From NCBI GenBank assembly GCA_023052935.1, contig CM041292.1:204251799-204315798 (forward strand): DNA of 64,000 nucleotides, given 5' to 3'. Both the position numbers and the translations under genes were made by a program. Every line of letters begins with the position of its first letter. Within the stretch, counting starts at the first letter, position 1. The notes under the pieces are model-generated. The model had not been told where the DNA came from. It worked only from the letters and a program-made list of their open reading frames with translations, and did no database searches. This DNA comes from Piezodorus guildinii. Taxonomy: Eukaryota > Arthropoda > Insecta > Hemiptera > Pentatomidae. Positions 1 through 64,000 of this stretch are shown here, one piece after another.

Positions 1-80
1 GAAACGATGAACCATAGCTTAAAGGATTTCCAGCAAGGCTGTTGTTGAGTAAACTCATCCAGAAAGCATAAGAAAAGAAC

Positions 81-795
81 GTTTTTAAAATCGATTAAAG
101 AATTTTCAAGTACAGTAAGAGATAAAAATGTGTGAAACCATTAAAGAATTAATTAAGTGGAATTTCTATAGAAATATATATTTTATTAAAAAATCTATTA
201 TATTATTATCTAAAACAATCACTTAGTTTTATGTTCATTTCATCACTCTCTTTCAAAAGCTTGTGTATGAGATAATATTTTTTCTAAAATCTTTAGCTTC
301 AACGGTATATCATACATGAATATTACTGTTCTTAAGATCGCAAACAAAAAATTGCATTAATTTTTTTTGTTTCTGCTTTCTTGTTCAGTTGCTTTTCAAT
401 TCGCTCAAATTGCATATTAAGCTGTTACTCATCAATGCTAACAAGATCATATATTTATTTTTTGTAGAATCTACAGAATTAAAGGTACTTGAAAGGAAGA
501 ACATTTAAAATATTGGCATTTAAGACCTGTCAGACCATTTTAATCCGAATAAAACCTTCATGATGTTAAAGCCTATTAAATTTTACATCGATATAGCGAG
601 TTTAATCAAAATCGTCAGAACCGTTTTTGAGAAAATTCATTCCATAAAGTGGCTCTTCTGGTAAGCTCATTTTGATGAAAAAGGTTTTGTAACGTCTCGG
701 GCGTATATTTGTCTTAATATGAAATTTCAGTTTCATAGGACTTAACGTTTCCGACCGGGAGTTACCACACACGGACACACACACACACACACATA
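81..795 (+). repeat. Rep-1 copy A (Helentron-like non-autonomous repeat), both ends missing
   Basis: Same sequence as the full copies at 5162-6036 and 28905-29795, recognised by the blocks around AACGGTATATCATACATG, CATCGATATAGCGAG and AACGTCTCGGGCGTATAT. It starts inside the family 5' region and stops in the internal CA microsatellite (about 765-795). It has no coding capacity; the short minus-strand ORF inside it is a by-product of the repeat. Confidence 0.8.
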
Positions 796-1094
796 TTATA
801 TACATTATTATTAATTATTTCAAACTTAATACTACTTCATGAAAACGGATGCTTCACTGTAAACGAAATGAGATTCCTGTGGAACTTAATTAATTTATTT
901 TAAATCGTTCATTTGAAACATAAAATAATAATAAACCGAATATTTAAAGGAACCGTTGTTATTTCTGTAGTTTGTCAATAAATACACAGCGAACAAATTT
1001 TCTTTATAATGATGGAGTTTCGCTTTCTATTTTTAGCCTTTTTTCACTAATTCCGCATTTTTTAATCTCAGAATGCTATTTTTATATCATTAAT
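796..1094. other. AT-rich interval, nothing recognised
   Basis: No repeat family, coding region or structural signal could be assigned on either strand. Confidence 0.5.
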
Positions 1095-1411
1095 ATGTAT
1101 TAAAAGGGGAGCCCGTGGCCGAGTGGCTAGCGCGCTAGTCTCTCATGCTACAGGTTCTAAGTTCGAATCCAGTCCCGGCGGGGCTTTTATAAGGATAAAA
1201 GAAAATGTGGATTCACTCGCAACCTCTCCCCCGGGTATGTGTGACCGTCAGCCAAAGGGTGGCCACTCACAAAATTAGTCGTAGGGAAATGATGACCCTA
1301 CACCAAAAATTGCGTAATGAAACGTGAGTGTAAACTTGCAGTTTACACCGCGAGGCCCAGGGCCTAAACGGCCTGTCGCGCCACTGGAAGAAGAAGAATA
1401 ATGTATTAAAA
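1095..1411 (+). mobile_element. tRNA-derived SINE with perfect 11-bp target duplication
   Basis: The body is 1106-1400. The head resembles a tRNA of the long variable arm type, with a box A TGGCCGAGTGG at 1116-1126 and a box B GTTCGAATCC at 1161-1170, the two internal promoter parts for RNA polymerase III. A tRNA-unrelated body of about 220 bp follows and the element ends in GAAGAAGAAGAATA. The 11-bp sequence ATGTATTAAAA is duplicated exactly at 1095-1105 and 1401-1411, which proves retroposition. A truncated relative lies at about 57705-57835. The (GAA)n tail resembles that of the LINE ending near 22285, a candidate source of its enzymes. Confidence 0.92.
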
Positions 1412-2225
1412 ATCATTAGCCAATCCTTCAGTATTTTTCTTCCACCTACAATCTAATTAGTAAACATAACATAGCTTCTTGGAAAAGATCTAACGAAGAT
1501 TCTAGTTCCGATAGTTTCACGCAATGGGCGTTTTTTAAACAGAAAACAAAATCACTTCTTTAGACACCGTCTATTTTCTTTCCTATTTCTTTCTCCCTCT
1601 CTCCATATTCATATATTTTTCCCTTATATATCCTGACATATAATTGTTGGTATAATATTACATTATTTTAAAATTTAAACCTATTTTTTTATTCATACTG
1701 TTTCTCTTTCCTAATGACTATGTTCTTTTTATATATTACCTATACTCTTAACTATGTTTTTAATATATTACCGTCAAATACCACTTCAAAATTGTTAACA
1801 TATTTTTCCTTTGTCATTTTTTCATTTGCTTAGTCTCTCTTTATATATTCTTATTGCAATATTATCATCTCAATTATGTATACTTCCATACTGTACAACT
1901 ATCATCTTATTAATTATTTTTATAACTGTCATCCATACTTTATAACTATCATCTTAATTTTGTTTATTTCCATACTTTATAACTGTCATCTTATTATCAT
2001 TTTACATTTAATTTTATTTATGTTCCCATATTATATTACTGTCACCATATTATTATTATATACCCAACGCATTATTAAGTCTATAATTACATTGGTTGTT
2101 ATCTTGTTTTTTTAGCCCTGATGAAGGCCCACAATGTAGACCGAAACGTAGACACATAATTGAAATATCACTTGTTTCAATGTGTGTTTCTATTTAATGA
2201 CCGCACCCCAACCATCTTCCTCATT
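1412..2225 (+). repeat. Penelope-like terminal region (pLTR-like)
   Basis: A pyrimidine-rich AT stretch (about 1560-2110) leads into a hammerhead-like core at 2115-2153 and then a sequence ending in TTTAATGACCGCACCCCAACC. That end resembles the ends at 13640-13700 and 61790-61840 (TTAATGACCGCCACCCGGAC type). I place it with Penelope-like elements because the same motif lies beside a GIY-YIG pol fragment at 36.1-37.4 kb. The left limit is uncertain; 1412-1560 shows nothing I recognise. Confidence 0.5.
2115..2153 (+). ncRNA. Hammerhead ribozyme-like core
   Basis: CTGATGA at 2118-2124 and GAAACGTA at 2143-2150, separated by a weak stem II (GG/CC with an internal mismatch). Stem I (GCC opposite GAC) is imperfect. 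Probably a decayed copy. Confidence 0.45.
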
Positions 2226-2315
2226 AAATGTTTCGTTATCTGGGTTCTACTTTAAAATAAGAAATATATATACTTAACTAATTTTAATTTATTTTTTTCA
2301 ATACTGCTGATGATT

Positions 2316-2420
2316 AATAATAATAGGCTTACCGAACCCGAAGATTCGATGCCGATACCACCAAACTTCGCCTGCACAGACTCCAATGTGCATTGTGCAA
2401 CCTTCTAAACTCTGGAGTCT
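2316..2420 (-). mobile_element. RTE-like LINE, 3' end fragment
   Basis: On the minus strand this is the terminal 100 bp shared with the copies at 19.5, 22.5, 26.7 and 31.3 kb: it ends CTTCGGGTTCGGTAAGCC followed by (ATT)n. Strongly 5' truncated, with a small internal deletion around 2382. Confidence 0.75.
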
Positions 2421-2584
2421 GTTGATGAGTTGATACATATAATATATATATATATATATATTAATAAATAGGCGTCATAAAATAAAACATATTTTCTTGC
2501 TAATTGCACTTTTCGTTTCGAAGACCTAAAACTCCCAAAATGATAAACTCTTAATCGGCCAAACTGAGATTTTATAAACGTAAA

Positions 2585-2636
2585 TGAAACCTCGTTCAAA
2601 TCACACCCGTGCAAAGCAGGGACGGGTCTGTTAGTA
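2585..2636 (+). repeat. Possible Helitron 3' end
   Basis: ACACCCGTGCAAAGCAGGG followed by ACGGGTCTGTTAGT can fold as an imperfect hairpin close to a CTAGT-like terminus, a form common at the 3' ends of insect Helitrons. The matching 5' end type occurs at 60574. The hairpin is imperfect and no partner end lies nearby. Confidence 0.35.
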
Positions 2637-3191
2637 AATGTATAAAATGATTTATATTTCCTAATTTCTTACACAATTACGTGACAGAAACATTTTTCTC
2701 TCTATCAATTATTAAGTAATACGACAAAAAAAAATACGGTTGAAAAACGTGCAAAGGCAGGAGCTCATAAAATATTTGTTGAGGAACGTAAAGGGATTTG
2801 ACGTCCTAATAGGGCAGCAGTTAGGTCCAAACTCTAAACGGTTCAATGCTCCCAGTTATTTTTAAAAAGGCATGCTTTGCGTTAGTCGGGAATTATGAAA
2901 AGGTATTACCAACTTCTTTCAGATGTCGTGACAATTACAACTCGTAATGCTGAGACAACGGTTGGCAGAATATTCAATTCCTCTCTCTCTTTTGATCAAG
3001 CAAAACAACGAATTTTTTTTTCAAATAGATGATCCTAAGAATATTTGTTTATGTTTGGCACAATTGAAATTTGACACAACTGCCCATCCCTTTGACAAAA
3101 AATACAAAGTTAAGAAACTGAATGAAAACGAACCCAAAATGTAAACTTGTAAACCAATTTATCGGAGTAAGAGCAGTCACCTGTGGTTTAG
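2637..3191. other. Unassigned interval
   Basis: No family or domain recognised. The 65-codon ORF at 2947-3144 has no recognisable motif and lies in AT-rich sequence; I do not call it a gene. Confidence 0.4.
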
Positions 3192-3193
3192 TA

Positions 3194-4059
3194 TTGATTT
3201 GTTTCACATGAATGTCCGTTTTAATAGTTTCTGAAATACATAAAGGATTTTGCAGGTCTCTGTTGTTTTCTTCCGAATGTTTACATATTTAATGTAAACA
3301 GTTACTAATCCTCTACCTTTGTATTATAAATATTAGCTTCCCAATCAATTACCCACTTTTTAGTATACCAGTTTAAACTCGGCCATTCAGCAGCTGAGGC
3401 CGCTAGAAATATTTGCAAGGCGTTTGGGGAAGGGAGTGTTAATGAACGGACCATTCGCCGTTGGTTTGCTAAGTTTTCAGCTGGGGATACAGACTTGGAA
3501 ACATGCCCCGAGGAAGACCTCCGTCCGTTAGAGACAACGATGTCCTCTAACATACACTAGAAGGAAACCCCTACCAAACAGTTAAAGAACTCAGCACAAC
3601 TAAATGCAAGTGCATCTACCGTTTCCAGGCATTTAAAGTGTATAGGGAAAGTAAAAAATCTCGATACATGGGTACCTCATGATCTCACTGAGCGGCTTTG
3701 AGTATGTTTCAAAACATACCGGGCAAATATTGAAAGAACTGGGCTACGAAGTTCTTCCGCACCCACCATATTCTCCCGACTTGTCTCAAACAGATTACCA
3801 CCTGTTCAGGGATTTAGACAACTTCTTCAAAGAAAAACTTTTTGAAAATGATGATCAAGTGAAAAGTGCGTTTTCAGATTTTGTTAAACTTCAAAGCTCA
3901 GAGTTTTTCAGTTCGGGGATAAAAAAGTTGGTGTCACGTTGGGAAAAATGTGTAGAATAAGAAGGTAAATACTTCCAATAAAATTATCTTGTTTTCATAT
4001 CGTATTTTTAATAAAAATCCTTCACCTTGAAAACGGACATTTCATGTGACACAACCCAA
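3194..4059 (+). mobile_element. mariner family 1, copy 1 (degenerate, internally deleted)
   Basis: An 866-bp element bounded by TA on both sides. Terminal repeats read TTTCACATGAATGTCCG at the left and its near-complement CGGACATTTCATGTGACA at the right. Inside are broken remains of a mariner transposase: an N-terminal helix-turn-helix part in several frames (about 3360-3560) and an open C-terminal part at 3709-3960 with the HPPYSPDLSQTDYHLF motif, which carries the last catalytic Asp of the D,D34D triad (YSPDL followed by TD). The first catalytic Asp region is missing. Other copies of the family are at 25409, 39384 and 62366. Confidence 0.88.
3679..3960 (+). pseudogene. mariner transposase C-terminal fragment
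   Basis: The open frame is the last third of a mariner transposase. From about residue 11 it matches the family (KELGYEVLPHPPYSPDL, then TDYHLFRDLDNF) and ends in the conserved RWEKCVE segment before the stop. It keeps the third catalytic Asp only. The upstream N-terminal half is frameshifted, with stops at about 3530-3550. Non-functional on its own; it could at most supply a partial C-terminal domain. Confidence 0.8.
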
Positions 4060-4081
4060 TATTTTACTTAACAGCCTTCTA

Positions 4082-4290
4082 TTTCCAAGGTCGCGAATCT
4101 GAACCCGGCAGATGGCTATAGGATGATTTAGGGAGTAAAAAAATCCTTGGTTGTGCGGTCCTTCGGAAGGAGCGTAAAATGAGGTGCTAAGCTTGTACGT
4201 TGTCAGATACTCGTTAAATATCCTGATTAAACCTGAATAGGCAAAACTAAGTTCCTACATTATCACTAGATATTCCTAGATAGTCACAGA
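4082..4290 (+). repeat. Interspersed SINE-like repeat without a visible tRNA head, copy 1
   Basis: Contains TCAGATACTCGTTAAATATC and the following AAACCTGAATAGGCAAAA, the reverse complement of the block at 8400-8450. No coding potential. The family is present at least twice here, on opposite strands. Confidence 0.6.
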
Positions 4291-4398
4291 AGAATAAAGT
4301 TACGGTCAAAATGTTTCTATGTATATGTAATATGTTAATATGTAACACATATACAAGATATCCATTATTATATAATAATAAAATTTGTCGCGCTGAAT

Positions 4399-4527
4399 AA
4401 AACACGTGTTTATATATAAATTCAATTTAATTAATTCTCTAATAGTTTCACGTATTTTTATCTCTAAGTGTATTTGAAAATCGAGGTAAGAGAAAGTAGT
4501 GTGTTGCCCGCACCTGATTTTTTAATA
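4399..4527 (-). repeat. Rep-1 copy B, terminal fragment
   Basis: Only the end that reads GTGTTGCCCGCACC on the plus strand (5' end of the family in minus orientation) plus about 100 bp of inner sequence. Confidence 0.75.
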
Positions 4528-5161
4528 TATTTTTATCAGTGGAACATAATTATATATATATATATAATCACCTAACAAAAGTAGACAAGGGCATTGCCCC
4601 TAACACATTCTAGCTCTTAAAATTCTCCCACCCAAAGAAAATCGAAACGATTTAAAAACTCATTAAAGCTGTAAACGTCATAACAGATTAGAAATGACAT
4701 GGGCACCTGAAGGAAAACAATTATAATCTTTCGCCGGCGAGTGGAGGGACCAACACAGCAACGGGCCATTGTCTGGGGGCAAAATGTAGGCAAATTAAAA
4801 CCAAATTTATTCCGTTATACAAGGTCGTGTGATAAAAAAAAAAAAAAAAAGACTTCGAATCATGTCATACATATAGAGTAAACAGGATACGTATTATCGG
4901 AAGGAATAAAATTAATATGGTTTAAAAATTTGACGTGATAACACAGTAAAAATTTTAAATAAAGAATTATTTAAAATAAACACGAAACAATAAATGTAAA
5001 AAATATTGCTTCTAATTATTTTCTAAATGTATAAAACCAACACTTTGAGTGAGAGTTCTTTAAATATTTAAAATTTTCTATGGTACAGCTAAGAAACATG
5101 AAAATTTCACAATACGGTAAAACAAATTAAAACTACACATAGGACTATAAAAAAAAAAAAA
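4528..5161. other. Unassigned AT-rich interval
   Basis: Holds a short (TA)n run near 4551-4566, a poly-A tract at 4836-4850 and a second A-run just before 5162. No gene, no recognised repeat. Confidence 0.4.
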
Positions 5162-6036
5162 TCTGGTGCGGGCAACACACGACTTTCACTTACCCCCGTT
5201 TTCAGAAGCAATTAAAGAATTTTCAAATACAGTTAGAGATAAAAATAAGTGAAACCATTAAAGAATTAATTAAATGTAATTTTTATGTGTGTTTTTTATA
5301 AAAAACTATTATATTATTATCTAAAATATCACTTGGTTTTATAGGCTTTTCATATGTCTCTATAATAACTTTTAAAAGCTTGTGGATGAGATAATATTTT
5401 TTCTAAAACCTCAATCTTTCCAACGGTATATCATACATATATATTACTGTTCTTATGTTCAAAAACGAAAAATTGCATAACAAATATATTTTTTTTAGTT
5501 TTTTCCTTTAGTTGGGTATCGAATTTATTTAATTTATATATTTACCTGTTTTTCATCTGTGCTAACAAGATAATATAGTTATTTTTATAGAACCAACAAA
5601 ATTAAAGGTACTTTAGAGAAAGAAAATTTAAAATATCGGCGTTTAAGCCCTGCCGCACCATTTTAAGCCGAATGAAGCCTACATGATATTAAATCCCATT
5701 AAATTTTACATCGATATAGCGAGTTTAATCAAAATCGTCGGAACCATTTTCGAGAAAATGCTAAATGCATGGTATAAAGTGGCTCTTCTGGTAAGCTGAT
5801 TTTGATGAAAAAGATTTTGTAACGTCTCGGGCGTATATTTGTCTTAAATATCAATTTTCAGTTTCATAGGACTTACCGTTTCCGCCCGGGAGTTACCACA
5901 CACACACAGACCTTTTTGCGGGACTTGGTTATTTGGACTCAGGGGACCCTATAACGAGTATTTCCGTTGAAGACTGGAATTCAAAAATTTTCACGATCGC
6001 AATACTTTCCCTTATTGTATATAGTAAGTGAAAGTA
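5162..6036 (+). mobile_element. Rep-1 copy C, full length (875 bp), Helentron-like
   Basis: Begins TCTGGTGCGGGCAACACACG after an A-rich stretch and ends at GTAAGTGAAAGTA. A perfect 12-bp subterminal inverted repeat is present: ACTTTCACTTAC at 5182-5193 and GTAAGTGAAAGT at 6024-6035. The 3' end is itself nearly palindromic (TTCCCTTA..TATATAGTAAGTGAA). No open reading frame. Subterminal inverted repeats plus a 3' hairpin and an internal CA microsatellite are features of Helentron-associated elements such as Drosophila DINE-1; the assignment is by structure only. Confidence 0.75.
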
Positions 6037-6054
6037 ATAAATTGACTGACTTCA

Positions 6055-6365
6055 ACACTTACTTCACAGACGCTCAAAACTTCTACTTTACTACAGAAGG
6101 CTCATTTACATGACTAATTAAAGGCCAATTTGGACTAACGGAATTTAGCTTTGGGGCTCTACTAAACCATCGAATTCTTCCCGTATCCACTCTTATAATA
6201 ATTCTCAATGCCCCTTACCTTGTCAAGAATAAACCCAGACATGATGACCTTTATGTTCCTTACGTTCCAGATTTGGACCGAACCAGGTACACTTCCTTCA
6301 TGACCTACTTCATTCCCACTTGGAAATGAGTCCATTAATTCGTTCCCACTAGTTTCAATATTGTT
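6055..6365 (+). pseudogene. Jockey-like LINE RT fragment
   Basis: In broken frames this encodes the post-catalytic RT segment seen intact at 23611-24291 (PIWTYGVELWGSTKPSN and the following NAPY.V.NKLIHKDL block). Heavily mutated, lacking both the YADD region and the 3' end. Confidence 0.7.
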
Positions 6366-6399
6366 TCCATTTCAATTTCTAATAAGCCTTTGTAAAGCC

Positions 6400-7335
6400 T
6401 GAAAATCCAATGGCAGCACTCCTGTAACTTATCTAAACTAGAAGGTCTCGAGGCCATCTTCTTTTCAGACGCCTCGGAGGATTGTCAGGAATTGAAGAGG
6501 TAGACAGTATTGAAACAAGAGAATTAGGGTGGAAATGGAGTTTGTCATGAAAGGAATGGTATCTAAATCGGGCCAAATCAGCGACATACGGAACATTGAG
6601 GTCTTTATGGATATGTTTGTTCGTGACAAAGTAAGGAGCGTTGAGGAATTTACGGGGATACGGGAAGAATTCGATGGTTTAGTAGAGCCCCAAACCTCTA
6701 CTCCGTAAGTCCATATCGGCCTTATGATAGTCATGTTGATGAGTCTTTTGTAGTTAAGTGGAATATTAGAACGTTTGTCTAGTAAGTGTTGAAGTAATCT
6801 AAACGTCGTTCAGTTTCTTGTCGTTTCAGTCTTGTGTGAGGGTTTCAAGTTAGGAGTTTGTCAAGGTGCAGTCCTAAATATCGGATCTGTTCAACCGGGA
6901 CAAGAGGAGTATTATTGAAGGAGACAGTAGGGCAGGATGTCATAGGTTTACGACGTAGGGTAAAGGTAATTTGGTTGGATTTTTTGGCATTTATTTTTAA
7001 TTCTCCAATTCTGACACAATACCTCAAGGTCTCTGAGGTGGGATTGGAGAGTTTGAGAGGCAATAGTTGGATCAGTATTGACTGATAACACACAAGTGTC
7101 ATCAGCATAGGTAGAAAGGAAAGTATTAGGATGGAAAAACTGTGTAAAGAATGGGTCCTAGGATACTGCCTTGAGGAACACCAGCAAACTGACTAAAAAT
7201 GGATGAATAGGAATTATTATGATTGATATTGAAAGATCTGTCAATGAGGAAGGACTGGATAATAAGGAAGTATGTTGGGGGGAGAAATTCAATCCTAGGT
7301 GCCAGACTATGATAATTAAAATTCTAAATGGAGTG
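6400..7335 (-). pseudogene. Jockey-like LINE, RT domain and 3' part, broken
   Basis: On the minus strand the segment carries, in order, an AGVPQGSILGP motif near 7175-7205, the catalytic YADDTCVLS near 7092-7118, the QNWRIK region, and the IRPIWTYGVEVWGSTKPSN block near 6660-6730, ending with the family 3' end (RRLKRRWPRDLL region at about 6440-6490). It is a non-LTR retrotransposon reverse transcriptase broken by several frameshifts. 5' truncated: no endonuclease domain is visible. Confidence 0.82.
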
Positions 7336-7749
7336 CTACATCTCACCACCTGGCACGCCGAGTTGAAGTGGCCTTATTCTATATTCCAACGACAATACTT
7401 CTTAGGAACCCATCTTTACCAATCCTTCAGAACCAAGAAACCCCTCTATATCTATAACATGTTCACCCCACTCTCCTCTACTCCATCCTATCAACACAAG
7501 ATCCCAGTCCCTGAACCTGTTCATCCCCTCCTATAGAACTGCTTCCTTCAAAAGATCTTTCGTTATTCGCGCTACTTTATTTTGGAATTCCTTATCCACA
7601 GCCATTCGTACATCCCAATCCTTAACTTCCTTCAAGCAAAAACTATTTATCCATCTCCTTGAATATCAGTCTACCGCGCCTTTATAAGTTTTGACTATTT
7701 ACACTCTTTATTTTCCTCTAAACGACCTTCAATTTTGTACGTTCCTAAA
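7336..7749 (+). pseudogene. C-terminal fragment of a third LINE type
   Basis: Frames on the plus strand give RTKKPLYIYNMFTPL, then FRTASFKRSFVIRATLFWNS and SLTSFKQKL, the C-terminal pattern of RTE/CR1-type reverse transcriptase ORFs (R..F..RA..LWNSLP..I...S...FK..L). Several stops interrupt it. It abuts the previous LINE in opposite orientation, so one inserted into the other or they were joined by rearrangement. Confidence 0.55.
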
Positions 7750-8005
7750 GATTAACCATATCATCTTAATGGCACTGATGAAGGAGGGCTAAATAGCAAA
7801 GTTGAGCGAATTTGATAAACAACTAAAGCAGAAAAGTGCAAACATATTTTTAAAGCAATTTTTTTTTTTTTTTTTGAACGCAAGAATAGTAATATAGATG
7901 TATAATATACCGTTACATAGCTAATGATTTCAGACAAAACATTACCTGATACACGGAATTGTAAAGGGTAATAAAAGTGATGAAAAGCCGATAAAACTAA
8001 CAGTT
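7750..8005 (-). repeat. Rep-1 copy D, internal fragment
   Basis: Matches the central part of Rep-1 in reverse (AATATACCGTTACATAGC, then GATGAAAAGCCGATAAAACT). It includes a T/A run at 7860-7876. Confidence 0.7.
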
Positions 8006-8321
8006 TCTGGTTCCTGAAAAGAGAAATCCATGTTAACCGAGCTGCCAGGTGGCGGAATGTCAAGGAAGCAGGGACCCTAGTCTTGATCATCTTGACATTT
8101 GAGTTAATGGTGATTACCCCAAACACTAACTGATTGTTGTAGATAAAAATATAATAGATTATTTCTGTGGCGGTCGTGAAAAACTGGATAACTCGAGTTG
8201 TATCAAAAATGAGTTAACTCCACGTATCGTATCGGTTGCAATATTACCTTATACAGATATATTCATGTGTTTAAATGTATGTATGCATTTTTTTTATTCA
8301 TAAAATGTGGTATAATTTGTT

Positions 8322-8760
8322 GTTGTTTGTTTATTTATTTAACGTCCCTTTATGCTGCTATGGCTAATCGGACGATGCTACAGTGGGAGTCCTAAATTTT
8401 GCCTATCCAGGTTTTATTAGGATTGGGATCTTTAACGAGTACCTGACATAGCACAGGCTCGGGACCTCCTTTTAACGTCATCTCCGAATGAAGGCATAAC
8501 TAAGGATTTGTTATTACCATTAATAAATCCTAGGACCACCTGCGGGTTTGAAACAAAACTCGCCGACTTATGGCACAGAAGACTGTTACCCTAGCCACCC
8601 TGCTACAGGTGATCCCTACAATATAAAATGTTATCTACAACAATTACTGAAGTTTGTGCCCTATATAACTAAGGATTCTTTACTCCCATTAAAAAATCCT
8701 AGGAACTCCTAGCAGGGGTCTGTTATGCTAGTCACCCAGCTACAGGTGATTCCAGTATAA
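8322..8760 (-). repeat. SINE-like repeat, copy 2 (two adjoining fragments)
   Basis: 8340-8620 contains GGCTAATCGGACGATGCTAC, then TTTTGCCTATCCAGGTTTTA and TTTAACGAGTACCTGACA, complementary to the copy at 4082-4290. A shorter second fragment (about 8660-8755) repeats the CTAAGGATT...CCATTAA...AATCCTAGGA block and the CCAGCTACAGGTGAT end. Confidence 0.6.
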
Positions 8761-8999
8761 TTTGTTACATGATGCATATTTTGAAGTCTTAATAGCCAGA
8801 GGATTAATATTTAATGTACATTTATATTATTCTTAGGTGACTAGCTGTCTTAGAATATAAACTATTGTTCATTTCATTTAATTTCAACAATCTATTCATT
8901 ACACTATTAAATACAGTAGTAAATTTCAATAAATAATAATAATAATGAATAAAATTGGAGGCTGATGTCTACTTCATCACTCTATTATTGAAAATATTC

Positions 9000-9035
9000 G
9001 CACTACGTTTCGGCTACAATGCCATCTTCAGGTGC
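9000..9035 (-). ncRNA. Hammerhead ribozyme-like core
   Basis: Minus strand: stem I GCAC/GTGC, CTGAAGA core, stem II GGC/GCC, then GAAACGTA with self-complementary ACGT as minimal stem III. All conserved core positions of CUGANGA...GAAA are present. Confidence 0.68.
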
Positions 9036-9110
9036 AGTGGAACTAATTAGATCTAGCCTCATGCTTTGACTTAAAAGCAGCTACTCACATTAGATCAAAT
9101 TAGTTCCATT

Positions 9111-9146
9111 GCACCTGAAGATGGCATTGTAGCCGAAACGTAGTGC
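9111..9146 (+). ncRNA. Hammerhead ribozyme-like core
   Basis: Plus-strand twin of the core at 9000-9035: GCAC 9111-9114, CTGAAGA 9115-9121, GAAACGTA 9135-9142, GTGC 9143-9146. Stem I (GCAC/GTGC) and stem II (TGGC/GCC) can both pair. Confidence 0.7.
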
Positions 9147-9200
9147 GAATGTTTTCAATAAAAGAGTGGTGAAGTAGACATCAGCCTCCAATTTTATTCA

Positions 9201-9539
9201 TAGAAATTTGACCTTCACCTAAAAGAATCTACACCTTATACTAATAATAAATAAATGAAGAACATTGTTGTGATCATTAGATTGTAATGAATGGCGTACC
9301 AGATCGGATTAAACGGAGAATTTTGTGGTAAATAAAGTAAAACAACAACAACAAGAAATCAGATAACTCAATTTGGTCGTTGAGGACAAAAACTATACCA
9401 TCCACTACCTCTACTAGGTAACGTGGCCCAATCTTCCTCAGGAAATTATCTGAATCGTGTTTCGCCTCGAGAGAAGAACAGGCAGGAAGAGCGCTACAGT
9501 TATTCAATATTACAAAATGGCTAAAGAACGAAAATCATA
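9201..9539. other. Low-copy degenerate repeat relative of 29942-30130
   Basis: 9254-9290 (GAACATTGTTGTGATCAT ... GTACCAGATCGGATTAAA) and parts of 9380-9480 resemble 29942-30130 at low identity, so this is an old interspersed repeat of unknown class. No coding signal. Confidence 0.35.
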
Positions 9540-10438
9540 TTGGGTTGATGCAAAATTAATGCAGGTTTCCTCTATTGCAATATCTTAATTCCAATTGTGT
9601 AAACAAAGCTAATCCTAACAGTGATCATTATTATACCAAAACAAATCTTATCTAATACCCTCTCTTTCACCATGAATTTGTTTAGTAAAATCGTTTTGTT
9701 CAGTGTGTTCAAAGGTCTTGAATCGAAAATGTCAAAGTGCGATTTTCGTCAAATTTATTTTTACGAATTTAAATTAGGGCGCAGCGCTGCGCAAACGGCT
9801 CGTAATATTAATGAAGTGTGGGGTCAGGGGGCTATTAATGAGTGCACGGTGCAGCGTTGGTTCCAGAAGTTTCGCAGAGGAGATTTCGACCTCGAAGACA
9901 AGGAAGGTCGGGGCCGTCATCTTGCTCTGGACAACGACCAGCTGAGGTCAAAAGTGGAAGAAGACCCAACCAAAACCACACGAGAAATGGCGGCGGAACT
10001 CGGAACTCAAAAATTGCAACGTCTTTGCCCAGCATTGATGAATCGGAAGGGGCCGATCCTGCTCCACGATAACGCCAGACCACACGTTGCACAACCAACG
10101 CTTCGACGACTGCACGAGTTGGGCTACGAAGTTCTCCAACATCCGCCTTATTCACCTGACCTCTCTCCTACAGACTTCCACTTTTTCAGGCATCTGGACA
10201 ACTTTTTGAGGGAGAAAAATTTTCAAAACCAGGACGACATTGAAAATTCTTTTCGTGATTTCATTGAGTCCAGGGATTCGGATTTTTTTTCTGGTGGAAT
10301 AAGAAAGCTTGTTGAACGTTGGCAAAAGTGCATTGATTCAGATGGAAATTATTTTGATTAAATATATATGGTTAAAGTAAAGATATGGCGTATTTACAAT
10401 ACCTACTAAAAACCTGCATTAATTTTGCATCAACCCAA
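9540..10438 (+). mobile_element. mariner family 2, copy 1 (899 bp, in-frame deletion derivative)
   Basis: Flanked by TA (9538-9539 and 10439-10440). Perfect terminal repeats, TTGGGTTGATGCAAAATTAA at the left and its complement at the right. Contains a single open frame encoding a shortened transposase. A second copy of exactly the same length lies at 59559-60457 on the other strand. Confidence 0.95.
9729..10361 (+). CDS. Internally deleted mariner transposase
   Basis: I place the start at the Met of MSKCDFRQIYFYEF (9729), the usual mariner N-terminus, because the 36 codons before it (open from 9621) are AT-rich 5' sequence. The product would be about 210 residues against about 340-350 for a full transposase. 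The N-terminal DNA-binding region is present (SAAQTARNINEVWGQG, then RWFQKFRRGDFDLEDK). The frame then jumps from REMAAELGT to a QKLQRLCPALMNRKGPI segment, skipping the linker and the first catalytic Asp. The second and third catalytic regions remain (LLHDNARPH; YSPDLSPTDFHFF). The deletion is in frame and identical in the second copy, so this is a mobilised non-autonomous form. It may still bind its own termini but cannot catalyse transposition. Confidence 0.88.
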   Translation: MSKCDFRQIYFYEFKLGRSAAQTARNINEVWGQGAINECTVQRWFQKFRRGDFDLEDKEGRGRHLALDNDQLRSKVEEDPTKTTREMAAELGTQKLQRLCPALMNRKGPILLHDNARPHVAQPTLRRLHELGYEVLQHPPYSPDLSPTDFHFFRHLDNFLREKNFQNQDDIENSFRDFIESRDSDFFSGGIRKLVERWQKCIDSDGNYFD

Positions 10439-10440
10439 TA

Positions 10441-10875
10441 TCTCTGGAACTAAACTGCACTGCCACAGTTTTCCAAGCTTGGTTAAAAATAAAAAACTAA
10501 TCGGCACGTTAAAAATAAACCAGAGACCAGATGAGGTTTACAAGAAGGTCCTTTTTTTGCCCCTCGGGATCCGATAAGAAGGACACCAGATGGTGGGACT
10601 GAGAAGACATTCAGAGGGAGAAGCTGCGGTGCGTGATGCAACAGCGCTCGCTACTTAGCAATTTATGGAAGGGGGGACCCTGATGAACCACCAAATGCGA
10701 TAACTTCTCTAATTTGATATTCACAGGTAACGAGGGATTAGCCACCATCTTATTAATGTAGTCCTCCAACCAACGGATCCCTACCTCCACGTTCCAAGTT
10801 CCAATATCTTGGAAACATTATAAATTAGAGAAATTCATATTTGTCATTACTGTATATGTTTCATAAATATACAAA
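10441..10875. other. Unassigned interval
   Basis: No recognisable coding, repeat or structural feature on either strand. Confidence 0.4.
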
Positions 10876-11183
10876 AATTTTACTTTCACTTACCTATATA
10901 TGAAATTTACAGTAAGTGAAAGTATTGCGATCGTGAAATTTACGATTGCGAGATGTTACAGCACTTAATTCAGTCGTCCAGAACTTCATACTAGGCAATT
11001 AACACCTTTTATTTTCTCGAAAATGGCTCTAATACAGACCTATTTTTACTTTCACTTACTATATATAGTAAGGGAAAGTATTGCGATAGCTAAAATTTTC
11101 GAATTTCAGTTTTCAACGGAAATACACGTTTTAGGGTCTCCTGAGTCCAAATAACCAACTCCCCCAAAAAGGTTTGTGTGTGT

Positions 11184-11220
<37 letters not shown>

Positions 11221-11659
11221 AACTTACACACACATTAAATGTATCTTGTTACCATTGATGAAAAACAGGTAAATGTATAAATTGAATGAATTCGATACCC
11301 AACTAAAAGAAAAAACTGAAAACATATTTTTTTAATGCAATTTTTTGCTTTTTAACTCAAGAACAGTAATGAAAATGTATGATATACCGTTGGAAAGCTA
11401 AAGATTTTAGAAAAATTATTATCTTGTAGACAAGCTTTTAAAATTTAATAGAGAGTGATGAAAAGCCGATAAAACTGAGTGATTATTTTAGATAATAATA
11501 TAATAGATTTTTTTATAAAACACATGTATGTTTCTATAGAAATTTCATTTAAATAATTCTTTAATGCTATTAGTCATTTTTATCTCTTACTGTATTTGAA
11601 AATTCTTAAATCGATTCTAAAAACGGAGGTAGTGAAAGTCGTGTGTTGCCCGCACCAGA
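10876..11659 (-). repeat. Rep-1 copy E, internally deleted, with duplicated terminal segment
   Basis: Complete end to end from 11046 to 11659 in minus orientation (TTTTACTTTCACTTACTATA at its 3' end, GTTGCCCGCACCAGA at its 5' end) but shortened internally to about 614 bp. A second, divergent 3' terminal segment lies just outside at 10876-10960. A CA/TG microsatellite sits at 11175-11217. Confidence 0.75.
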
Positions 11660-11754
11660 TTTTTAATAATATTTTATTTGTGTTGCATTTGCACATTTAT
11701 TGTATTATTTTATCAACATTTGTTTATATAGGGATTTGTTTATATAGGTATAGG

Positions 11755-11758
11755 TATA

Positions 11759-11810
<52 letters not shown>
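11755..11810. repeat. (TA)n microsatellite
   Basis: Pure alternating TA tract of about 45 bp with imperfect flanks. Confidence 0.9.
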
Positions 11811-11814
<4 letters not shown>

Positions 11815-12124
11815 CATGGATGTATTGTATATAGCATTTTATTTATTTTTTTATAGTTTAGTTATTAATTATTAGAAGGTACCTTTTAATTTATTAAAAA
11901 GGTTCATATTTGTCTTTAATTCTATTATTCTGTTTGATTTAGTATACTCTAAGACATTAAAGTATCTTTATGAAAAATTTGTAATATTATTCCAAAGGGA
12001 CTCGTCCCAGAATTAATAAAGAATTTATCATCATTATTAATTTGAGATAAAGTTATAGTTAATTTCTTCACCAAAGCTGGTAAAAAATAATAACATTTAT
12101 TTTGAGGACGTATAAAAAGGACTG
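11811..12124. other. Unassigned AT-rich interval
   Basis: Nothing recognised on either strand. Confidence 0.4.
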
Positions 12125-12340
12125 TAGAAACATAGGTGGAAATATCAGGAGTCAGTATTTTTCTAAATATTTTTAATTTTGCCGACGTTTCGGTTCAAGC
12201 TTGTGAGCAACCATCAGGGCTTTACTGAGCCATGTCCAAGCATAAACTCATATAATAAAATTTATTATAATGTTTATAATTAGTTGACCAAGATTAGTCA
12301 AATCCAAATATCGAAAAAAAAAAAAAAAAAAAAAAAGTAG
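12125..12340 (-). repeat. Penelope-like terminal fragment
   Basis: Holds a hammerhead-like core on the minus strand (12181-12220) and, at about 12280-12292, AATTAGTTGACC, a string also found next to the Penelope-type ends at 13705-13722 (reversed), 32615 and 35743. A long A-run closes it at about 12316-12337. Confidence 0.5.
12181..12220 (-). ncRNA. Hammerhead ribozyme-like core (one core substitution)
   Basis: Minus strand: stem I GCC/GGC, CTGATGG (last core A replaced by G), stem II GGTT/GAACC, then GAAACGTC. Probably inactive because of the core change. Confidence 0.5.
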
Positions 12341-12847
12341 AACCATGCATATGAAATAAATAGCATACTATCGGAGTCACGTAATAATACGAAATAATGT
12401 TTAAAAAAATTATTGCCTCTAATTGTTTTCTTATTGTATGTCATCATTACTACGTGTAAAGGAGAACTTATTTAAATATTTACATTTTCCTATGGCCTTG
12501 CGTACAAACATAACAATTTTACTACGAGGTCAAACAAATTATAAGTAAACGTAGTATTAAAAAATAAATAATTACGAGTCTAAATGACATGATAAGTTGA
12601 CAAATATATATCAAGCTATGAGATATCCAGTTTATAAAAAACTAAACAAAAATTAAGTTTTTAAGAGTGAAAAAAAAAAAATAAAATAAAATAACAACAC
12701 TCTATCACAAATGTTTTCAGTAATAATATTTTATATTAATGCATATATTTACGCTACATCAGCAGTCCATACTTTTAAAACTGTATTATGCTATATTATT
12801 TAAAGCATTTTTTTTTTTAACTTCTAGAAACATTAAAAAAAAAAAAA
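12341..12847. other. Unassigned AT-rich interval
   Basis: Poly-A/T tracts only (around 12670-12700 and 12810-12847). Confidence 0.4.
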
Positions 12848-12920
12848 TTACTGGAAGGAATTAGTCCGGGTGGCGGTCATTAAATGAAACAACTAAATAG
12901 TTTCAACTATTTTATTGTTT

Positions 12921-12959
12921 GCCAACGTTTCGACCCCCTTTGTGGGTCATCATCAGGGC
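12921..12959 (-). ncRNA. Hammerhead ribozyme-like core
   Basis: Minus strand: stem I GCC/GGC, canonical CTGATGA, stem II GACCC/GGGTC with an ACAAAGG loop, GAAACGTT. All core positions match. Confidence 0.72.
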
Positions 12960-13591
12960 TAAAAAGATACAAAAGAATATAATTTCAATGACATTACATA
13001 CAATATTATATAAACTATTTAGCTAGAGAACGTCGGTATTAAAAAAATAACAGAAGAACTGTATATGTAAAAAAAAAACTTAATTAAAATACAATGACCA
13101 TAGTACAATAATGAAAGTGTTATACAGAAAAAATAAAAATGTTCACTAAACAAAATTTACACAGGTATCAATAATTTACATGAAATATGAAACATAAAAA
13201 TATTAAGTAGAGTGGAGATACGTACCGCATGGTGGGAGAATGGAAAATAGGTACTGTTTGGTAGATGGGGGGTAGGTAGGATGGGAAATACGTAGGAAAA
13301 AAGGTAGAATGAAAAATACGTACTGATTTATGGACAGGGTCTGACAACAATGGCTAAAATTCTTAATACTACCATACAAAGAATCAGTGAAATTTAACTT
13401 ATGATTATAATAATGATACAGGATAAAAAAATTCTAATTTAATTCTTGAAATATCACCTATATAATAGTAAGAACAGTGATGGAAGATGTATATGGAGAA
13501 AAACTGACTGTACCTCCCAACTTAATTATCCCTAATTCTGTTTAAGGTATCCAAAGATAACATTGAAATTATATTCTTTTGTATCTTTTTA

Positions 13592-13630
13592 GCCCTGATG
13601 ATGACCCACAAAGGGGGTCGAAACGTTGGC
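13592..13630 (+). ncRNA. Hammerhead ribozyme-like core
   Basis: Plus-strand partner of 12921-12959: GCC 13592-13594, CTGATGA 13595-13601, stem II GACCC/GGGTC, GAAACGTT 13620-13627, GGC 13628-13630. Confidence 0.72.
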
Positions 13631-13867
13631 AAACAATAAAATAGTTGAAACTATTCAGTTGTTTCATTTAATGACCGCCACCCGGACTAATTCCTTCAGT
13701 AATTCTCAACGGTCAACTAATTACATCTACAATGAAAAAAAAAATTATTTTTTATTTTATTTTTTTTAAATGTTTCTAAAAAGCACTATCATTCAATGAA
13801 ACAAAACTAAAAACAAATGTAAAGAAATTCCTGAAATGAATGCAGAGGATTTCATGACATGAAATAA

Positions 13868-14405
13868 GTTTTTTTATTTATTGTAATTTACAAATGTATT
13901 AAAAAAACACAATGTGTAAATATGCAGGATGAAGAAAAGTCATGAAAATGTCTTGAGAAAGAACTACCAAGTAGTAGCACTTCACTAACTATTTAAAGGC
14001 ACTAGGTCCCGAGGCCACCTTCTTTTCAACCGCCTCGGAGGGTTATCAGGGATATCTAAGGAAGATAGATTACGGACAAGTGGATTTGTGTGGGCAGGAA
14101 GTTAAGAATGAAAAGAGGTGTATCTATCACGGGCTATGTCTGCAACAAATGAGATGTTTAGGTCATTATGGAGGAGTTGATTTGTGACAAAATAAGGGAC
14201 ATTCAGGTTTTTGGATTGTAAGGATTGGATGCGGGAGGAATTAGATAGGTTTCGCAGAGCCCCAAAGCTCCAAAAAGGTCTGATAATAGTGATGTAAATG
14301 AGTCTTTTGGAATATACTGGAAGTTTTGAACGTTTGTCTAGTAAGTGTTGTAGTATATCGGTATCTTCGAGCTGTTACTTGTCGTTCCAGTCTTGTGTGA
14401 GATGA
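13868..14405 (-). pseudogene. Jockey-like LINE 3' part, broken
   Basis: Minus strand carries the post-catalytic RT block and 3' untranslated end (TACAA..GTATTAA..AAA tail near 13870-13905; the PPRRLKR..WPRDL region near 14000-14045). Frameshifted throughout. Confidence 0.7.
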
Positions 14406-14926
14406 AAAATGTAAATTCTTGTTTTAAAAATTCAAAAATAATTTAGCTGCAATCTTTATTCGCGATTTGTTTCAAAATATATGCCAGAATTTTATTTACA
14501 TTCACCAAACAATTTACGATTACACAACCCTTTTTATTATTCTGAAGGAGTAGAAGAAAAGAGATAGGGTTCAAGAAAAGTTACTTCATTTACAATTAAC
14601 GTGATTAATGACACGAAATATGAAAGATATCTTAATGCCAAAGCGTTGAAATCGCTGTTAATAAAACTTTAAAGAAGTAGATCTATTTATTAACTTCTCT
14701 GAGAAAAAGGACCCGTCTTTCTTTTTAGAAAGGACGGTTGTAATCGCTGAAATATCACTTCCTCCCCTGCTTATAGAACTTGCGCCAGAAGTCTAATTGC
14801 AAACGGAAACTAGAAAGTTGTTGAGGCCTCAAGTTCTCTGACGATAAGGAGAGGATAATTATGTCTTTACAGGCGCAGGAAGGGGAGATGGCTACGAACG
14901 CTCAGGGAGCAGAGAAGAAAAAAAAA
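14406..14926. other. Unassigned interval
   Basis: No recognisable feature. Somewhat less AT-rich at 14690-14915. Confidence 0.4.
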
Positions 14927-15570
14927 TCTGGTGCGGACAACACAAGACTTTCACTTACCTCCATTTTTAAAATCAATGAAAGAATTTTCAAATACAGTTA
15001 GAGATAAAAATACGTGAAACTATTAAAGATTTAATTAAACTGAATTCATATAGAAACATGTGTTTTATTAAAAATCTATTATATTGTTATCTAAAATAAT
15101 CACTTAGTTTTATCTTCTTTTCATCACTCTCTATTAACTTTTAAAATCTTAAGTATAAGATAATATTTTTTCTAAAATCTTTAGCTTTCCAACGGTATAT
15201 CATATATGTATATTACTGGTCTTAAGTTAAAAAAAAAAAAAAAAATTTATTAAAAATACATTTTTTCAGTTTTTTCCTTTAGTTGGGTATCGAATTCATT
15301 CAATTTATATATTTACCTGTTTTTCATCAGAGGTAACAAGATAATATAGTTATTTTTATAGAATCAACAAAATTAAAGGTACTTTAGGGAAAGAAAATTT
15401 AAAATATCGGCATTTAAGTGATGTCAAACCATTTTCATCCGAATGAAAACTAAATGATATTAAAGCCCATTAAATTTTAAATCGATATAGCGTTTTTGAT
15501 CAAAATCGTCGGAACCGTTTTCGAGAAAATCGATAAAAGGTGCAAATTGCATGGTATAAAGTGGCTCTTC
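14927..15570 (+). repeat. Rep-1 copy F, 3' truncated
   Basis: Starts with the family 5' end (TCTGGTGCGGACAACACAAG) and is cut at GTATAAAGTGGCTCTTC, where a LINE 3' end takes over. Confidence 0.8.
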
Positions 15571-15790
15571 AAGTCCGCAAACTCTCATTTCTGTCTATTC
15601 CTGATAACCCCCCGATTCGGCTGAAAAGACGATGGCCTCGCGACCTACTACATTAAATAAACACTGAATTGCTACAACTGGGTAGTTTCTTCACAGGCCT
15701 GTATCAAGCCCACTTGATCTATTAACACATTTACTTAATGTATTTTGTTGTATAATACAGTTGTAAATTAAAAAAAAAACAACAACAAAT
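15571..15790 (+). mobile_element. Jockey-like LINE 3' end
   Basis: Contains CCTGATAACCCCCCGATTCG (IPDNPP.RLKR segment), GATGGCCTCGCGACCTACTA, CTACAACTGGGTAGTTTCTT and ATACAGTTGTAAATT before an A-rich tail. Its junction with Rep-1 copy F suggests insertion into that copy. Confidence 0.75.
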
Positions 15791-15918
15791 AAATATAAGA
15801 TTGGAAATTATCTGGGATGAAAATACTTTGATGTATTTTAAAGAAAAAGTTCTACACAAATATGAGTGAAGAAAAAATCATTCGGGTCGAGTAGGATATA
15901 TATATAGATATATATATA

Positions 15919-16001
<83 letters not shown>

Positions 16002-16590
16002 AATACGGGGCTGGAGATGAAGGCTTGGACAAGAACACGAGGCAGGCCCGTTGCGTAATTGCGTAAGGATAATATCCAATAAGTCACAGGCAGCCTCTTT
16101 CTCAGGGCTGTTATTGTCACTTGTTCCAAGGAGGGAGAGCTTGGGAAAATAACACAAAGGAATTCGATAACCATAGCGGATAGTCCCTCTTATCATACGC
16201 ATTACTACACTTTCGCCTCACTGCTCACCGCCGAATATTTACCAATGAAATCAGGTTTCTTGAAACGACCTGTATTCTACATGTGAAGCGTGAAATAGGA
16301 TACTACATTCAAAATCTTGTGGTACTATAGTATTACACAGCCTGGAGCTCTTACCAGGTTTCCACTAGGCCTTCTAAAGCAGTTACGCGGATGGCAGAGC
16401 AGCACTGGGATTTCCTGGGGACCATTTTAGCCATCGACGTTAGGATATAGTAGTTCCTAAGGGTAGTATGTAGGTTTAACACTGTATGTGGCATGAACAT
16501 ATAAATGATTTTTTTTCCCTTTTTTAAATTTCTTTATAATATTAGATAATTTATTTAGAATTCCGTTTATAAAGGCAGAAATAATCGGGA
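15791..16590. other. Unassigned interval with compound microsatellite
   Basis: 15896-15957 is (TA)n and 15958-16000 is (GA)n. The rest (16000-16590) is less AT-rich but shows no open frame or repeat I recognise; the overlapping ORFs here are translated microsatellite. Confidence 0.5.
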
Positions 16591-16644
16591 GTCCATCTTT
16601 TAATTATGCCGACGTTTTGGCTCAAACTTGTCCTCCTCTCCTAA

Positions 16645-16945
16645 ACTGAACTCACTAGCAACAAAAAAATGGATAAGTTCCGTCAGAGGAAACCGGTGGT
16701 TTTAACGAGAATAAGAATCGGTCATACCAATTTAACCCACAAATTCTTAATTACTAAAGAAAATCGACCGAACTGCGAAGTGTGTCAATTACCTCTAACA
16801 GTACAACATATAATCGAGAATTGTCCAGTATACCAGCAAGCTTTTCTACATTATAAAATACCTCGTTTCATAGAATTAGCTCTAAAAGATTCAAAATAAT
16901 CAAGTGACAGCGTCATAAAACTGTTAAAAGATACACAATAATACC
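16645..16945 (+). pseudogene. LINE C-terminal fragment (post-RNase H zinc knuckle)
   Basis: The open frame 16669-16899 encodes TRIRIGHTNLTHKFLI followed by C.VCQLPLTVQHIIENCP, the conserved C-terminal domain of RNase H-bearing LINEs (R.RIGHT.LTH, then C..C...H....C). Related to, but diverged from, the LINE interrupted at 40718/55692. 5' truncated; starts just after a decayed Penelope-like fragment at 16600-16640. Confidence 0.75.
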
Positions 16946-17237
16946 AAAAAATGTAATACTAACAGTAACCGTTTAATTATACAACAAATATGTAAAAAAA
17001 AATAATAATAATAAAAAAATAAATAAAAAATATTTTAAAGAAAGAAAGTAAATGTTTAACCAATCAAATGAAAACAATATCAATAATAATTTATAAAAAA
17101 AAAGAGATCACAATAATGTTTAAAAAATAATAATATTTAATTAAAAAAAAAAAAAAAAAAGTTCCCTACAATACTGTCTTAAGATTAATGCTGGTTAGTT
17201 TGAATATTGTATTTATAATGTATAAATTCTGTAATTC
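16946..17237. other. AT-rich interval with A-runs
   Basis: Poly-A/TAA-rich, possibly the LINE 3' tail and flank; nothing coding. Confidence 0.4.
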
Positions 17238-18026
17238 TGAAACTATAAAGGAATTAACCAAATTGAATTTATATAGAAACATGTGTTTTATTAAAAAATC
17301 TATTATATTATTATCTAAAATAATCAGTGAGTTTTATCTTCTTCTCATCACTCTCTTTAACTTCTAAAAGCTTGTGTATGAGATGATATTTTTTCTAAAA
17401 ACTTTAGCTTTCCAACGGTATGTCATACATGTATATTACAGCTCTTATGTTCAAAAACGAGAAAATATTTTTTCTGTTTTCTCCTTTAGTTGGGTATCGA
17501 ATTTATTCAATTTATATATTTACCTGTTTTTCATCAGCGTTAACAAGATAATCTAGTTATTTTTATTGAATCTACAAAATTAAAGGTACTTTAGGGGAAG
17601 AAAAATTAAAAAATCGGCATTTAAGCCCTGTCAGACCATTTTTATCCAAAAAAACCTACATGATATTAAGGTCCATTAAATTTTACATCGATATAGCGAG
17701 TTTAATCAAAATCGTCGTAAACGTTTTCGAGAAAATCCAAAAAAGGTGCAAAATGCATGGTATAAAGTGCCTCTTCTGGTAAGCTCATTTTGATGAAAAA
17801 GGTTTTGTAACGTCTCGGGCGTATAGTTGTCTTAAATATGAAATTTCAGTTTCATAGGACTTACCGTTTCCGCCAGGGAGTTACTACACACACACACAGA
17901 CCTTTTTGCGGAACTTGGTTATTTGGACTCAGGGGACCCTAAAACGTGTATTTCCGTTGAAAACTGGAATTCGAAAATTTTCACGATCGCAATACTTTCC
18001 CTTAATATATATAGTAAGTGAAAGTA
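17238..18026 (+). repeat. Rep-1 copy G, 5' truncated
   Basis: Complete 3' half through the TATATATAGTAAGTGAAAGTA end; lacks the TCTGGTGCGGG end. Confidence 0.8.
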
Positions 18027-18174
18027 AAAATAAATAAGATGTGAAATAATAATAATATGAAGAAGACAAAAGTATAAATTAAAATATAAAAGCAAAATAA
18101 GAAATTTAAGTACCTTGATGTTGATCGCCAAAGAAAAACAAGTAACCTAATCTCAACTCCCTGTCCTCTCCTAA

Positions 18175-18300
18175 CCCCAGAATTAACTGAATCCTGATGA
18201 TAGGTCACAAGTTGTGCCGAAACGTCTGCATACTAAAAAATATTTCTAGACTGACTCCTGATAATTTCTGACTATGAAATACCCAAGAATCGACTATACA
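18175..18300 (+). repeat. Penelope-like terminal fragment
   Basis: Hammerhead-like core followed by CTAGACTGACTCCTGATAAT, comparable to the minus-strand fragment at 12125-12250 (TATCAGGAGTCAGTATTTTT). Confidence 0.5.
18194..18226 (+). ncRNA. Hammerhead ribozyme-like core
   Basis: CTGATGA 18194-18200 and GAAACGTC 18219-18226. Stem II can form GG...CC with a CACAA loop region; stem I pairing is weak. Confidence 0.5.
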
Positions 18301-18399
18301 TCCTCAATTTTCTTCCGCTTAGTTATAATTATTTATTATCATTATCATTAATAATTATTTACACTGTATCTATTTCTTATTTAATTAATAATATTCAGA

Positions 18400-18708
18400 T
18401 TTTCGATAAAACTCGCTATATCGATGTAAAATTTAATGGGCTTTAATAACATGTAGGTTTCATTCGGATTAAAATGGTGTGACAGGGCTTAAATGCCGAT
18501 ATTTAAATTTTTTTTCCCCTAAAGTACCTTTAATTTTGTAGATTCTATAAAAATAACTAAATTACCTTGTTGCCACAGATAAAAAACAGGTAAATATATA
18601 AATTGAATGAATTCGATACCCAACTAAAGGAGAAAACAGAAAAAATATTTTTTCAATGCAATTTTTCGTTTTTGAACATAAGAGCAGTAATATACATGTC
18701 TGATATAC

Positions 18709-18712
<4 letters not shown>
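18400..18712 (-). repeat. Rep-1 copy H, internal fragment
   Basis: Reverse-oriented central part of Rep-1, from AAACTCGCTATATCGATG to GATATACAT, ending in a (TA)n tract (18713-18752). Confidence 0.75.
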
Positions 18713-18757
<45 letters not shown>

Positions 18758-18872
18758 CATTGATTTATTGTTATACCTTTATTGATCTGAACCATTACCT
18801 TTTATTGACCTGAATGTTTAGAGAAAACATTAACGATGTGTAAAATCAATGATTTTACAAAGAAATAAATAG

Positions 18873-19572
18873 GACTCGGAAGGACACGGTAAAGAAATAG
18901 GACTCGAGTTAAATACCGATAAGACGAAATATATGATTAGTAGCAGAAGCGGTGTCGATCTTGGTGATATTGATATATCAGATCATACTTTTGAACACGT
19001 AGAGAAATTCAAGTATTTAGGTTCAATGATAACAAGAAAAAATGAAATCCAAGAAGAAATAAAAGTTTCTTTTTAGACAGAAGTTTTTACTTAAAGGTTC
19101 GAATTTATAAAACCATTATTCTTCCGACGGTTCTTTATGGATGTAAAACGTTGCCGCTCACTTTGAAGAATGAACAACGGCTTAAAAACGGCGAAAATAA
19201 GGTACTGCGTAAAATATTTGGTCCGAAGAGAGATGAGGCCACTAAGGAGTTTAGAAGGTTGCACAATGCGGAATTGTGGAGCTTGTACCCTGTGAATATA
19301 ATTGAGTTGATGGCATCGCGGAGACTCAAATGGACGCATAAAGTTGTTGGGCTCGGTGAGGAACGGATTCCGAAAAAATTGGTATTCGCTGAACCGACTA
19401 GTAGACGTCCGAAAGGTAGGCCGAAGCGTCGATGGGAGGATTGCGTTAAGACTGATCTCGGTGGCTTGGGCTTGACTGGCAAACATTGGACTCGTCCAGG
19501 CGTGTGCAGGCAAAGTTTGGTGGTATCGGCATCGAACCTTCGGGTTCGGTAAGCCTATTAGTATTATTATTA
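18873..19572 (+). pseudogene. RTE-like LINE 3' half, frameshifted
   Basis: Encodes LNTDKTKYMISSRSG, FKYLGSMITRKNEIQEEIK, then (after a deletion near 19070) RIYKTIILPTVLYGCKT, ENKVLRKIFGPKRDEATK, VNIIELMASRRLKW and RRPKGRPKRRWEDCVK, ending VSASNLRVR*. This is the thumb/C-terminal part of a non-LTR reverse transcriptase; the catalytic palm and endonuclease are missing. The 3' end is CTTCGGGTTCGGTAAGCC then (ATT)n, a microsatellite tail as in RTE-type LINEs. The longest open piece is 19151-19552. Confidence 0.8.
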
Positions 19573-20499
19573 TTAAAATCAATGATTTTGGTAGCAAATT
19601 TGCTATAACATCTAATATATTCAATATACATATATTTTATAATAAATATCTAATACGAGTAGCCAATATATTTTCATTTTTTAGTAATACCACATAGATC
19701 TATTCACTAGTCTTTATTTTTTACTCTAGTGGTCCTAAAACTCGTTTTATCTCCGAAAAACAATATTCGAAAATATTCAAGACCTTAATACATCCTGTTA
19801 AAATATTTCTCATAAATAGAAACAATAATGCAAGAACTATACCTAAACATCGTTAAAACTGAGATTTGTCCTCGTTTTGTCTCATTTTAACTGAACGTTT
19901 TCTTTCATAACGGTACACTTTAATGCAACACAATACATCTCAGAGTTTTTACATTTCATGACACAAAACATGCTAGATCTGGGTATTGCTAAATTTAAAA
20001 GTTTATTTTTATCTCAGAGACTTTTCTTAACATGTTATACATAAATAAAATGGATTTTACGCCAAATCCAGCGGAGCAATAAAAAAAAAATATATATAAT
20101 ATATAAGAATAATGGCAAGCAGCAAGACTTGGCGGAAACGAACGCGGTCGACCGTGTGATGACGGCTTGTTGGTTTCAAATGTATTTCAACGAAACATTT
20201 TCGAAGCAAACTTCAATTGTAAAAATAAAACTAAAAATACAAACATCTTTTTTAAGTTTTTCATCTTCCTAAAAACAAATAACTTTAATTTTATTTATTG
20301 GTCTTCTTTAAATGAAAAAATCTAAAAATTATTGGATACTATTTCTGTTTTTTCCCGGGTTTGAACCTGTGGCCTTGGGAGATGTAAGGCTGCTATGGCA
20401 AGTGATCCCAAACATCAGTACGTTATGGACTAAAATAACTCAAAAAATCTTTATTTCCAAACTAACTCACAGTTGCTTCTAGATCAGGCGGATGCGAGA
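19573..20499. other. Unassigned AT-rich interval
   Basis: No gene or family recognised. 20100-20200 is briefly GC-richer (GGCGGAAACGAACGCGGTCG) without an open frame. Confidence 0.4.
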
Positions 20500-22290
20500 T
20501 AATTAAATTATTTCTCATTTATATAAATGATATTATAGAAGAACTTCCAAGAAATGTGAAAGCTTCACTATATGCAGATGACTTAGCCTTCTGGAGCCAT
20601 GCCACATCTATACTCGTAGCGAAATACAGGATCCAAACAGCCCTGAATGCTATTCATGAATGGACAGAGAAGTGGGCTATGAAAATAAATATATCTAAAA
20701 CTAAATATACTATCTTCAGTCTCTCTCCGAACATCCGAGCAGACTTAAACCTAAAAGTAAATGTAAACAAGATTAGTAAAGAAGATAGTCCAACCTACCT
20801 AGGAATTGTTTTAGACCCGCGACTCACATGGAAAAAACAAATAGAAAAAAGCATCGTCAAGGCAAGTAAGAGAACAGCCCTTATGAAAAAGATAGCAGGC
20901 TCGAATTGGGGAGCGGATCACCAGACTCTCAAATCTCTCTACACTGGGTACGTCCGGCCTGTAATCGAGTAAGGAATCAGCAGCTGGGGAACTGCAGCGC
21001 AATCCAACTTTAACAAAATTAACATAGCACAGAACCAGGGACTCAGGTTGATAACTGGAGCAATTAAATCCACTCCAATTAACAAAATGGAGACAACTAG
21101 TGGAATGCTATCCATGGAAAACAGAAGAGATGTCAAGCTCTTAAATCTGCAGACAAAAGCTAGAAGCATTCCAAGTCATCCGTTACAAAAAAGGACTACA
21201 GAAAGAAATGCAAACAGACTCAAACGTACCAGCCCACTTCACAAAATAAATAGCCTAATTTCAGAACACAATTTAACCTCTCTGCAAAATGAACAAACCA
21301 GAATAGTTAGCAACTCACCTCCATGGAATTCCCTTCTTCAACCCCAAATACACCTCACAGTTCCAGGAATCAAGCGAAAGGAGCCTCTCGATCTTCAGCT
21401 AATGAAATCCTTATCAGTGAAAATGCTCAATGAAAGATACCCTTCTACCTCATGGACCCGAGTGTATACTGATGGATCAGCTACGGGTGCTATTGCGAAT
21501 GGTGGAGCAGGGGTCCATATAGAATTTCCGAGCCGAAACACCCTAGACAAAGCCATCCCAACAGGCTTAAGATGCACAAATTTCAAAGCTGAAGAACAGG
21601 CTATCTTGGAGGGCAGCAAAATACTGAGACGGCTCAACAGAAACGCAGACTCAAAAATAGTCTTTCTGTCAGACGCAGCATCTGTACTACATGCCCTGAA
21701 GTCAAAAAGAAAACTAGGACTTCACACTCTTGTAGAAGAAATTGAAAATCTACAATTGCAGTATAGTGAAGTGGTACTGCAATGGATACCAGGGCACTGC
21801 GGTCTGTACGGAAATGAAGTAGCCGACCATCTTGCAAAGGAAGGTGCAGCACTACCACAACCAAACTGCACCCAGACCCTCCTGGAGGCCATATCAATAA
21901 ACAGGGCTGCAGTGAATGCTAAATGGAATGACCTGTCCCCGAATCGCGACCCAGAAGACGCCTACTACAAAATGAGTAGAAAGGAACAAGTTGTGCTCTT
22001 CAGGCTCAGAACTGGCCATAACAGGATGAGGGCACACCTCTATAAAAAGTTTGGCATCGGGGAAAGCTCCCTCTGCGGATGTAGAACTGGTGACCAGACT
22101 GCAGAGCACATCCTGCAGGCGTGCCCTCATCTAGAAGACATCAGGAAGCGGATCTGGCCAAAACCTACCGAGTTGGTGACTAAGCTCTATGGTGATCTGG
22201 AGGACCTCAAGAGGACCATTGAGTTTACAGTTTTACTCTCGGACATCGCCATTTGAGGGAAGAACGAAGAAGAAGAAGAAGAAGATAATT
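20500..22290 (+). mobile_element. LINE 3' half with RNase H domain and (GAA)n tail
   Basis: Starts within the RT palm (YINDI motif, about 20517-20531), runs through the YADD motif (about 20571-20582), an RNase H domain and a C-terminal Cys/His cluster, and ends in GAAGAAGAAGAAGAAGAAG after a short 3' UTR (22257-22290). The RNase H domain after RT places it in the I/Jockey superfamily. 5' truncated in the RT domain. Confidence 0.88.
20505..22256 (+). pseudogene. LINE RT + RNase H polyprotein, one in-frame stop
   Basis: One frame spans the region with a single stop (TAA at 20970-20972), after VRPVIE, where the family has an aromatic or other sense codon before G-SSWG. Before the stop: catalytic LYADDLAFWS, the thumb, and YLGIVLDPRLTW. 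After it: RNase H with its acidic residues in order (VYTDGSATGA; FKAEEQAILEG; IVFLSDAASV; IPGHCGLYGNEVADHLAKEG), then LRTGHNRMRAHLYKKF and the CGC...HILQACP cluster. A single substitution has disabled a frame that is otherwise intact over about 580 codons, so this is a fairly young copy. The expected product is a reverse transcriptase that copies its own RNA at a nicked target and removes the RNA strand. Confidence 0.87.
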
Positions 22291-22450
22291 AAACGAAAAC
22301 ACACCGCATTTTGTTCCTTCCTTATTAAGGCCGTACGCAGGATTTTCGATGGAGGAGTAGCAGGCAGGTTTAAATGGTTAGTGGAGTCAAGTGGGTTGAA
22401 AATGATAATTTTTTAAATAGATATTACATATATGTATATATATACAAAAT
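22291..22450. other. Unassigned spacer
   Basis: Ends in TA/AATAATAAT repeats that merge with the tail of the next LINE. Confidence 0.4.
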
Positions 22451-22912
22451 AATAATAATAATCATAGGCTTACCGAACCCAAAGGTTCGATGCCGATACC
22501 ACCAAATTCCGCCTACGCAGACTCGTCCAATGTTCACCGTTCAAGCCTAAGCCCCCGAGATCAGCCTTAACACAATCCTCCCATCGACGCTTCGGCCTAC
22601 CTTTCGGATCAGCGAATACCAACTTTCTTCGCGAATACTGACTCCGTTCCTCACCGAGCCCAACAACTTTACTCGCCCATTTGAGTCTCCGAGATGCTAT
22701 CAAATCAATTATATTCACAGTATACAAGTCCCGCAATTCCACTTTGTGCAACCTTCTAAACTCCCCAGTGGCCGCATCTCTCTTCGGACCAAATATTTTA
22801 CGCAGAACCTTATTTTAGAAAACCTTAACCCATTGTTCATCCTTCAAAGTAAGCGGCCACGTTTCACATCCGTAAAGAACCGACAGAAGGATAATCGTTT
22901 TATAATATGTAT
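22451..22912 (-). pseudogene. RTE-like LINE 3' end
   Basis: Minus strand from a CGGTTCTTTACGGATGTG segment at the 5' side to VSASNLWVR* and the (ATT)n tail at 22451. The 93-codon open piece 22470-22751 matches VNIIDLIASRRLKWASKVV and GRPKRRWEDCVKADLGG. Frameshifts near 22620 and 22750. Confidence 0.8.
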
Positions 22913-22999
22913 ATATCCAGTATATATACATATTACTTTAATTATTTAAAAACAACTGTATACATAAATATATTAATAAAATACAAACAGGGATAAAAC

Positions 23000-23460
23000 G
23001 AACGTATAGAGAGCCTACCCAATGGCACACCAATTAAAATTCGGTCTCAAGGCCGCCTTCTTTACAGACGCTTTGAAGGATTATCAGGTATCGATGGAGA
23101 AGCAAATTGAGGATTTGAATAATTTGAAATTAGTTAATTAGGGTGGGGATTATTTTTTGATGGAAGGAATCGTAATTGGTTCGGGCCAAATCAGCGACAT
23201 GTAGAGGATTTAAAGCCATTATGGTATTTCATTTGCGATAAAGTAAGGTGCATTGAACATGCCACGAAGGATTTTGGATCACGACTGAATATGGGAAGAA
23301 TTCGATGGATTTGAGGAGTCAGTACCAAAGCTCAACTCCATAGCATCCGCATAGGACATAAATTAAATATTCGTGTAAATGAGCCTTTTGTAGTTAAGTA
23401 GGTTTGAGCGTATGTCTAGTAATTGTTGAAGTAGTCGAAAACTGTACGGTATAAAGTTGA
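23000..23460 (-). pseudogene. Jockey-like LINE 3' part, highly degraded
   Basis: Recognisable mainly from the CTCAAGGCCGCCTTC...GACGC..TGAAGGATTATCAGG end (23040-23090) and the TGGTTCGGGCCAAATCAGCGACAT block (23175-23200), both shared with the neighbouring copy. Confidence 0.65.
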
Positions 23461-24320
23461 AAATTTTTTTTTTTTTTTTTTTTAAACATATTTATTGATA
23501 TTTACAACTGTATTAAATAAAAATACATCTAGTAAATGTGATGGTAATATACAAAACTGTCATGAAAAACATGTAGAGACACTACCCAGTGGCAGCACTC
23601 TAAAAATATTTTAAACTAGAAGGTCCCGGGGCCATTTCCTTTTCAGGCGCCTCGGAGGATTATCCGGAATTGAAGAGGAAGAAAGGATTGAAACTAGTGG
23701 GTTAGAGTGAGAATGGAGTTTGTCATGAAAGGATTGATACCTGGTCCGGGCCAAATCAGTAACATAAGGAACATTAAGGTCTTTATGGATAAGTTTATTC
23801 GTGACATAGTAAGGAGCATTGAGGATTTTACGAAGGATTTTGGATTGTAAGGATTGGATGCGGGAAGAATTTGATGGTTTAGTAGAGCCCCAAAGCTCTA
23901 CTCCGTAAGTCCAGATTGGTCTTATAATAGTCATGTAGATGAGCCTTTTGTAGTTAAGAGGAAGGTTTGATCGTTTGTCTAGTAAGTGTTGGAGTAGCCT
24001 AAAGCGGCGAGCAGTTTCTTGTCGTTTTAGTCGTGTATGTGGATTCCAAGTTAGGCGTTTGTCAAGAAGAAGTCCTAGGTATCGGATCTGTTCAACAGGA
24101 ACTAGTTGAGTGTTATTAAAGGATACTTTAGGGCAGGAAGTCAAAGGTTTACGGCGAAGGGTAAAAGTTATTTGATGGGATTTGTTGGAATTTATTTTTA
24201 TTCTCCAGTTCTGACACCATACTTCTAGGTCTTTGATGTGGGCTTGAAGGGTATTTGAGGCAACAAATGGATCTTTATGAACTGATAACACGCAGGTGTC
24301 ATCAGCATAGGTAAGTTGAA
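23461..24320 (-). mobile_element. Jockey-like LINE, 5'-truncated, best-preserved copy
   Basis: Runs from a T-run (poly-A of the minus strand, 23465-23483) to the catalytic YADD codons at about 24302-24313, where it is truncated; downstream (24322 on) another fragment of the same family begins. Confidence 0.85.
23611..24318 (-). CDS. Jockey-like reverse transcriptase, C-terminal remnant
   Basis: An uninterrupted frame of about 235 codons beginning with YADDTCVLSVHKD (the RT catalytic box) and continuing through DLEVWCQNWRIKIN, YLGLLLDKRLTWNPH, RPIWTYGVELWGSTKPSN, LRKILNAPYYV and ending RLKRKWPRDLLV*. It has lost the endonuclease, fingers and most of the palm, so it cannot be active. The open frame likely reflects recent insertion, not function. 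The first Met is internal and not a true start. It is the best reference for the ten or so decayed relatives in the window. Confidence 0.82.
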   Translation of the reverse strand, partial: QLTYADDTCVLSVHKDPFVASNTLQAHIKDLEVWCQNWRIKINSNKSHQITFTLRRKPLTSCPKVSFNNTQLVPVEQIRYLGLLLDKRLTWNPHTRLKRQETARRFRLLQHLLDKRSNLPLNYKRLIYMTIIRPIWTYGVELWGSTKPSNSSRIQSLQSKILRKILNAPYYVTNKLIHKDLNVPYVTDLARTRYQSFHDKLHSHSNPLVSILSSSSIPDNPPRRLKRKWPRDLLV

Positions 24321-24321
24321 A

Positions 24322-24650
24322 ATTAAAAAAAAAAAAAAATGTATAATAAAATACATTTAGTAAATGTGATACAAGATATACTGTCTATGATTCCCATATA
24401 GGGATACTACTCATTTGCAACTCTCCCTATGCTAAACTAGAAGATCCCGATATCTTCTTTTCAGACGCCTCGGAGGATTATCAGGGATTGTAGAGGAAGA
24501 AAGGATTGAAAATAATGGGTTAGAGTGGTACCTGGCTTGGGTCAAGTCAGCGACGTAGGAAACATTGAGGTCTTTATAGAAGAGTCTATTTGTGACAAAA
24601 TTAGGAGCATTGGGCATATTTCGAAGGATCTCTACTCCGTATAAATTTGA
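24322..24650 (-). pseudogene. Jockey-like LINE 3' fragment
   Basis: Second fragment with its own A/T-run (24326-24339). Encodes NAPNFVTNRLFYKDLNVSYV and IPDNPPRRLKRRYRDLLV* in the 24432-24617 frame, with an internal deletion relative to the preceding copy. Confidence 0.75.
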
Positions 24651-25406
24651 AACTGAAGTATCGCTTTGGAAGTAAAATCAGTTTTAACAACACATCTTAT
24701 TACATACTTTATCTTATTTTTATAATCTTGTAACATAATTTGCTGTGCAATATAAATAGTTAATCAAATTCACTTCATTATAAAAAAAATTTAGGAATCG
24801 GACTAGCATTAATAAAAATGTTACTATTTGAACTTAATGGCTATGATTCATAAATAAATTTCAAGCTACTGGTAACTCTGTTATTTAGGTAACAAAAAAA
24901 ACACAGTATGATAATTTGCATGATTATTCGATCATAAATATCGATAATATCACCGTTATTTTACGTTTGTACCTAAACCTTCCTTATTTCTAGATATAAT
25001 ATAACAGCTAGACGTGAATATTACAGAGAGGCACTTAGGAAACAATAGAATTCCTGGCTTGGCAATCCATAGAGGCCTGGATACGTGGAAGGGTTAACGA
25101 TGGAAGTAGGTTATGCTTAAAGCGGAAGCACCTGTGCACAACAGCATAAACTCTCTTTGCATATCTTAGCAATATTATAAACCAAGCGAATACTATATTT
25201 TCAATTTTAGACGAAATACATTAGTGGAAATTGGAATAAAAAAACTGACTAAAAAATCCTTAGTTCTCAATTATTTTAAAAATGCATCACTAAATTTGAA
25301 ACCTAGTTTCCAAACCCGGGATATTACATGTTAAGGACCACAAATACTGACGTTACGTTTCGTACACGAATAATGTTAAAAAATGTCCCTCATATTGTTT
25401 TTAATT
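24651..25406. other. Unassigned interval
   Basis: AT-rich, no recognised element or gene. Confidence 0.4.
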
Positions 25407-25408
25407 TA

Positions 25409-25940
25409 TTGGGTTGTTTCACATGAAATGTCCGTTTTTATAGTTTCTGAAATACAAAAAGGATTTTGCAGGTCTCTGTTGTTTTCTTCCGAATGTTTTC
25501 ATATTTAAAGAAAACAGTTACTAATCCTCTACCTTTGTATTATAAACATTAGCTTCCCAATCAATTACCCACTTTTTAGTATACCTCCAAATATGAACAT
25601 GGAAACACGCGATTTTCGAGCAATATTTTTGTACGAGTTTGAATTCGGACATTCAGCAGCTGAGGCCGCTAGAAATATTTGCAAGGCGTTTGGGGAAGGG
25701 AGTGTTAATGAACGGACCATTCGCCGTTGGTTTGCTAAGTTTTCACCTGGGGATACCGACTTAGAAAACTTGCCCCGAGGAAGACCTCCGTCCGTAATAG
25801 ACAAGGATGTCCTCAAACATACAGTAGAAGGAAACCCCTACCAAACAGTTAAAGGACTCTCAGCACAACTAAATGCAAGTACATCTACCGTTTCCAGACA
25901 TTTAAAGTGTATTGGGAACGTAAAAAAGCTCGATACTTCG
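25409..25940 (+). mobile_element. mariner family 1, copy 2 (5' half only)
   Basis: TA then TTGGGTTGTTTCACATGAAA at the left end, followed by 5' sequence and the transposase N-terminal half; the 3' half and right terminal repeat are absent. Confidence 0.88.
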
Positions 25941-25943
25941 TAA
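25593..25943 (+). pseudogene. mariner transposase N-terminal half
   Basis: An open frame of about 115 codons starting MNMETRDFRAIFLYEFEFGH. It has the first helix-turn-helix (HSAAEAARNICKAFGEGSVN, RTIRRWFAKF), the linker GRPPSVIDKDVLKHTVEGNP and the second helix-turn-helix (GLSAQLNASTSTVSRHLKCIG). It stops before the first catalytic Asp because the element is broken there. The DNA-binding part of the transposase is therefore preserved. Confidence 0.82.
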
Positions 25944-26334
25944 GTTATAGAATGAGACTTAACTTATAAATAATATACAGTAATTATTAATAACTTCCTT
26001 TTCTATACCTGAGGGTGTCACCCATAAACCTAGAAAGGACAGACCAAGTACCGACAAAGAACACATACCTGTACTTAGGACCCAACCATCTGGAAGCACT
26101 TGCTTTGAGATACCCATGCCGAATCCTTATCCCCTCTACAATCCCTTGCTATATGTACCCTTTGATCCTCAAAACTCATCACTCTAGTTGTAACATTTAC
26201 TTGTGTCACACTCATAGAAGGAGACCTCGGAATGTACACTTGTAGTCACCCTAACTCCTCAGCACAGTTTATTGTATTTTGAATATCTATTTTGTTCTGA
26301 TAATAAAAGCAGTATTTTAATATCTTCACTGTGT
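25944..26334. other. Unassigned interval
   Basis: Somewhat less AT-rich (26030-26260) with one 76-codon ORF (26015-26245) that has no recognisable motif; not called a gene. Confidence 0.35.
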
Positions 26335-26640
26335 GTGATTCATTAACTGTAGCTTCGTAAAGAACCATTGGAAGAATAATAGTTTTATAAACTCTAACCT
26401 ATAAGTTTTAAGATAGAAGCCGCGAACTAAGTAACTTAGCAACTGAATAATAACACGCATCCCACCTTTTACCGGGACTTTATTTCTTCCTGGATTTCAT
26501 TTTTTCTAGTTCAAAAGTATGCCCTGATATATCAATATCACCAAGATCGCCACCATTTCTGCTACTAATCATATATTTTGTCTTATCGGTATTTAATTCG
26601 AGACCTATTTCTTTACCGGTATCAACTTCGTCAAAGGAAA
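26335..26640 (-). pseudogene. RTE-like LINE fragment, lacking 3' end
   Basis: Minus strand encodes GLELNTDKTKYMISSRNG...LGDIDISGHTFE and the ACYYSVAKLLSSRLLSK block but is missing the GRPKRRWED 3' part. It sits directly beside the next copy in the same orientation, so either the two are tandem or one inserted next to the other. Confidence 0.7.
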
Positions 26641-27335
26641 TAATAATAATAGGCTTACCGAACCCGAAGGTTCGATGCCGATACCACCAAACTTCGTCTG
26701 CACAGACTCGTCCAATGTTCGCCGGTCAAGCCCAAGTCCCCGAGATCAGCCTTAATGCAATCCTTCCATCGACGCTTCGGCCTACCTTTCGGACGCCTAC
26801 CAGTGGGTTCAGCGAATACCAACTTTCTCGGAATCCGTTCTACACCGAGCCCAACAACTTTACGGACCCATTTGAGTCTCCGAGATGCTATCAGCTCAAT
26901 TATATTCACAGGGTACAAACTCCGCAATTTAGCGTTGTTGAACCTTCTAAACTCCCCAGTGGCCTTATCTCTCTTCGGACCAAATATTTTACGCAGTACC
27001 TTATTTTCGAAAACCTTAAGCCGTTGTTCATCCTTCAAAGTAAGCGGCCACGTTTCACATCCGCAAAGAACCATTGGAAGAATAATAGTTTTATAAATTC
27101 TAATCTTTAAGTTTTTAGATAGAAGCCGCGAGCTAAGTAACTTAGCAACTGGATAATAACACGCATTTCCTACCTTTAACCGGGACTTTATTTCTTCCTG
27201 GATTTCATTTTTTCTTGTTATCATTGAACCTAAATTTCTCTACGTGTTCAAAAGTATGCCCTGATATATTAGTATCATCAAGATTGTCACAATTTCTGCT
27301 ACTAATCATATATTTCGTCTTATCGGTTTTTTTTT
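26641..27335 (-). mobile_element. RTE-like LINE 3' end with longest open frame of the family
   Basis: Ends in GGTTCGGTAAGCCTATTATTATT at 26641; the other limit is a T-run at about 27326-27342. Confidence 0.82.
26655..27227 (-). CDS. RTE-like reverse transcriptase, C-terminal remnant
   Basis: An open frame of about 190 codons: SMITRKNEIQEEIKSRLKVG, ACYYPVAKLLSSRLLSKNLK, RIYKTIILPMVLCGCETWP, ENKVLRKIFGPKRDKATGEF, VNIIELIASRRLKWVRKVV and GRPKGRPKRRWKDCIKADLG, ending SLVVSASNLRVR*. This is the RT thumb and C-terminal domain seen in many arthropod endonuclease-reverse transcriptases. Lacks the catalytic palm and so is inactive. The Met used is internal. Confidence 0.8.
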   Translation of the reverse strand, partial: SMITRKNEIQEEIKSRLKVGNACYYPVAKLLSSRLLSKNLKIRIYKTIILPMVLCGCETWPLTLKDEQRLKVFENKVLRKIFGPKRDKATGEFRRFNNAKLRSLYPVNIIELIASRRLKWVRKVVGLGVERIPRKLVFAEPTGRRPKGRPKRRWKDCIKADLGDLGLTGEHWTSLCRRSLVVSASNLRVR

Positions 27336-27342
27336 TTTTTTT

Positions 27343-28071
27343 AATTAATTAAAAAGAATTTTTCAATTCATAAAATAAGGCAAGAGTCTTAATAAATTTA
27401 AATTCGAAATAATAAAATTAGACGACTATGAAACCTGATTATACTCATAATACTATTATACCCTCTATTTCAATTTATAAACTTTGTTTAGAGATTATCA
27501 AAAACAAAGTATAAAATAAATTGGTAACTCTAAGTCGAGTGGCTAACGATTTTTTTGATTTATCATAAACCAACTTTATTGCTTATTAAACCAAGGTGGA
27601 ACTTTCGAAAAACCGAGCTATATCACTTTCATAACTACCTCAGGTAAAAGGAAAATAAAAATCGATCAAACAATTTTTTTTAGCTCCCTTAATTTACTTA
27701 AAAGGGAGTGAGATGATTACCTTTTCCCTCTGAGGTCGCGGTGAAATCATTCAAAGGGTCAGATTTACTGTTTAAAGAACCTTTTTTAAACTGATCACTA
27801 ATACTGTACAATTAATAACTACAGAATGCCTCTAAAAGTTGATGCATATTTGTTTTGCTCCCAATTTTACAACTGATAAGGTTTTAGGTTTTAGAGGTAC
27901 AGGCTTATTTATTTATATATTAAAAAAAAATAAAAATAAAAAAAGAGAGATAAATATAATATTACACGGTCACTAAAACTTTTATAGAATATAGAGATTA
28001 TAAAGAAGTTTGAAATGATTCTAAAAGGTGAAACGTAATATTAAAATGTATTGGAGTTATAATGAAACATG
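27343..28071. other. Unassigned AT-rich interval
   Basis: No gene or repeat recognised. Confidence 0.4.
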
Positions 28072-28886
28072 TTTTTTTTTCACTTAACATTTTATTTACA
28101 CCTGTAAAAAAATTACAATTAGCAAATGTGCTAAAATTTAAGGAAACATGGCGTGGGCAGGCATGAGGGAGACAGCACCCAATGGTGCATCCTCCTCACA
28201 TTAAGCACAACTATATTTTCAGGTCAGGAGGTCCCTCATCCAACTCCTTTTCAGCCTACGCCGAGTTATGGATGGTAAGTCAGTTGTAGCCATATTTTGT
28301 ACAAGTTTGTTCATGTGTCCATTTAGTTTGTCGTGAAATCGTTTGTACAACATTTGAATGTGGTTTGTTGTAGTTGGAATACGTAAGTCAGTGTGTAGGG
28401 TATCGTTTGATACATATCGTGGTGAGTTCGTTGCCAGTCTTAAAAATTGTGATTGAAAGGTTTGTATTTTTCGTATGAGCGTCTTTTTAGCAGGTCCGTA
28501 TATTTGGCAAGCGTAAGTCCATATTGGTTTTAATAAATAAGTATTTACGTTAATTTTCTGCCTAATGGGTAATTTAGAATGTCTATGGAAGTATCGAATA
28601 CAATAGTCTCTATCGAAAATTTAGAGTTTTACGTTTAGTCTTGTCGTGTGGGCCCCGTGTCAACCTTTTGTCAAAAATAAGTCCCAAGTACGTTACTGTG
28701 TTTGATTGTGGTATCTGGTGATTTTCTATGTAAACTGGAGGGCAGGTTCCATGTCTAAGTGTAAATGTAACATTCAGTGATTTGACATAGTTAATTTATA
28801 ATTTCCATTTCCTACACCAGTTTTGTACATTGTCCAAGTGATGTTGTAAAGTCATACTGGCATGTGTAGGGTCTGTGTTTTAATGA
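28072..28886 (-). pseudogene. Second Jockey-like LINE family, 3' part, broken
   Basis: Minus strand begins (5' side) near a YADD-distal segment with LQHHLDNVQNWCRKWKL, then FTLRHGTCPPVYIENH, TVTYLGLIFDKRLT and a 3' UTR, ending in a T-run (28072-28080 on the plus strand). Many stops. Distinct from the 23.5-kb family by sequence but with the same domain order. Confidence 0.72.
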
Positions 28887-28904
28887 AACATTTGGAAAAA
28901 AAAA

Positions 28905-29795
28905 TCTGGTGCGGGCGACACACGACTTTCAATTACCTCAATTTTTAAAATCAATGAAAGAATTTAGAGACAACAGTTAGAGATAAAAATACGTGAAACT
29001 ATTAAAGAATTAATTAAATCTAATTTATACAGAAACCAGTGTTTTATTAAAAAATCGATTATATTATCATCTAAAATAATCAGTTAGTTTTATCTTATTT
29101 TCATCACTCTCTATTAACTTTTAAAAGCTTGAGTATAAGATAATATTTTTTCTAAAATTTTTAGCTTTCCAACGGTATATCATACATGTATATTACTGCT
29201 CTTATGTTCAAAAACAAAAAATTGCATTAAACAAATATTTTTTCTGTTTTCTCCTTTAGTTGGGTATCGAATTCATTCAGTTTATATAGTTACCTGTTTT
29301 CCATCAGTGGTAACAAGATAATATAGTTATTTTTATAGAATCTACAAAATTAAAGGTACTTTAGAGAAAAAAAAAAATTTTAAATATCGGCATTTAAGCC
29401 CTGTCAGACCATTTTAATCCGAATGAAACCCAAATGATATTAAAGCCCATTAAATTTTACATCGGTATAGCGAGTTTAATCAAAATCGTCGGAACCGTTT
29501 CGAGAAAATCGAAAAAAGGTGCAAAATGCATGGTATAAAGTGGCTCTTCTGGTAAGCTCATTTTGATGAAAAAGGTTTTGTAACGTCTCGGGCGTATATT
29601 AGCCTTAAATATGAAATTTCAGTTTCATAGAACTTACCGTTTCCGCCCGGGAGTTACCACCCACACACAGACCTTTTTGCGGGACTTGGTTATTTGGACT
29701 CAAAACCCTAAAACGTGTATTACCGTTAAAAACTGGAATTCGAAAATTTTCACGATCTCAATACTTCCCCTTACAATATATAGTAAGTGAAAGTA
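28905..29795 (+). mobile_element. Rep-1 copy I, full length (891 bp)
   Basis: 5' TCTGGTGCGGGCGACACACG to 3' ATATAGTAAGTGAAAGTA. One mismatch in the 5' subterminal repeat (ACTTTCAATTAC). Inserted next to an A-rich stretch, as in the other complete copies. Confidence 0.82.
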
Positions 29796-30466
29796 AAAAT
29801 CCATATAATTTATACTGTCTTAAATCCTGTAGATTAGACTATCTATATTAAACGTGCGCCAACCCTCTGATCTGCGAACTCTCTCCTTATCCAGTCTTTA
29901 TATTATTTATTGGTTAATATTAGTAAATACAAATAAATATAACGAAGAATATTGTTCTGATCATGAATAACGTTCCAGATCCGATTGAAAAGGTAATGAC
30001 CAAGTTTTGATACAGCGATAAAAGCAGATTTCTTTTTTGTTCTTTCAGAACAAAAACTTTATGACACTCCGACTAGGTATCGTGATTCGATCTAGCTAAA
30101 AAAAATTCCCAAACCATGATCCGCCTGGAAAGAAGAAGATTGGAATAGAAGAAGAGATTGCGGTAATACGGAAGAGATCTATTAGAGAGGAAAAAAAATA
30201 AAGCTGTTGGACAATCTCTAGGAGTGGGCCACCTCCAAGTTACGGGGCCATGTCACACTCGCCATGAATTTTTTATTCAAGGCAGATAGATGACCGAATA
30301 CGAGCTTTGGAGAGAGCGGGGTTAGAGATGGCAGGGATGTAGTTCCATTCTCCTTCAAACTTTATTCAAATTTTACGAAGAAATGTTTTATCTAGAATAA
30401 ACTCAATCGTTCAGTTCAGGCGCGTACAGGTTGATCTGTCACATGCAGAGATTTCGGAAAAAAAAA
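29796..30466. other. Unassigned interval with old repeat
   Basis: 29942-30130 is distantly related to 9254-9470. The remainder shows no gene. Confidence 0.35.
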
Positions 30467-30900
30467 TCTGGTGCGGGCTACAAACGACTTTCACATTTTT
30501 AAAATCAATGAAAAGATTTTCAAATACAGTTAGAGATAAAAATACGTGAAACTAATAAAGAAGTAATTAAATTGAAGTTTAAACTAACTAAAATAATCAG
30601 TTAGTTTTATCGGCTTTTCATCACTCTCTATTGACTTTTACAACCTCTTGTGTATTAGATAATATTTTTTTCTAAAATCTTTAGCTTTCCAACGGTATAT
30701 TACACATGTATATTACTGTTCTAATATACTAATAATTGCATTAAAAAAAAATTTCTTCATTTTTCTCCTTTAGTTGCTTTTTAAATGTGCTCAACTTGCA
30801 TATTTAGCTGTTATTCATCAATGCTAACTAGATAATATGGTTATTTTTATAAAATATACAAAATTAAAGGTACTTAAGAATATCAGCATTTAAGCCAATA
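30467..30900 (+). repeat. Rep-1 copy J, 3' truncated
   Basis: Family 5' end TCTGGTGCGGGCTACAAACG through GGTACTTAAGAATATCAGC; interrupted where an RTE-like LINE begins. Confidence 0.78.
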
Positions 30901-30905
30901 TTCAA

Positions 30906-31378
30906 AATTTTCGAATTTATAAAACTATTATTCTTCCGACGGTTCTTTATGGATGTGAAACGTGGCCGCTAACTTTGGAGGATGAGCAACGGCTTAAGGT
31001 TTTCGAAAATAAGGTACTGCGTTAAATATTTGGTCCGAAGAGAGATGAGGCCACTGGGGAGTTTAGACGGTTGCACAATGCGGAATCGCGGAGTTTGTAC
31101 CCTGTGAATATAATTGAGTTACTAGCATCGCGGAGACTCAAACGGGCGAGTAATGTTGTTGGGCTCGGTGAGGAACGGATTCGGAGAAAGTTGGTATTCG
31201 CTGAACCGACTGGTAGGCGTCCGAAAGGTAGGCCGAAGCGTCGATGGGAGGATTACATTAAGGCTGATCTGGGAGGATCTTGGGCTTGACCGGCGACCAT
31301 TGGACGAGTCTGTGCAGGCGAAGTTTGGTGGTATCGGCATCGAACCTTCGGGTTCGGTAAGCCTATTATTTTTATTAT
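30906..31378 (+). pseudogene. RTE-like LINE 3' end
   Basis: Encodes KTIILPTVLYGCETWPLTL, ENKVLR followed by a TAA stop, then FGPKRDEATGEFRRLHN, VNIIELLASRRLK and RRPKGRPKRRWEDYIKADLG with a frameshift near 31270. Ends GGTTCGGTAAGCCTATTATT. It follows Rep-1 copy J directly, implying insertion into it. Confidence 0.8.
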
Positions 31379-31404
31379 TTTGTATGTATATTATATATAT
31401 GATA

Positions 31405-31905
31405 CCGCTTACTACAACACTCAACAAACGATCAAAACTCCCTTTTTACAACAAAAATCTCATTTATACACGATTATCGGACCTATTTGGACATATGGTA
31501 TTGAGCCATGGGAATCAACCAAACTATCAAACTCCTTCCGCATCCAATCCTTGCAATCCAAAATCCTCAATGCTCCTTACTTTGTAACTAATAAACTCAT
31601 CCATAGAGACCTAAAAATTCCACTGGTTTCAGACACCCACAGGTTGGCCCGCGATAGATACACCTCCTCTAATTCAAAACTACCAGCCCAATACAACCCG
31701 CTTATCCGTTACATATAAACTACATATATTCCCGATAATCCTCCGATGCGCCTGAAAAGATAGTGGCCTCGAGACCTACTTATAAAATAAACTTTGAAGT
31801 GCTACAACTGGGTAGCTTCTTCACGTATCTATTATTGTAATTCATCTATTTTACTTATTGTATTTGTATTTGTATTGTATATACAAACGTAAAAATCAAA
31901 AACAT
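31405..31905 (+). pseudogene. Jockey-like LINE 3' part
   Basis: Frames give IIGPIWTYGIEPWESTKLSN, SKILNAPYFVTNKLIHRDLK and ARDRYTSSNSKLPAQYNPLI, then DNPPMRLKR*WPRDL and the shared 3' UTR (CTACAACTGGGTAGCTTCTT, TTGTATATACAAACGTAA) with A-rich tail. Confidence 0.75.
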
Positions 31906-32370
31906 ATGTTTAAAAGAAACAAAAAATTGATAACACCTAACTTTTTATCACTTTTTTTATTTATTTTATTTTTTTGACGATCTAATAATTTTTCATAGAC
32001 TTGATTTATATATTTATATATACAATTCATATAAATACATGTGAAATCGCTGATGCTAGCGGAACTAGAAATTAGTAATCTACAAGGGACCTACTTCCGC
32101 CCGCGTTCGTTACCAGGAAGCAGGAAAATAGATACCGATTCCTCTTTGAAATATAATGACAGAAATTTTTTTCTTTATTTTTTCTCATGTGATGTATGCA
32201 ATATTCCATGTATCTTTCTTACAAATAAAAACAAATAAAAATATATATATTTTTTAACACGAGAACGTCAAAACAAGAATGCTATAAACAAAAATTCCTA
32301 TGAAAAGAGAGTTTATTTTTATATTCACCTATCCGATGCCCTAAGGTATTTAATATGAACGTATAATTTA
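31906..32370. other. Unassigned AT-rich interval
   Basis: No gene; the 65-codon ORF at 32041-32238 has no recognisable domain. Confidence 0.35.
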
Positions 32371-32600
32371 ATTTTTACTTTCACTTACCTACAAATGACA
32401 CATGTGTATACAAAAAATCTGGAGCGGGCAACACACGACTTTCACTTACCGCCGTTTTTACAATCGATTAAAGAATTTTCAAATAAAGTAAGAGATAAAA
32501 ATGAGTGAAACCATTAAAGAATTAGTTATATGGAATTTCTATAGAAACATGTGTTTCATTAAAAAACCTATGATATTATTATATGATATTATCCACAAAA
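32371..32600 (+). repeat. Rep-1 copy K, 5' terminal fragment plus isolated 3' end
   Basis: 32418-32590 starts TCTGGAGCGGGCAACACACG. Just before it, 32371-32400 is an isolated, inverted 3' end (TTTTTACTTTCACTTACCTA). Confidence 0.7.
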
Positions 32601-32611
32601 ACTGTGGATAT

Positions 32612-33155
32612 AATTAGTTGACCGTTGAGAATTACTGGAAGGAATTAGTCCGGGTGGTGGTCATTAAATGAAACAACTGAATAGTTTCAACTATTTTATT
32701 GTTTGCCAACGTTTCGACCCCCATTGTGGGTCATCATCAGGGCTAAAAAGATACATTTAAAATAAGATTAAAAATACTATTCTTAAAAAAATAACTATTG
32801 CGCTAGAGAATGTCAATATTATAACATAAAAGAAACTAGATATGTAAAGAAATCAATTAATTAAATTACAATGATAAAGGTATACTAATGAGAGCTATAC
32901 AGACGAGATAATGACTAAAGATAATGTACAAATATATAAGAAAAAATTACATGAAATAAAAAACATTAAAAAAATGGAGTACAGTGGAGATACGTACCGT
33001 CTGGTAGGCGAGTGGAAACTAGGTTCAATTTGGTAATAAGGAATATAGGCAGGTAGATAGGAAAGTACGTACAAAAGGTTGGGTAAAATGGAAAATACGT
33101 ACCACATTTCTAGACGGGATCTGACAACAATGAGTAAAATTGTAATATTAACATA
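32612..33155 (-). repeat. Penelope-like terminal region, same family as 12848-13702
   Basis: The plus strand starts AATTAGTTGACCGTTGAGAA then TTACTGGAAGGAATTAGTCC, as at the foldback ends of the 12.8-13.7 kb element, and shares its central block (GAGATACGTACCGTCTGG...). Unlike that element, no inverted second arm follows. The hammerhead-like core is on the minus strand. Confidence 0.65.
32705..32743 (-). ncRNA. Hammerhead ribozyme-like core
   Basis: Minus strand: GCC/GGC stem I, CTGATGA, stem II GACCC/GGGTC with an ACAATGG loop, GAAACGTT. Confidence 0.7.
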
Positions 33156-33589
33156 AAAGGAAGTGTTTAGATTAAACCTATAATATTAATAACATCATAA
33201 CGGTATTAGAAGATGTTTTAACAAGTTGTTGAAGAAAAAACAATATAATACAATAGTAAGAATAATAATGTATAAACTATATGTAGTAAAACTGACTACC
33301 TCCCAACCAACGTTTTTATAATTATTGTACATATATTAAGACAGTAAAATTAACCAAGTGAAAATATTATGAGAAAAAATAATAATAAGTAACAATCATT
33401 GACAGATCATATAGTTGATACAAAATAGTAAAATAATTACAAATAGGAATAAATTGAATTGTAAAACCATTAAGAATTTATTAAGTGCAGAAACAAATGA
33501 AATAGATACATATATAAAATAAATGTATACATAAATAAGTAAAAAATAAACCAATAAATAAACAAAATGTATACAGTGGAATGGACATG
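33156..33589. other. AT-rich interval between Penelope-like pieces
   Basis: Probably Penelope-like 3' non-coding sequence in minus orientation; no open frame. Confidence 0.35.
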
Positions 33590-33770
33590 GGAAGCTGTAT
33601 TACTTAAGAGAATTTAATATATGGCTGTAGGTGGAGGAGATGCATTGTTTATCAGTTTTATGATTGACAGGATTAGATTGGAGATGGATGTGGACGGATT
33701 CAGCGATGAGTCTTTTTTTATGGTTGGGAACAGAATCTAAAATGGAACAATCTTGAAAGTTAAATGAATG
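33590..33770 (-). pseudogene. Penelope-like pol, extreme C-terminal fragment
   Basis: The minus strand gives VPNHKKRLIAESVHIHLQ followed by NPVNHKTDKQCISSTYSH, the pattern after the GIY-YIG domain in Penelope-like pol proteins (KR..AE.. I.......N...D...LS..Y). It lies upstream of the minus-oriented terminal region at 32612-33155, as expected for one decayed element. Confidence 0.5.
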
Positions 33771-33778
33771 TTAAATGA

Positions 33779-34539
33779 TTATCAAAAACAATCACTTAGT
33801 TTTATCGGCATTTCGTCACTCTCTATTAACTTTTACAAGCTCTTGTGTATTAGATAATATTGTTTTTCTAAAATCTTTAGCTTTCCAACGGTATATTACA
33901 CATGTATATTACTGTTCTTATGTTCAAAAACGAAAAATTGCGTTAAAAAAGTATTCTTTCAGTTTTCTCCTTTAGTAGCGTTTCAAATTTGCTCAATTAG
34001 CATATTTAGCTGTTATTTATCAATGCTAACTAGATAATATGGTTATTTTTATAAAATATGCAAAATTAAAGGTACTTTAGAATATCGCCATTTTAGCCCT
34101 GTCAGACTATTTTTATCAGAATAAAACCTACATGATATTAAGCCCATTAAATTTTAGGAGTGCTGCCATTGGGTAGTTCTTCTTCAAGTTTGTTTCACGC
34201 CATTTAACTTTTGTCACATTTACTTGTTGTACCTTGAATACAGTTGTAAATTTCAATAAATGATGTTAAAAAAAAAAAAAAAAATTTACATTGGTATAGC
34301 GATGATGAAAATCGTCGGAACCGTTTTCGAGAAAATCGAAAAAAGGTGCAAAATCTCAGTTTCATAGGACTTTTCGTTCCCGCCCGAGAGTTACCACACA
34401 CAGACCTTTTAGCGGGACTTGGTTATTTGGACTTAGGGGACCCTAAATTGTGTATTTCCGTTGAAAACTGTAATTCGAAAATTTTCACGATCGCAATACT
34501 TCCCTTACTATATATTTCATATATAGGTAAGTAAAAGTA
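33779..34539 (+). repeat. Rep-1 copy L, split by a LINE 3' end
   Basis: Rep-1 sequence from ACAATCACTTAGTTTTATC to ATATAGGTAAGTAAAAGTAA, interrupted at 34156-34284. The junctions fall inside ATTAAATTTTACATTGG of the repeat. Confidence 0.8.
34156..34284 (+). mobile_element. Jockey-like LINE 3' UTR, truncated insertion
   Basis: A 129-bp piece: AGGAGTGCTGCCATTGGGTA to TTTCAATAAATGATG and a poly-A tail, flanked by a probable short target duplication (AAATTT). A clean example of severe 5' truncation. Confidence 0.82.
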
Positions 34540-35478
34540 AATAGAACCTAAACATAAATTATTCACTCAAATAAATACATAAATAATAAAAATTAATAAA
34601 GTTAATAATATGATAAAGTATGCTCACATTTAAGGTTTTGTCATTCAAAAATAGTTTTGCTTTTAAATAATACGGAAGTGAGATTCGGAATTAAGTACAA
34701 TATTCATAGGATAAAGTTACCTACTGTATTAGTATAAATAAATATTCAAGAAGAAAACGTAGCAATAAGAATCACTTAAACTTAATTCGATATTACTATA
34801 GTAGAATGTTAATATTATAAGTCGTTGTTAATGTTTAAAGAAACTGAATATTTTACTTAAAGTTTAATATTAAAAGAAAAAGAAAGGAATTAGTGACATA
34901 GGCGTATACTATTTGTACTAGATCATCATGTAAAAATTGTTAATCTGCCACCTTCAAATATTCCGACTGTCTATACAATATTAAAAATATATTTATTCAT
35001 GTAAATTTAATTTTGAAGGACAAAGTCCTTTTTTCATAGAGAGAAAAGATAGGTAAATATTATACACTAATATTCAGAAATAAAGATATCCTTTTAGAAA
35101 ATAACAAAAGAACATTTCTTTAAAATGATTTGAATAAAATGAGCCGTATGGAAAAAAAAAATCTACAATTCATCTAGTTAATTATGGTAAAGTAATAAAA
35201 CAGATATAAATCCCTTAAAACAATAGGTACTTACGTCTTCGCATGTGTAGTAATTAAAATTAATGTAAAGAAATGGGAAGAAGACAATCTTGTTCCTTTG
35301 TTGTAAATGAAATCGGAAAATTACGAACTGGCACAATACTCACCTGGAAAACAAAAATAAAATAATTATTAGCAATCATTAATTTAAAAGAAATGTTTTT
35401 ATTGTTATGATTCAAGACAAAAAAATAAACAATAATGATTACCCGCATAAAATAATAACAGATTTTTTAAATAACGCT
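34540..35478. other. Unassigned AT-rich interval
   Basis: No gene or repeat recognised. ORFs here are short and without motifs. Confidence 0.4.
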
Positions 35479-36115
35479 TTAGGCCCGGTTGCACCGACAG
35501 CCTGTGTTAAAGTTAATTTTTGCTGTTAACTAACCCGGGTTAAAAGCTAATCATGATTAAAGTTTTTGTCCATTTGCACCAACAAATTTGTAATTCGAGT
35601 TAGTTAACATGGGTTAGCGCGGGACGTCATTATATTCGTGACGTATTTAACAACTCCAAACCCTCTAGACAGAGACAGTTAGGTTATATTGAAATGATTG
35701 TTTTACTCTGCCGATTAATATATATTAATACAATAATGGATATAATTAGTTGACCGTTGAGAATTAATAATGAAACATTTTAACATCTATTGAATATCAA
35801 GGAAGCTGGATTGTATTGTGAAACCAGACAGACAATGAGTATCTAAATGGAATAAAAACTATAGTATATAAAATGTTATTAGATGTATTCGAAAAAAATA
35901 ATAAATTAAATCTAGTACAATGAAATTAAAAATGAACCCAGGACAAAAAACCTTAACGTTAATAACAATAAATTGATCAATAATAAACCAAAAATTGATG
36001 ACAATATGAACAATAAATAGTAAAACCTAAATAAAAAACTATAACAGATCTTTACCAGAATGAAAATAATAAAAAAACAATTATAGGTAATATCAATAAT
36101 GCGATAAATATAGAC

Positions 36116-36556
36116 ATGATAAGTGGAAGAAATAGAAATATATACCATTATCAAAAAATGCAATTTATACCTCATCTATCCAAAGAAATTAAGAGAACAC
36201 TTGTTGAATTTAATTCACCACAGACAAAATTAGGACTATATAACCATAATAAACTAAGTAATCATTTATCAAACATTAAAGATTTTACCACACGAAAAAC
36301 TGAATGTTATTTATAAAATAAATTGTATAGATTGTGATAAGATATACATAGGAGAAACCTCTAAAAAGATCACAACTAGAGTCAAACAACACAGCAATAA
36401 TTGTAAAAATATAAACACTACAGCATTTGCACAACACAGTCTTCAGCTTAATCACAATTTTGATTTTGAAAAACGTACGATATTGGATATAGAAAAACAA
36501 TCGAATCTATATATAAACAAAAATATAAAAGATACCATAAATTATAAAACAGATTG
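36116..36556 (+). pseudogene. Penelope-like pol C-terminus with GIY-YIG endonuclease
   Basis: The first frame (36116-about 36293) encodes FIPHLSKEIKRTLVEFN and LGLYNHNKLSNHLSNIKDF, the linker after RT in Penelope-like pol. A frameshift at about 36290-36296 leads to LNVIYKINCIDCDKIYIGET, the GIY-YIG core, with the Arg of TTRVKQH and the His of AQHSLQLNHNFDF following. An in-frame TGA (about 36554) ends it after INYKTD, where the family normally continues. This endonuclease cuts the target for insertion. Broken by one frameshift and one stop. Confidence 0.78.
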
Positions 36557-36902
36557 AAAACACCTCTCACAAGCAGTTCTTGCTACAATTGGGAAATTAA
36601 AATTTGTAAACCTTACCTTAGTGACCTATATTTAATAATAAATCAGTGTATACTTACTACAGTAAATAGTATGACCCTAATTCATCAGGGGCCAAAGAAT
36701 ATGTCAGTTAAATGGGTATTTTTTCCTTAGTGTAAATTTAAAAAACAAACTAATTTTATGACATAAATTTTTGACAAAATTTTAATCAAAAATGGATAAT
36801 TTTTTTATATCAATATGTTCTAAACACGGAAGATCTCATTTAATTATTAAGGTTGATTTAGGGCTGAATAATTCTTCCATTAATACTGATCATTTATTTC
36901 AT

Positions 36903-36931
36903 GACGTTTCGGGATATTCTCCCATCATCAG
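36903..36931 (-). ncRNA. Hammerhead ribozyme-like core
   Basis: Minus strand: CTGATGA, perfect 4-bp stem II GGGA/TCCC with GAATA loop, GAAACGTC. Stem I pairing is not obvious. Confidence 0.6.
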
Positions 36932-37140
36932 AAGTCTACAAAAAAATTTTTTTAAGCAATTTACCATCACATTAAAAATCACTATAATGAAGTGAATGGT
37001 TTAAACAATTTTTAAATTAGGAGTCAATTGATAACAAACATTTTAAAACTATTAATTAACAAATTTTAAAATCATATGGAGGCAATGATAGTGATTTTTA
37101 ATGTGATGGTAAATTGCTTAAAAAATTTTTTTGTAGACTT

Positions 37141-37169
37141 CTGAAGATGGGAGAATATCCCGAAACGTC
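37141..37169 (+). ncRNA. Hammerhead ribozyme-like core
   Basis: Plus-strand partner: CTGAAGA 37141-37147, stem II GGGA/TCCC, GAAACGTC 37162-37169. Confidence 0.6.
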
Positions 37170-37366
37170 ATGAAATAAATGATCAGTATTAATGGAAGAA
37201 TTATTCAGCCCTAAATCAACCTGGATAATTTTTTAAATTTTAAATGAATTTCGGGTAAATATAATTTTTTTGTAACATTGTTATGCATATTTTTGGTAAT
37301 GTTTTTAGTTAATATTTAAAAAGTTATTTTATAATGTTAATTGATAATTTTTTGATGTATTTTAGT

Positions 37367-37405
37367 GAGTCCTGATGATGGGGAAGACCCTCGAAATGTT
37401 GGCTC
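37367..37405 (+). ncRNA. Hammerhead ribozyme-like core, variant
   Basis: Stem I GAGTC/GGCTC (one G-U), CTGATGA 37372-37378, stem II GGG/CCC, then GAAATGTT (C replaced by T in the stem III position). Confidence 0.5.
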
Positions 37406-37672
37406 ATTTTAAAGTTAATTGTAATAAACTGTTTTTGGAAGATTTAGAAACCTACAAATTATTTATTATCATTTTTCATTCTTCCAATTAACCTATTTTT
37501 ATTATTAATCAATTTACTGAATTAGAGGGGAAAAAATATGTAAATAAAATACAAAAATCAGACTTTATTGATAAATATAAACAAATAAATTACCACTTGA
37601 CAACAAAAGAGGGAAAGGTTAATTGATTTAATAACACAGATTGCAATTTATACAAAATTATGTCATTTCCTT

Positions 37673-38600
37673 CTATCTTGAAAAATTTGTGTCTACAAGT
37701 GCTCTGCGAATAGCTATATCACTCTCACATATAATTTCTGATGGTGAAACAACATCAGGAAAGTAATCTTCTGGTTCTGATAGGTTGTAGATGTCCTGGG
37801 TTTCTATTGCAATGTTGTGGAGGACAGCTACAGCTACAATAATATTTAGGGCTTTTTTTGGATCCATTCGAATTCCATTGGCAAGGCAAGGAAATCTTCT
37901 TTCCATGAAACTGAACGCTCTCTCAATGATTGTTTGATTTATGTGTGACAATTGATTTTTCTTCAGCAGCATTTGTTGGGTTTAAAACTGGTGTCAGTAA
38001 ATATGTTTTGCAGCCATAACTACTATCTCCTAGAAGCCAAAAATCTCCAAATTCTCTTGACTCAAATGTCACTCGTAATGCACTTTAATTGAAAACCCAA
38101 CTGTCATGCACAGAGTCAGGATTTTCAAGTTCCCATCGCACACTACTTGTATATTTAATGAAAACCACTCTTTTCTATTTTAAAATAGTTTTGTATTAGC
38201 TCCACTTAGAGACTGGATTTTAATATGAGTGCAGTCAATTGCACCAATTACTCAAAGAAAACATTTTATCCTGTAGAAATCTGACACTGTTTTATTTTTA
38301 TCAACTTCTGTTACGGACATTTTAATTAAATCACTTGACTTCCTGGCTATTAATGCTGTTATGCGTGGAATAATTCTATAAACTGTAGATTTATCAATAT
38401 TAATGATGTCGCTAAGAACCTACTGGTAACTACTAGTAGCATAATACCTCTTGAGGTTAAGTAGAATATGATGCAAAATCATTAATATTAAAAATGTCAA
38501 TCATATTTAGCACTGTTTCTTTTTGAAATCTATACCTTCTTATGAATTCCACATCATCCTAAATTTCAAAGGGATTCCTCCTTACTTTGTAAAGCTTGTT
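37673..38600 (-). pseudogene. Harbinger transposase (HARBI1-like), C-terminal two thirds, broken
   Basis: The open piece 37673-37972 encodes NQTIIERAFSFMERRFPCLA and MDPKKALNIIVAVAVLHNIA, the C-terminal DDE_Tnp_4 signature with the last acidic residue in the ERAF helix. Upstream (37973-38560) is the middle of the transposase in broken frames. 38520-38580 repeats an N-terminal segment (RRNPFEI...EFIRRY) that is found again at 38880-38950. Confidence 0.75.
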
Positions 38601-38640
38601 CCTAGGAAGTATATATATATATATATATATATATATCAGT
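38600..38640. repeat. (TA)n microsatellite in Harbinger
   Basis: TA repeats at 38610-38635 lie inside the duplicated N-terminal segment of the transposase. Confidence 0.85.
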
Positions 38641-38769
38641 TGCATTATATCTTCATCTGATGTTGAATATTTATCTGAAGAGATTGTGTTTATTTTTCCT
38701 CGGTGTATTGGGATAAATGTTACGAAAATATTCAGAAAAAAACAAACTAAAACTGACACAAACAATGTT

Positions 38770-39123
38770 TCAAAGAGTAACTGGTTTGAAGGTGTTATGG
38801 ATGTTCCTGTTTGTAGGATATGATTCAAAATCATTAATATTAAAATTGTCAATCATATTTAGCACTGTTTCTTTTCGAAATCTGTACCTTCTTATGAATT
38901 CCACATCATCGTAAATTTCAAATGGATTCCTCCTTACTTTGTAAAGCTTGTTCCTAGAAAGTATATTTACCAATTGTATTATATCTTTATCTGAAGAGAT
39001 TGTGTTCATTTTTCTTCGGTGTATTAGGATAAATATCACGAAAATATTCAGATAAAAACAAACTGAAACTGACACAAACAATGTTTGAAAGCTAAAGTAA
39101 CAGTAGAAAGGTAACATTGACAT
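38770..39123 (-). pseudogene. Harbinger transposase N-terminal segment (duplicated)
   Basis: Encodes LYKVRRNPFEIYDDVEFIRR and YRFRKETVLNMID, the N-terminal region of HARBI1-like transposases. The same segment, diverged and with a TA microsatellite, lies at 38460-38770, so about 300 bp of the gene was duplicated in tandem. Confidence 0.65.
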
Positions 39124-39383
39124 CGGATAATCGAGGTAGGAAGGAGAATTAACTTAACACCATCACTTAACATAGAGTTAGGGCTAATTATGATTGGTGC
39201 AATGGAATTTCTGCTAACCCGTGATTTACTTATCCAGATTAGTAAAGTTAATGTTAAACACGGTCGGTGCAACCGGGCCTTAATAATAGTTACCTGACCA
39301 AATTACTCATTCTATTTCACACATCAGTCAAAGTAATCATTATATGCCAATATTTAAAATCTTGATTCCAGTATACTTTTTTA

Positions 39384-39982
39384 TTGGGTTGTTTCACATG
39401 AATGTCCGTTTTTATAGTTTCTGAAATACATAAAGGATTTTTCAGGTCACTGTTGTTTTCTTCCGAATGTTTACAAATTTAATGTAAACAGTTACTAATC
39501 CTCTACCTTTGTATTATAAACATTAGCTTCCCAATCAATTACCCACTTTTTAGTATACCTCCAAATATGAACATGAAATATTCAAATTCCAATAGGCCGC
39601 TAGAAATATTTGCAAGGCTTTTGGGGAAGGGAGTGTTACTGAACGGACCATTCGCCGTTGGTTTGCTAAGTTTTCAGCTGGGGATACCGACTTGGAAAAC
39701 TTCTGACTACAACAGATTACCACCTATTCAGGAATTTAGACAAGTTCGTCAAAGGAAAACTTTTTGAAAATAACGATCAAGTGAAAAGTGCGTTTTCAGA
39801 TTTTGTTTCACTTCAAAGCTCAGAGTTTTTCAGTTCGGGGATAAAAAAGTTGCTGTCACGTTGGGAAAAATGTGTAGAAAAAGAAGGTAAATACTTCCAA
39901 TAAAATTATCATGTTTTCATATCGTATTTTTAATAAAAAATCTCTTACCTTGAAAATAGACATTTCTTGTGACACAACCCAA
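39384..39982 (+). mobile_element. mariner family 1, copy 3 (599 bp deletion derivative)
   Basis: TA-flanked (39382-39383 and 39983-39984); both terminal repeats present. The transposase remnant has a short N-terminal piece fused to the C-terminal piece (CTTCAAAGCTCAGAGTTTTT...TGGGAAAAATGTGTAGAA); all catalytic regions except the last few codons are gone. Confidence 0.88.
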
Positions 39983-39984
39983 TA

Positions 39985-40358
39985 TTTTAAATGGAATTTT
40001 GAAAGTAAACTCTTTGATATGCTCTTAGGCTGTTATTTAATTTCTCTTTAGTTAATATAATATAGGTATGAGTGACTTTTGTATATATTTTATTGATTTT
40101 GTTTTGTAGTTAGGTTAGGTTAGGGTATTAAGGTGCTCAACCTCTTGGTTATTAGCACCGAATAAATTTGTAGTAACAGATTTGTTTTACTCTTTTTTCT
40201 TCTTTTTATTTATTTTTTTTCCTTCTATTTTTTTTATTATTTATTTTTTTTAAATTTATTTATTTATTCTTTTTTTTATTGTTTATTTTTTTTTTTATTA
40301 TTCTTTTGTTGACACATTCTGAATTAGTGGATTTATTCCAATTTTTTCTTTCTTTATT

Positions 40359-40422
<64 letters not shown>

Positions 40423-40470
40423 ATTACTACTATTATTTTTTTGTTTTCTTTCTTTCTTTATTTTTTTTTC
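39985..40470. other. Low-complexity T-rich interval; (TTAGG)3 and (TA)n
   Basis: 40110-40124 is TTAGGTTAGGTTAGG, the insect telomere-type repeat, three units. 40180-40470 is T-rich with a (TA)n tract at about 40370-40407; part is probably the A-rich tail (minus strand) of the LINE that follows. Confidence 0.6.
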
Positions 40471-40718
40471 TTATAGTTCCGGGAGCAGAGAACATTCTTT
40501 GACGAACCTAATCAGTGAACTAACTGTTTCACTAGAGTCCTTCAAGCTCTCACTCAACGATCTAGCTAGGTTAAGTTTATCCATTTGTACATGAAATTTG
40601 GGGCAGTTCTCAATTATGTGTTTTATTGAGAGAGGCACTCTACACAAGTCACACATTGGTACGGGCTGCCTGAGGATGAGATGGAGATGTGTGAGCCTGC
40701 TATGTCCGATGCGAAGTC
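40471..40718 (-). pseudogene. LINE C-terminus, 3' part, interrupted by the Polinton
   Basis: The minus strand encodes RIGHSRLTHLHLI, then MCDLCRVPLSIKHIIENCPK and the C-terminus ECSLLPEL*, the post-RNase H Cys/His domain. The frame runs exactly into the insertion point at 40718 and resumes beyond 55697. The A-rich tail lies at 40430-40470. Confidence 0.85.
40713..40718. repeat. Target site duplication, left copy (GAAGTC)
   Basis: Six bases repeated directly at 55692-55697. Six-base duplications are the norm for Polinton/Maverick integration. Confidence 0.93.
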
Positions 40719-40739
40719 AGTAGATAAGAATTGGGCGAG

Positions 40740-41100
40740 CTGGCGCACTTTTTTGAGGAGCCAATCAGATGCCAGCATTTGGTCACGTGACCTATGGCGG
40801 GAGATTTGAATTTGAATTTCGTCCACGACCTAACCTTAACCACGCTGGTTCGCGCCATCAACCTAACCTAAACCATTAAGCCACGCCCCTTTTTAGTCAC
40901 GTGACCCTTCATCAACCTAACCTAAACCAATTGGCCACGCCCCTTTTTGATCACGTGACCCCTGTTTAAGGGTATTAAGTCTTTATAAAGCATGGGTCTA
41001 CCCGGCCGCCATATTGTTTTTATGACGTCATCATTTACAAAGCATGAGTCTACCCGGACGCCATTTTGCTCCCCCACTCCTTCATTAGCTAACCAATCAC
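40740..41100. promoter_or_regulatory. Cluster of palindromic transcription-factor-like sites, left end
   Basis: TCACGTGA occurs three times (40783-40790, 40897-40904, 40951-40958) and TGACGTCA once (41023-41030). CCAAT motifs lie at about 40761 and 41093, CCACGCCCC twice, and GCCGCCATATTG and GACGCCATTTTG (YY1/Pho-like) at 41005-41016 and 41057-41068. Three AACCTAACC-type telomere-like strings are interspersed. Such density is unlike the AT-rich surroundings. I infer a promoter, enhancer or replication-control region at the element terminus. Confidence 0.6.
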
Positions 41101-41160
41101 AGTGCCTAACTTGAGAGTTCCTCCCGGCTAGGTCCGATGGTCAAATTGTAATGTGTGCTT

Positions 41161-42272
41161 TTACGAAACCTTTCAAACTGTGACATAACCTTACTATTGT
41201 TTACATTTTTTGAAACCTCCCTTACTGTTACATAACCTTCTCATTGTTTACATTTTCTGAAACCTCCCTTACTGTTACATAACCTTCCCATTGTTTACAT
41301 TTTATGAAACCTTCCTAACTGTCACATAACCTTCCTATTGTTTACATGTTTGAAACCTCCCTTACTGTTACATAACCTTCTCATTGTTTACATTTTCCTC
41401 AACCTCCCCATTGTTTACATTTTATGAAACCTCCCTTGCTGTTACATAACCTTCCTATAGTTTACATTTTCTGAAACCTCCCTTACTGTTACATAACCTT
41501 CCCATTGTTTACATTTTCTGAAACCTTCCTAACTGTCACATAACCTTCCTATTGTTTACATGTTTGAAACCTCCCTTACTGTTACATAACCTTCCCTATT
41601 TTTACATTTTCCGTAGCCTCCCCATTGTTTACATTTTCTGAAACCTCCCATACTGTCACATAACCTTCCTATTGTTTACATGTTTGAAACCTCCCTTACT
41701 GTTACATAACCTTCTCATTGTTTACATTTTCCTCAACCTCCCCATTGTTTACATTTTCTGAAACCTCCCATACTGTCACATAACCTTCCTATTGTTTACA
41801 TGTTTGAAACCTCCCTTGCTGTTACATAACCTTTCTATTGTTTACATTTTCTGAAACCTCCCATACTGTCACATAACCTTCCTATTGTTTACATGTTTGA
41901 AACCTCCCTTGCTGTTACATAACCTTCCTATTGTTTACATTTTCTGAAACCTCCCATACTGTCACATAACCTTCCTATTGTTTACATGTTTGAAACCTCC
42001 CTTACTGTTACATAACCTTCTCATTGTTTACATTTTCCTCAACCTCCCCATTGTTTACATTTTATGAAACCTCCCTTGCTGTTACATAACCTTCCCATTG
42101 TTTACATTTTATGAAACCTTCCTAACTGTCACATAACCTTCCTATTGCTTACATGTTTGAAACCTCACTTACTGTTACATAACCTTCCCTATTTTTACAT
42201 TTTCCGTAGCCTCCCCATTGTTTACATTTTCTGAAACCTCCCATACTGTTACAAAACCTTTCAAATGTTTAC
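41161..42272. repeat. ~47-bp tandem repeat array, left arm
   Basis: More than twenty units, typically containing GTTTACATTTTCTGAAACCT and CTGTTACATAACCTTCC, in at least two alternating variants (ATTTTCTGAAACC and the shorter ATGTTTGAAACC). Non-coding; the 77-codon plus-strand ORF at its end is translated repeat. Confidence 0.92.
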
Positions 42273-42503
42273 ATTTAATTTCGTATATGCTTACTTTATG
42301 TTCTGAAACTTCCTCTTTGTTTACAAATTCAGAAGCATGTTTAATATTAACATTTTCATTGTTTGTTTACTTTTATTTTCTCCTCATAGTAGCAGAACAC
42401 ACTCAATTTCTAAAGAATCCTCAACAGCGCAGCACCCACTCTACTTCGTAATGTGTCCACCAGAGTGCATCTCTCCGGAATTTTTTATGTTCTCTTTCCA
42501 ATA

Positions 42504-42510
<7 letters not shown>

Positions 42511-42546
<36 letters not shown>
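42511..42546. repeat. (TA)n microsatellite, left arm
   Basis: Differs in length from the right-arm tract (about 53862-53901), one of the few arm differences. Confidence 0.9.
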
Positions 42547-42549
<3 letters not shown>

Positions 42550-42666
42550 TTTAAGTAAGTTTTTTCAGCCGCCATTTTGTTTTATGACGCCACCATTGCA
42601 AAAATTTAAACTGGTATGAACATGTTCAAACAGGTTTGGATCATGTTTAAGCATGTTGATAAGTGA

Positions 42667-42940
42667 AACGTAAACATGGACTTTGAACCCTCTTAACGGC
42701 TTTAATATAAACATCATTATAGGACATCTTAATCCTATACAGCTTTGAACTTTGATCCTTGATCCTACTATTTAAATAGCCATATAAGGTTCCTTAAGCT
42801 TAAACGTAAACATGTACTTTGAACCTTCTTAATGGTTTCAATATAAACATTGTAATAGTGCTTCTTAATCCTACACATATTTGAGCTTTGATACCTTAAT
42901 CCTTTAATTTAAATAGCGATATAGGGTTCCTTAAGCTTTT
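42667..42940. repeat. Two ~135-bp degenerate tandem repeats, left arm
   Basis: Unit 1 starts AAACGTAAACATGGACTTTG at about 42667 and unit 2 AAACGTAAACATGTACTTTG at about 42802. Both run through CTTAATCCTA, ATTTAAATAG and TTCCTTAAGCTT. Confidence 0.75.
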
Positions 42941-43222
42941 AAACTTTGAACGATTAACCTCTTAAGTATCAATATAGATAATGCGCTTTTTTAGAATTAT
43001 GGTTAATCCCCAACAATTTAATCGTAAACAAGCTCAATTTAAGACGTAAACATCAACATTGTACAGAGAATTTATTAATGTACAAATAAACAATAACATA
43101 AAACTTTTATCTACTTCGGACGGATATTTATTTTGTTTAAACATAATAATTTCAACATTTTAAATTGTTTTCGCGCCTCATCAGATCATTTAATACCATT
43201 CACAAGCATTATTTACTTGTAA

Positions 43223-43336
43223 TTAATAATTCTGATCTGTGATTGCACTCACAATTGCCTTAACGATGTCTTCGGGACCGTTCGGCTACTCCCGGCCATC
43301 TTCGGTCTTATATCTCACTCCGTTCAACTTCGCCAT
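43223..43336 (-). pseudogene. Small coding-like relic, left arm
   Basis: A 37-codon frame from ATG (43336) with one internal TAG (codon 17): MAKLNGVRYKTEDGRE, stop, then PNGPEDIVKAIVSAITDQNY and TAA. It is preceded by TTTATTTCTTTAG, a good 3' splice site. Codon-like composition stands out from the AT-rich flanks. I cannot identify it; it might be the last exon of a lost gene. The identical copy is at 53070-53183. Confidence 0.35.
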
Positions 43337-44371
43337 AATCCGGAGTTCTATCTAAAGAAATAAACAATGATAACGTTAATTCCATCGAAGGTAAACTAAC
43401 TTCCTTATCTTCTCTGCATCTAAACATTTGCATTGCATAGTACATCGTAAACATTTTATTAATTTTAGTTATCAGCATTATTAGTAAACAAAGTTTTGTA
43501 CCTTTTTTAGTTCGGCATTAAGCCTTAAGCCTCTTCACCCAGTCAAGGTAAAGGTACATCGAAGAGGTTTTTATTTATTTTTTATTTTACAACGTAATTT
43601 TTACTATAAAATGTATACAAATTAAACGAAAAATTAAAGCTTAATGAAAATCAGAATTCATAAAAACATAAGATATAATCTTCTAACGCAATCAAGAATT
43701 AAATAAAATTTATGATTATAACAAATAAAATCATCTTTTTTTTTTTTTTTTTTTTTTTGTTAATTTACCATTATTAAATGTATTTAAATTTAATTTTACA
43801 CCTGAAAATAAAAATTCTTTCCTGTTAGGATGGTCGGCACGGTGTGGCAATATTTAAAACCATTTAATCTTAAATACTAAACAACAATTTTCATTCTTTT
43901 ATCATTTTTTTCTTTGTGTATTTGAAAGAGAAATATGAGCATGGAATTAACTTTGCTGGGTTATTCTATTCACCTCTCATTCACTCACACATTCAGGTTT
44001 ACAGGTGTTCAAACCATGCCATTGACCTTCATCCAGGGTTTATAGGTGTTCAAACCGTGACAGTGACCCCATTCATTCATGGTGAATAGATTTAAACAAT
44101 TTTTCATTTACTCATACAGATAAAGCCTTAGTTTTGATACTCTGTACTTTTCTCTTTCGAGACATTATGATAAATGAAATGGCTGCCTTGCTGAGAATGC
44201 TTAATTAATTTTAAGAGAGCCAAAATCTTCCAAGATCATTACAGAACAAACATATTGCCACTCCATAAACCACCATTTTTTATTTTATTTTTTTCCACAA
44301 AACGCTAAATACAAACTAAAATGCTTGTAAACTCGCTTTTTGTTTCTTATTATTAAAAAAAACTCTTTATA
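43337..44371. other. Non-coding inner part of left arm
   Basis: AT-rich, with a poly-T run (43738-43758) and a ~40-bp imperfect duplication (GGTTTACAGGTGTTCAAACC and GGTTTATAGGTGTTCAAACC, 43995-44065). Mirrored at 52032-53069. Confidence 0.6.
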
Positions 44372-47300
44372 TTATTTCAATTCATTTAATTTATAATGCC
44401 CATAAGCCAAAGTATTGATTCCGTCTTCTTGTATGTGTCTTTTATCATCAAAAGGTGACAGAGAAACCTTATTTATTTCGGAACTAAAAATATTATGGAG
44501 CTTAGATTGTATCATTTTCATTGGCGTATGCATAATTTCATTTTGAAATAATACTTTTTCATAATCCTTAAAACTAATATATTTATTTAACGAAGATGTT
44601 TTTACGCCTTTAGCACGCTTTTTTACATCGTTTTCCGTCATAATAGCGTACATTTTCGCTCTTAATCCCACATATTTTAAAATTATTTTGGAATTGAGCT
44701 CATCTTTGAACTTTCCTAACTTTTTTTATTTTCTTTAGAATAACATAAATGTGTTTCAGGATAGTCTGAGAAGTCAAAATATTGATTAATTTTTTTCATA
44801 TCTTCATAGGCATCATCTGTTAAGACCCTATAAATAAAGGAATCTGTATCGGTATACATCATCTTCAAGGTTTTTCCAGAATATTTTGTCATCATTATGT
44901 CATAATGAAATTGATACATAACCGTTTTGGATAAGTCTAAAATACACATTCCTATGTATATAGGTTTATTAAACAAGACTCTCGATTTTTCCATGTGAAC
45001 AGCCACTATATTCTCATTGTAGATTGTACGGTCAATGAAATTTGGTTTAGCAACAAGTTTCATCAACTTTTTACTGTCAGTTACTAGTTGAATATTCTGG
45101 CGGTTCCTGATATTTTCCATCGTTTTACCGAAAACTGCATTGTTAAGCAACTTATAAAAATCTTTTTCAAAATCGTTGGATGCTCCTTTCCTTAGCTCTG
45201 TATTGTATTCTATATACGATCGTAGCCATGGTGCTTGGTCAAACTTTAGAACACGGTGAATTTTTTCCAATTTTAGCCCATGCTGTAGAGCTTGAATCAA
45301 ATTTTTATAATTTAAGACGTAGCGATTTCTTTTTCCAAAATGTGTTATTAATTTTTTTGAATTAGCTTTTGCTCCCGGTGGAATCATCGCTTCAGGTAAG
45401 AACGGTAAATCATCATGGTAATGATGAAGTTCTTGAGGATAACTGACGTAAATTTCAAATATGTAACCAATTTCGTCATCATCCTTAAGCTTGGATATGT
45501 TTATACGTTCCGGATTTTTAACCCATTCAAATCCTCCGTATGGTAAATACATGCTCATCGCTTGTCCATAAAGATTATTAGCATCTAAATAAATTATATA
45601 ACTCGATTCTTCGTTTGGATTAAAATTACTCATGTACTTATTATTCGCTTCTGCATACCTGTGTGATACCTGACACAAACCTCCACGAATACCGTGTTCT
45701 ATCGTTAAAACCATATCATAATCCTGTAATAGCTCTATATTCATTTTTGTATATTTTAACATGGCATCAAAGGTCAAACCGGGAACAGTGAAATAATGAG
45801 CTGGATCAAGTTTATGCGTCTTGATCATGACATCTCGGAAAGATTCGAAGACGTCACAAAGTAGAAGAACATCAGTCTTAACGTACACATCAGCATAATC
45901 TCCCAAAGATTGGCAATTAAAGTGTCCCCATATGTTTTGAGCGTGTTTATAATCTTCTACGCTAATGTCGCTCTCATTCAATTTATTGTAAAAGTCTTCA
46001 ATTGATGGTAACTCTGTTTCATTGAACTTTTCTTCATTGTCTATATAATCATATGGAAACACACCTTTTCTGGTAACCAATTTTAATTCCTCATCTTTAT
46101 AATATTTAGATGTCTCCTGGAATTTGTCCAAAGAAAGAGATTTTACAAGATAGTCCAGGCTTCTAGGCATGAATCTGTAAGAATCTATAAACCTCAGTTT
46201 CAGTATACCAACATGCTTTGTGAAGGATATGTATTTTTCTTCACTATTCGGTATTACCTCAACTTCTCCAGGGGTATTTCCCAATTCTCTAACTATAAAA
46301 TGTGCGTCATAATTGCTCAAGTTGTGCATTATGACAGGTACAAACGAGGGATTAACGCGTTTTAAATTACAATTATTACACGAAGCTCCTAAGTACGTTC
46401 CGGTTATATGGCAGTGGTCTCTAACTTTTATGTTGTTTTCTTTAAATTCGTCTTGGCACATGTAACAGGTTTTAGCTTCAGCCCAATTTTTTTCTTCATC
46501 CGATGAGATCCGCATTGGTTTGTTCATCTTATAGATTTCTTGAATTTTTTTAGCAATATTGGAAATATACTCCATGAAGTGATAAGCGGCATTGGCCCCC
46601 CTATAAACGTACGGTTTTTTTATTGGGACGTCTACTCCCTCGATCCCTTTAACATATACACAAAATGATATCGGATCGTGCCTCTGATATTTAGTCGTGT
46701 TCTTTGACGATTCGTTTATAGGAACTAACATCGATTCAAAGTCAGCATAGATAACAAACGGTACTTTGCTTTGTCGTTCCACATTTGAAAATCTGATAAA
46801 GTGATCTTTCGTCGGCAGCTCTATTCTTACTGGTTTATTTTCAGAGCAGTATATCTTGTGTTCTTCAAGTTTCTCGCTAGCTTTTTTTCCATAGAGGTTG
46901 TTAAAATGTGTAAAGCAGCGTTTGCAAATCGTCAATTTATGTTCATATTGGCTGAGTTGAGACACAACTAATCTTTCAAAGTTTTTTATGTAAATATAAT
47001 GCGAAGTCTTATCATCGGATATAAGTAAAAGATCTCGGTGGTCTTTCAATTCTGTTTTACAGACTTTCAGTGGATATATTTTTTCTTTTTCATCCAGCCC
47101 ATAAACATTGATGGAGACATTATTTGTCTTTTCAAAGTTCCTTATTTCGCTTAGAGATGTCGGGAACGAAACGCAACTAAAGTCATATTTATGTTCTAAA
47201 TTATCATATTTAGTAACGCGTTGAGCATTCTTTTTCACAAATTTTGCTAAAATGGAATACTTGAAACAATAAATATCATTATTCTGTACATTAATGCAAG

Positions 47301-47616
47301 CTTTCTTTGATTCTATCGATGGCGGAAGAGGAAGATAGGTGCAGCCCCTTAGTGGCAAATATTTATTGATTCGTAATCTGATTCCATCAACTCCACTCAG
47401 CTTCCATCCACTTTTTTTAAATTGAGACTCTTCTGCTTCAGTTATAATTTTGTTAAAACTTTTCTCGATAAATTTGTTAAGATCGCTACCCTTAAACACA
47501 CATTTATTTCGTGTTTTGAATGCTTTATCCGTCTGATCACCAACAGAATTTGTAAAAGTACATTCCAATAGGCAGTTCACTTTCAATGCGCCATGTTCAT
47601 GTAGTGAATCTCGAAT
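44372..47616 (-). pseudogene. polB: Polinton family B DNA polymerase, left copy: N-terminus deleted, core open
   Basis: The minus-strand frame is open from the deletion junction (47613-47617) to TAG at 44716, then continues after a frameshift as a 99-codon C-terminal piece (44671-44372). All palm motifs are in one frame here: exonuclease motifs (YADFES; HNLSNYDAHF; YVKTD), motif A (YLDANNLYGQAM), motif B (NNAVFGKT) and motif C (YTDTDS). Compared with the right arm it lacks the start codon, both N-terminal zinc fingers and about 120 residues, removed by a 455-bp deletion with AATTC at the junction. No in-frame ATG lies near the new 5' edge (a TAG precedes it), so a start at the 47586 TTG is an ORF-calling artefact. 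One amino-acid difference from the right copy was noticed (Ile for Lys in the segment before LRFIDS). The remaining core may be intact, but it has no proper start. Confidence 0.9.
44721..44727 (-). other. A7 run at the shared PolB frameshift, left copy
   Basis: AAA AAA AGT TAG in the 0 frame; a -1 shift at the run restores a frame that leads into GKFKDELNSKII and the C-terminal domain. Present identically in the right arm at 51676-51682. Confidence 0.6.
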
Positions 47617-47617
47617 T

Positions 47618-47856
47618 ATCTACTAGTTTAAAATTAACGGAAACAATTTTTCTATAAAACTTAAATAATATAAAAATATCTATGGCACCAAGAAATTAGC
47701 AAATATTTTTAAACTCAGATAGCAGCAACAGCAACAAATCAGTGTGTTCTCTTTGAAGTCTGAAGCTAAAATGACAGCAAATACAAATGACAAGTAACTC
47801 CTTAACTATCAGCTGTTGCTTACCCCCACCACCTTCAATTATACCCCCTCTCCCTC
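47618..47856. other. Innermost part of left arm
   Basis: Non-coding sequence matching 48030-48336 of the right arm, but with one G-rich repeat unit where the right has four. Confidence 0.8.
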
Positions 47857-48029
47857 CCCTCCTACCCTTGTAGTGCATCCGAGGATACCCAACTCAAGTT
47901 ATGGATATCACTCTAATTACGGGTAGAATGAGATGGTCAGAAGTGGTTAAGAGTAATCAAGGAGAGTCGGAGAGGTTCACATGTAAGGATGATATTATAT
48001 ATTATGTATATATTATATATTATTATATA
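47857..48029. other. Central 173-bp spacer (loop of the palindrome)
   Basis: The only sequence of the element present once. The left two thirds has mixed composition (CATCCGAGGATACCCAACTC ... GGTTCACATGTAAGGATG); the right end is TA-rich (about 47990-48029). No open frame. It lies between the two outward-facing polymerase genes, so it could hold a bidirectional promoter, or simply mark where the inverted copies were joined. Confidence 0.85.
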
Positions 48030-48030
48030 G

Positions 48031-48130
48031 AGGGAGAGGGGGTATAATTGAAGGTGGTGGGGGTAAAATACGTGGTGGTGGGGGTAAAATTGAAGGTAGT
48101 AGGGGTAAAACGGAAGATGGTGGGGGTAAG
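48031..48130 (+). repeat. G-rich 21-bp tandem repeat, four units (right arm)
   Basis: Units of the type TAAAATTGAAGGTGGTGGGGG (here 20-21 bases), preceded by GAGGGAGAGGGGG. Runs of G spaced this closely could form a G-quadruplex. The left arm keeps only one unit. Located about 300 bp upstream of the polymerase start. Confidence 0.8.
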
Positions 48131-48354
48131 CAACAGCTGATAGTTAAGGAGTTACTTGTCATTTGTATTTGCTGTCATTTTAGCTTCAGACTTCAAAGAG
48201 AACACACTGATTTGTTGCTGTTGCTGCTATCTGAGTTTAAAAATATTTGCTAATTTCTTGGTGCCATAGATATTTTTATATTATTTAAGTTTTATAGAAA
48301 AATTGTTTCCGTTAATTTTAAACTAGTAGATAATTCTCCATTTGTTCACGGAAG

Positions 48355-48399
48355 GTAAGTTGTGTGCATAAATAAATTATTAAATTTATCTTCGTTCAG
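48355..48399 (+). other. Possible 45-bp 5' UTR intron of PolB
   Basis: AAG then GTAAGT at 48355, and TTCGTTCAG ending at 48399, 25 bp before the start codon. The splice signals are good but 45 bp is very short for an animal intron. Confidence 0.25.
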
Positions 48400-48424
48400 A
48401 AATTTTAAAATTTAACACTTAAAA

Positions 48425-51400
48425 ATGAGCCAGTTTAAATGTTACCTTTGCGGTAATACGTATGAGTATTTGAAGAGCCTTCGTAGACATGAAAAATCTT
48501 GTAACGGTAATTCGACTTATACTTGCACCACGTGTGGGGGTGTTTTTCCAAATATTTATAACGGTAAAAGACATGAAAATGTATGTACCCAGGAACCGTT
48601 GATTAAAATATTAAAATTATCTGAGCCACAAAAGAATGCCATTTTAGCACTCGTACCAGACAAGCAGGGACTTTTTGAGTATGAGACAGCATTTCAAAAC
48701 CGATTGGCATCATTCTTCATCAGATCGTTCGATTCTATGGATATTAACTCGTTTCTGGAAAGTGTTAAGAACCTCTTAGTGTATAAAATTCGAGATTCAC
48801 TACATGAACATGGCGCATTGAAAGTGAACTGCCTATTGGAATGTACTTTTACAAATTCTGTTGGTGATCAGACGGATAAAGCATTCAAAACACGAAATAA
48901 ATGTGTGTTTAAGGGTAGCGATCTTAACAAATTTATCGAGAAAAGTTTTAACAAAATTATAACTGAAGCAGAAGAGTCTCAATTTAAAAAAAGTGGATGG
49001 AAGCTGAGTGGAGTTGATGGAATCAGATTACGAATCAATAAATATTTGCCACTAAGGGGCTGCACCTATCTTCCTCTTCCGCCATCGATAGAATCAAAGA
49101 AAGCTTGCATTAATGTACAGAATAATGATATTTATTGTTTCAAGTATTCCATTTTAGCAAAATTTGTGAAAAAGAATGCTCAACGCGTTACTAAATATGA
49201 TAATTTAGAACATAAATATGACTTTAGTTGCGTTTCGTTCCCGACATCTCTAAGCGAAATAAGGAACTTTGAAAAGACAAATAATGTCTCCATCAATGTT
49301 TATGGGCTGGATGAAAAAGAAAAAATATATCCACTGAAAGTCTGTAAAACAGAATTGAAAGACCACCGAGATCTTTTACTTATATCCGATGATAAGACTT
49401 CGCATTATATTTACATAAAAAACTTTGAAAGATTAGTTGTGTCTCAACTCAGCCAATATGAACATAAATTGACGATTTGCAAACGCTGCTTTACACATTT
49501 TAACAACCTCTATGGAAAAAAAGCTAGCGAGAAACTTGAAGAACACAAGATATACTGCTCTGAAAATAAACCAGTAAGAATAGAGCTGCCGACGAAAGAT
49601 CACTTTATCAGATTTTCAAATGTGGAACGACAAAGCAAAGTACCGTTTGTTATCTATGCTGACTTTGAATCGATGTTAGTTCCTATAAACGAATCGTCAA
49701 AGAACACGACTAAATATCAGAGGCACGATCCGATATCATTTTGTGTATATGTTAAAGGGATCGAGGGAGTAGACGTCCCAATAAAAAAACCGTACGTTTA
49801 TAGGGGGGCCAATGCCGCTTATCACTTCATGGAGTATATTTCCAATATTGCTAAAAAAATTCAAGAAATCTATAAGATGAACAAACCAATGCGGATCTCA
49901 TCGGATGAAGAAAAAAATTGGGCTGAAGCTAAAACCTGTTACATGTGCCAAGACGAATTTAAAGAAAACAACATAAAAGTTAGAGACCACTGCCATATAA
50001 CCGGAACGTACTTAGGAGCTTCGTGTAATAATTGTAATTTAAAACGCGTTAATCCCTCGTTTGTACCTGTCATAATGCACAACTTGAGCAATTATGACGC
50101 ACATTTTATAGTTAGAGAATTGGGAAATACCCCTGGAGAAGTTGAGGTAATACCGAATAGTGAAGAAAAATACATATCCTTCACAAAGCATGTTGGTAAA
50201 CTGAAACTGAGGTTTATAGATTCTTACAGATTCATGCCTAGAAGCCTGGACTATCTTGTAAAATCTCTTTCTTTGGACAAATTCCAGGAGACATCTAAAT
50301 ATTATAAAGATGAGGAATTAAAATTGGTTACCAGAAAAGGTGTGTTTCCATATGATTATATAGACAATGAAGAAAAGTTCAATGAAACAGAGTTACCATC
50401 AATTGAAGACTTTTACAATAAATTGAATGAGAGCGACATTAGCGTAGAAGATTATAAACACGCTCAAAACATATGGGGACACTTTAATTGCCAATCTTTG
50501 GGAGATTATGCTGATGTGTACGTTAAGACTGATGTTCTTCTACTTTGTGACGTCTTCGAATCTTTCCGAGATGTCATGATCAAGACGCATAAACTTGATC
50601 CAGCTCATTATTTCACTGTTCCCGGTTTGACCTTTGATGCCATGTTAAAATATACAAAAATGAATATAGAGCTATTACAGGATTATGATATGGTTTTAAC
50701 GATAGAACACGGTATTCGTGGAGGTTTGTGTCAGGTATCACACAGGTATGCAGAAGCGAATAATAAGTACATGAGTAATTTTAATCCAAACGAAGAATCG
50801 AGTTATATAATTTATTTAGATGCTAATAATCTTTATGGACAAGCGATGAGCATGTATTTACCATACGGAGGATTTGAATGGGTTAAAAATCCGGAACGTA
50901 TAAACATATCCAAGCTTAAGGATGATGACGAAATTGGTTACATATTTGAAATTTACGTCAGTTATCCTCAAGAACTTCATCATTACCATGATGATTTACC
51001 GTTCTTACCTGAAGCGATGATTCCACCGGGAGCAAAAGCTAATTCAAAAAAATTAATAACACATTTTGGAAAAAGAATCGCTACGTCTTAAATTATAAAA
51101 ATTTGATTCAAGCTCTACAGCATGGGCTAAAATTGGAAAAAATTCACCGTGTTCTAAAGTTTGACCAAGCACCATGGCTACGATCGTATATAGAATACAA
51201 TACAGAGCTAAGGAAAGGAGCATCCAACGATTTTGAAAAAGATTTTTATAAGTTGCTTAACAATGCAGTTTTCGGTAAAACGATGGAAAATATCAGGAAC
51301 CGCCAGAATATTCAACTAGTAACTGACAGTAAAAAGTTGATGAAACTTGTTGCTAAACCAAATTTCATTGACCGTACAATCTACAATGAGAATATAGTGG

Positions 51401-52031
51401 CTGTTCACATGGAAAAATCGAGAGTCTTGTTTAATAAACCTATATACATAGGAATGTGTATTTTAGACTTATCCAAAACGGTTATGTATCAATTTCATTA
51501 TGACATAATGATGACAAAATATTCTGGAAAAACCTTGAAGATGATGTATACCGATACAGATTCCTTTATTTATAGGGTCTTAACAGATGATGCCTATGAA
51601 GATATGAAAAAAATTAATCAATATTTTGACTTCTCAGACTATCCTGAAACACATTTATGTTATTCTAAAGAAAATAAAAAAAGTTAGGAAAGTTCAAAGA
51701 TGAGCTCAATTCCAAAATAATTTTAAAATATGTGGGATTAAGAGCGAAAATGTACGCTATTATGACGGAAAACGATGTAAAAAAGCGTGCTAAAGGCGTA
51801 AAAACATCTTCGTTAAATAAATATATTAGTTTTAAGGATTATGAAAAAGTATTATTTCAAAATGAAATTATGCATACGCCAATGAAAATGATACAATCTA
51901 AGCTCCATAATATTTTTAGTTCCGAAATAAATAAGGTTTCTCTGTCACCTTTTGATGATAAAAGACACATACAAGAAGACGGAATCAATACTTTGGCTTA
52001 TGGGCATTATAAATTAAATGAATTGAAATAA
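48425..52031 (+). pseudogene. polB: Polinton protein-primed family B DNA polymerase, right copy: N-terminus intact, frameshifted
   Basis: ATG at 48425 (A at -3), frame open to 51091 (888 codons), then 51103-51687 and 51732-52031 in other frames; about 1,190 codons in all. Residues 6-26 and 34-54 are two Cys2HisCys zinc fingers (C6,C9,H22,C26; C34,C37,H50,C54), with a third at C352/C355/H374/C378. Exonuclease: D413/E415 in YADFES, D558 in HNLSNYDAHF, Y699/D703 in YVKTD. A Cys/His cluster like the endonuclease VII fold (C505,C508,H522,H524,C534,C537) lies between ExoI and ExoII. Motif A D799 in YLDANNLY; motif B and motif C (YTDTDS) lie in the 51103-51687 frame. The enzyme would copy linear DNA from a protein primer. 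A 1-bp loss at about 51075-51077 (AA where the left copy has AAA) breaks the frame between motifs A and B, and a second shift at the A7 run (51676-51682) is shared with the left copy. Confidence 0.92.
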
Positions 52032-53069
52032 TATAAAGAGTTTTTTTTAATAATAAGAAACAAAAAGCGAGTTTACAAGCATTTTAGTTTGTATTTAGCG
52101 TTTTGTGGAAAAAAATAAAATAAAAAATGGTGGTTTATGGAGTGGCAATATGTTTGTTCTGTAATGATCTTGGAAGATTTTGGCTCTCTTAAAATTAATT
52201 AAGCATTCTCAGCAAGGCAGCCATTTCATTTATCATAATGTCTCGAAAGAGAAAAGTACAGAGTATCAAAACTAAGGCTTTATCTGTATGAGTAAATGAA
52301 AAATTGTTTAAATCTATTCACCATGAATGAATGGGGTCACTGTCACGGTTTGAACACCTATAAACCCTGGATGAAGGTCAATGGCATGGTTTGAACACCT
52401 GTAAACCTGAATGTGTGAGTGAATGAGAGGTGAATAGAATAACCCAGCAAAGTTAATTCCATGCTCATATTTCTCTTTCAAATACACAAAGAAAAAAATG
52501 ATAAAAGAATGAAAATTGTTGTTTAGTATTTAAGATTAAATGGTTTTAAATATTGCCACACCGTGCCGACCATCCTAACAGGAAAGAATTTTTATTTTCA
52601 GGTGTAAAATTAAATTTAAATACATTTAATAATGGTAAATTAACAAAAAAAAAAAAAAAAAAAAAAAAAAGATGATTTTATTTGTTATAATCATAAATTT
52701 TATTTAATTCTTGATTGCGTTAGAAGATTATATCTTATGTTTTTATGAATTCTGATTTTCATTAAGCTTTAATTTTTCGTTTAATTTGTATACATTTTAT
52801 AGTAAAAATTACGTTGTAAAATAAAAAATAAATAAAAACCTCTTCGATGTACCTTTACCTTGACTGGGTGAAGAGGCTTAAGGCTTAATGCCGAACTAAA
52901 AAAGGTACAAAACTTTGTTTACTAATAATGCTGATAACTAAAATTAATAAAATGTTTACGATGTACTATGCAATGCAAATGTTTAGATGCAGAGAAGATA
53001 AGGAAGTTAGTTTACCTTCGATGGAATTAACGTTATCATTGTTTATTTCTTTAGATAGAACTCCGGATT
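52032..53069. other. Non-coding inner part of right arm
   Basis: Mirror of 43337-44371: AT-rich with a long A-run at 52647-52670. Confidence 0.6.
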
Positions 53070-53183
53070 ATGGCGAAGTTGAACGGAGTGAGATATAAGA
53101 CCGAAGATGGCCGGGAGTAGCCGAACGGTCCCGAAGACATCGTTAAGGCAATTGTGAGTGCAATCACAGATCAGAATTATTAA
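53070..53183 (+). pseudogene. Small coding-like relic, right arm
   Basis: Same 37-codon frame with TAG at 53118-53120 and TAA at 53181-53183, after a TTTATTTCTTTAG splice-acceptor-like string (53042-53054). Identical in frame and stop to 43223-43336. Function unknown. Confidence 0.35.
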
Positions 53184-53465
53184 TTACAAGTAAATAATGC
53201 TTGTGAATGGTATTAAATGATCTGATGAGGCGCGAAAACAATTTAAAATGTTGAAATTATTATGTTTAAACAAAATAAATATCCGTCCGAAGTAGATAAA
53301 AGTTTTATGTTATTGTTTATTTGTACATTAATAAATTCTCTGTACAATGTTGATGTTTACGTCTTAAATTGAGCTTGTTTACGATTAAATTGTTGGGGAT
53401 TAACCATAATTCTAAAAAAGCGCATTATCTATATTGATACTTAAGAGGTTAATCGTTCAAAGTTT

Positions 53466-53739
53466 AAAAGCTTAAGGAACCCTATATCGCTATTTAAATT
53501 AAAGGATTAAGGTATCAAAGCTCAAATATGTGTAGGATTAAGAAGCACTATTACAATGTTTATATTGAAACCATTAAGAAGGTTCAAAGTACATGTTTAC
53601 GTTTAAGCTTAAGGAACCTTATATGGCTATTTAAATAGTAGGATCAAGGATCAAAGTTCAAAGCTGTATAGGATTAAGATGTCCTATAATGATGTTTATA
53701 TTAAAGCCGTTAAGAGGGTTCAAAGTCCATGTTTACGTT
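53466..53739. repeat. Two ~135-bp degenerate tandem repeats, right arm
   Basis: Mirror image of 42667-42940. Confidence 0.75.
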
Positions 53740-53856
53740 TCACTTATCAACATGCTTAAACATGATCCAAACCTGTTTGAACATGTTCATACCAGTTTAA
53801 ATTTTTGCAATGGTGGCGTCATAAAACAAAATGGCGGCTGAAAAAACTTACTTAAA

Positions 53857-53861
<5 letters not shown>

Positions 53862-53901
<40 letters not shown>
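53862..53901. repeat. (TA)n microsatellite, right arm
   Basis: Counterpart of 42511-42546, slightly different in length. Confidence 0.9.
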
Positions 53902-53906
<5 letters not shown>

Positions 53907-54137
53907 TATTGGAAAGAGAACATAAAAAATTCCGGAGAGATGCACTCTGGTGGACACATTACGAAGTAGAGTGGGTGCTGCGCTGTTGAGGATTCTTTAG
54001 AAATTGAGTGTGTTCTGCTACTATGAGGAGAAAATAAAAGTAAACAAACAATGAAAATGTTAATATTAAACATGCTTCTGAATTTGTAAACAAAGAGGAA
54101 GTTTCAGAACATAAAGTAAGCATATACGAAATTAAAT

Positions 54138-55249
54138 GTAAACATTTGAAAGGTTTTGTAACAGTATGGGAGGTTTCAGAAAATGTAAACAATGGGGAGG
54201 CTACGGAAAATGTAAAAATAGGGAAGGTTATGTAACAGTAAGTGAGGTTTCAAACATGTAAGCAATAGGAAGGTTATGTGACAGTTAGGAAGGTTTCATA
54301 AAATGTAAACAATGGGAAGGTTATGTAACAGCAAGGGAGGTTTCATAAAATGTAAACAATGGGGAGGTTGAGGAAAATGTAAACAATGAGAAGGTTATGT
54401 AACAGTAAGGGAGGTTTCAAACATGTAAACAATAGGAAGGTTATGTGACAGTATGGGAGGTTTCAGAAAATGTAAACAATAGGAAGGTTATGTAACAGCA
54501 AGGGAGGTTTCAAACATGTAAACAATAGGAAGGTTATGTGACAGTATGGGAGGTTTCAGAAAATGTAAACAATAGAAAGGTTATGTAACAGCAAGGGAGG
54601 TTTCAAACATGTAAACAATAGGAAGGTTATGTGACAGTATGGGAGGTTTCAGAAAATGTAAACAATGGGGAGGTTGAGGAAAATGTAAACAATGAGAAGG
54701 TTATGTAACAGTAAGGGAGGTTTCAAACATGTAAACAATAGGAAGGTTATGTGACAGTATGGGAGGTTTCAGAAAATGTAAACAATGGGGAGGCTACGGA
54801 AAATGTAAAAATAGGGAAGGTTATGTAACAGTAAGGGAGGTTTCAAACATGTAAACAATAGGAAGGTTATGTGACAGTTAGGAAGGTTTCAGAAAATGTA
54901 AACAATGGGAAGGTTATGTAACAGTAAGGGAGGTTTCAGAAAATGTAAACTATAGGAAGGTTATGTAACAGCAAGGGAGGTTTCATAAAATGTAAACAAT
55001 GGGGAGGTTGAGGAAAATGTAAACAATGAGAAGGTTATGTAACAGTAAGGGAGGTTTCAAACATGTAAACAATAGGAAGGTTATGTGACAGTTAGGAAGG
55101 TTTCATAAAATGTAAACAATGGGAAGGTTATGTAACAGTAAGGGAGGTTTCAGAAAATGTAAACAATGAGAAGGTTATGTAACAGTAAGGGAGGTTTCAA
55201 AAAATGTAAACAATAGTAAGGTTATGTCACAGTTTGAAAGGTTTCGTAA
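54138..55249. repeat. ~47-bp tandem repeat array, right arm
   Basis: Mirror of 41161-42272 with the same order of variant units (for example the single unit with GTAAGCAATAGG). The two arrays have the same length, since coordinates of mirrored bases sum to 96410 on both sides. Confidence 0.92.
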
Positions 55250-55309
55250 AAGCACACATTACAATTTGACCATCGGACCTAGCCGGGAGGAACTCTCAAG
55301 TTAGGCACT

Positions 55310-55670
55310 GTGATTGGTTAGCTAATGAAGGAGTGGGGGAGCAAAATGGCGTCCGGGTAGACTCATGCTTTGTAAATGATGACGTCATAAAAACAATATG
55401 GCGGCCGGGTAGACCCATGCTTTATAAAGACTTAATACCCTTAAACAGGGGTCACGTGATCAAAAAGGGGCGTGGCCAATTGGTTTAGGTTAGGTTGATG
55501 AAGGGTCACGTGACTAAAAAGGGGCGTGGCTTAATGGTTTAGGTTAGGTTGATGGCGCGAACCAGCGTGGTTAAGGTTAGGTCGTGGACGAAATTCAAAT
55601 TCAAATCTCCCGCCATAGGTCACGTGACCAAATGCTGGCATCTGATTGGCTCCTCAAAAAAGTGCGCCAG
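55310..55670. promoter_or_regulatory. Cluster of palindromic transcription-factor-like sites, right end
   Basis: TCACGTGA at 55452-55459, 55506-55513 and 55620-55627; TGACGTCA at 55380-55387; mirrored CCAAT, GGGGCGTGG and AAAATGGCGTC/CAATATGGCGGC motifs. Confidence 0.6.
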
Positions 55671-55691
55671 CTCGCCCAATTCTTATCTACT

Positions 55692-55697
55692 GAAGTC
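55692..55697. repeat. Target site duplication, right copy (GAAGTC)
   Basis: Direct repeat of 40713-40718. Confidence 0.93.
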
Positions 55698-55960
55698 TCG
55701 CCAAAGCAGTTTCCTCGCGGCGATTACTTCGCAATGATGTATTCCATGGATCAGGCGATTGCTTGATATTTCTTAATTTATTGGTGTTGTCAAGTTCCGA
55801 CCACATCTTTTGTTTTGTATATATGTATGTTGTATAATTAGTTTTGTATATATCGTGTGAATGTTGTACGTTATCACTATTAAAAATGTCCTGAATTGGA
55901 CAGATTGTAATATTGCTCAATAAAGAATTGTTTCTAATAAAAAAAATATAATACATTTGT
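55692..55960 (-). pseudogene. LINE, upstream part interrupted by the Polinton
   Basis: The minus strand encodes KMWSELDNTNKLRNIKQSP, DPWNTSLRSNRREETALARL and, at the junction, the codons that connect in frame to RIGHSRLTH at 40700. This is the segment between RNase H and the Cys/His C-terminus of an I/Jockey-superfamily LINE. Upstream it becomes AT-rich and unrecognisable beyond about 55960. Confidence 0.85.
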
Positions 55961-56447
55961 TTTCAATAAAATGATTTTATATCTAAATGGTCGAGATTTG
56001 AAAATAAATAAATCCTTTGACAACAAAATTCAAATGGCACTAACGTTTTTAAAAGTTGATGCTTTTTTAAAAAATCATTTTAAAAAAGTTCTAAAAAAAC
56101 TCACTGATTGATCAGAAGGGTCCTAAACAATTTTAATTTTTCAGACTTAGATATTTGTCATTGTCGATCGCGAAATATATTTTCATCCATCATTAAGAGC
56201 TTTTTTTCTATGAGCAATTATAACACTTTTTTTTATTAAAATTTAACCCTAGTCGAAATTTCGATGTAATTGCTCTAAGCGACAGCAACAATTTTAGTTT
56301 GTTAAATTGGGTCAAATAAACCTCATCTAATTTGTGCCGTATTTTAACGAAAACTGCTTAACTATCTTAACGAAATAAAATCATATCATGAACTCTGATT
56401 TTTTTTTTCACAAACAAAACTAAACTAAAGCTCTTTTTAAATCTGGT
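55961..56447. other. Unassigned AT-rich interval
   Basis: No gene or repeat recognised. Confidence 0.4.
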
Positions 56448-56964
56448 TTACTACAACACTTACTAGACAAACGTTCAAAACTTCCAATTCACTACAAAAA
56501 GCTCATTTATATCACTGTCATCAGACCAATCTGGACATATGGAATCGAGCTTTGGGGCTCTACTAAGCCATCTAATTCCTCCCGCATTCCAAAATCCTTC
56601 GCAAAATCCTAAATGCTACTTATTTCGTCCCAAATAAAATCATCCATAACGACCTTAATATCCCATTTGTGGCAGACCTTTCCCGTACCAGATATACCAC
56701 TTTTAATTCCAAACTCCCAACTCATATAAACCCTCTTGTCCGCAACCTATCAACCTCGCATATTCCTGACAACCCTCCGAGGCGATTGAAAAGAAGATGG
56801 CCTCGGGATCTACTTACTTAAATAAACATCGAAGTACTAACGCTGGGTAGTTTCTTCACAAGCCTTATACGCCTTTTATTATAATTCATCACTTTTACTT
56901 ATTGTATTTATGTAATATACAGTTGTAAAATTCAATAAAATATAATTAAAAAAAAAAAAAAAAA
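56448..56964 (+). pseudogene. Jockey-like LINE 3' part
   Basis: Encodes, in broken frames, LLDKRSKLPIHYKKLIYITV, RPIWTYGIELWGSTKPSN, NKIIHNDLNIPFVADLSRTR and IPDNPPRRLKRRWPRDL, then the shared 3' UTR (GGGTAGTTTCTTCACAAGCC; ATACAGTTGTAAAATTCAAT) and a poly-A tail (56949-56964). Confidence 0.82.
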
Positions 56965-57067
56965 GTCTGGTTTAAAAACAACATAGGCATTAAATCAAAT
57001 TCAATTAAACTCAATTTGATATTAATAAACGGTAATATTATAACTAAAAATTATAACATTCTCTTTA

Positions 57068-57655
57068 ATTTTTTTTTAAAATTATTTATTTACATTTACA
57101 ACTGTATTGATAAATACATCTAGGAAATAAGCTGTCAGATAAAATACATTAAAAAAAAATGCCCATTTAAACTAGGTCTCGAGGCAATCTTCTTTTCAGT
57201 CGTATCGGAGGATTGTCAGGAATGGAAGAGGAAGCAAGGATTTAAATTAATGGGTTAAAGTGGGAGAGGAATTTGTCATGGAAGGATTGATACCTGGTTC
57301 GCCCCATTTTAGAAACATTAAGAACGATAAGATCTTCATGAATGATTTTATTCGTGACAAAGTAAGGAGCATTGAGGATTTTTAGAATGATTTTGGATTG
57401 TAAGGATTGAATACGGGAAGAATTTGATGGTTCAGTAGAGCCCCAAGCTCAACTCCATAAGTCGAGATAGGTCTTATCACGGGCAGTTACTTGTCGTTTC
57501 AGTCTTGTGTGCGGATTCCATGTAAGACGTTTGTCAAGCAGGAGCCCTAGGTAGCGAATATGTTCAACTGAGACAAGGACACTGTAGGGCAGGATTTGAT
57601 AGTTTTACGACGAAGGGTAAAGGTATTAGGGTGGGATTTCTTCAAAGGTTAAAGA
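57068..57655 (-). pseudogene. Jockey-like LINE 3' part
   Basis: Minus strand from the FTLRRKTIKSCPTVS-type segment (near 57590-57620) through the post-catalytic block to the 3' UTR and a T-run at 57068-57077. Has an internal deletion near 57480 and many frameshifts. Confidence 0.75.
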
Positions 57656-57699
57656 AATACAATATTTTCCTTAAAGTTTTATACTTGACTTTAGCCAAA

Positions 57700-57838
57700 G
57701 TTCGTGAGTTCGAATCCCAGTTCCTGGAGGACTTATTCAAGCATTTAATTAAAAGAAGAATAATCGCAACTCCCCCCCCCCCCCTGGGTATGTGAGGCCC
57801 ATCAGTCAACGTAGGGTGAACTGCTCACTCTCAATCGC
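57700..57838 (+). repeat. SINE fragment (same family as 1106-1400)
   Basis: Starts at the box B side (GTGAGTTCGAATCCCAGTTC) and includes CGCAACTCCCCCC...GGGTATGTG...CCATCAGTCAACGTAGGG. Box A and the 3' tail are missing; a C-run has expanded at 57772-57784. Confidence 0.75.
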
Positions 57839-57839
57839 C

Positions 57840-58693
57840 GGCTGTAAAAGGCTTGAATTTGCAAAACTATCTATAATAAATCGATGGACTTATGGAAAAA
57901 CGTTTAGATTTCTGATGAGAGCAAAAACAACATTTTTGGTTCAGATGGGAGGTAGTTTGTGTGGAGAAAACCGAATACAGAGTTTCAAACAAGGAACTTT
58001 AGACCTACGGTACAACACCGCGACGGCAATGTAATGGTTTGGGACTGCATGGCATCGAATAATGTTGGGAAATTATGCTTCGTTGAAAGTACACATTTTG
58101 CGACATAATCTGCTTTCCAGTGCTAAAAAATAAGGACTGGAGGATACGTTTATATTTCAGAAAGACAAAGATCCTAAACACACAGCCAGTAAAACGAAGG
58201 AATGGTTATTGTACAATGTACGGAGACAATTTAAAACATCCCACTCAGTCTCCGGATATAAATCCCATTGAACATTTATGGTATGTATTGGATTTGAAGT
58301 TAACAAAACACAAAATTTCTTCAAAACATGTGTTGTTAGAGAAATGGAAAAAATTGGACCTATGGTCACGGAAAATCTTGTTCCAACGATGCAAAGAAGA
58401 TTAAAAGCTATAACTGATGCCAAAGTAATAATAACAAATTATTAATGAATTTTATTTACTTAAATAGGATATTTTTATTATTAATAAATGGGTGTGCCAA
58501 TACTTTTTTAACTTACATTTTTACAATTTATTTTCCTCATTCATTTCTACCTCAATTATTTCAAATTATTTTTGCTATATCAATGTTTTTTAATGTCGAT
58601 TCAAAAATAAAATTTATTACTCACTAATATGTTACATACTTTAAGAATTAAATAGAAAAAACAGGATGTGCCAATACTTTTTTGACCTACTGT
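57840..58693 (+). mobile_element. Tc1-like transposon, 5' truncated
   Basis: Transposase remains followed by a right terminal region ending ATGTGCCAATACTTTTTTGA then CCTACTGTA at about 58692, the usual Tc1-family terminus (complement of CAGTAGGTCAAAAAAGTATT). A second internal copy of TGTGCCAATACTTTTTTAAC lies at 58491-58510. Confidence 0.82.
57848..58444 (+). pseudogene. Tc1 transposase, catalytic part, frameshifted
   Basis: Segments in order across frames: RLEFAK, ISDESK (first catalytic Asp), HRDGNVMVWDCMA, FQKDKDPKHTASKTKEW (second Asp, DPKHT box), TQSPDINPIEHLWYVLD (third acidic position region) and ENLVPTMQRRLKAITDAK. It needs several frame changes. The N-terminal paired-type DNA-binding domains are absent. 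Confidence 0.8.
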
Positions 58694-59557
58694 ATGTTCT
58701 TGTATTCTAATTTAATTTCGAATATATCATAAATATAACACTGGTTATTTCTCCATAATTGATTTAACACCGATACGCTGAAAATAAAGAGAAAAAAGAT
58801 TTGTCGAATTTTCTCGCCCGATATAACTGCTATCATAAAGGCAGCAAGTTACAAATTCAAATATCCATGTTTTACGACTTAACCAACTCACAAACTTTAC
58901 CATTTATTTATTAATTTACCTTTTCCAAACATTCGAAGAAGTTGAGAGTGGAATTCGCAAGTACTTTCATTACCGAGGAGTGCCTTCAACCGAGTCATTC
59001 TTTAACAAACTGAACTTTCGAAGGGAGAGAGCAACTTTCAATATGGATAATGGAAAATTCGGAATGTTTGCTTCATGAGTCGGTTAAAAATGACTTACTG
59101 ATTCCTCCATTAGCGGGAGAAATTGCTGGAAATCCAGGTGAATCATTGATGAATACGGGCAGGTAACGTTTCGAAAGACCAACAATATGGTGTTGCTAAG
59201 GTAAGTAAACAAGTGCTGGAACAATAGAAAAGTATTGGAAATGCCATGCCTGAATGCGTAAAGTAGATCTGATGGAGCGGAACAATACAAATAAATTATA
59301 ACACGATAGGTATCCCATTTGTATTTTTTTTTTCAGTTTCCACTCGCCTAAAATACGCCTTGATTGTTGTTGCCAGCGGGGTCGTCCTAGGGATCTCCGT
59401 ACGCTGTGCCTCAAAGCTGAGCTGATTCGTAGGACTTGTTTCTTGATATTAATTTATGTTTTGCAGAACAGATAAATTGTAGTCAGAAACAACATAAATC
59501 AAATAAATGAATAATTAGTATAATAAGTTATATCTGGTACAAGAAAAAGGTTAAGGT
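58694..59557. other. Unassigned interval
   Basis: Some less AT-rich stretches (59340-59440) but no recognisable coding or repeat signal. Confidence 0.4.
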
Positions 59558-59558
59558 A

Positions 59559-60457
59559 TTGGGTTGATGCAAAATTAATGCAGGTTTTTAGTAGGTATTG
59601 TAAATACGCCATATCTTTACTTTAACCATATATATTTAATCAAAATAATTTCCATCTGAATCAATGCACTTTTGCCAACGTTCAACAAGCTTTCTTATTC
59701 CACCAGAAAAAAAATCCGAATCCCTGGACTCAATGAAATCACGAAAAGAATTTTCAATGTCGTCCTGGTTTTGAAAATTTTTCTCCCTCAAAAAGTTGTC
59801 CAGATGCCTGAAAAAGTGGAAGTCTGTAGGAGAGAGGTCAGGTGAATAAGGCGGGTGTTGGAGAACTTCGTAGCCCAACTCGTGCAGTCGTCGAAGCGTT
59901 GGTTGTGCAACGTGTGGTTTGGCGTTATCGTGGAGCAGGATCGGCCCCTTCCGATTCATCAATGCTGGGCAAAGACGTTGCAATTTTTGAGTTCCGAGTT
60001 CCGCCGCCATTTCTCGTGTGGTTTTGGTTGGGTCTTCTTCCACTTTTGACCTCAGCTGGTCGTTGTCCAGAGCAAGATGACGGCCCCGACCTTCCTTGTC
60101 TTCGAGGTCGAAATCTCCTCTGCGAAACTTCTGGAACCAACGCTGCACCGTGCACTCATTAATATCCCCCTGACCCCACACTTCATTAATATTACGAGCC
60201 GTTTGCGCAGCGCTGCGCCCTAATTTAAATTCGTAAAAATAAATTTGACGAAAATCGCACTTTGACATTTTCGATTCAAGACCTTTGAACACACTGAACA
60301 AAACGATTTTACTAAACAAATTCATGGTGAAAGAGAGGGTATTAGATAAGGTTTGTTTTGGTATAATAATGATCAATGTTAGGATTAGCTTTGTTTACAC
60401 AATTGGAATTAAGATATTGCAATAGAGGAAACCTGCATTAATTTTGCATCAACCCAA
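59559..60457 (-). mobile_element. mariner family 2, copy 2 (899 bp)
   Basis: TA-flanked (59557-59558 and 60458-60459); the same terminal repeats and exactly the same length as 9540-10438, in opposite orientation. Confidence 0.95.
59636..60268 (-). CDS. Internally deleted mariner transposase, second copy
   Basis: Start at the Met of MSKCDFRQIYFYEF (60268). Same in-frame deletion joining REMAAELGT to QKLQRLCPAL as the first copy. Noticed amino-acid differences in the coding part are Asp for Ala in GQGDINE and Lys for Arg in HDNAKPH. Retains the DNA-binding half and the last two catalytic regions; not expected to be catalytic. Confidence 0.88.
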   Translation of the reverse strand: MSKCDFRQIYFYEFKLGRSAAQTARNINEVWGQGDINECTVQRWFQKFRRGDFDLEDKEGRGRHLALDNDQLRSKVEEDPTKTTREMAAELGTQKLQRLCPALMNRKGPILLHDNAKPHVAQPTLRRLHELGYEVLQHPPYSPDLSPTDFHFFRHLDNFLREKNFQNQDDIENSFRDFIESRDSDFFSGGIRKLVERWQKCIDSDGNYFD

Positions 60458-60573
60458 TACAAAGGTAAGATAATATCAATCACAATATTAGGTAATAAAC
60501 ACTTTTGGATCCACACCGTTCCAACTGTTATATAAAAACCATATGTTTTTCTCTTATTAGTCTTATCAATGAA

Positions 60574-60900
60574 TCTATACTAATATTATAAAGCTGGAGA
60601 GTTTGTTTGTTTGTTTGTATGTTTGTTTGTTTGTTTGAACGCGCTAATCTCAGAAACTACTGATTCAAATTGAAAAATTCTTTTTGTGTTGGATAGTCCA
60701 TTTATCGAGGAAGGCTATAGGCTATATAACATCACGCTGCAACCAATAGGACCGAAGAATCAGTGGAAAATATGAGAAAAAATAGGGAAAATTGACCTCG
60801 AATCCCAACGATTCCAAACAATTTACCTTTTAATTTTAAAATAATTCAATTTCCCGTTAATTTATCTTTTGCCATAACAATTAATAAATCACATGGGCAA
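60574..60900 (+). repeat. Helitron-like 5' end
   Basis: Starts TCTATACTAATATTATAAAG and continues AGTTTGTTTGTTTG...GAACGCGCTAATCTCAGAAA and CCATTTATCGAGGAAGGCTA, a widespread insect repeat whose known 3' ends resemble 2585-2636. The initial TC agrees with Helitron structure. The 3' end is absent here; the right limit is approximate. Confidence 0.6.
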
Positions 60901-61020
60901 GCATTTAAACACGTAGGAATCGATTTTCGTCAAGATCGGGTCGCGGAGAAAATCAGTATGTTCTTCTGCCACAAGAAAATAAAACCAAAAATATTATTTA
61001 AGCAGAAATACTTTAAAATA

Positions 61021-61589
61021 TTGGGTCGTCCGAAAAGTTGGTAGAGGTTTTAAAATAAAATTTACCTTCTGTTTTTTCTACTAAAATGAATCAAAAGGCT
61101 AATGTTTATTTATATGCCTTTAATCCTCATGGAATTAACTATATTTACACACTGAATTCGTCTTTATGAAGGATCAGTAGAGTAGTTTATTGCAATCCAA
61201 CATGATTGACGATTCAGTTCATTTTCGAAATAATATGCTGTTCTTTTTTAAAAGAGGGAAAAACGTAGCCCAAACTGCAAGAATGATTCGTTCCGAGTAT
61301 GGCAGCGATTCAATTGCTGATAGCACGGTTCAGAAGTGGTTTTCGCGGTTTAGATCAGGAGATTTCAGTTTGGAAGACCAGCCCCGGGGGACGTCATAAC
61401 GAACCTTTTATTGTTCTGAAGGAGGAAGGACAGTGATTTTTTGAAAAAAGGGATAATGGAAATTTCAAGGCGTTGAGATAGAGTAATCGCTGACGGTGGT
61501 AACTATTTTGTAGATTAAATAAATAAATTTTAAGCTATTCAATTTTAATTATTGTCCAAATTTCTCTACGAACTTTTCGGACAACCCAA
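61021..61589 (+). mobile_element. mariner family 3 (569 bp deletion derivative)
   Basis: TA at 61019-61020 and 61590-61591; ends TTGGGTCGTCCGAAAAGTTG and the complement CAACTTTTCGG-type (GAACTTTTCGGACAACCCAA). Contains an N-terminal transposase piece only. Confidence 0.88.
61199..61399 (+). pseudogene. mariner family 3 transposase N-terminal fragment
   Basis: The frame encodes VHFRNNMLFFFKRGKNVAQT, ARMIRSEYGSDSIADSTVQK and WFSRFRSGDFSLEDQPRG, the first helix-turn-helix and WF..F..G...L.D..R.G region of mariner transposases; it ends after PRGTS at a stop where the element was deleted. Confidence 0.78.
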
Positions 61590-61734
61590 TATAATCTTTT
61601 AAAAACGTCGTAATAGCTTTCATAATAACTGAAATTGACGCAGACGAATATGCGCGCAACAGCTAGTACTTGATAAAAGTATTTGGTTTGTAAGGAATTT
61701 AGAATAAATAAATATACTGGTATAAGTGGCGTTA

Positions 61735-61845
61735 ACACTGATGATGACCCACAAAGGGGGTCAAAACGTTTGCAGAAAATAAATGGTTGAAACTACTTAA
61801 TTGTTTCATTCATCGACCGCCATCCTGATTAATTCCATCTCGTAT
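61735..61845 (+). repeat. Penelope-like terminal fragment
   Basis: Resembles the right arm of 12848-13702: TGATGACCCACAAAGGGGGTC...TTGTTTCATTCATCGACCGCC. Nothing else of the element is present. Confidence 0.65.
61738..61773 (+). ncRNA. Hammerhead ribozyme-like core, decayed
   Basis: CTGATGA followed by stem II GACCC/GGGTC, but the second core box reads AAAACGTT (G lost). Probably inactive. Confidence 0.4.
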
Positions 61846-61944
61846 TTTTTTTTTTTAAACCGAATAATCCGGTGAGCAAATCGCACTACTTTTGTTTATC
61901 AGCCTACTTCAAGTAAATTTTAAAATTGTATATACCGTTTATAT

Positions 61945-62065
61945 AGAAAATATGGTACTGCGTAAAACATTTCGTTCGAAGAGAGACAAGGCCACTGGGG
62001 AGTTTAGAAGGTTGCACAACGCGGAATTGCGGAACTTGTATCCTGTAAATATAATAAATCCCCCG
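61945..62065 (+). pseudogene. RTE-like LINE short fragment
   Basis: Encodes ENMVLRKTFRSKRDKATGEF and RRLHNAELRNLYPVNII, an internal piece of the 3' ORF of the family; both ends missing. Confidence 0.72.
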
Positions 62066-62365
62066 TTTCTAAATAAATCCCATTAAAGGTATATAATATT
62101 AATAATAAACAATGTGACAATAAAAATAATTATCAAATTTCAGTAAAGTGTACATGCTTCCGCCGTTCTCCATAAATGTCAACGACTTAATTTAAAATCC
62201 GTAAATTACAAATTTTAAAAAACAATTACTTTAAAACATATACATACATCTTAAACCTACTCTTATTTCCATAAATTGGTACATTCATTAAAAACGAAAT
62301 CTTGTCACAAAGTAATTTAACTTTTGGTTCTCTGTCCGTTTCCTCATTACAGTAACCCTGCAATA
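62066..62365. other. Unassigned interval
   Basis: AT-rich, nothing recognised. Confidence 0.4.
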
Positions 62366-62906
62366 GTCAGGGACGCATGTATCGAGCGTTTATACTTTCC
62401 CAATACACTTTAAATGTCTGGAAACGGTAGATGCACTTGCATTTAGTTGTGCTAAGAGTCCTTTAACTGTTTGGTAGGGGTTTCCTTCTACTGTATGTTT
62501 GAGGACATCGTTGTCTATTACGGACGGAGGTCTTCCTCGGGGCAAGTTTTCCAAGTCGGTATCCCCAGCTGAAAACTTAGCAAACCAACGGCGAATGGTC
62601 CGTTCATTAACACTCCCTTCCCCAAACGCCTTGCAAATAGTTCTAGCGACCCCAGCTGCTGAATGGCCGAGTTTAAACTCGTACAAAAATATTACTCGAA
62701 AATCGCGTGATTCCAGGTTCATATTTGGAGGTATACTAAAAAGTGGGTAATTGATTGGGAAGCTAATGTTTATAATACAAAGGTAGAGGATTAGTAACTG
62801 TTTACTTTAAATATCCAAACATACCGAAGAAAACAACAGAGACCTGCAAAATCCTTTATGTATTTCAGAAACTATAAAAACGGACATTTCATGTGAAACA
62901 ACCCAA
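62366..62906 (-). mobile_element. mariner family 1, copy 4 (5' half)
   Basis: Right end CATGTGAAACAACCCAA with TA at 62907-62908; encodes the transposase N-terminal half on the minus strand, cut off near 62366. Confidence 0.87.
62390..62722 (-). pseudogene. mariner family 1 transposase N-terminal half
   Basis: A 110-codon frame starting MNLESRDFRVIFLYEFKLGH, with both helix-turn-helix motifs (ARTICKAFGEGSVNERTIRR; LLAQLNASASTVSRHLKCIG) and the linker GRPPSVIDNDVLKHTVEGNP. Ends where the element breaks, before the first catalytic Asp, at nearly the same place as the copy at 25593-25943. Confidence 0.82.
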
Positions 62907-63094
62907 TATAATAATAGTTGTAAAATAATTAAAAGAACATAACAGGTAAATTTATAAATAATTGTATTATATGGAAATTCTAATTTATGAATTTTTAAAA
63001 TTAATATTTATATAAAAAACATTTTCGACTGTAACTTATTTTAAATTTTATTAAATTAATTGAATTACAGTTTTATCTTCTTCAGGAGTTGGTG

Positions 63095-63356
63095 AGTTCA
63101 AGCCGCAAGAGTTTCGGCGAAATGAGTTTTATGACTTAGGGACAAGAAATTCTTCAAGGTTTCAATCCTTGCTTCCTCTTCCATTCCTGACAATCCTCCG
63201 AGGCGTCTGAAAAGATGTTTTCGAGACCTTCTCGTTTTGATTACCCAGTGGAGTGGTGCCCATGGGAATTTTCTCTTCATGTATTTCTGTTAGCTAATTT
63301 ACTTGATTTATTAACTAATACAGTTGTAAATTTCAATAAATGATAATAAAAAAAAA
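63095..63356 (+). mobile_element. Jockey-like LINE 3' end
   Basis: Encodes FLTILRGV-like 3' codons in the order CCTGACAATCCTCCGAGGCG, then the UTR with ACAGTTGTAAATTTCAATAA ATGATAAT and an A-run (63347-63355). Confidence 0.75.
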
Positions 63357-64000
63357 GACTTGAAATATGGACAAAACCCTGAAACGCCAAGGAAAATAAA
63401 TGAGATGTAAAGAAGTGGTGGAAGTAAATAATGCTTGTTTAAATATCTAAAAATACTTAAAACTTCCTAATACAATACTTAAAACTTCCAAATACAATAC
63501 TTAAAAAAAAAGTCGAACGCAATAAAGCATATTCCCTTCGTATTAATTAAGGATTTTTTCAATATAACAGTATACTTCTTGTTATTTCTATTTTCTATAG
63601 GTTTCCCCACAAAAAAAAATAAACAAATAAAATAAAATAGAAATGGGTAAAGAAATATAGTAAAAATAGCGTTTCGAACTGAGCTGAGTCGCGATTACGT
63701 AAGTCTGATTTCTTGAAAATTCTATCTATAAGTTTACTGTCTAAACTTATATATTTAATAAAATAAATTAACATAAAGAAACATTAACACAATATTTAGT
63801 TAATTAAATTATTAAATTATGTAAGATAAAATATAATAATTATAAGAAAATGGTAATATACAAAATTAACTTATTTGTTTTCCCATTTAATTCATTCATT
63901 ACGAACAAATGACTTAATCCAATATTTTCATAAATTTTAATTATTAATAACTTTTTTTGGGTTAATTAAAATAATAAAAACGTGTTAAGGATCTGCTTTA
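63357..64000. other. Unassigned AT-rich interval
   Basis: Very AT-rich to the window end. 63455-63505 has a short direct repeat (TACTTAAAACTTCC / AATACAATACTTAAAA). No gene. Confidence 0.4.

Follow-up and report, generated by a model that had tools for sequence, protein, structure and literature searches.

The element at 40719-55691 of the window (the whole 64,000-nt stretch of Piezodorus guildinii DNA that was analysed) is, we believe, an insertion from a multi-copy family of palindromic Polinton relatives in which two inverted copies of a single polymerase-bearing end make up each member. These palindromes are likely produced, and produced anew, when protein-primed replication folds back (snaps back) to copy its own strand, and other Polintons of the same genome probably provide the integrase that inserts them. 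Judging from the sequences, we give this reading a probability of roughly 0.8.

Self-comparison of the window element reveals two inverted arms, 40719-47856 (+ strand) and 48030-55691 (- strand), flanking a 173-nt single-copy spacer (47857-48029), part of which is arm sequence that is found in both arms of longer relatives. A comparison of 6.9 kb of each arm (40719-47612 vs 48792-55691) finds a single substitution, a 1-bp indel and length differences at two microsatellites. The near-identical inverted halves and the 173-nt spacer described in the initial annotation are thus present, but the spacer is not at the centre as that annotation had it: it lies off the geometric centre because, near the centre, the left arm lacks both a 455-bp stretch (right-arm 48337-48791, + strand, identified by arm comparison; the start of the polymerase and its zinc finger lie within it) and 63 bp, or three 21-bp units, by which it falls short of the G-rich 21-bp minisatellite beside the spacer (48038-48129, + strand). 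Each arm also carries a subterminal minisatellite, at 41156-42276 in the left (periods from 27 bp to 167 bp, with 47 bp prominent) and at 54134-55258 in the right. Arms of 6.9 kb, together with the same form in all 10 paired relatives fetched, exclude a chance origin of the palindrome.

The element starts with AGTAGATAAG (40719-40728, + strand) and ends with its inverted copy (55682-55691, - strand); the same AGTAGA end is found in 10/10 polymerase palindromes fetched and in an ordinary Polinton described below. Just outside lies the 6-bp target-site duplication (TSD) that had been noted earlier, GAAGTC at both 40713-40718 and 55692-55697. Once joined, the flanks form a single 170-aa open frame, which the insertion split into a downstream part (40471-40716, - strand) and an upstream part (55687-55962, - strand); inspected by eye, this frame is presumably the RNase H tail of a retrotransposon of Jockey-like type. 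The host stretch is likely stink-bug chromosome.

Both arms encode a polymerase directed outward, and both copies are broken, with one frame change common to the two. The left copy comprises a main piece of 967 aa (44716-47619, - strand), with PolB motifs recognized by eye and an endonuclease VII-type insert but with its start codon and zinc finger deleted, and a C-terminal piece in a different frame (44372-44725, - strand). The right copy is in three pieces, all on the + strand: an N-terminal one (48416-51091; 891 open codons, first ATG at 48425) with a C2H2 zinc finger that is a weak Pfam match, a middle one (51043-51687) that starts past a 1-bp frame change, and a C-terminal one (51678-52031) set off by the frame change identical to the left arm's. 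Beyond each polymerase lies a remnant of a 169-aa ORF, the outermost gene at the right end of the ordinary Polinton, at 44076-44284 (- strand; C-terminal residues 99-169, in pieces) and 52119-52327 (+ strand). The best match of the window polymerase is a Halyomorpha halys protein (79%), and adintovirus PolB matches at 47%; an alignment also recovered two contigs resembling Polintons and a further short match, phage and IMG/VR searches with this polymerase as query returned no match, and in a Pfam scan the long ORFs of the window gave PolB-related domains only. By its sequence, the protein qualifies as a Polinton-type protein-primed PolB.

About thirty mirror-image copies were seen in this genome, the window element included. 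A search of the assembly for further palindromic copies, as had been proposed, found palindromes in 10/10 paired relatives fetched (14 pairs were counted by eye), each with two divergent polymerase copies, some of them truncated; of 20 short fragments that overlap or adjoin a polymerase copy, 4 showed no inverted centre. Exact 6-bp TSDs and AGTAGA ends are found in 11/11 polymerase palindromes, the window's among them. Some retain intact 1,202-codon polymerase frames, and dN/dS is 0.14-0.15 in 5/6 pairs and about 0.15 between subfamilies, which stand at dS 0.23-0.39; the sixth pair, two near-identical copies, gives 0.72 on 8 changes. These values indicate that the polymerase is under purifying selection. 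When integrase, protease-like and capsid ORFs taken from this genome served as queries, 0 matches were found in 20 halves and the two window arms, while control pieces matched; a distant packaging ATPase (L049), the one such query used, found no match in the polymerase palindromes.

AG-type ends, 6-bp TSDs and a Polinton-type PolB ally these elements with Polintons/Mavericks (adintovirus-like). Intact vertebrate Mavericks have 6-bp TSDs, lengths of 12.7-24.6 kb and terminal inverted repeats (TIRs) of 46-1,447 bp, with a mean of 402 (PMC8097293). Here, in contrast, the inverted repeat covers the whole element rather than flanking a unique gene block, the polymerase alone is encoded, twice, and integrase, capsid and protease matches to the genome's own queries are absent, although the 169-aa ORF has left its C-terminal remnant.

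The same genome contains an ordinary Polinton, FL1 (15,646 bp; TSD ATTAGC; AGTAGA ends), with polymerase, ATPase, integrase and capsid protein genes, a TIR of at least 1,351 bp and ends that match those of the palindromes. It also contains a second type of palindrome, in which each arm encodes an integrase, a double-jelly-roll (DJR) capsid protein and a protease-like ORF, and whose gene-bearing part shares 97-99% identity with FL1's right half; by this measure the integrase-type palindrome is that half, doubled. TSDs were found in 3/4 of those examined, the right end of the fourth not being found. FL1 is a full-length Polinton, such as the initial annotation had proposed to look for, but its polymerase does not match the arms: it is directed inward, belongs to a lineage separate from the palindromes' polymerase and is 48% identical to the reference polymerase P0001. 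Since the identity is so low and the orientation opposite, we ruled out that the window element is FL1's polymerase end. The arms look instead like FL1's capsid-side end, bearing what remains of its last gene and fused to a different, outward-reading polymerase. A second Polinton family, FL2, was dropped as parent (polymerase 41%), and no direct parent of the polymerase palindromes was found.

A simple junction could be resolved in 12/18 centres, the window's own being among the other 6. Resolved junctions have a single-copy span of 0-658 nt and either microhomology of 2-11 nt or 3-7 extra nt. Because the integrase-type palindrome is a doubled half of FL1, which is also present, its junctions can be mapped on the parent: in all 6 centres one parental end is doubled around a loop of 14-658 nt, with microhomology of up to 11 nt. 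For the polymerase palindromes, with sister arms as the only reference, the junction was resolved in 6/12. Some centres are shared, one identical 46-nt loop occurring in five copies and another loop being common to E8 and E10 (1 difference). For the long spacers (E5, E9, L056 and L057) and the window centre, a one-sided chromosomal deletion fits as well as fold-back does, and the window centre looks like such a deletion of an E8-like centre.

Among copies with the same junction, mutations appear in both arms together. Between E8 and E10, 94 substitution columns are changed in both arms, 78 of them on the minisatellite side, 6 are private and 0 are arm-linked; in a tree of 9 elements the arms are sisters in 7, the exceptions being E6 (40 of 1173 differences) and E5 (41 of 1150). 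Part of this concerted change could be mimicked by gene conversion between the arms in place, in the chromosome after insertion, with the palindrome otherwise copied as an ordinary double-stranded element; such conversion maintains arm identity in Y-chromosome palindromes, and concerted change alone does not tell it from templating. We nevertheless consider conversion an unlikely account of the family: some copies have drifted (E6 arms are 98.0% identical, with 112 mismatches within their longest stretch), private differences remain in E8 and E10, and both the 12 different resolved fold-back points and the occurrence of palindromes alongside an ordinary parent are left unexplained.

The shared centres, the resemblance of the window centre to a trimmed E8-like one and the 455-bp deletion in the left arm would also suit a single old palindrome whose differing centres arose solely by central deletions after insertion. 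This too seems improbable, given that the centres of E1, E3, E4 and E6 lie ~0.5-3.6 kb off the shared centre and yet their endpoints agree to 0-58 nt, and that this genome also contains FL1, a non-palindromic parent of the integrase-type palindromes. An ordinary Polinton that had been collapsed, or fold-back reads, could in principle yield such structures in assembled sequence, which is the basis here, but we rejected an assembly or library artefact as very improbable because non-inverted flanks are joined by exact TSDs (11/11), the empty site restores an open frame and unfolded Polintons occur in the same assembly (5/6 unpaired integrase loci continue without folding back, one of them traced to both ends); the arms also carry private differences. 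That a single defective genome integrated by chance, as the two broken window polymerases might suggest, has a negligible probability against ten palindromic relatives out of ten and diverged subfamilies with a selected polymerase.

Under fold-back replication, the AGTAGA end would serve as the start of protein-primed synthesis, as expected from the polymerase family, with a single strand displaced. The growing strand would then take itself as template, often at a short stretch of microhomology such as those at the junctions, and copying back to the starting end would give identical arms separated by a short single-copy loop. Each side of the palindrome would have an origin and an integrase end, so that the whole could replicate and insert together, the insertions leaving the observed TSDs and the integrase probably acting in trans, as had been proposed; that proposal fits the absence of integrase matches from the polymerase palindromes and the integrase genes with matching ends elsewhere in the genome. 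In the polymerase lineage the palindrome would have become hereditary, and since copies with a common junction acquire the same new mutations in both arms, a single arm is likely the intermediate of each cycle, for example as a hairpin molecule.

Protein-primed replicons offer precedents in their snap-back or defective genomes: in adenovirus symmetric recombinants a single genome end is doubled around a short unique loop, with an origin on both sides, and Vierula and Bertrand reportedly described in 1992 a hairpin-forming derivative of the kalilo plasmid. The matches listed in our literature search held nothing usable on such precedents. Here too one end is doubled around a single-copy loop; in contrast to those genomes, the palindromes are inserted between TSDs, occur in multiple copies, are in part inherited together with their junction, and include members whose intact polymerase is under purifying selection. 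The snap-back origin and the "foldback class of Polinton" suggested at the outset both find support in the ordinary Polinton with fold-back derivatives in one genome and in palindromes of both kinds with 6-bp TSDs, but the derivative is a multi-copy family with some inherited centres rather than a one-off defective genome. Of the foldback elements (FB, Galileo), Galileo belongs by its transposase to the P-element superfamily, whereas each arm of the elements described here carries a PolB and their TSD is 6 bp long. Bidnaviridae share a Polinton-type pPolB, being bipartite viruses whose pPolB is Polinton-derived according to the passages compared (PMC4061559; PMC11071308), which describe no integrated palindromes. 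They differ in being single-stranded insect viruses of parvovirus-like ancestry. No palindromic Polinton is described in the titles and abstract openings of the matches listed.

More tentatively, and at somewhat less than even odds, this may be a Polinton lineage in which a defective snap-back genome has turned into the normal hereditary form, a 7-kb self-complementary hairpin. A single arm would then be the unit of inheritance, and each insertion therefore an arm plus its freshly made mirror copy, in a two-part system with the integrase/capsid/protease palindromes.

To our knowledge, protein-primed replication of Polintons has been deduced from sequence, not observed. Fold-back junctions beside an ordinary parent, together with arm pairs that change in concert, would constitute a genomic record of strand switching in that replication. 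If the arms are identical at birth, their divergence would date each insertion, as that of LTRs does. Here, derivatives of a virus-like element, self-complementary and probably dependent on a helper, would also have established themselves as a lasting transposon family.

The element in the window (40719-55691) is a palindrome, with a left arm at 40719-47856 and a right arm at 48030-55691 separated by 173 single-copy bases; the coordinates and the arm comparison agree with the initial annotation, which had described near-identical inverted arms of about 7 kb around a 173-bp loop. Between 40719-47612 and 48792-55691 the only arm differences are one substitution, a 1-base indel and two microsatellite steps. 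Closer to the middle, 455 bp and 63 bp are missing from the left arm. GAAGTC, a 6-bp target-site duplication (TSD), stands at either end, and joining the flanks gives a single open frame of 170 aa, which by eye we take to be the RNase H tail of a Jockey-like retrotransposon. The palindrome lies between two inverted copies, 99.3% identical and about 50 kb apart, of a presumably mariner-like element (9538-10443 and 59554-60459).

Searching the assembly (1.2 Gb, 434 contigs), in which the window occupies G000:C1:204251799-204315798, with the terminal sequence gave at least 77 matches, a lower bound with 40 of 879 candidates scored, many of them in inverted pairs spaced 10-20 kb. By eye there were 14 such pairs besides the window element, and the further palindromic copies that the initial annotation had proposed looking for are indeed there: all ten pairs fetched (E1-E10) are palindromes. 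Their longest inverted stretches span 3.8-7.7 kb at 98.0-99.9% identity, both arms carry copies of the family B DNA polymerase (Pol), some truncated, and each of the ten ends in AGTAGA and is bounded by an exact 6-bp duplication, as the printed flanks show (GTTGTC, GTCTGA, TATATT, ACGAAA, TATAGA, AAACAA, TATATT, AGTCAT, CATATG and GTTGGT). With the polymerase as query, 26 of 47 scored matches (of 1034 candidates) formed 13 divergent pairs by eye. Twenty small pieces were fetched, 15 at pair centres and 5 beside unpaired matches (of 21); an inverted centre was found in 16 and was absent from L039, L042, L045 and L047. The last of these (G000:C3:149.31 Mb, on contig C3 of this assembly) continues into outer-arm sequence, the other arm lacking Pol, and therefore represents a single Pol between two arm ends. 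In all, 27 polymerase-type palindromes are directly visible (the window element, the ten and the 16 pieces), with TSDs read in 11. Two palindromes 60 kb apart, L031 and L032 (G000:C3:171.04 and 171.10 Mb), share a 217-nt centre that is inverted in one relative to the other and are either a twin insertion or an inverted-duplicated locus.

Palindromes of the integrase type were found with the Polinton integrase of an IMG/VR contig (L049), which matched many 312-aa frames and, by eye, at least five divergent pairs (129 of 2728 candidates scored); two were fetched whole and three at the centre. The 7.1-kb arms of one, I2, are 99.87% identical, and each has outward-reading ORFs of 169, 411, 153, 309 and 318 aa: the 309-aa ORF is the integrase, with a chromodomain match under the Pfam cut-off, the 411-aa ORF is a double jelly-roll (DJR) capsid protein (E 4e-118), and the 153-aa ORF weakly resembles a cysteine protease (E 0.001). 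The TSDs are GATATT in I2 and TATCTG and ATAACT in two more; the right end of another, I1, was not found. Matches to the capsid family number at least 128 (126 of 157 candidates scored), some being pieces of one gene; about ten divergent pairs can be made out by eye, the remainder are unpaired, and none of 14 control genomes has a match. A divergent pair of a 405-aa capsid frame, 2 kb apart (G000:C4:147061682-147065697), is possibly a third kind of palindrome.

The genome also holds ordinary Polintons. Five of six unpaired integrase loci continue through the ATPase gene with no fold-back within 3.4 kb, and the sixth folds back within that gene. One of the five, FL1 (C3:171944599-171960244; 15,646 bp; TSD ATTAGC), was traced to both ends: its terminal repeat measures at least 1,351 bp (99.0%), and one strand carries, in order, Pol, ATPase, integrase, capsid and the 169-aa ORF, the protease stretch lying outside the sequence read. 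For intact vertebrate Mavericks, PMC8097293 gives terminal inverted repeats of 46-1,447 bp. The right half of FL1 is 97-99% identical to the gene-bearing part of I2, and their terminal minisatellite parts are 88% identical in blocks; FL1 and the integrase-type palindromes are parent and fold-back derivatives within one genome. A second Polinton family (L068, L069; G000:C2:7.54-7.56 Mb) has a DJR capsid protein in a 405-aa frame and a Pol at 41%. A related ORF (162/230 aa) occurs on each of its sides, the two copies being inverted; the ends of this element could not be located.

The outer arm parts of the two palindrome types are homologous (70-94% in blocks), and one integrase could for this reason serve both. 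The I2 integrase, protease-like and capsid ORFs found no match in 20 polymerase-type halves and the two window-element arms, with the I1 and FL1 control pieces matched, and the 318-aa ORF gave chance-level matches only (E 0.4-1). In every one of the 20 halves and in each arm of the window element, the C-terminal part of the 169-aa ORF matched immediately beyond Pol (E 1e-16 to 1e-6; 44076-44284 and 52119-52327, one per arm). Because this tail sits behind Pol, the polymerase arm reads as a chimera, an FL1-type capsid-side end, with what is left of the outermost gene there, preceded by a Pol of another lineage; in the window element the tail would be a trace of that joining. At the opposite end of FL1 its own Pol points inward and shares 48% identity with the reference Pol (P0001). 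The initial annotation had proposed looking for a full-length Polinton whose polymerase-side terminus matches an arm; in FL1 the likeness is on the capsid side, and the Pol differs. No ordinary element of chimeric layout was found among the loci examined in this genome.

The one long gene of each window-element arm encodes a family B DNA polymerase that includes an endonuclease VII-type insert; the right copy also has a weak C2H2 zinc finger, under the Pfam cut-off. The best relative is a Halyomorpha halys protein (79%), which makes a stink-bug host probable; adintovirus PolB (P0024) is at 47%, and exonuclease and polymerase parts are discernible by eye from motifs that we take to mark them. 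A structural study places a terminal-protein domain and a vOTU-like protease domain ahead of the polymerase in Polinton polymerases (PMC11071308). In the aligned N-terminal part of Pol, Cys C238 and His H327 are invariant and could be candidate residues of such a protease domain. Neither copy in the window element is intact: the left has lost its start, the right has a frame change of its own, and one more is common to both arms, which suggests that Pol was already broken when the arms last became alike. The frame is open over 1,202 codons in the left halves of E7, E8 and E10; the right half of E7 has the same frame, and those of E8 and E10 have shorter pieces. Between subfamilies dS is 0.23-0.39 and dN/dS 0.137-0.152 in five of six pairs, the sixth (E8 versus E10; 0.72) comparing near-identical copies whose only 8 changes carry little information. 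The polymerase is thus maintained in the palindrome family. Besides Pol and its pieces, no listed frame in the E7, E8 and E10 arms exceeds 104 aa; a 181-aa frame of E10 runs over the right end into the flank. E4 and E1 retain only the final part of Pol (from about codons 1029 and 373 of the reference) and yet have TSDs, which makes their mobilisation in trans likely, and a helper integrase would likewise act in trans.

Some centres are also inherited between copies: an identical 46-nt loop is common to five, and E10 and a copy at C4:30.4 have the same loop, from which that of E8 differs by one base. Loops of separate subfamilies also look alike, but since shared stem sequence contributes part of the score, a common origin of the centre in the different subfamilies is only likely. 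When E8 and E10 are compared along about 7.35 kb of arm, the two arms share the change at 94 substitution columns, a further 6 columns are private to a single arm, and none is arm-linked; the gap columns number 172, 8 and 0, with 2 mixed. The 94 concerted columns fall mostly in the first 1,150 columns, on the minisatellite side (78, with 16 elsewhere). In the five-copy loop group, 2 of 3 and 1 of 2 substitutions in the 300-bp flanks of two copies are in both arms, and none is arm-linked. A tree of a 1,173-nt Pol piece, built without E4 (piece absent) and one short E9 arm, makes the arms sisters in seven of nine elements (the window element, E1, E2, E3, E7, E8 and E10), the exceptions being E5 and E6. 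Conversion acting rapidly within the chromosome could keep arms alike, but the divergence of the E6 arms (112 mismatches in the longest stretch) speaks against it, though E6 may be an old or recombinant copy. The arm differences of E6 (L019, L020; G000:C4:160.89 Mb) are clustered, and its arms are not mutual closest relatives.

Eighteen centres were mapped, the integrase type against FL1 and the polymerase type against sister arms. All six integrase-type centres were resolved, with single-copy spans of 107, 14, 441, 658, 220 and 133 nt; the 107-, 14- and 658-nt spans have microhomology of 5, 11 and 5 nt, and the other three 5-7 extra nt. Six of twelve polymerase-type centres were resolved (51, 20, 0, 58, 215 and 58 nt), four with microhomology (6, 5, 5 and 2 nt) and two with 3 or 5 extra nt; the remaining six, including that of the window element, contain additional or divergent sequence. 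Fold-back points at or within the Pol gene are seen in E1, E3, E4 and E6, about 0.5-3.6 kb off the usual centre, and the paired endpoints agree to within 58 nt. Independent random deletions would rarely bring two endpoints so close, whereas strand switching onto the element's own strand would produce matching endpoints naturally. For a plasmid replicated by protein priming, a derivative that forms a hairpin is cited in PMC11071308. We found no description of palindromic Polintons in the open-access literature searched. The "foldback class of Polinton" put forward in the initial annotation has held up: this genome contains fold-back elements of two kinds that complement each other. Their structure is shown directly, and from it we infer a fold-back route of replication, a helper integrase and a hairpin form.
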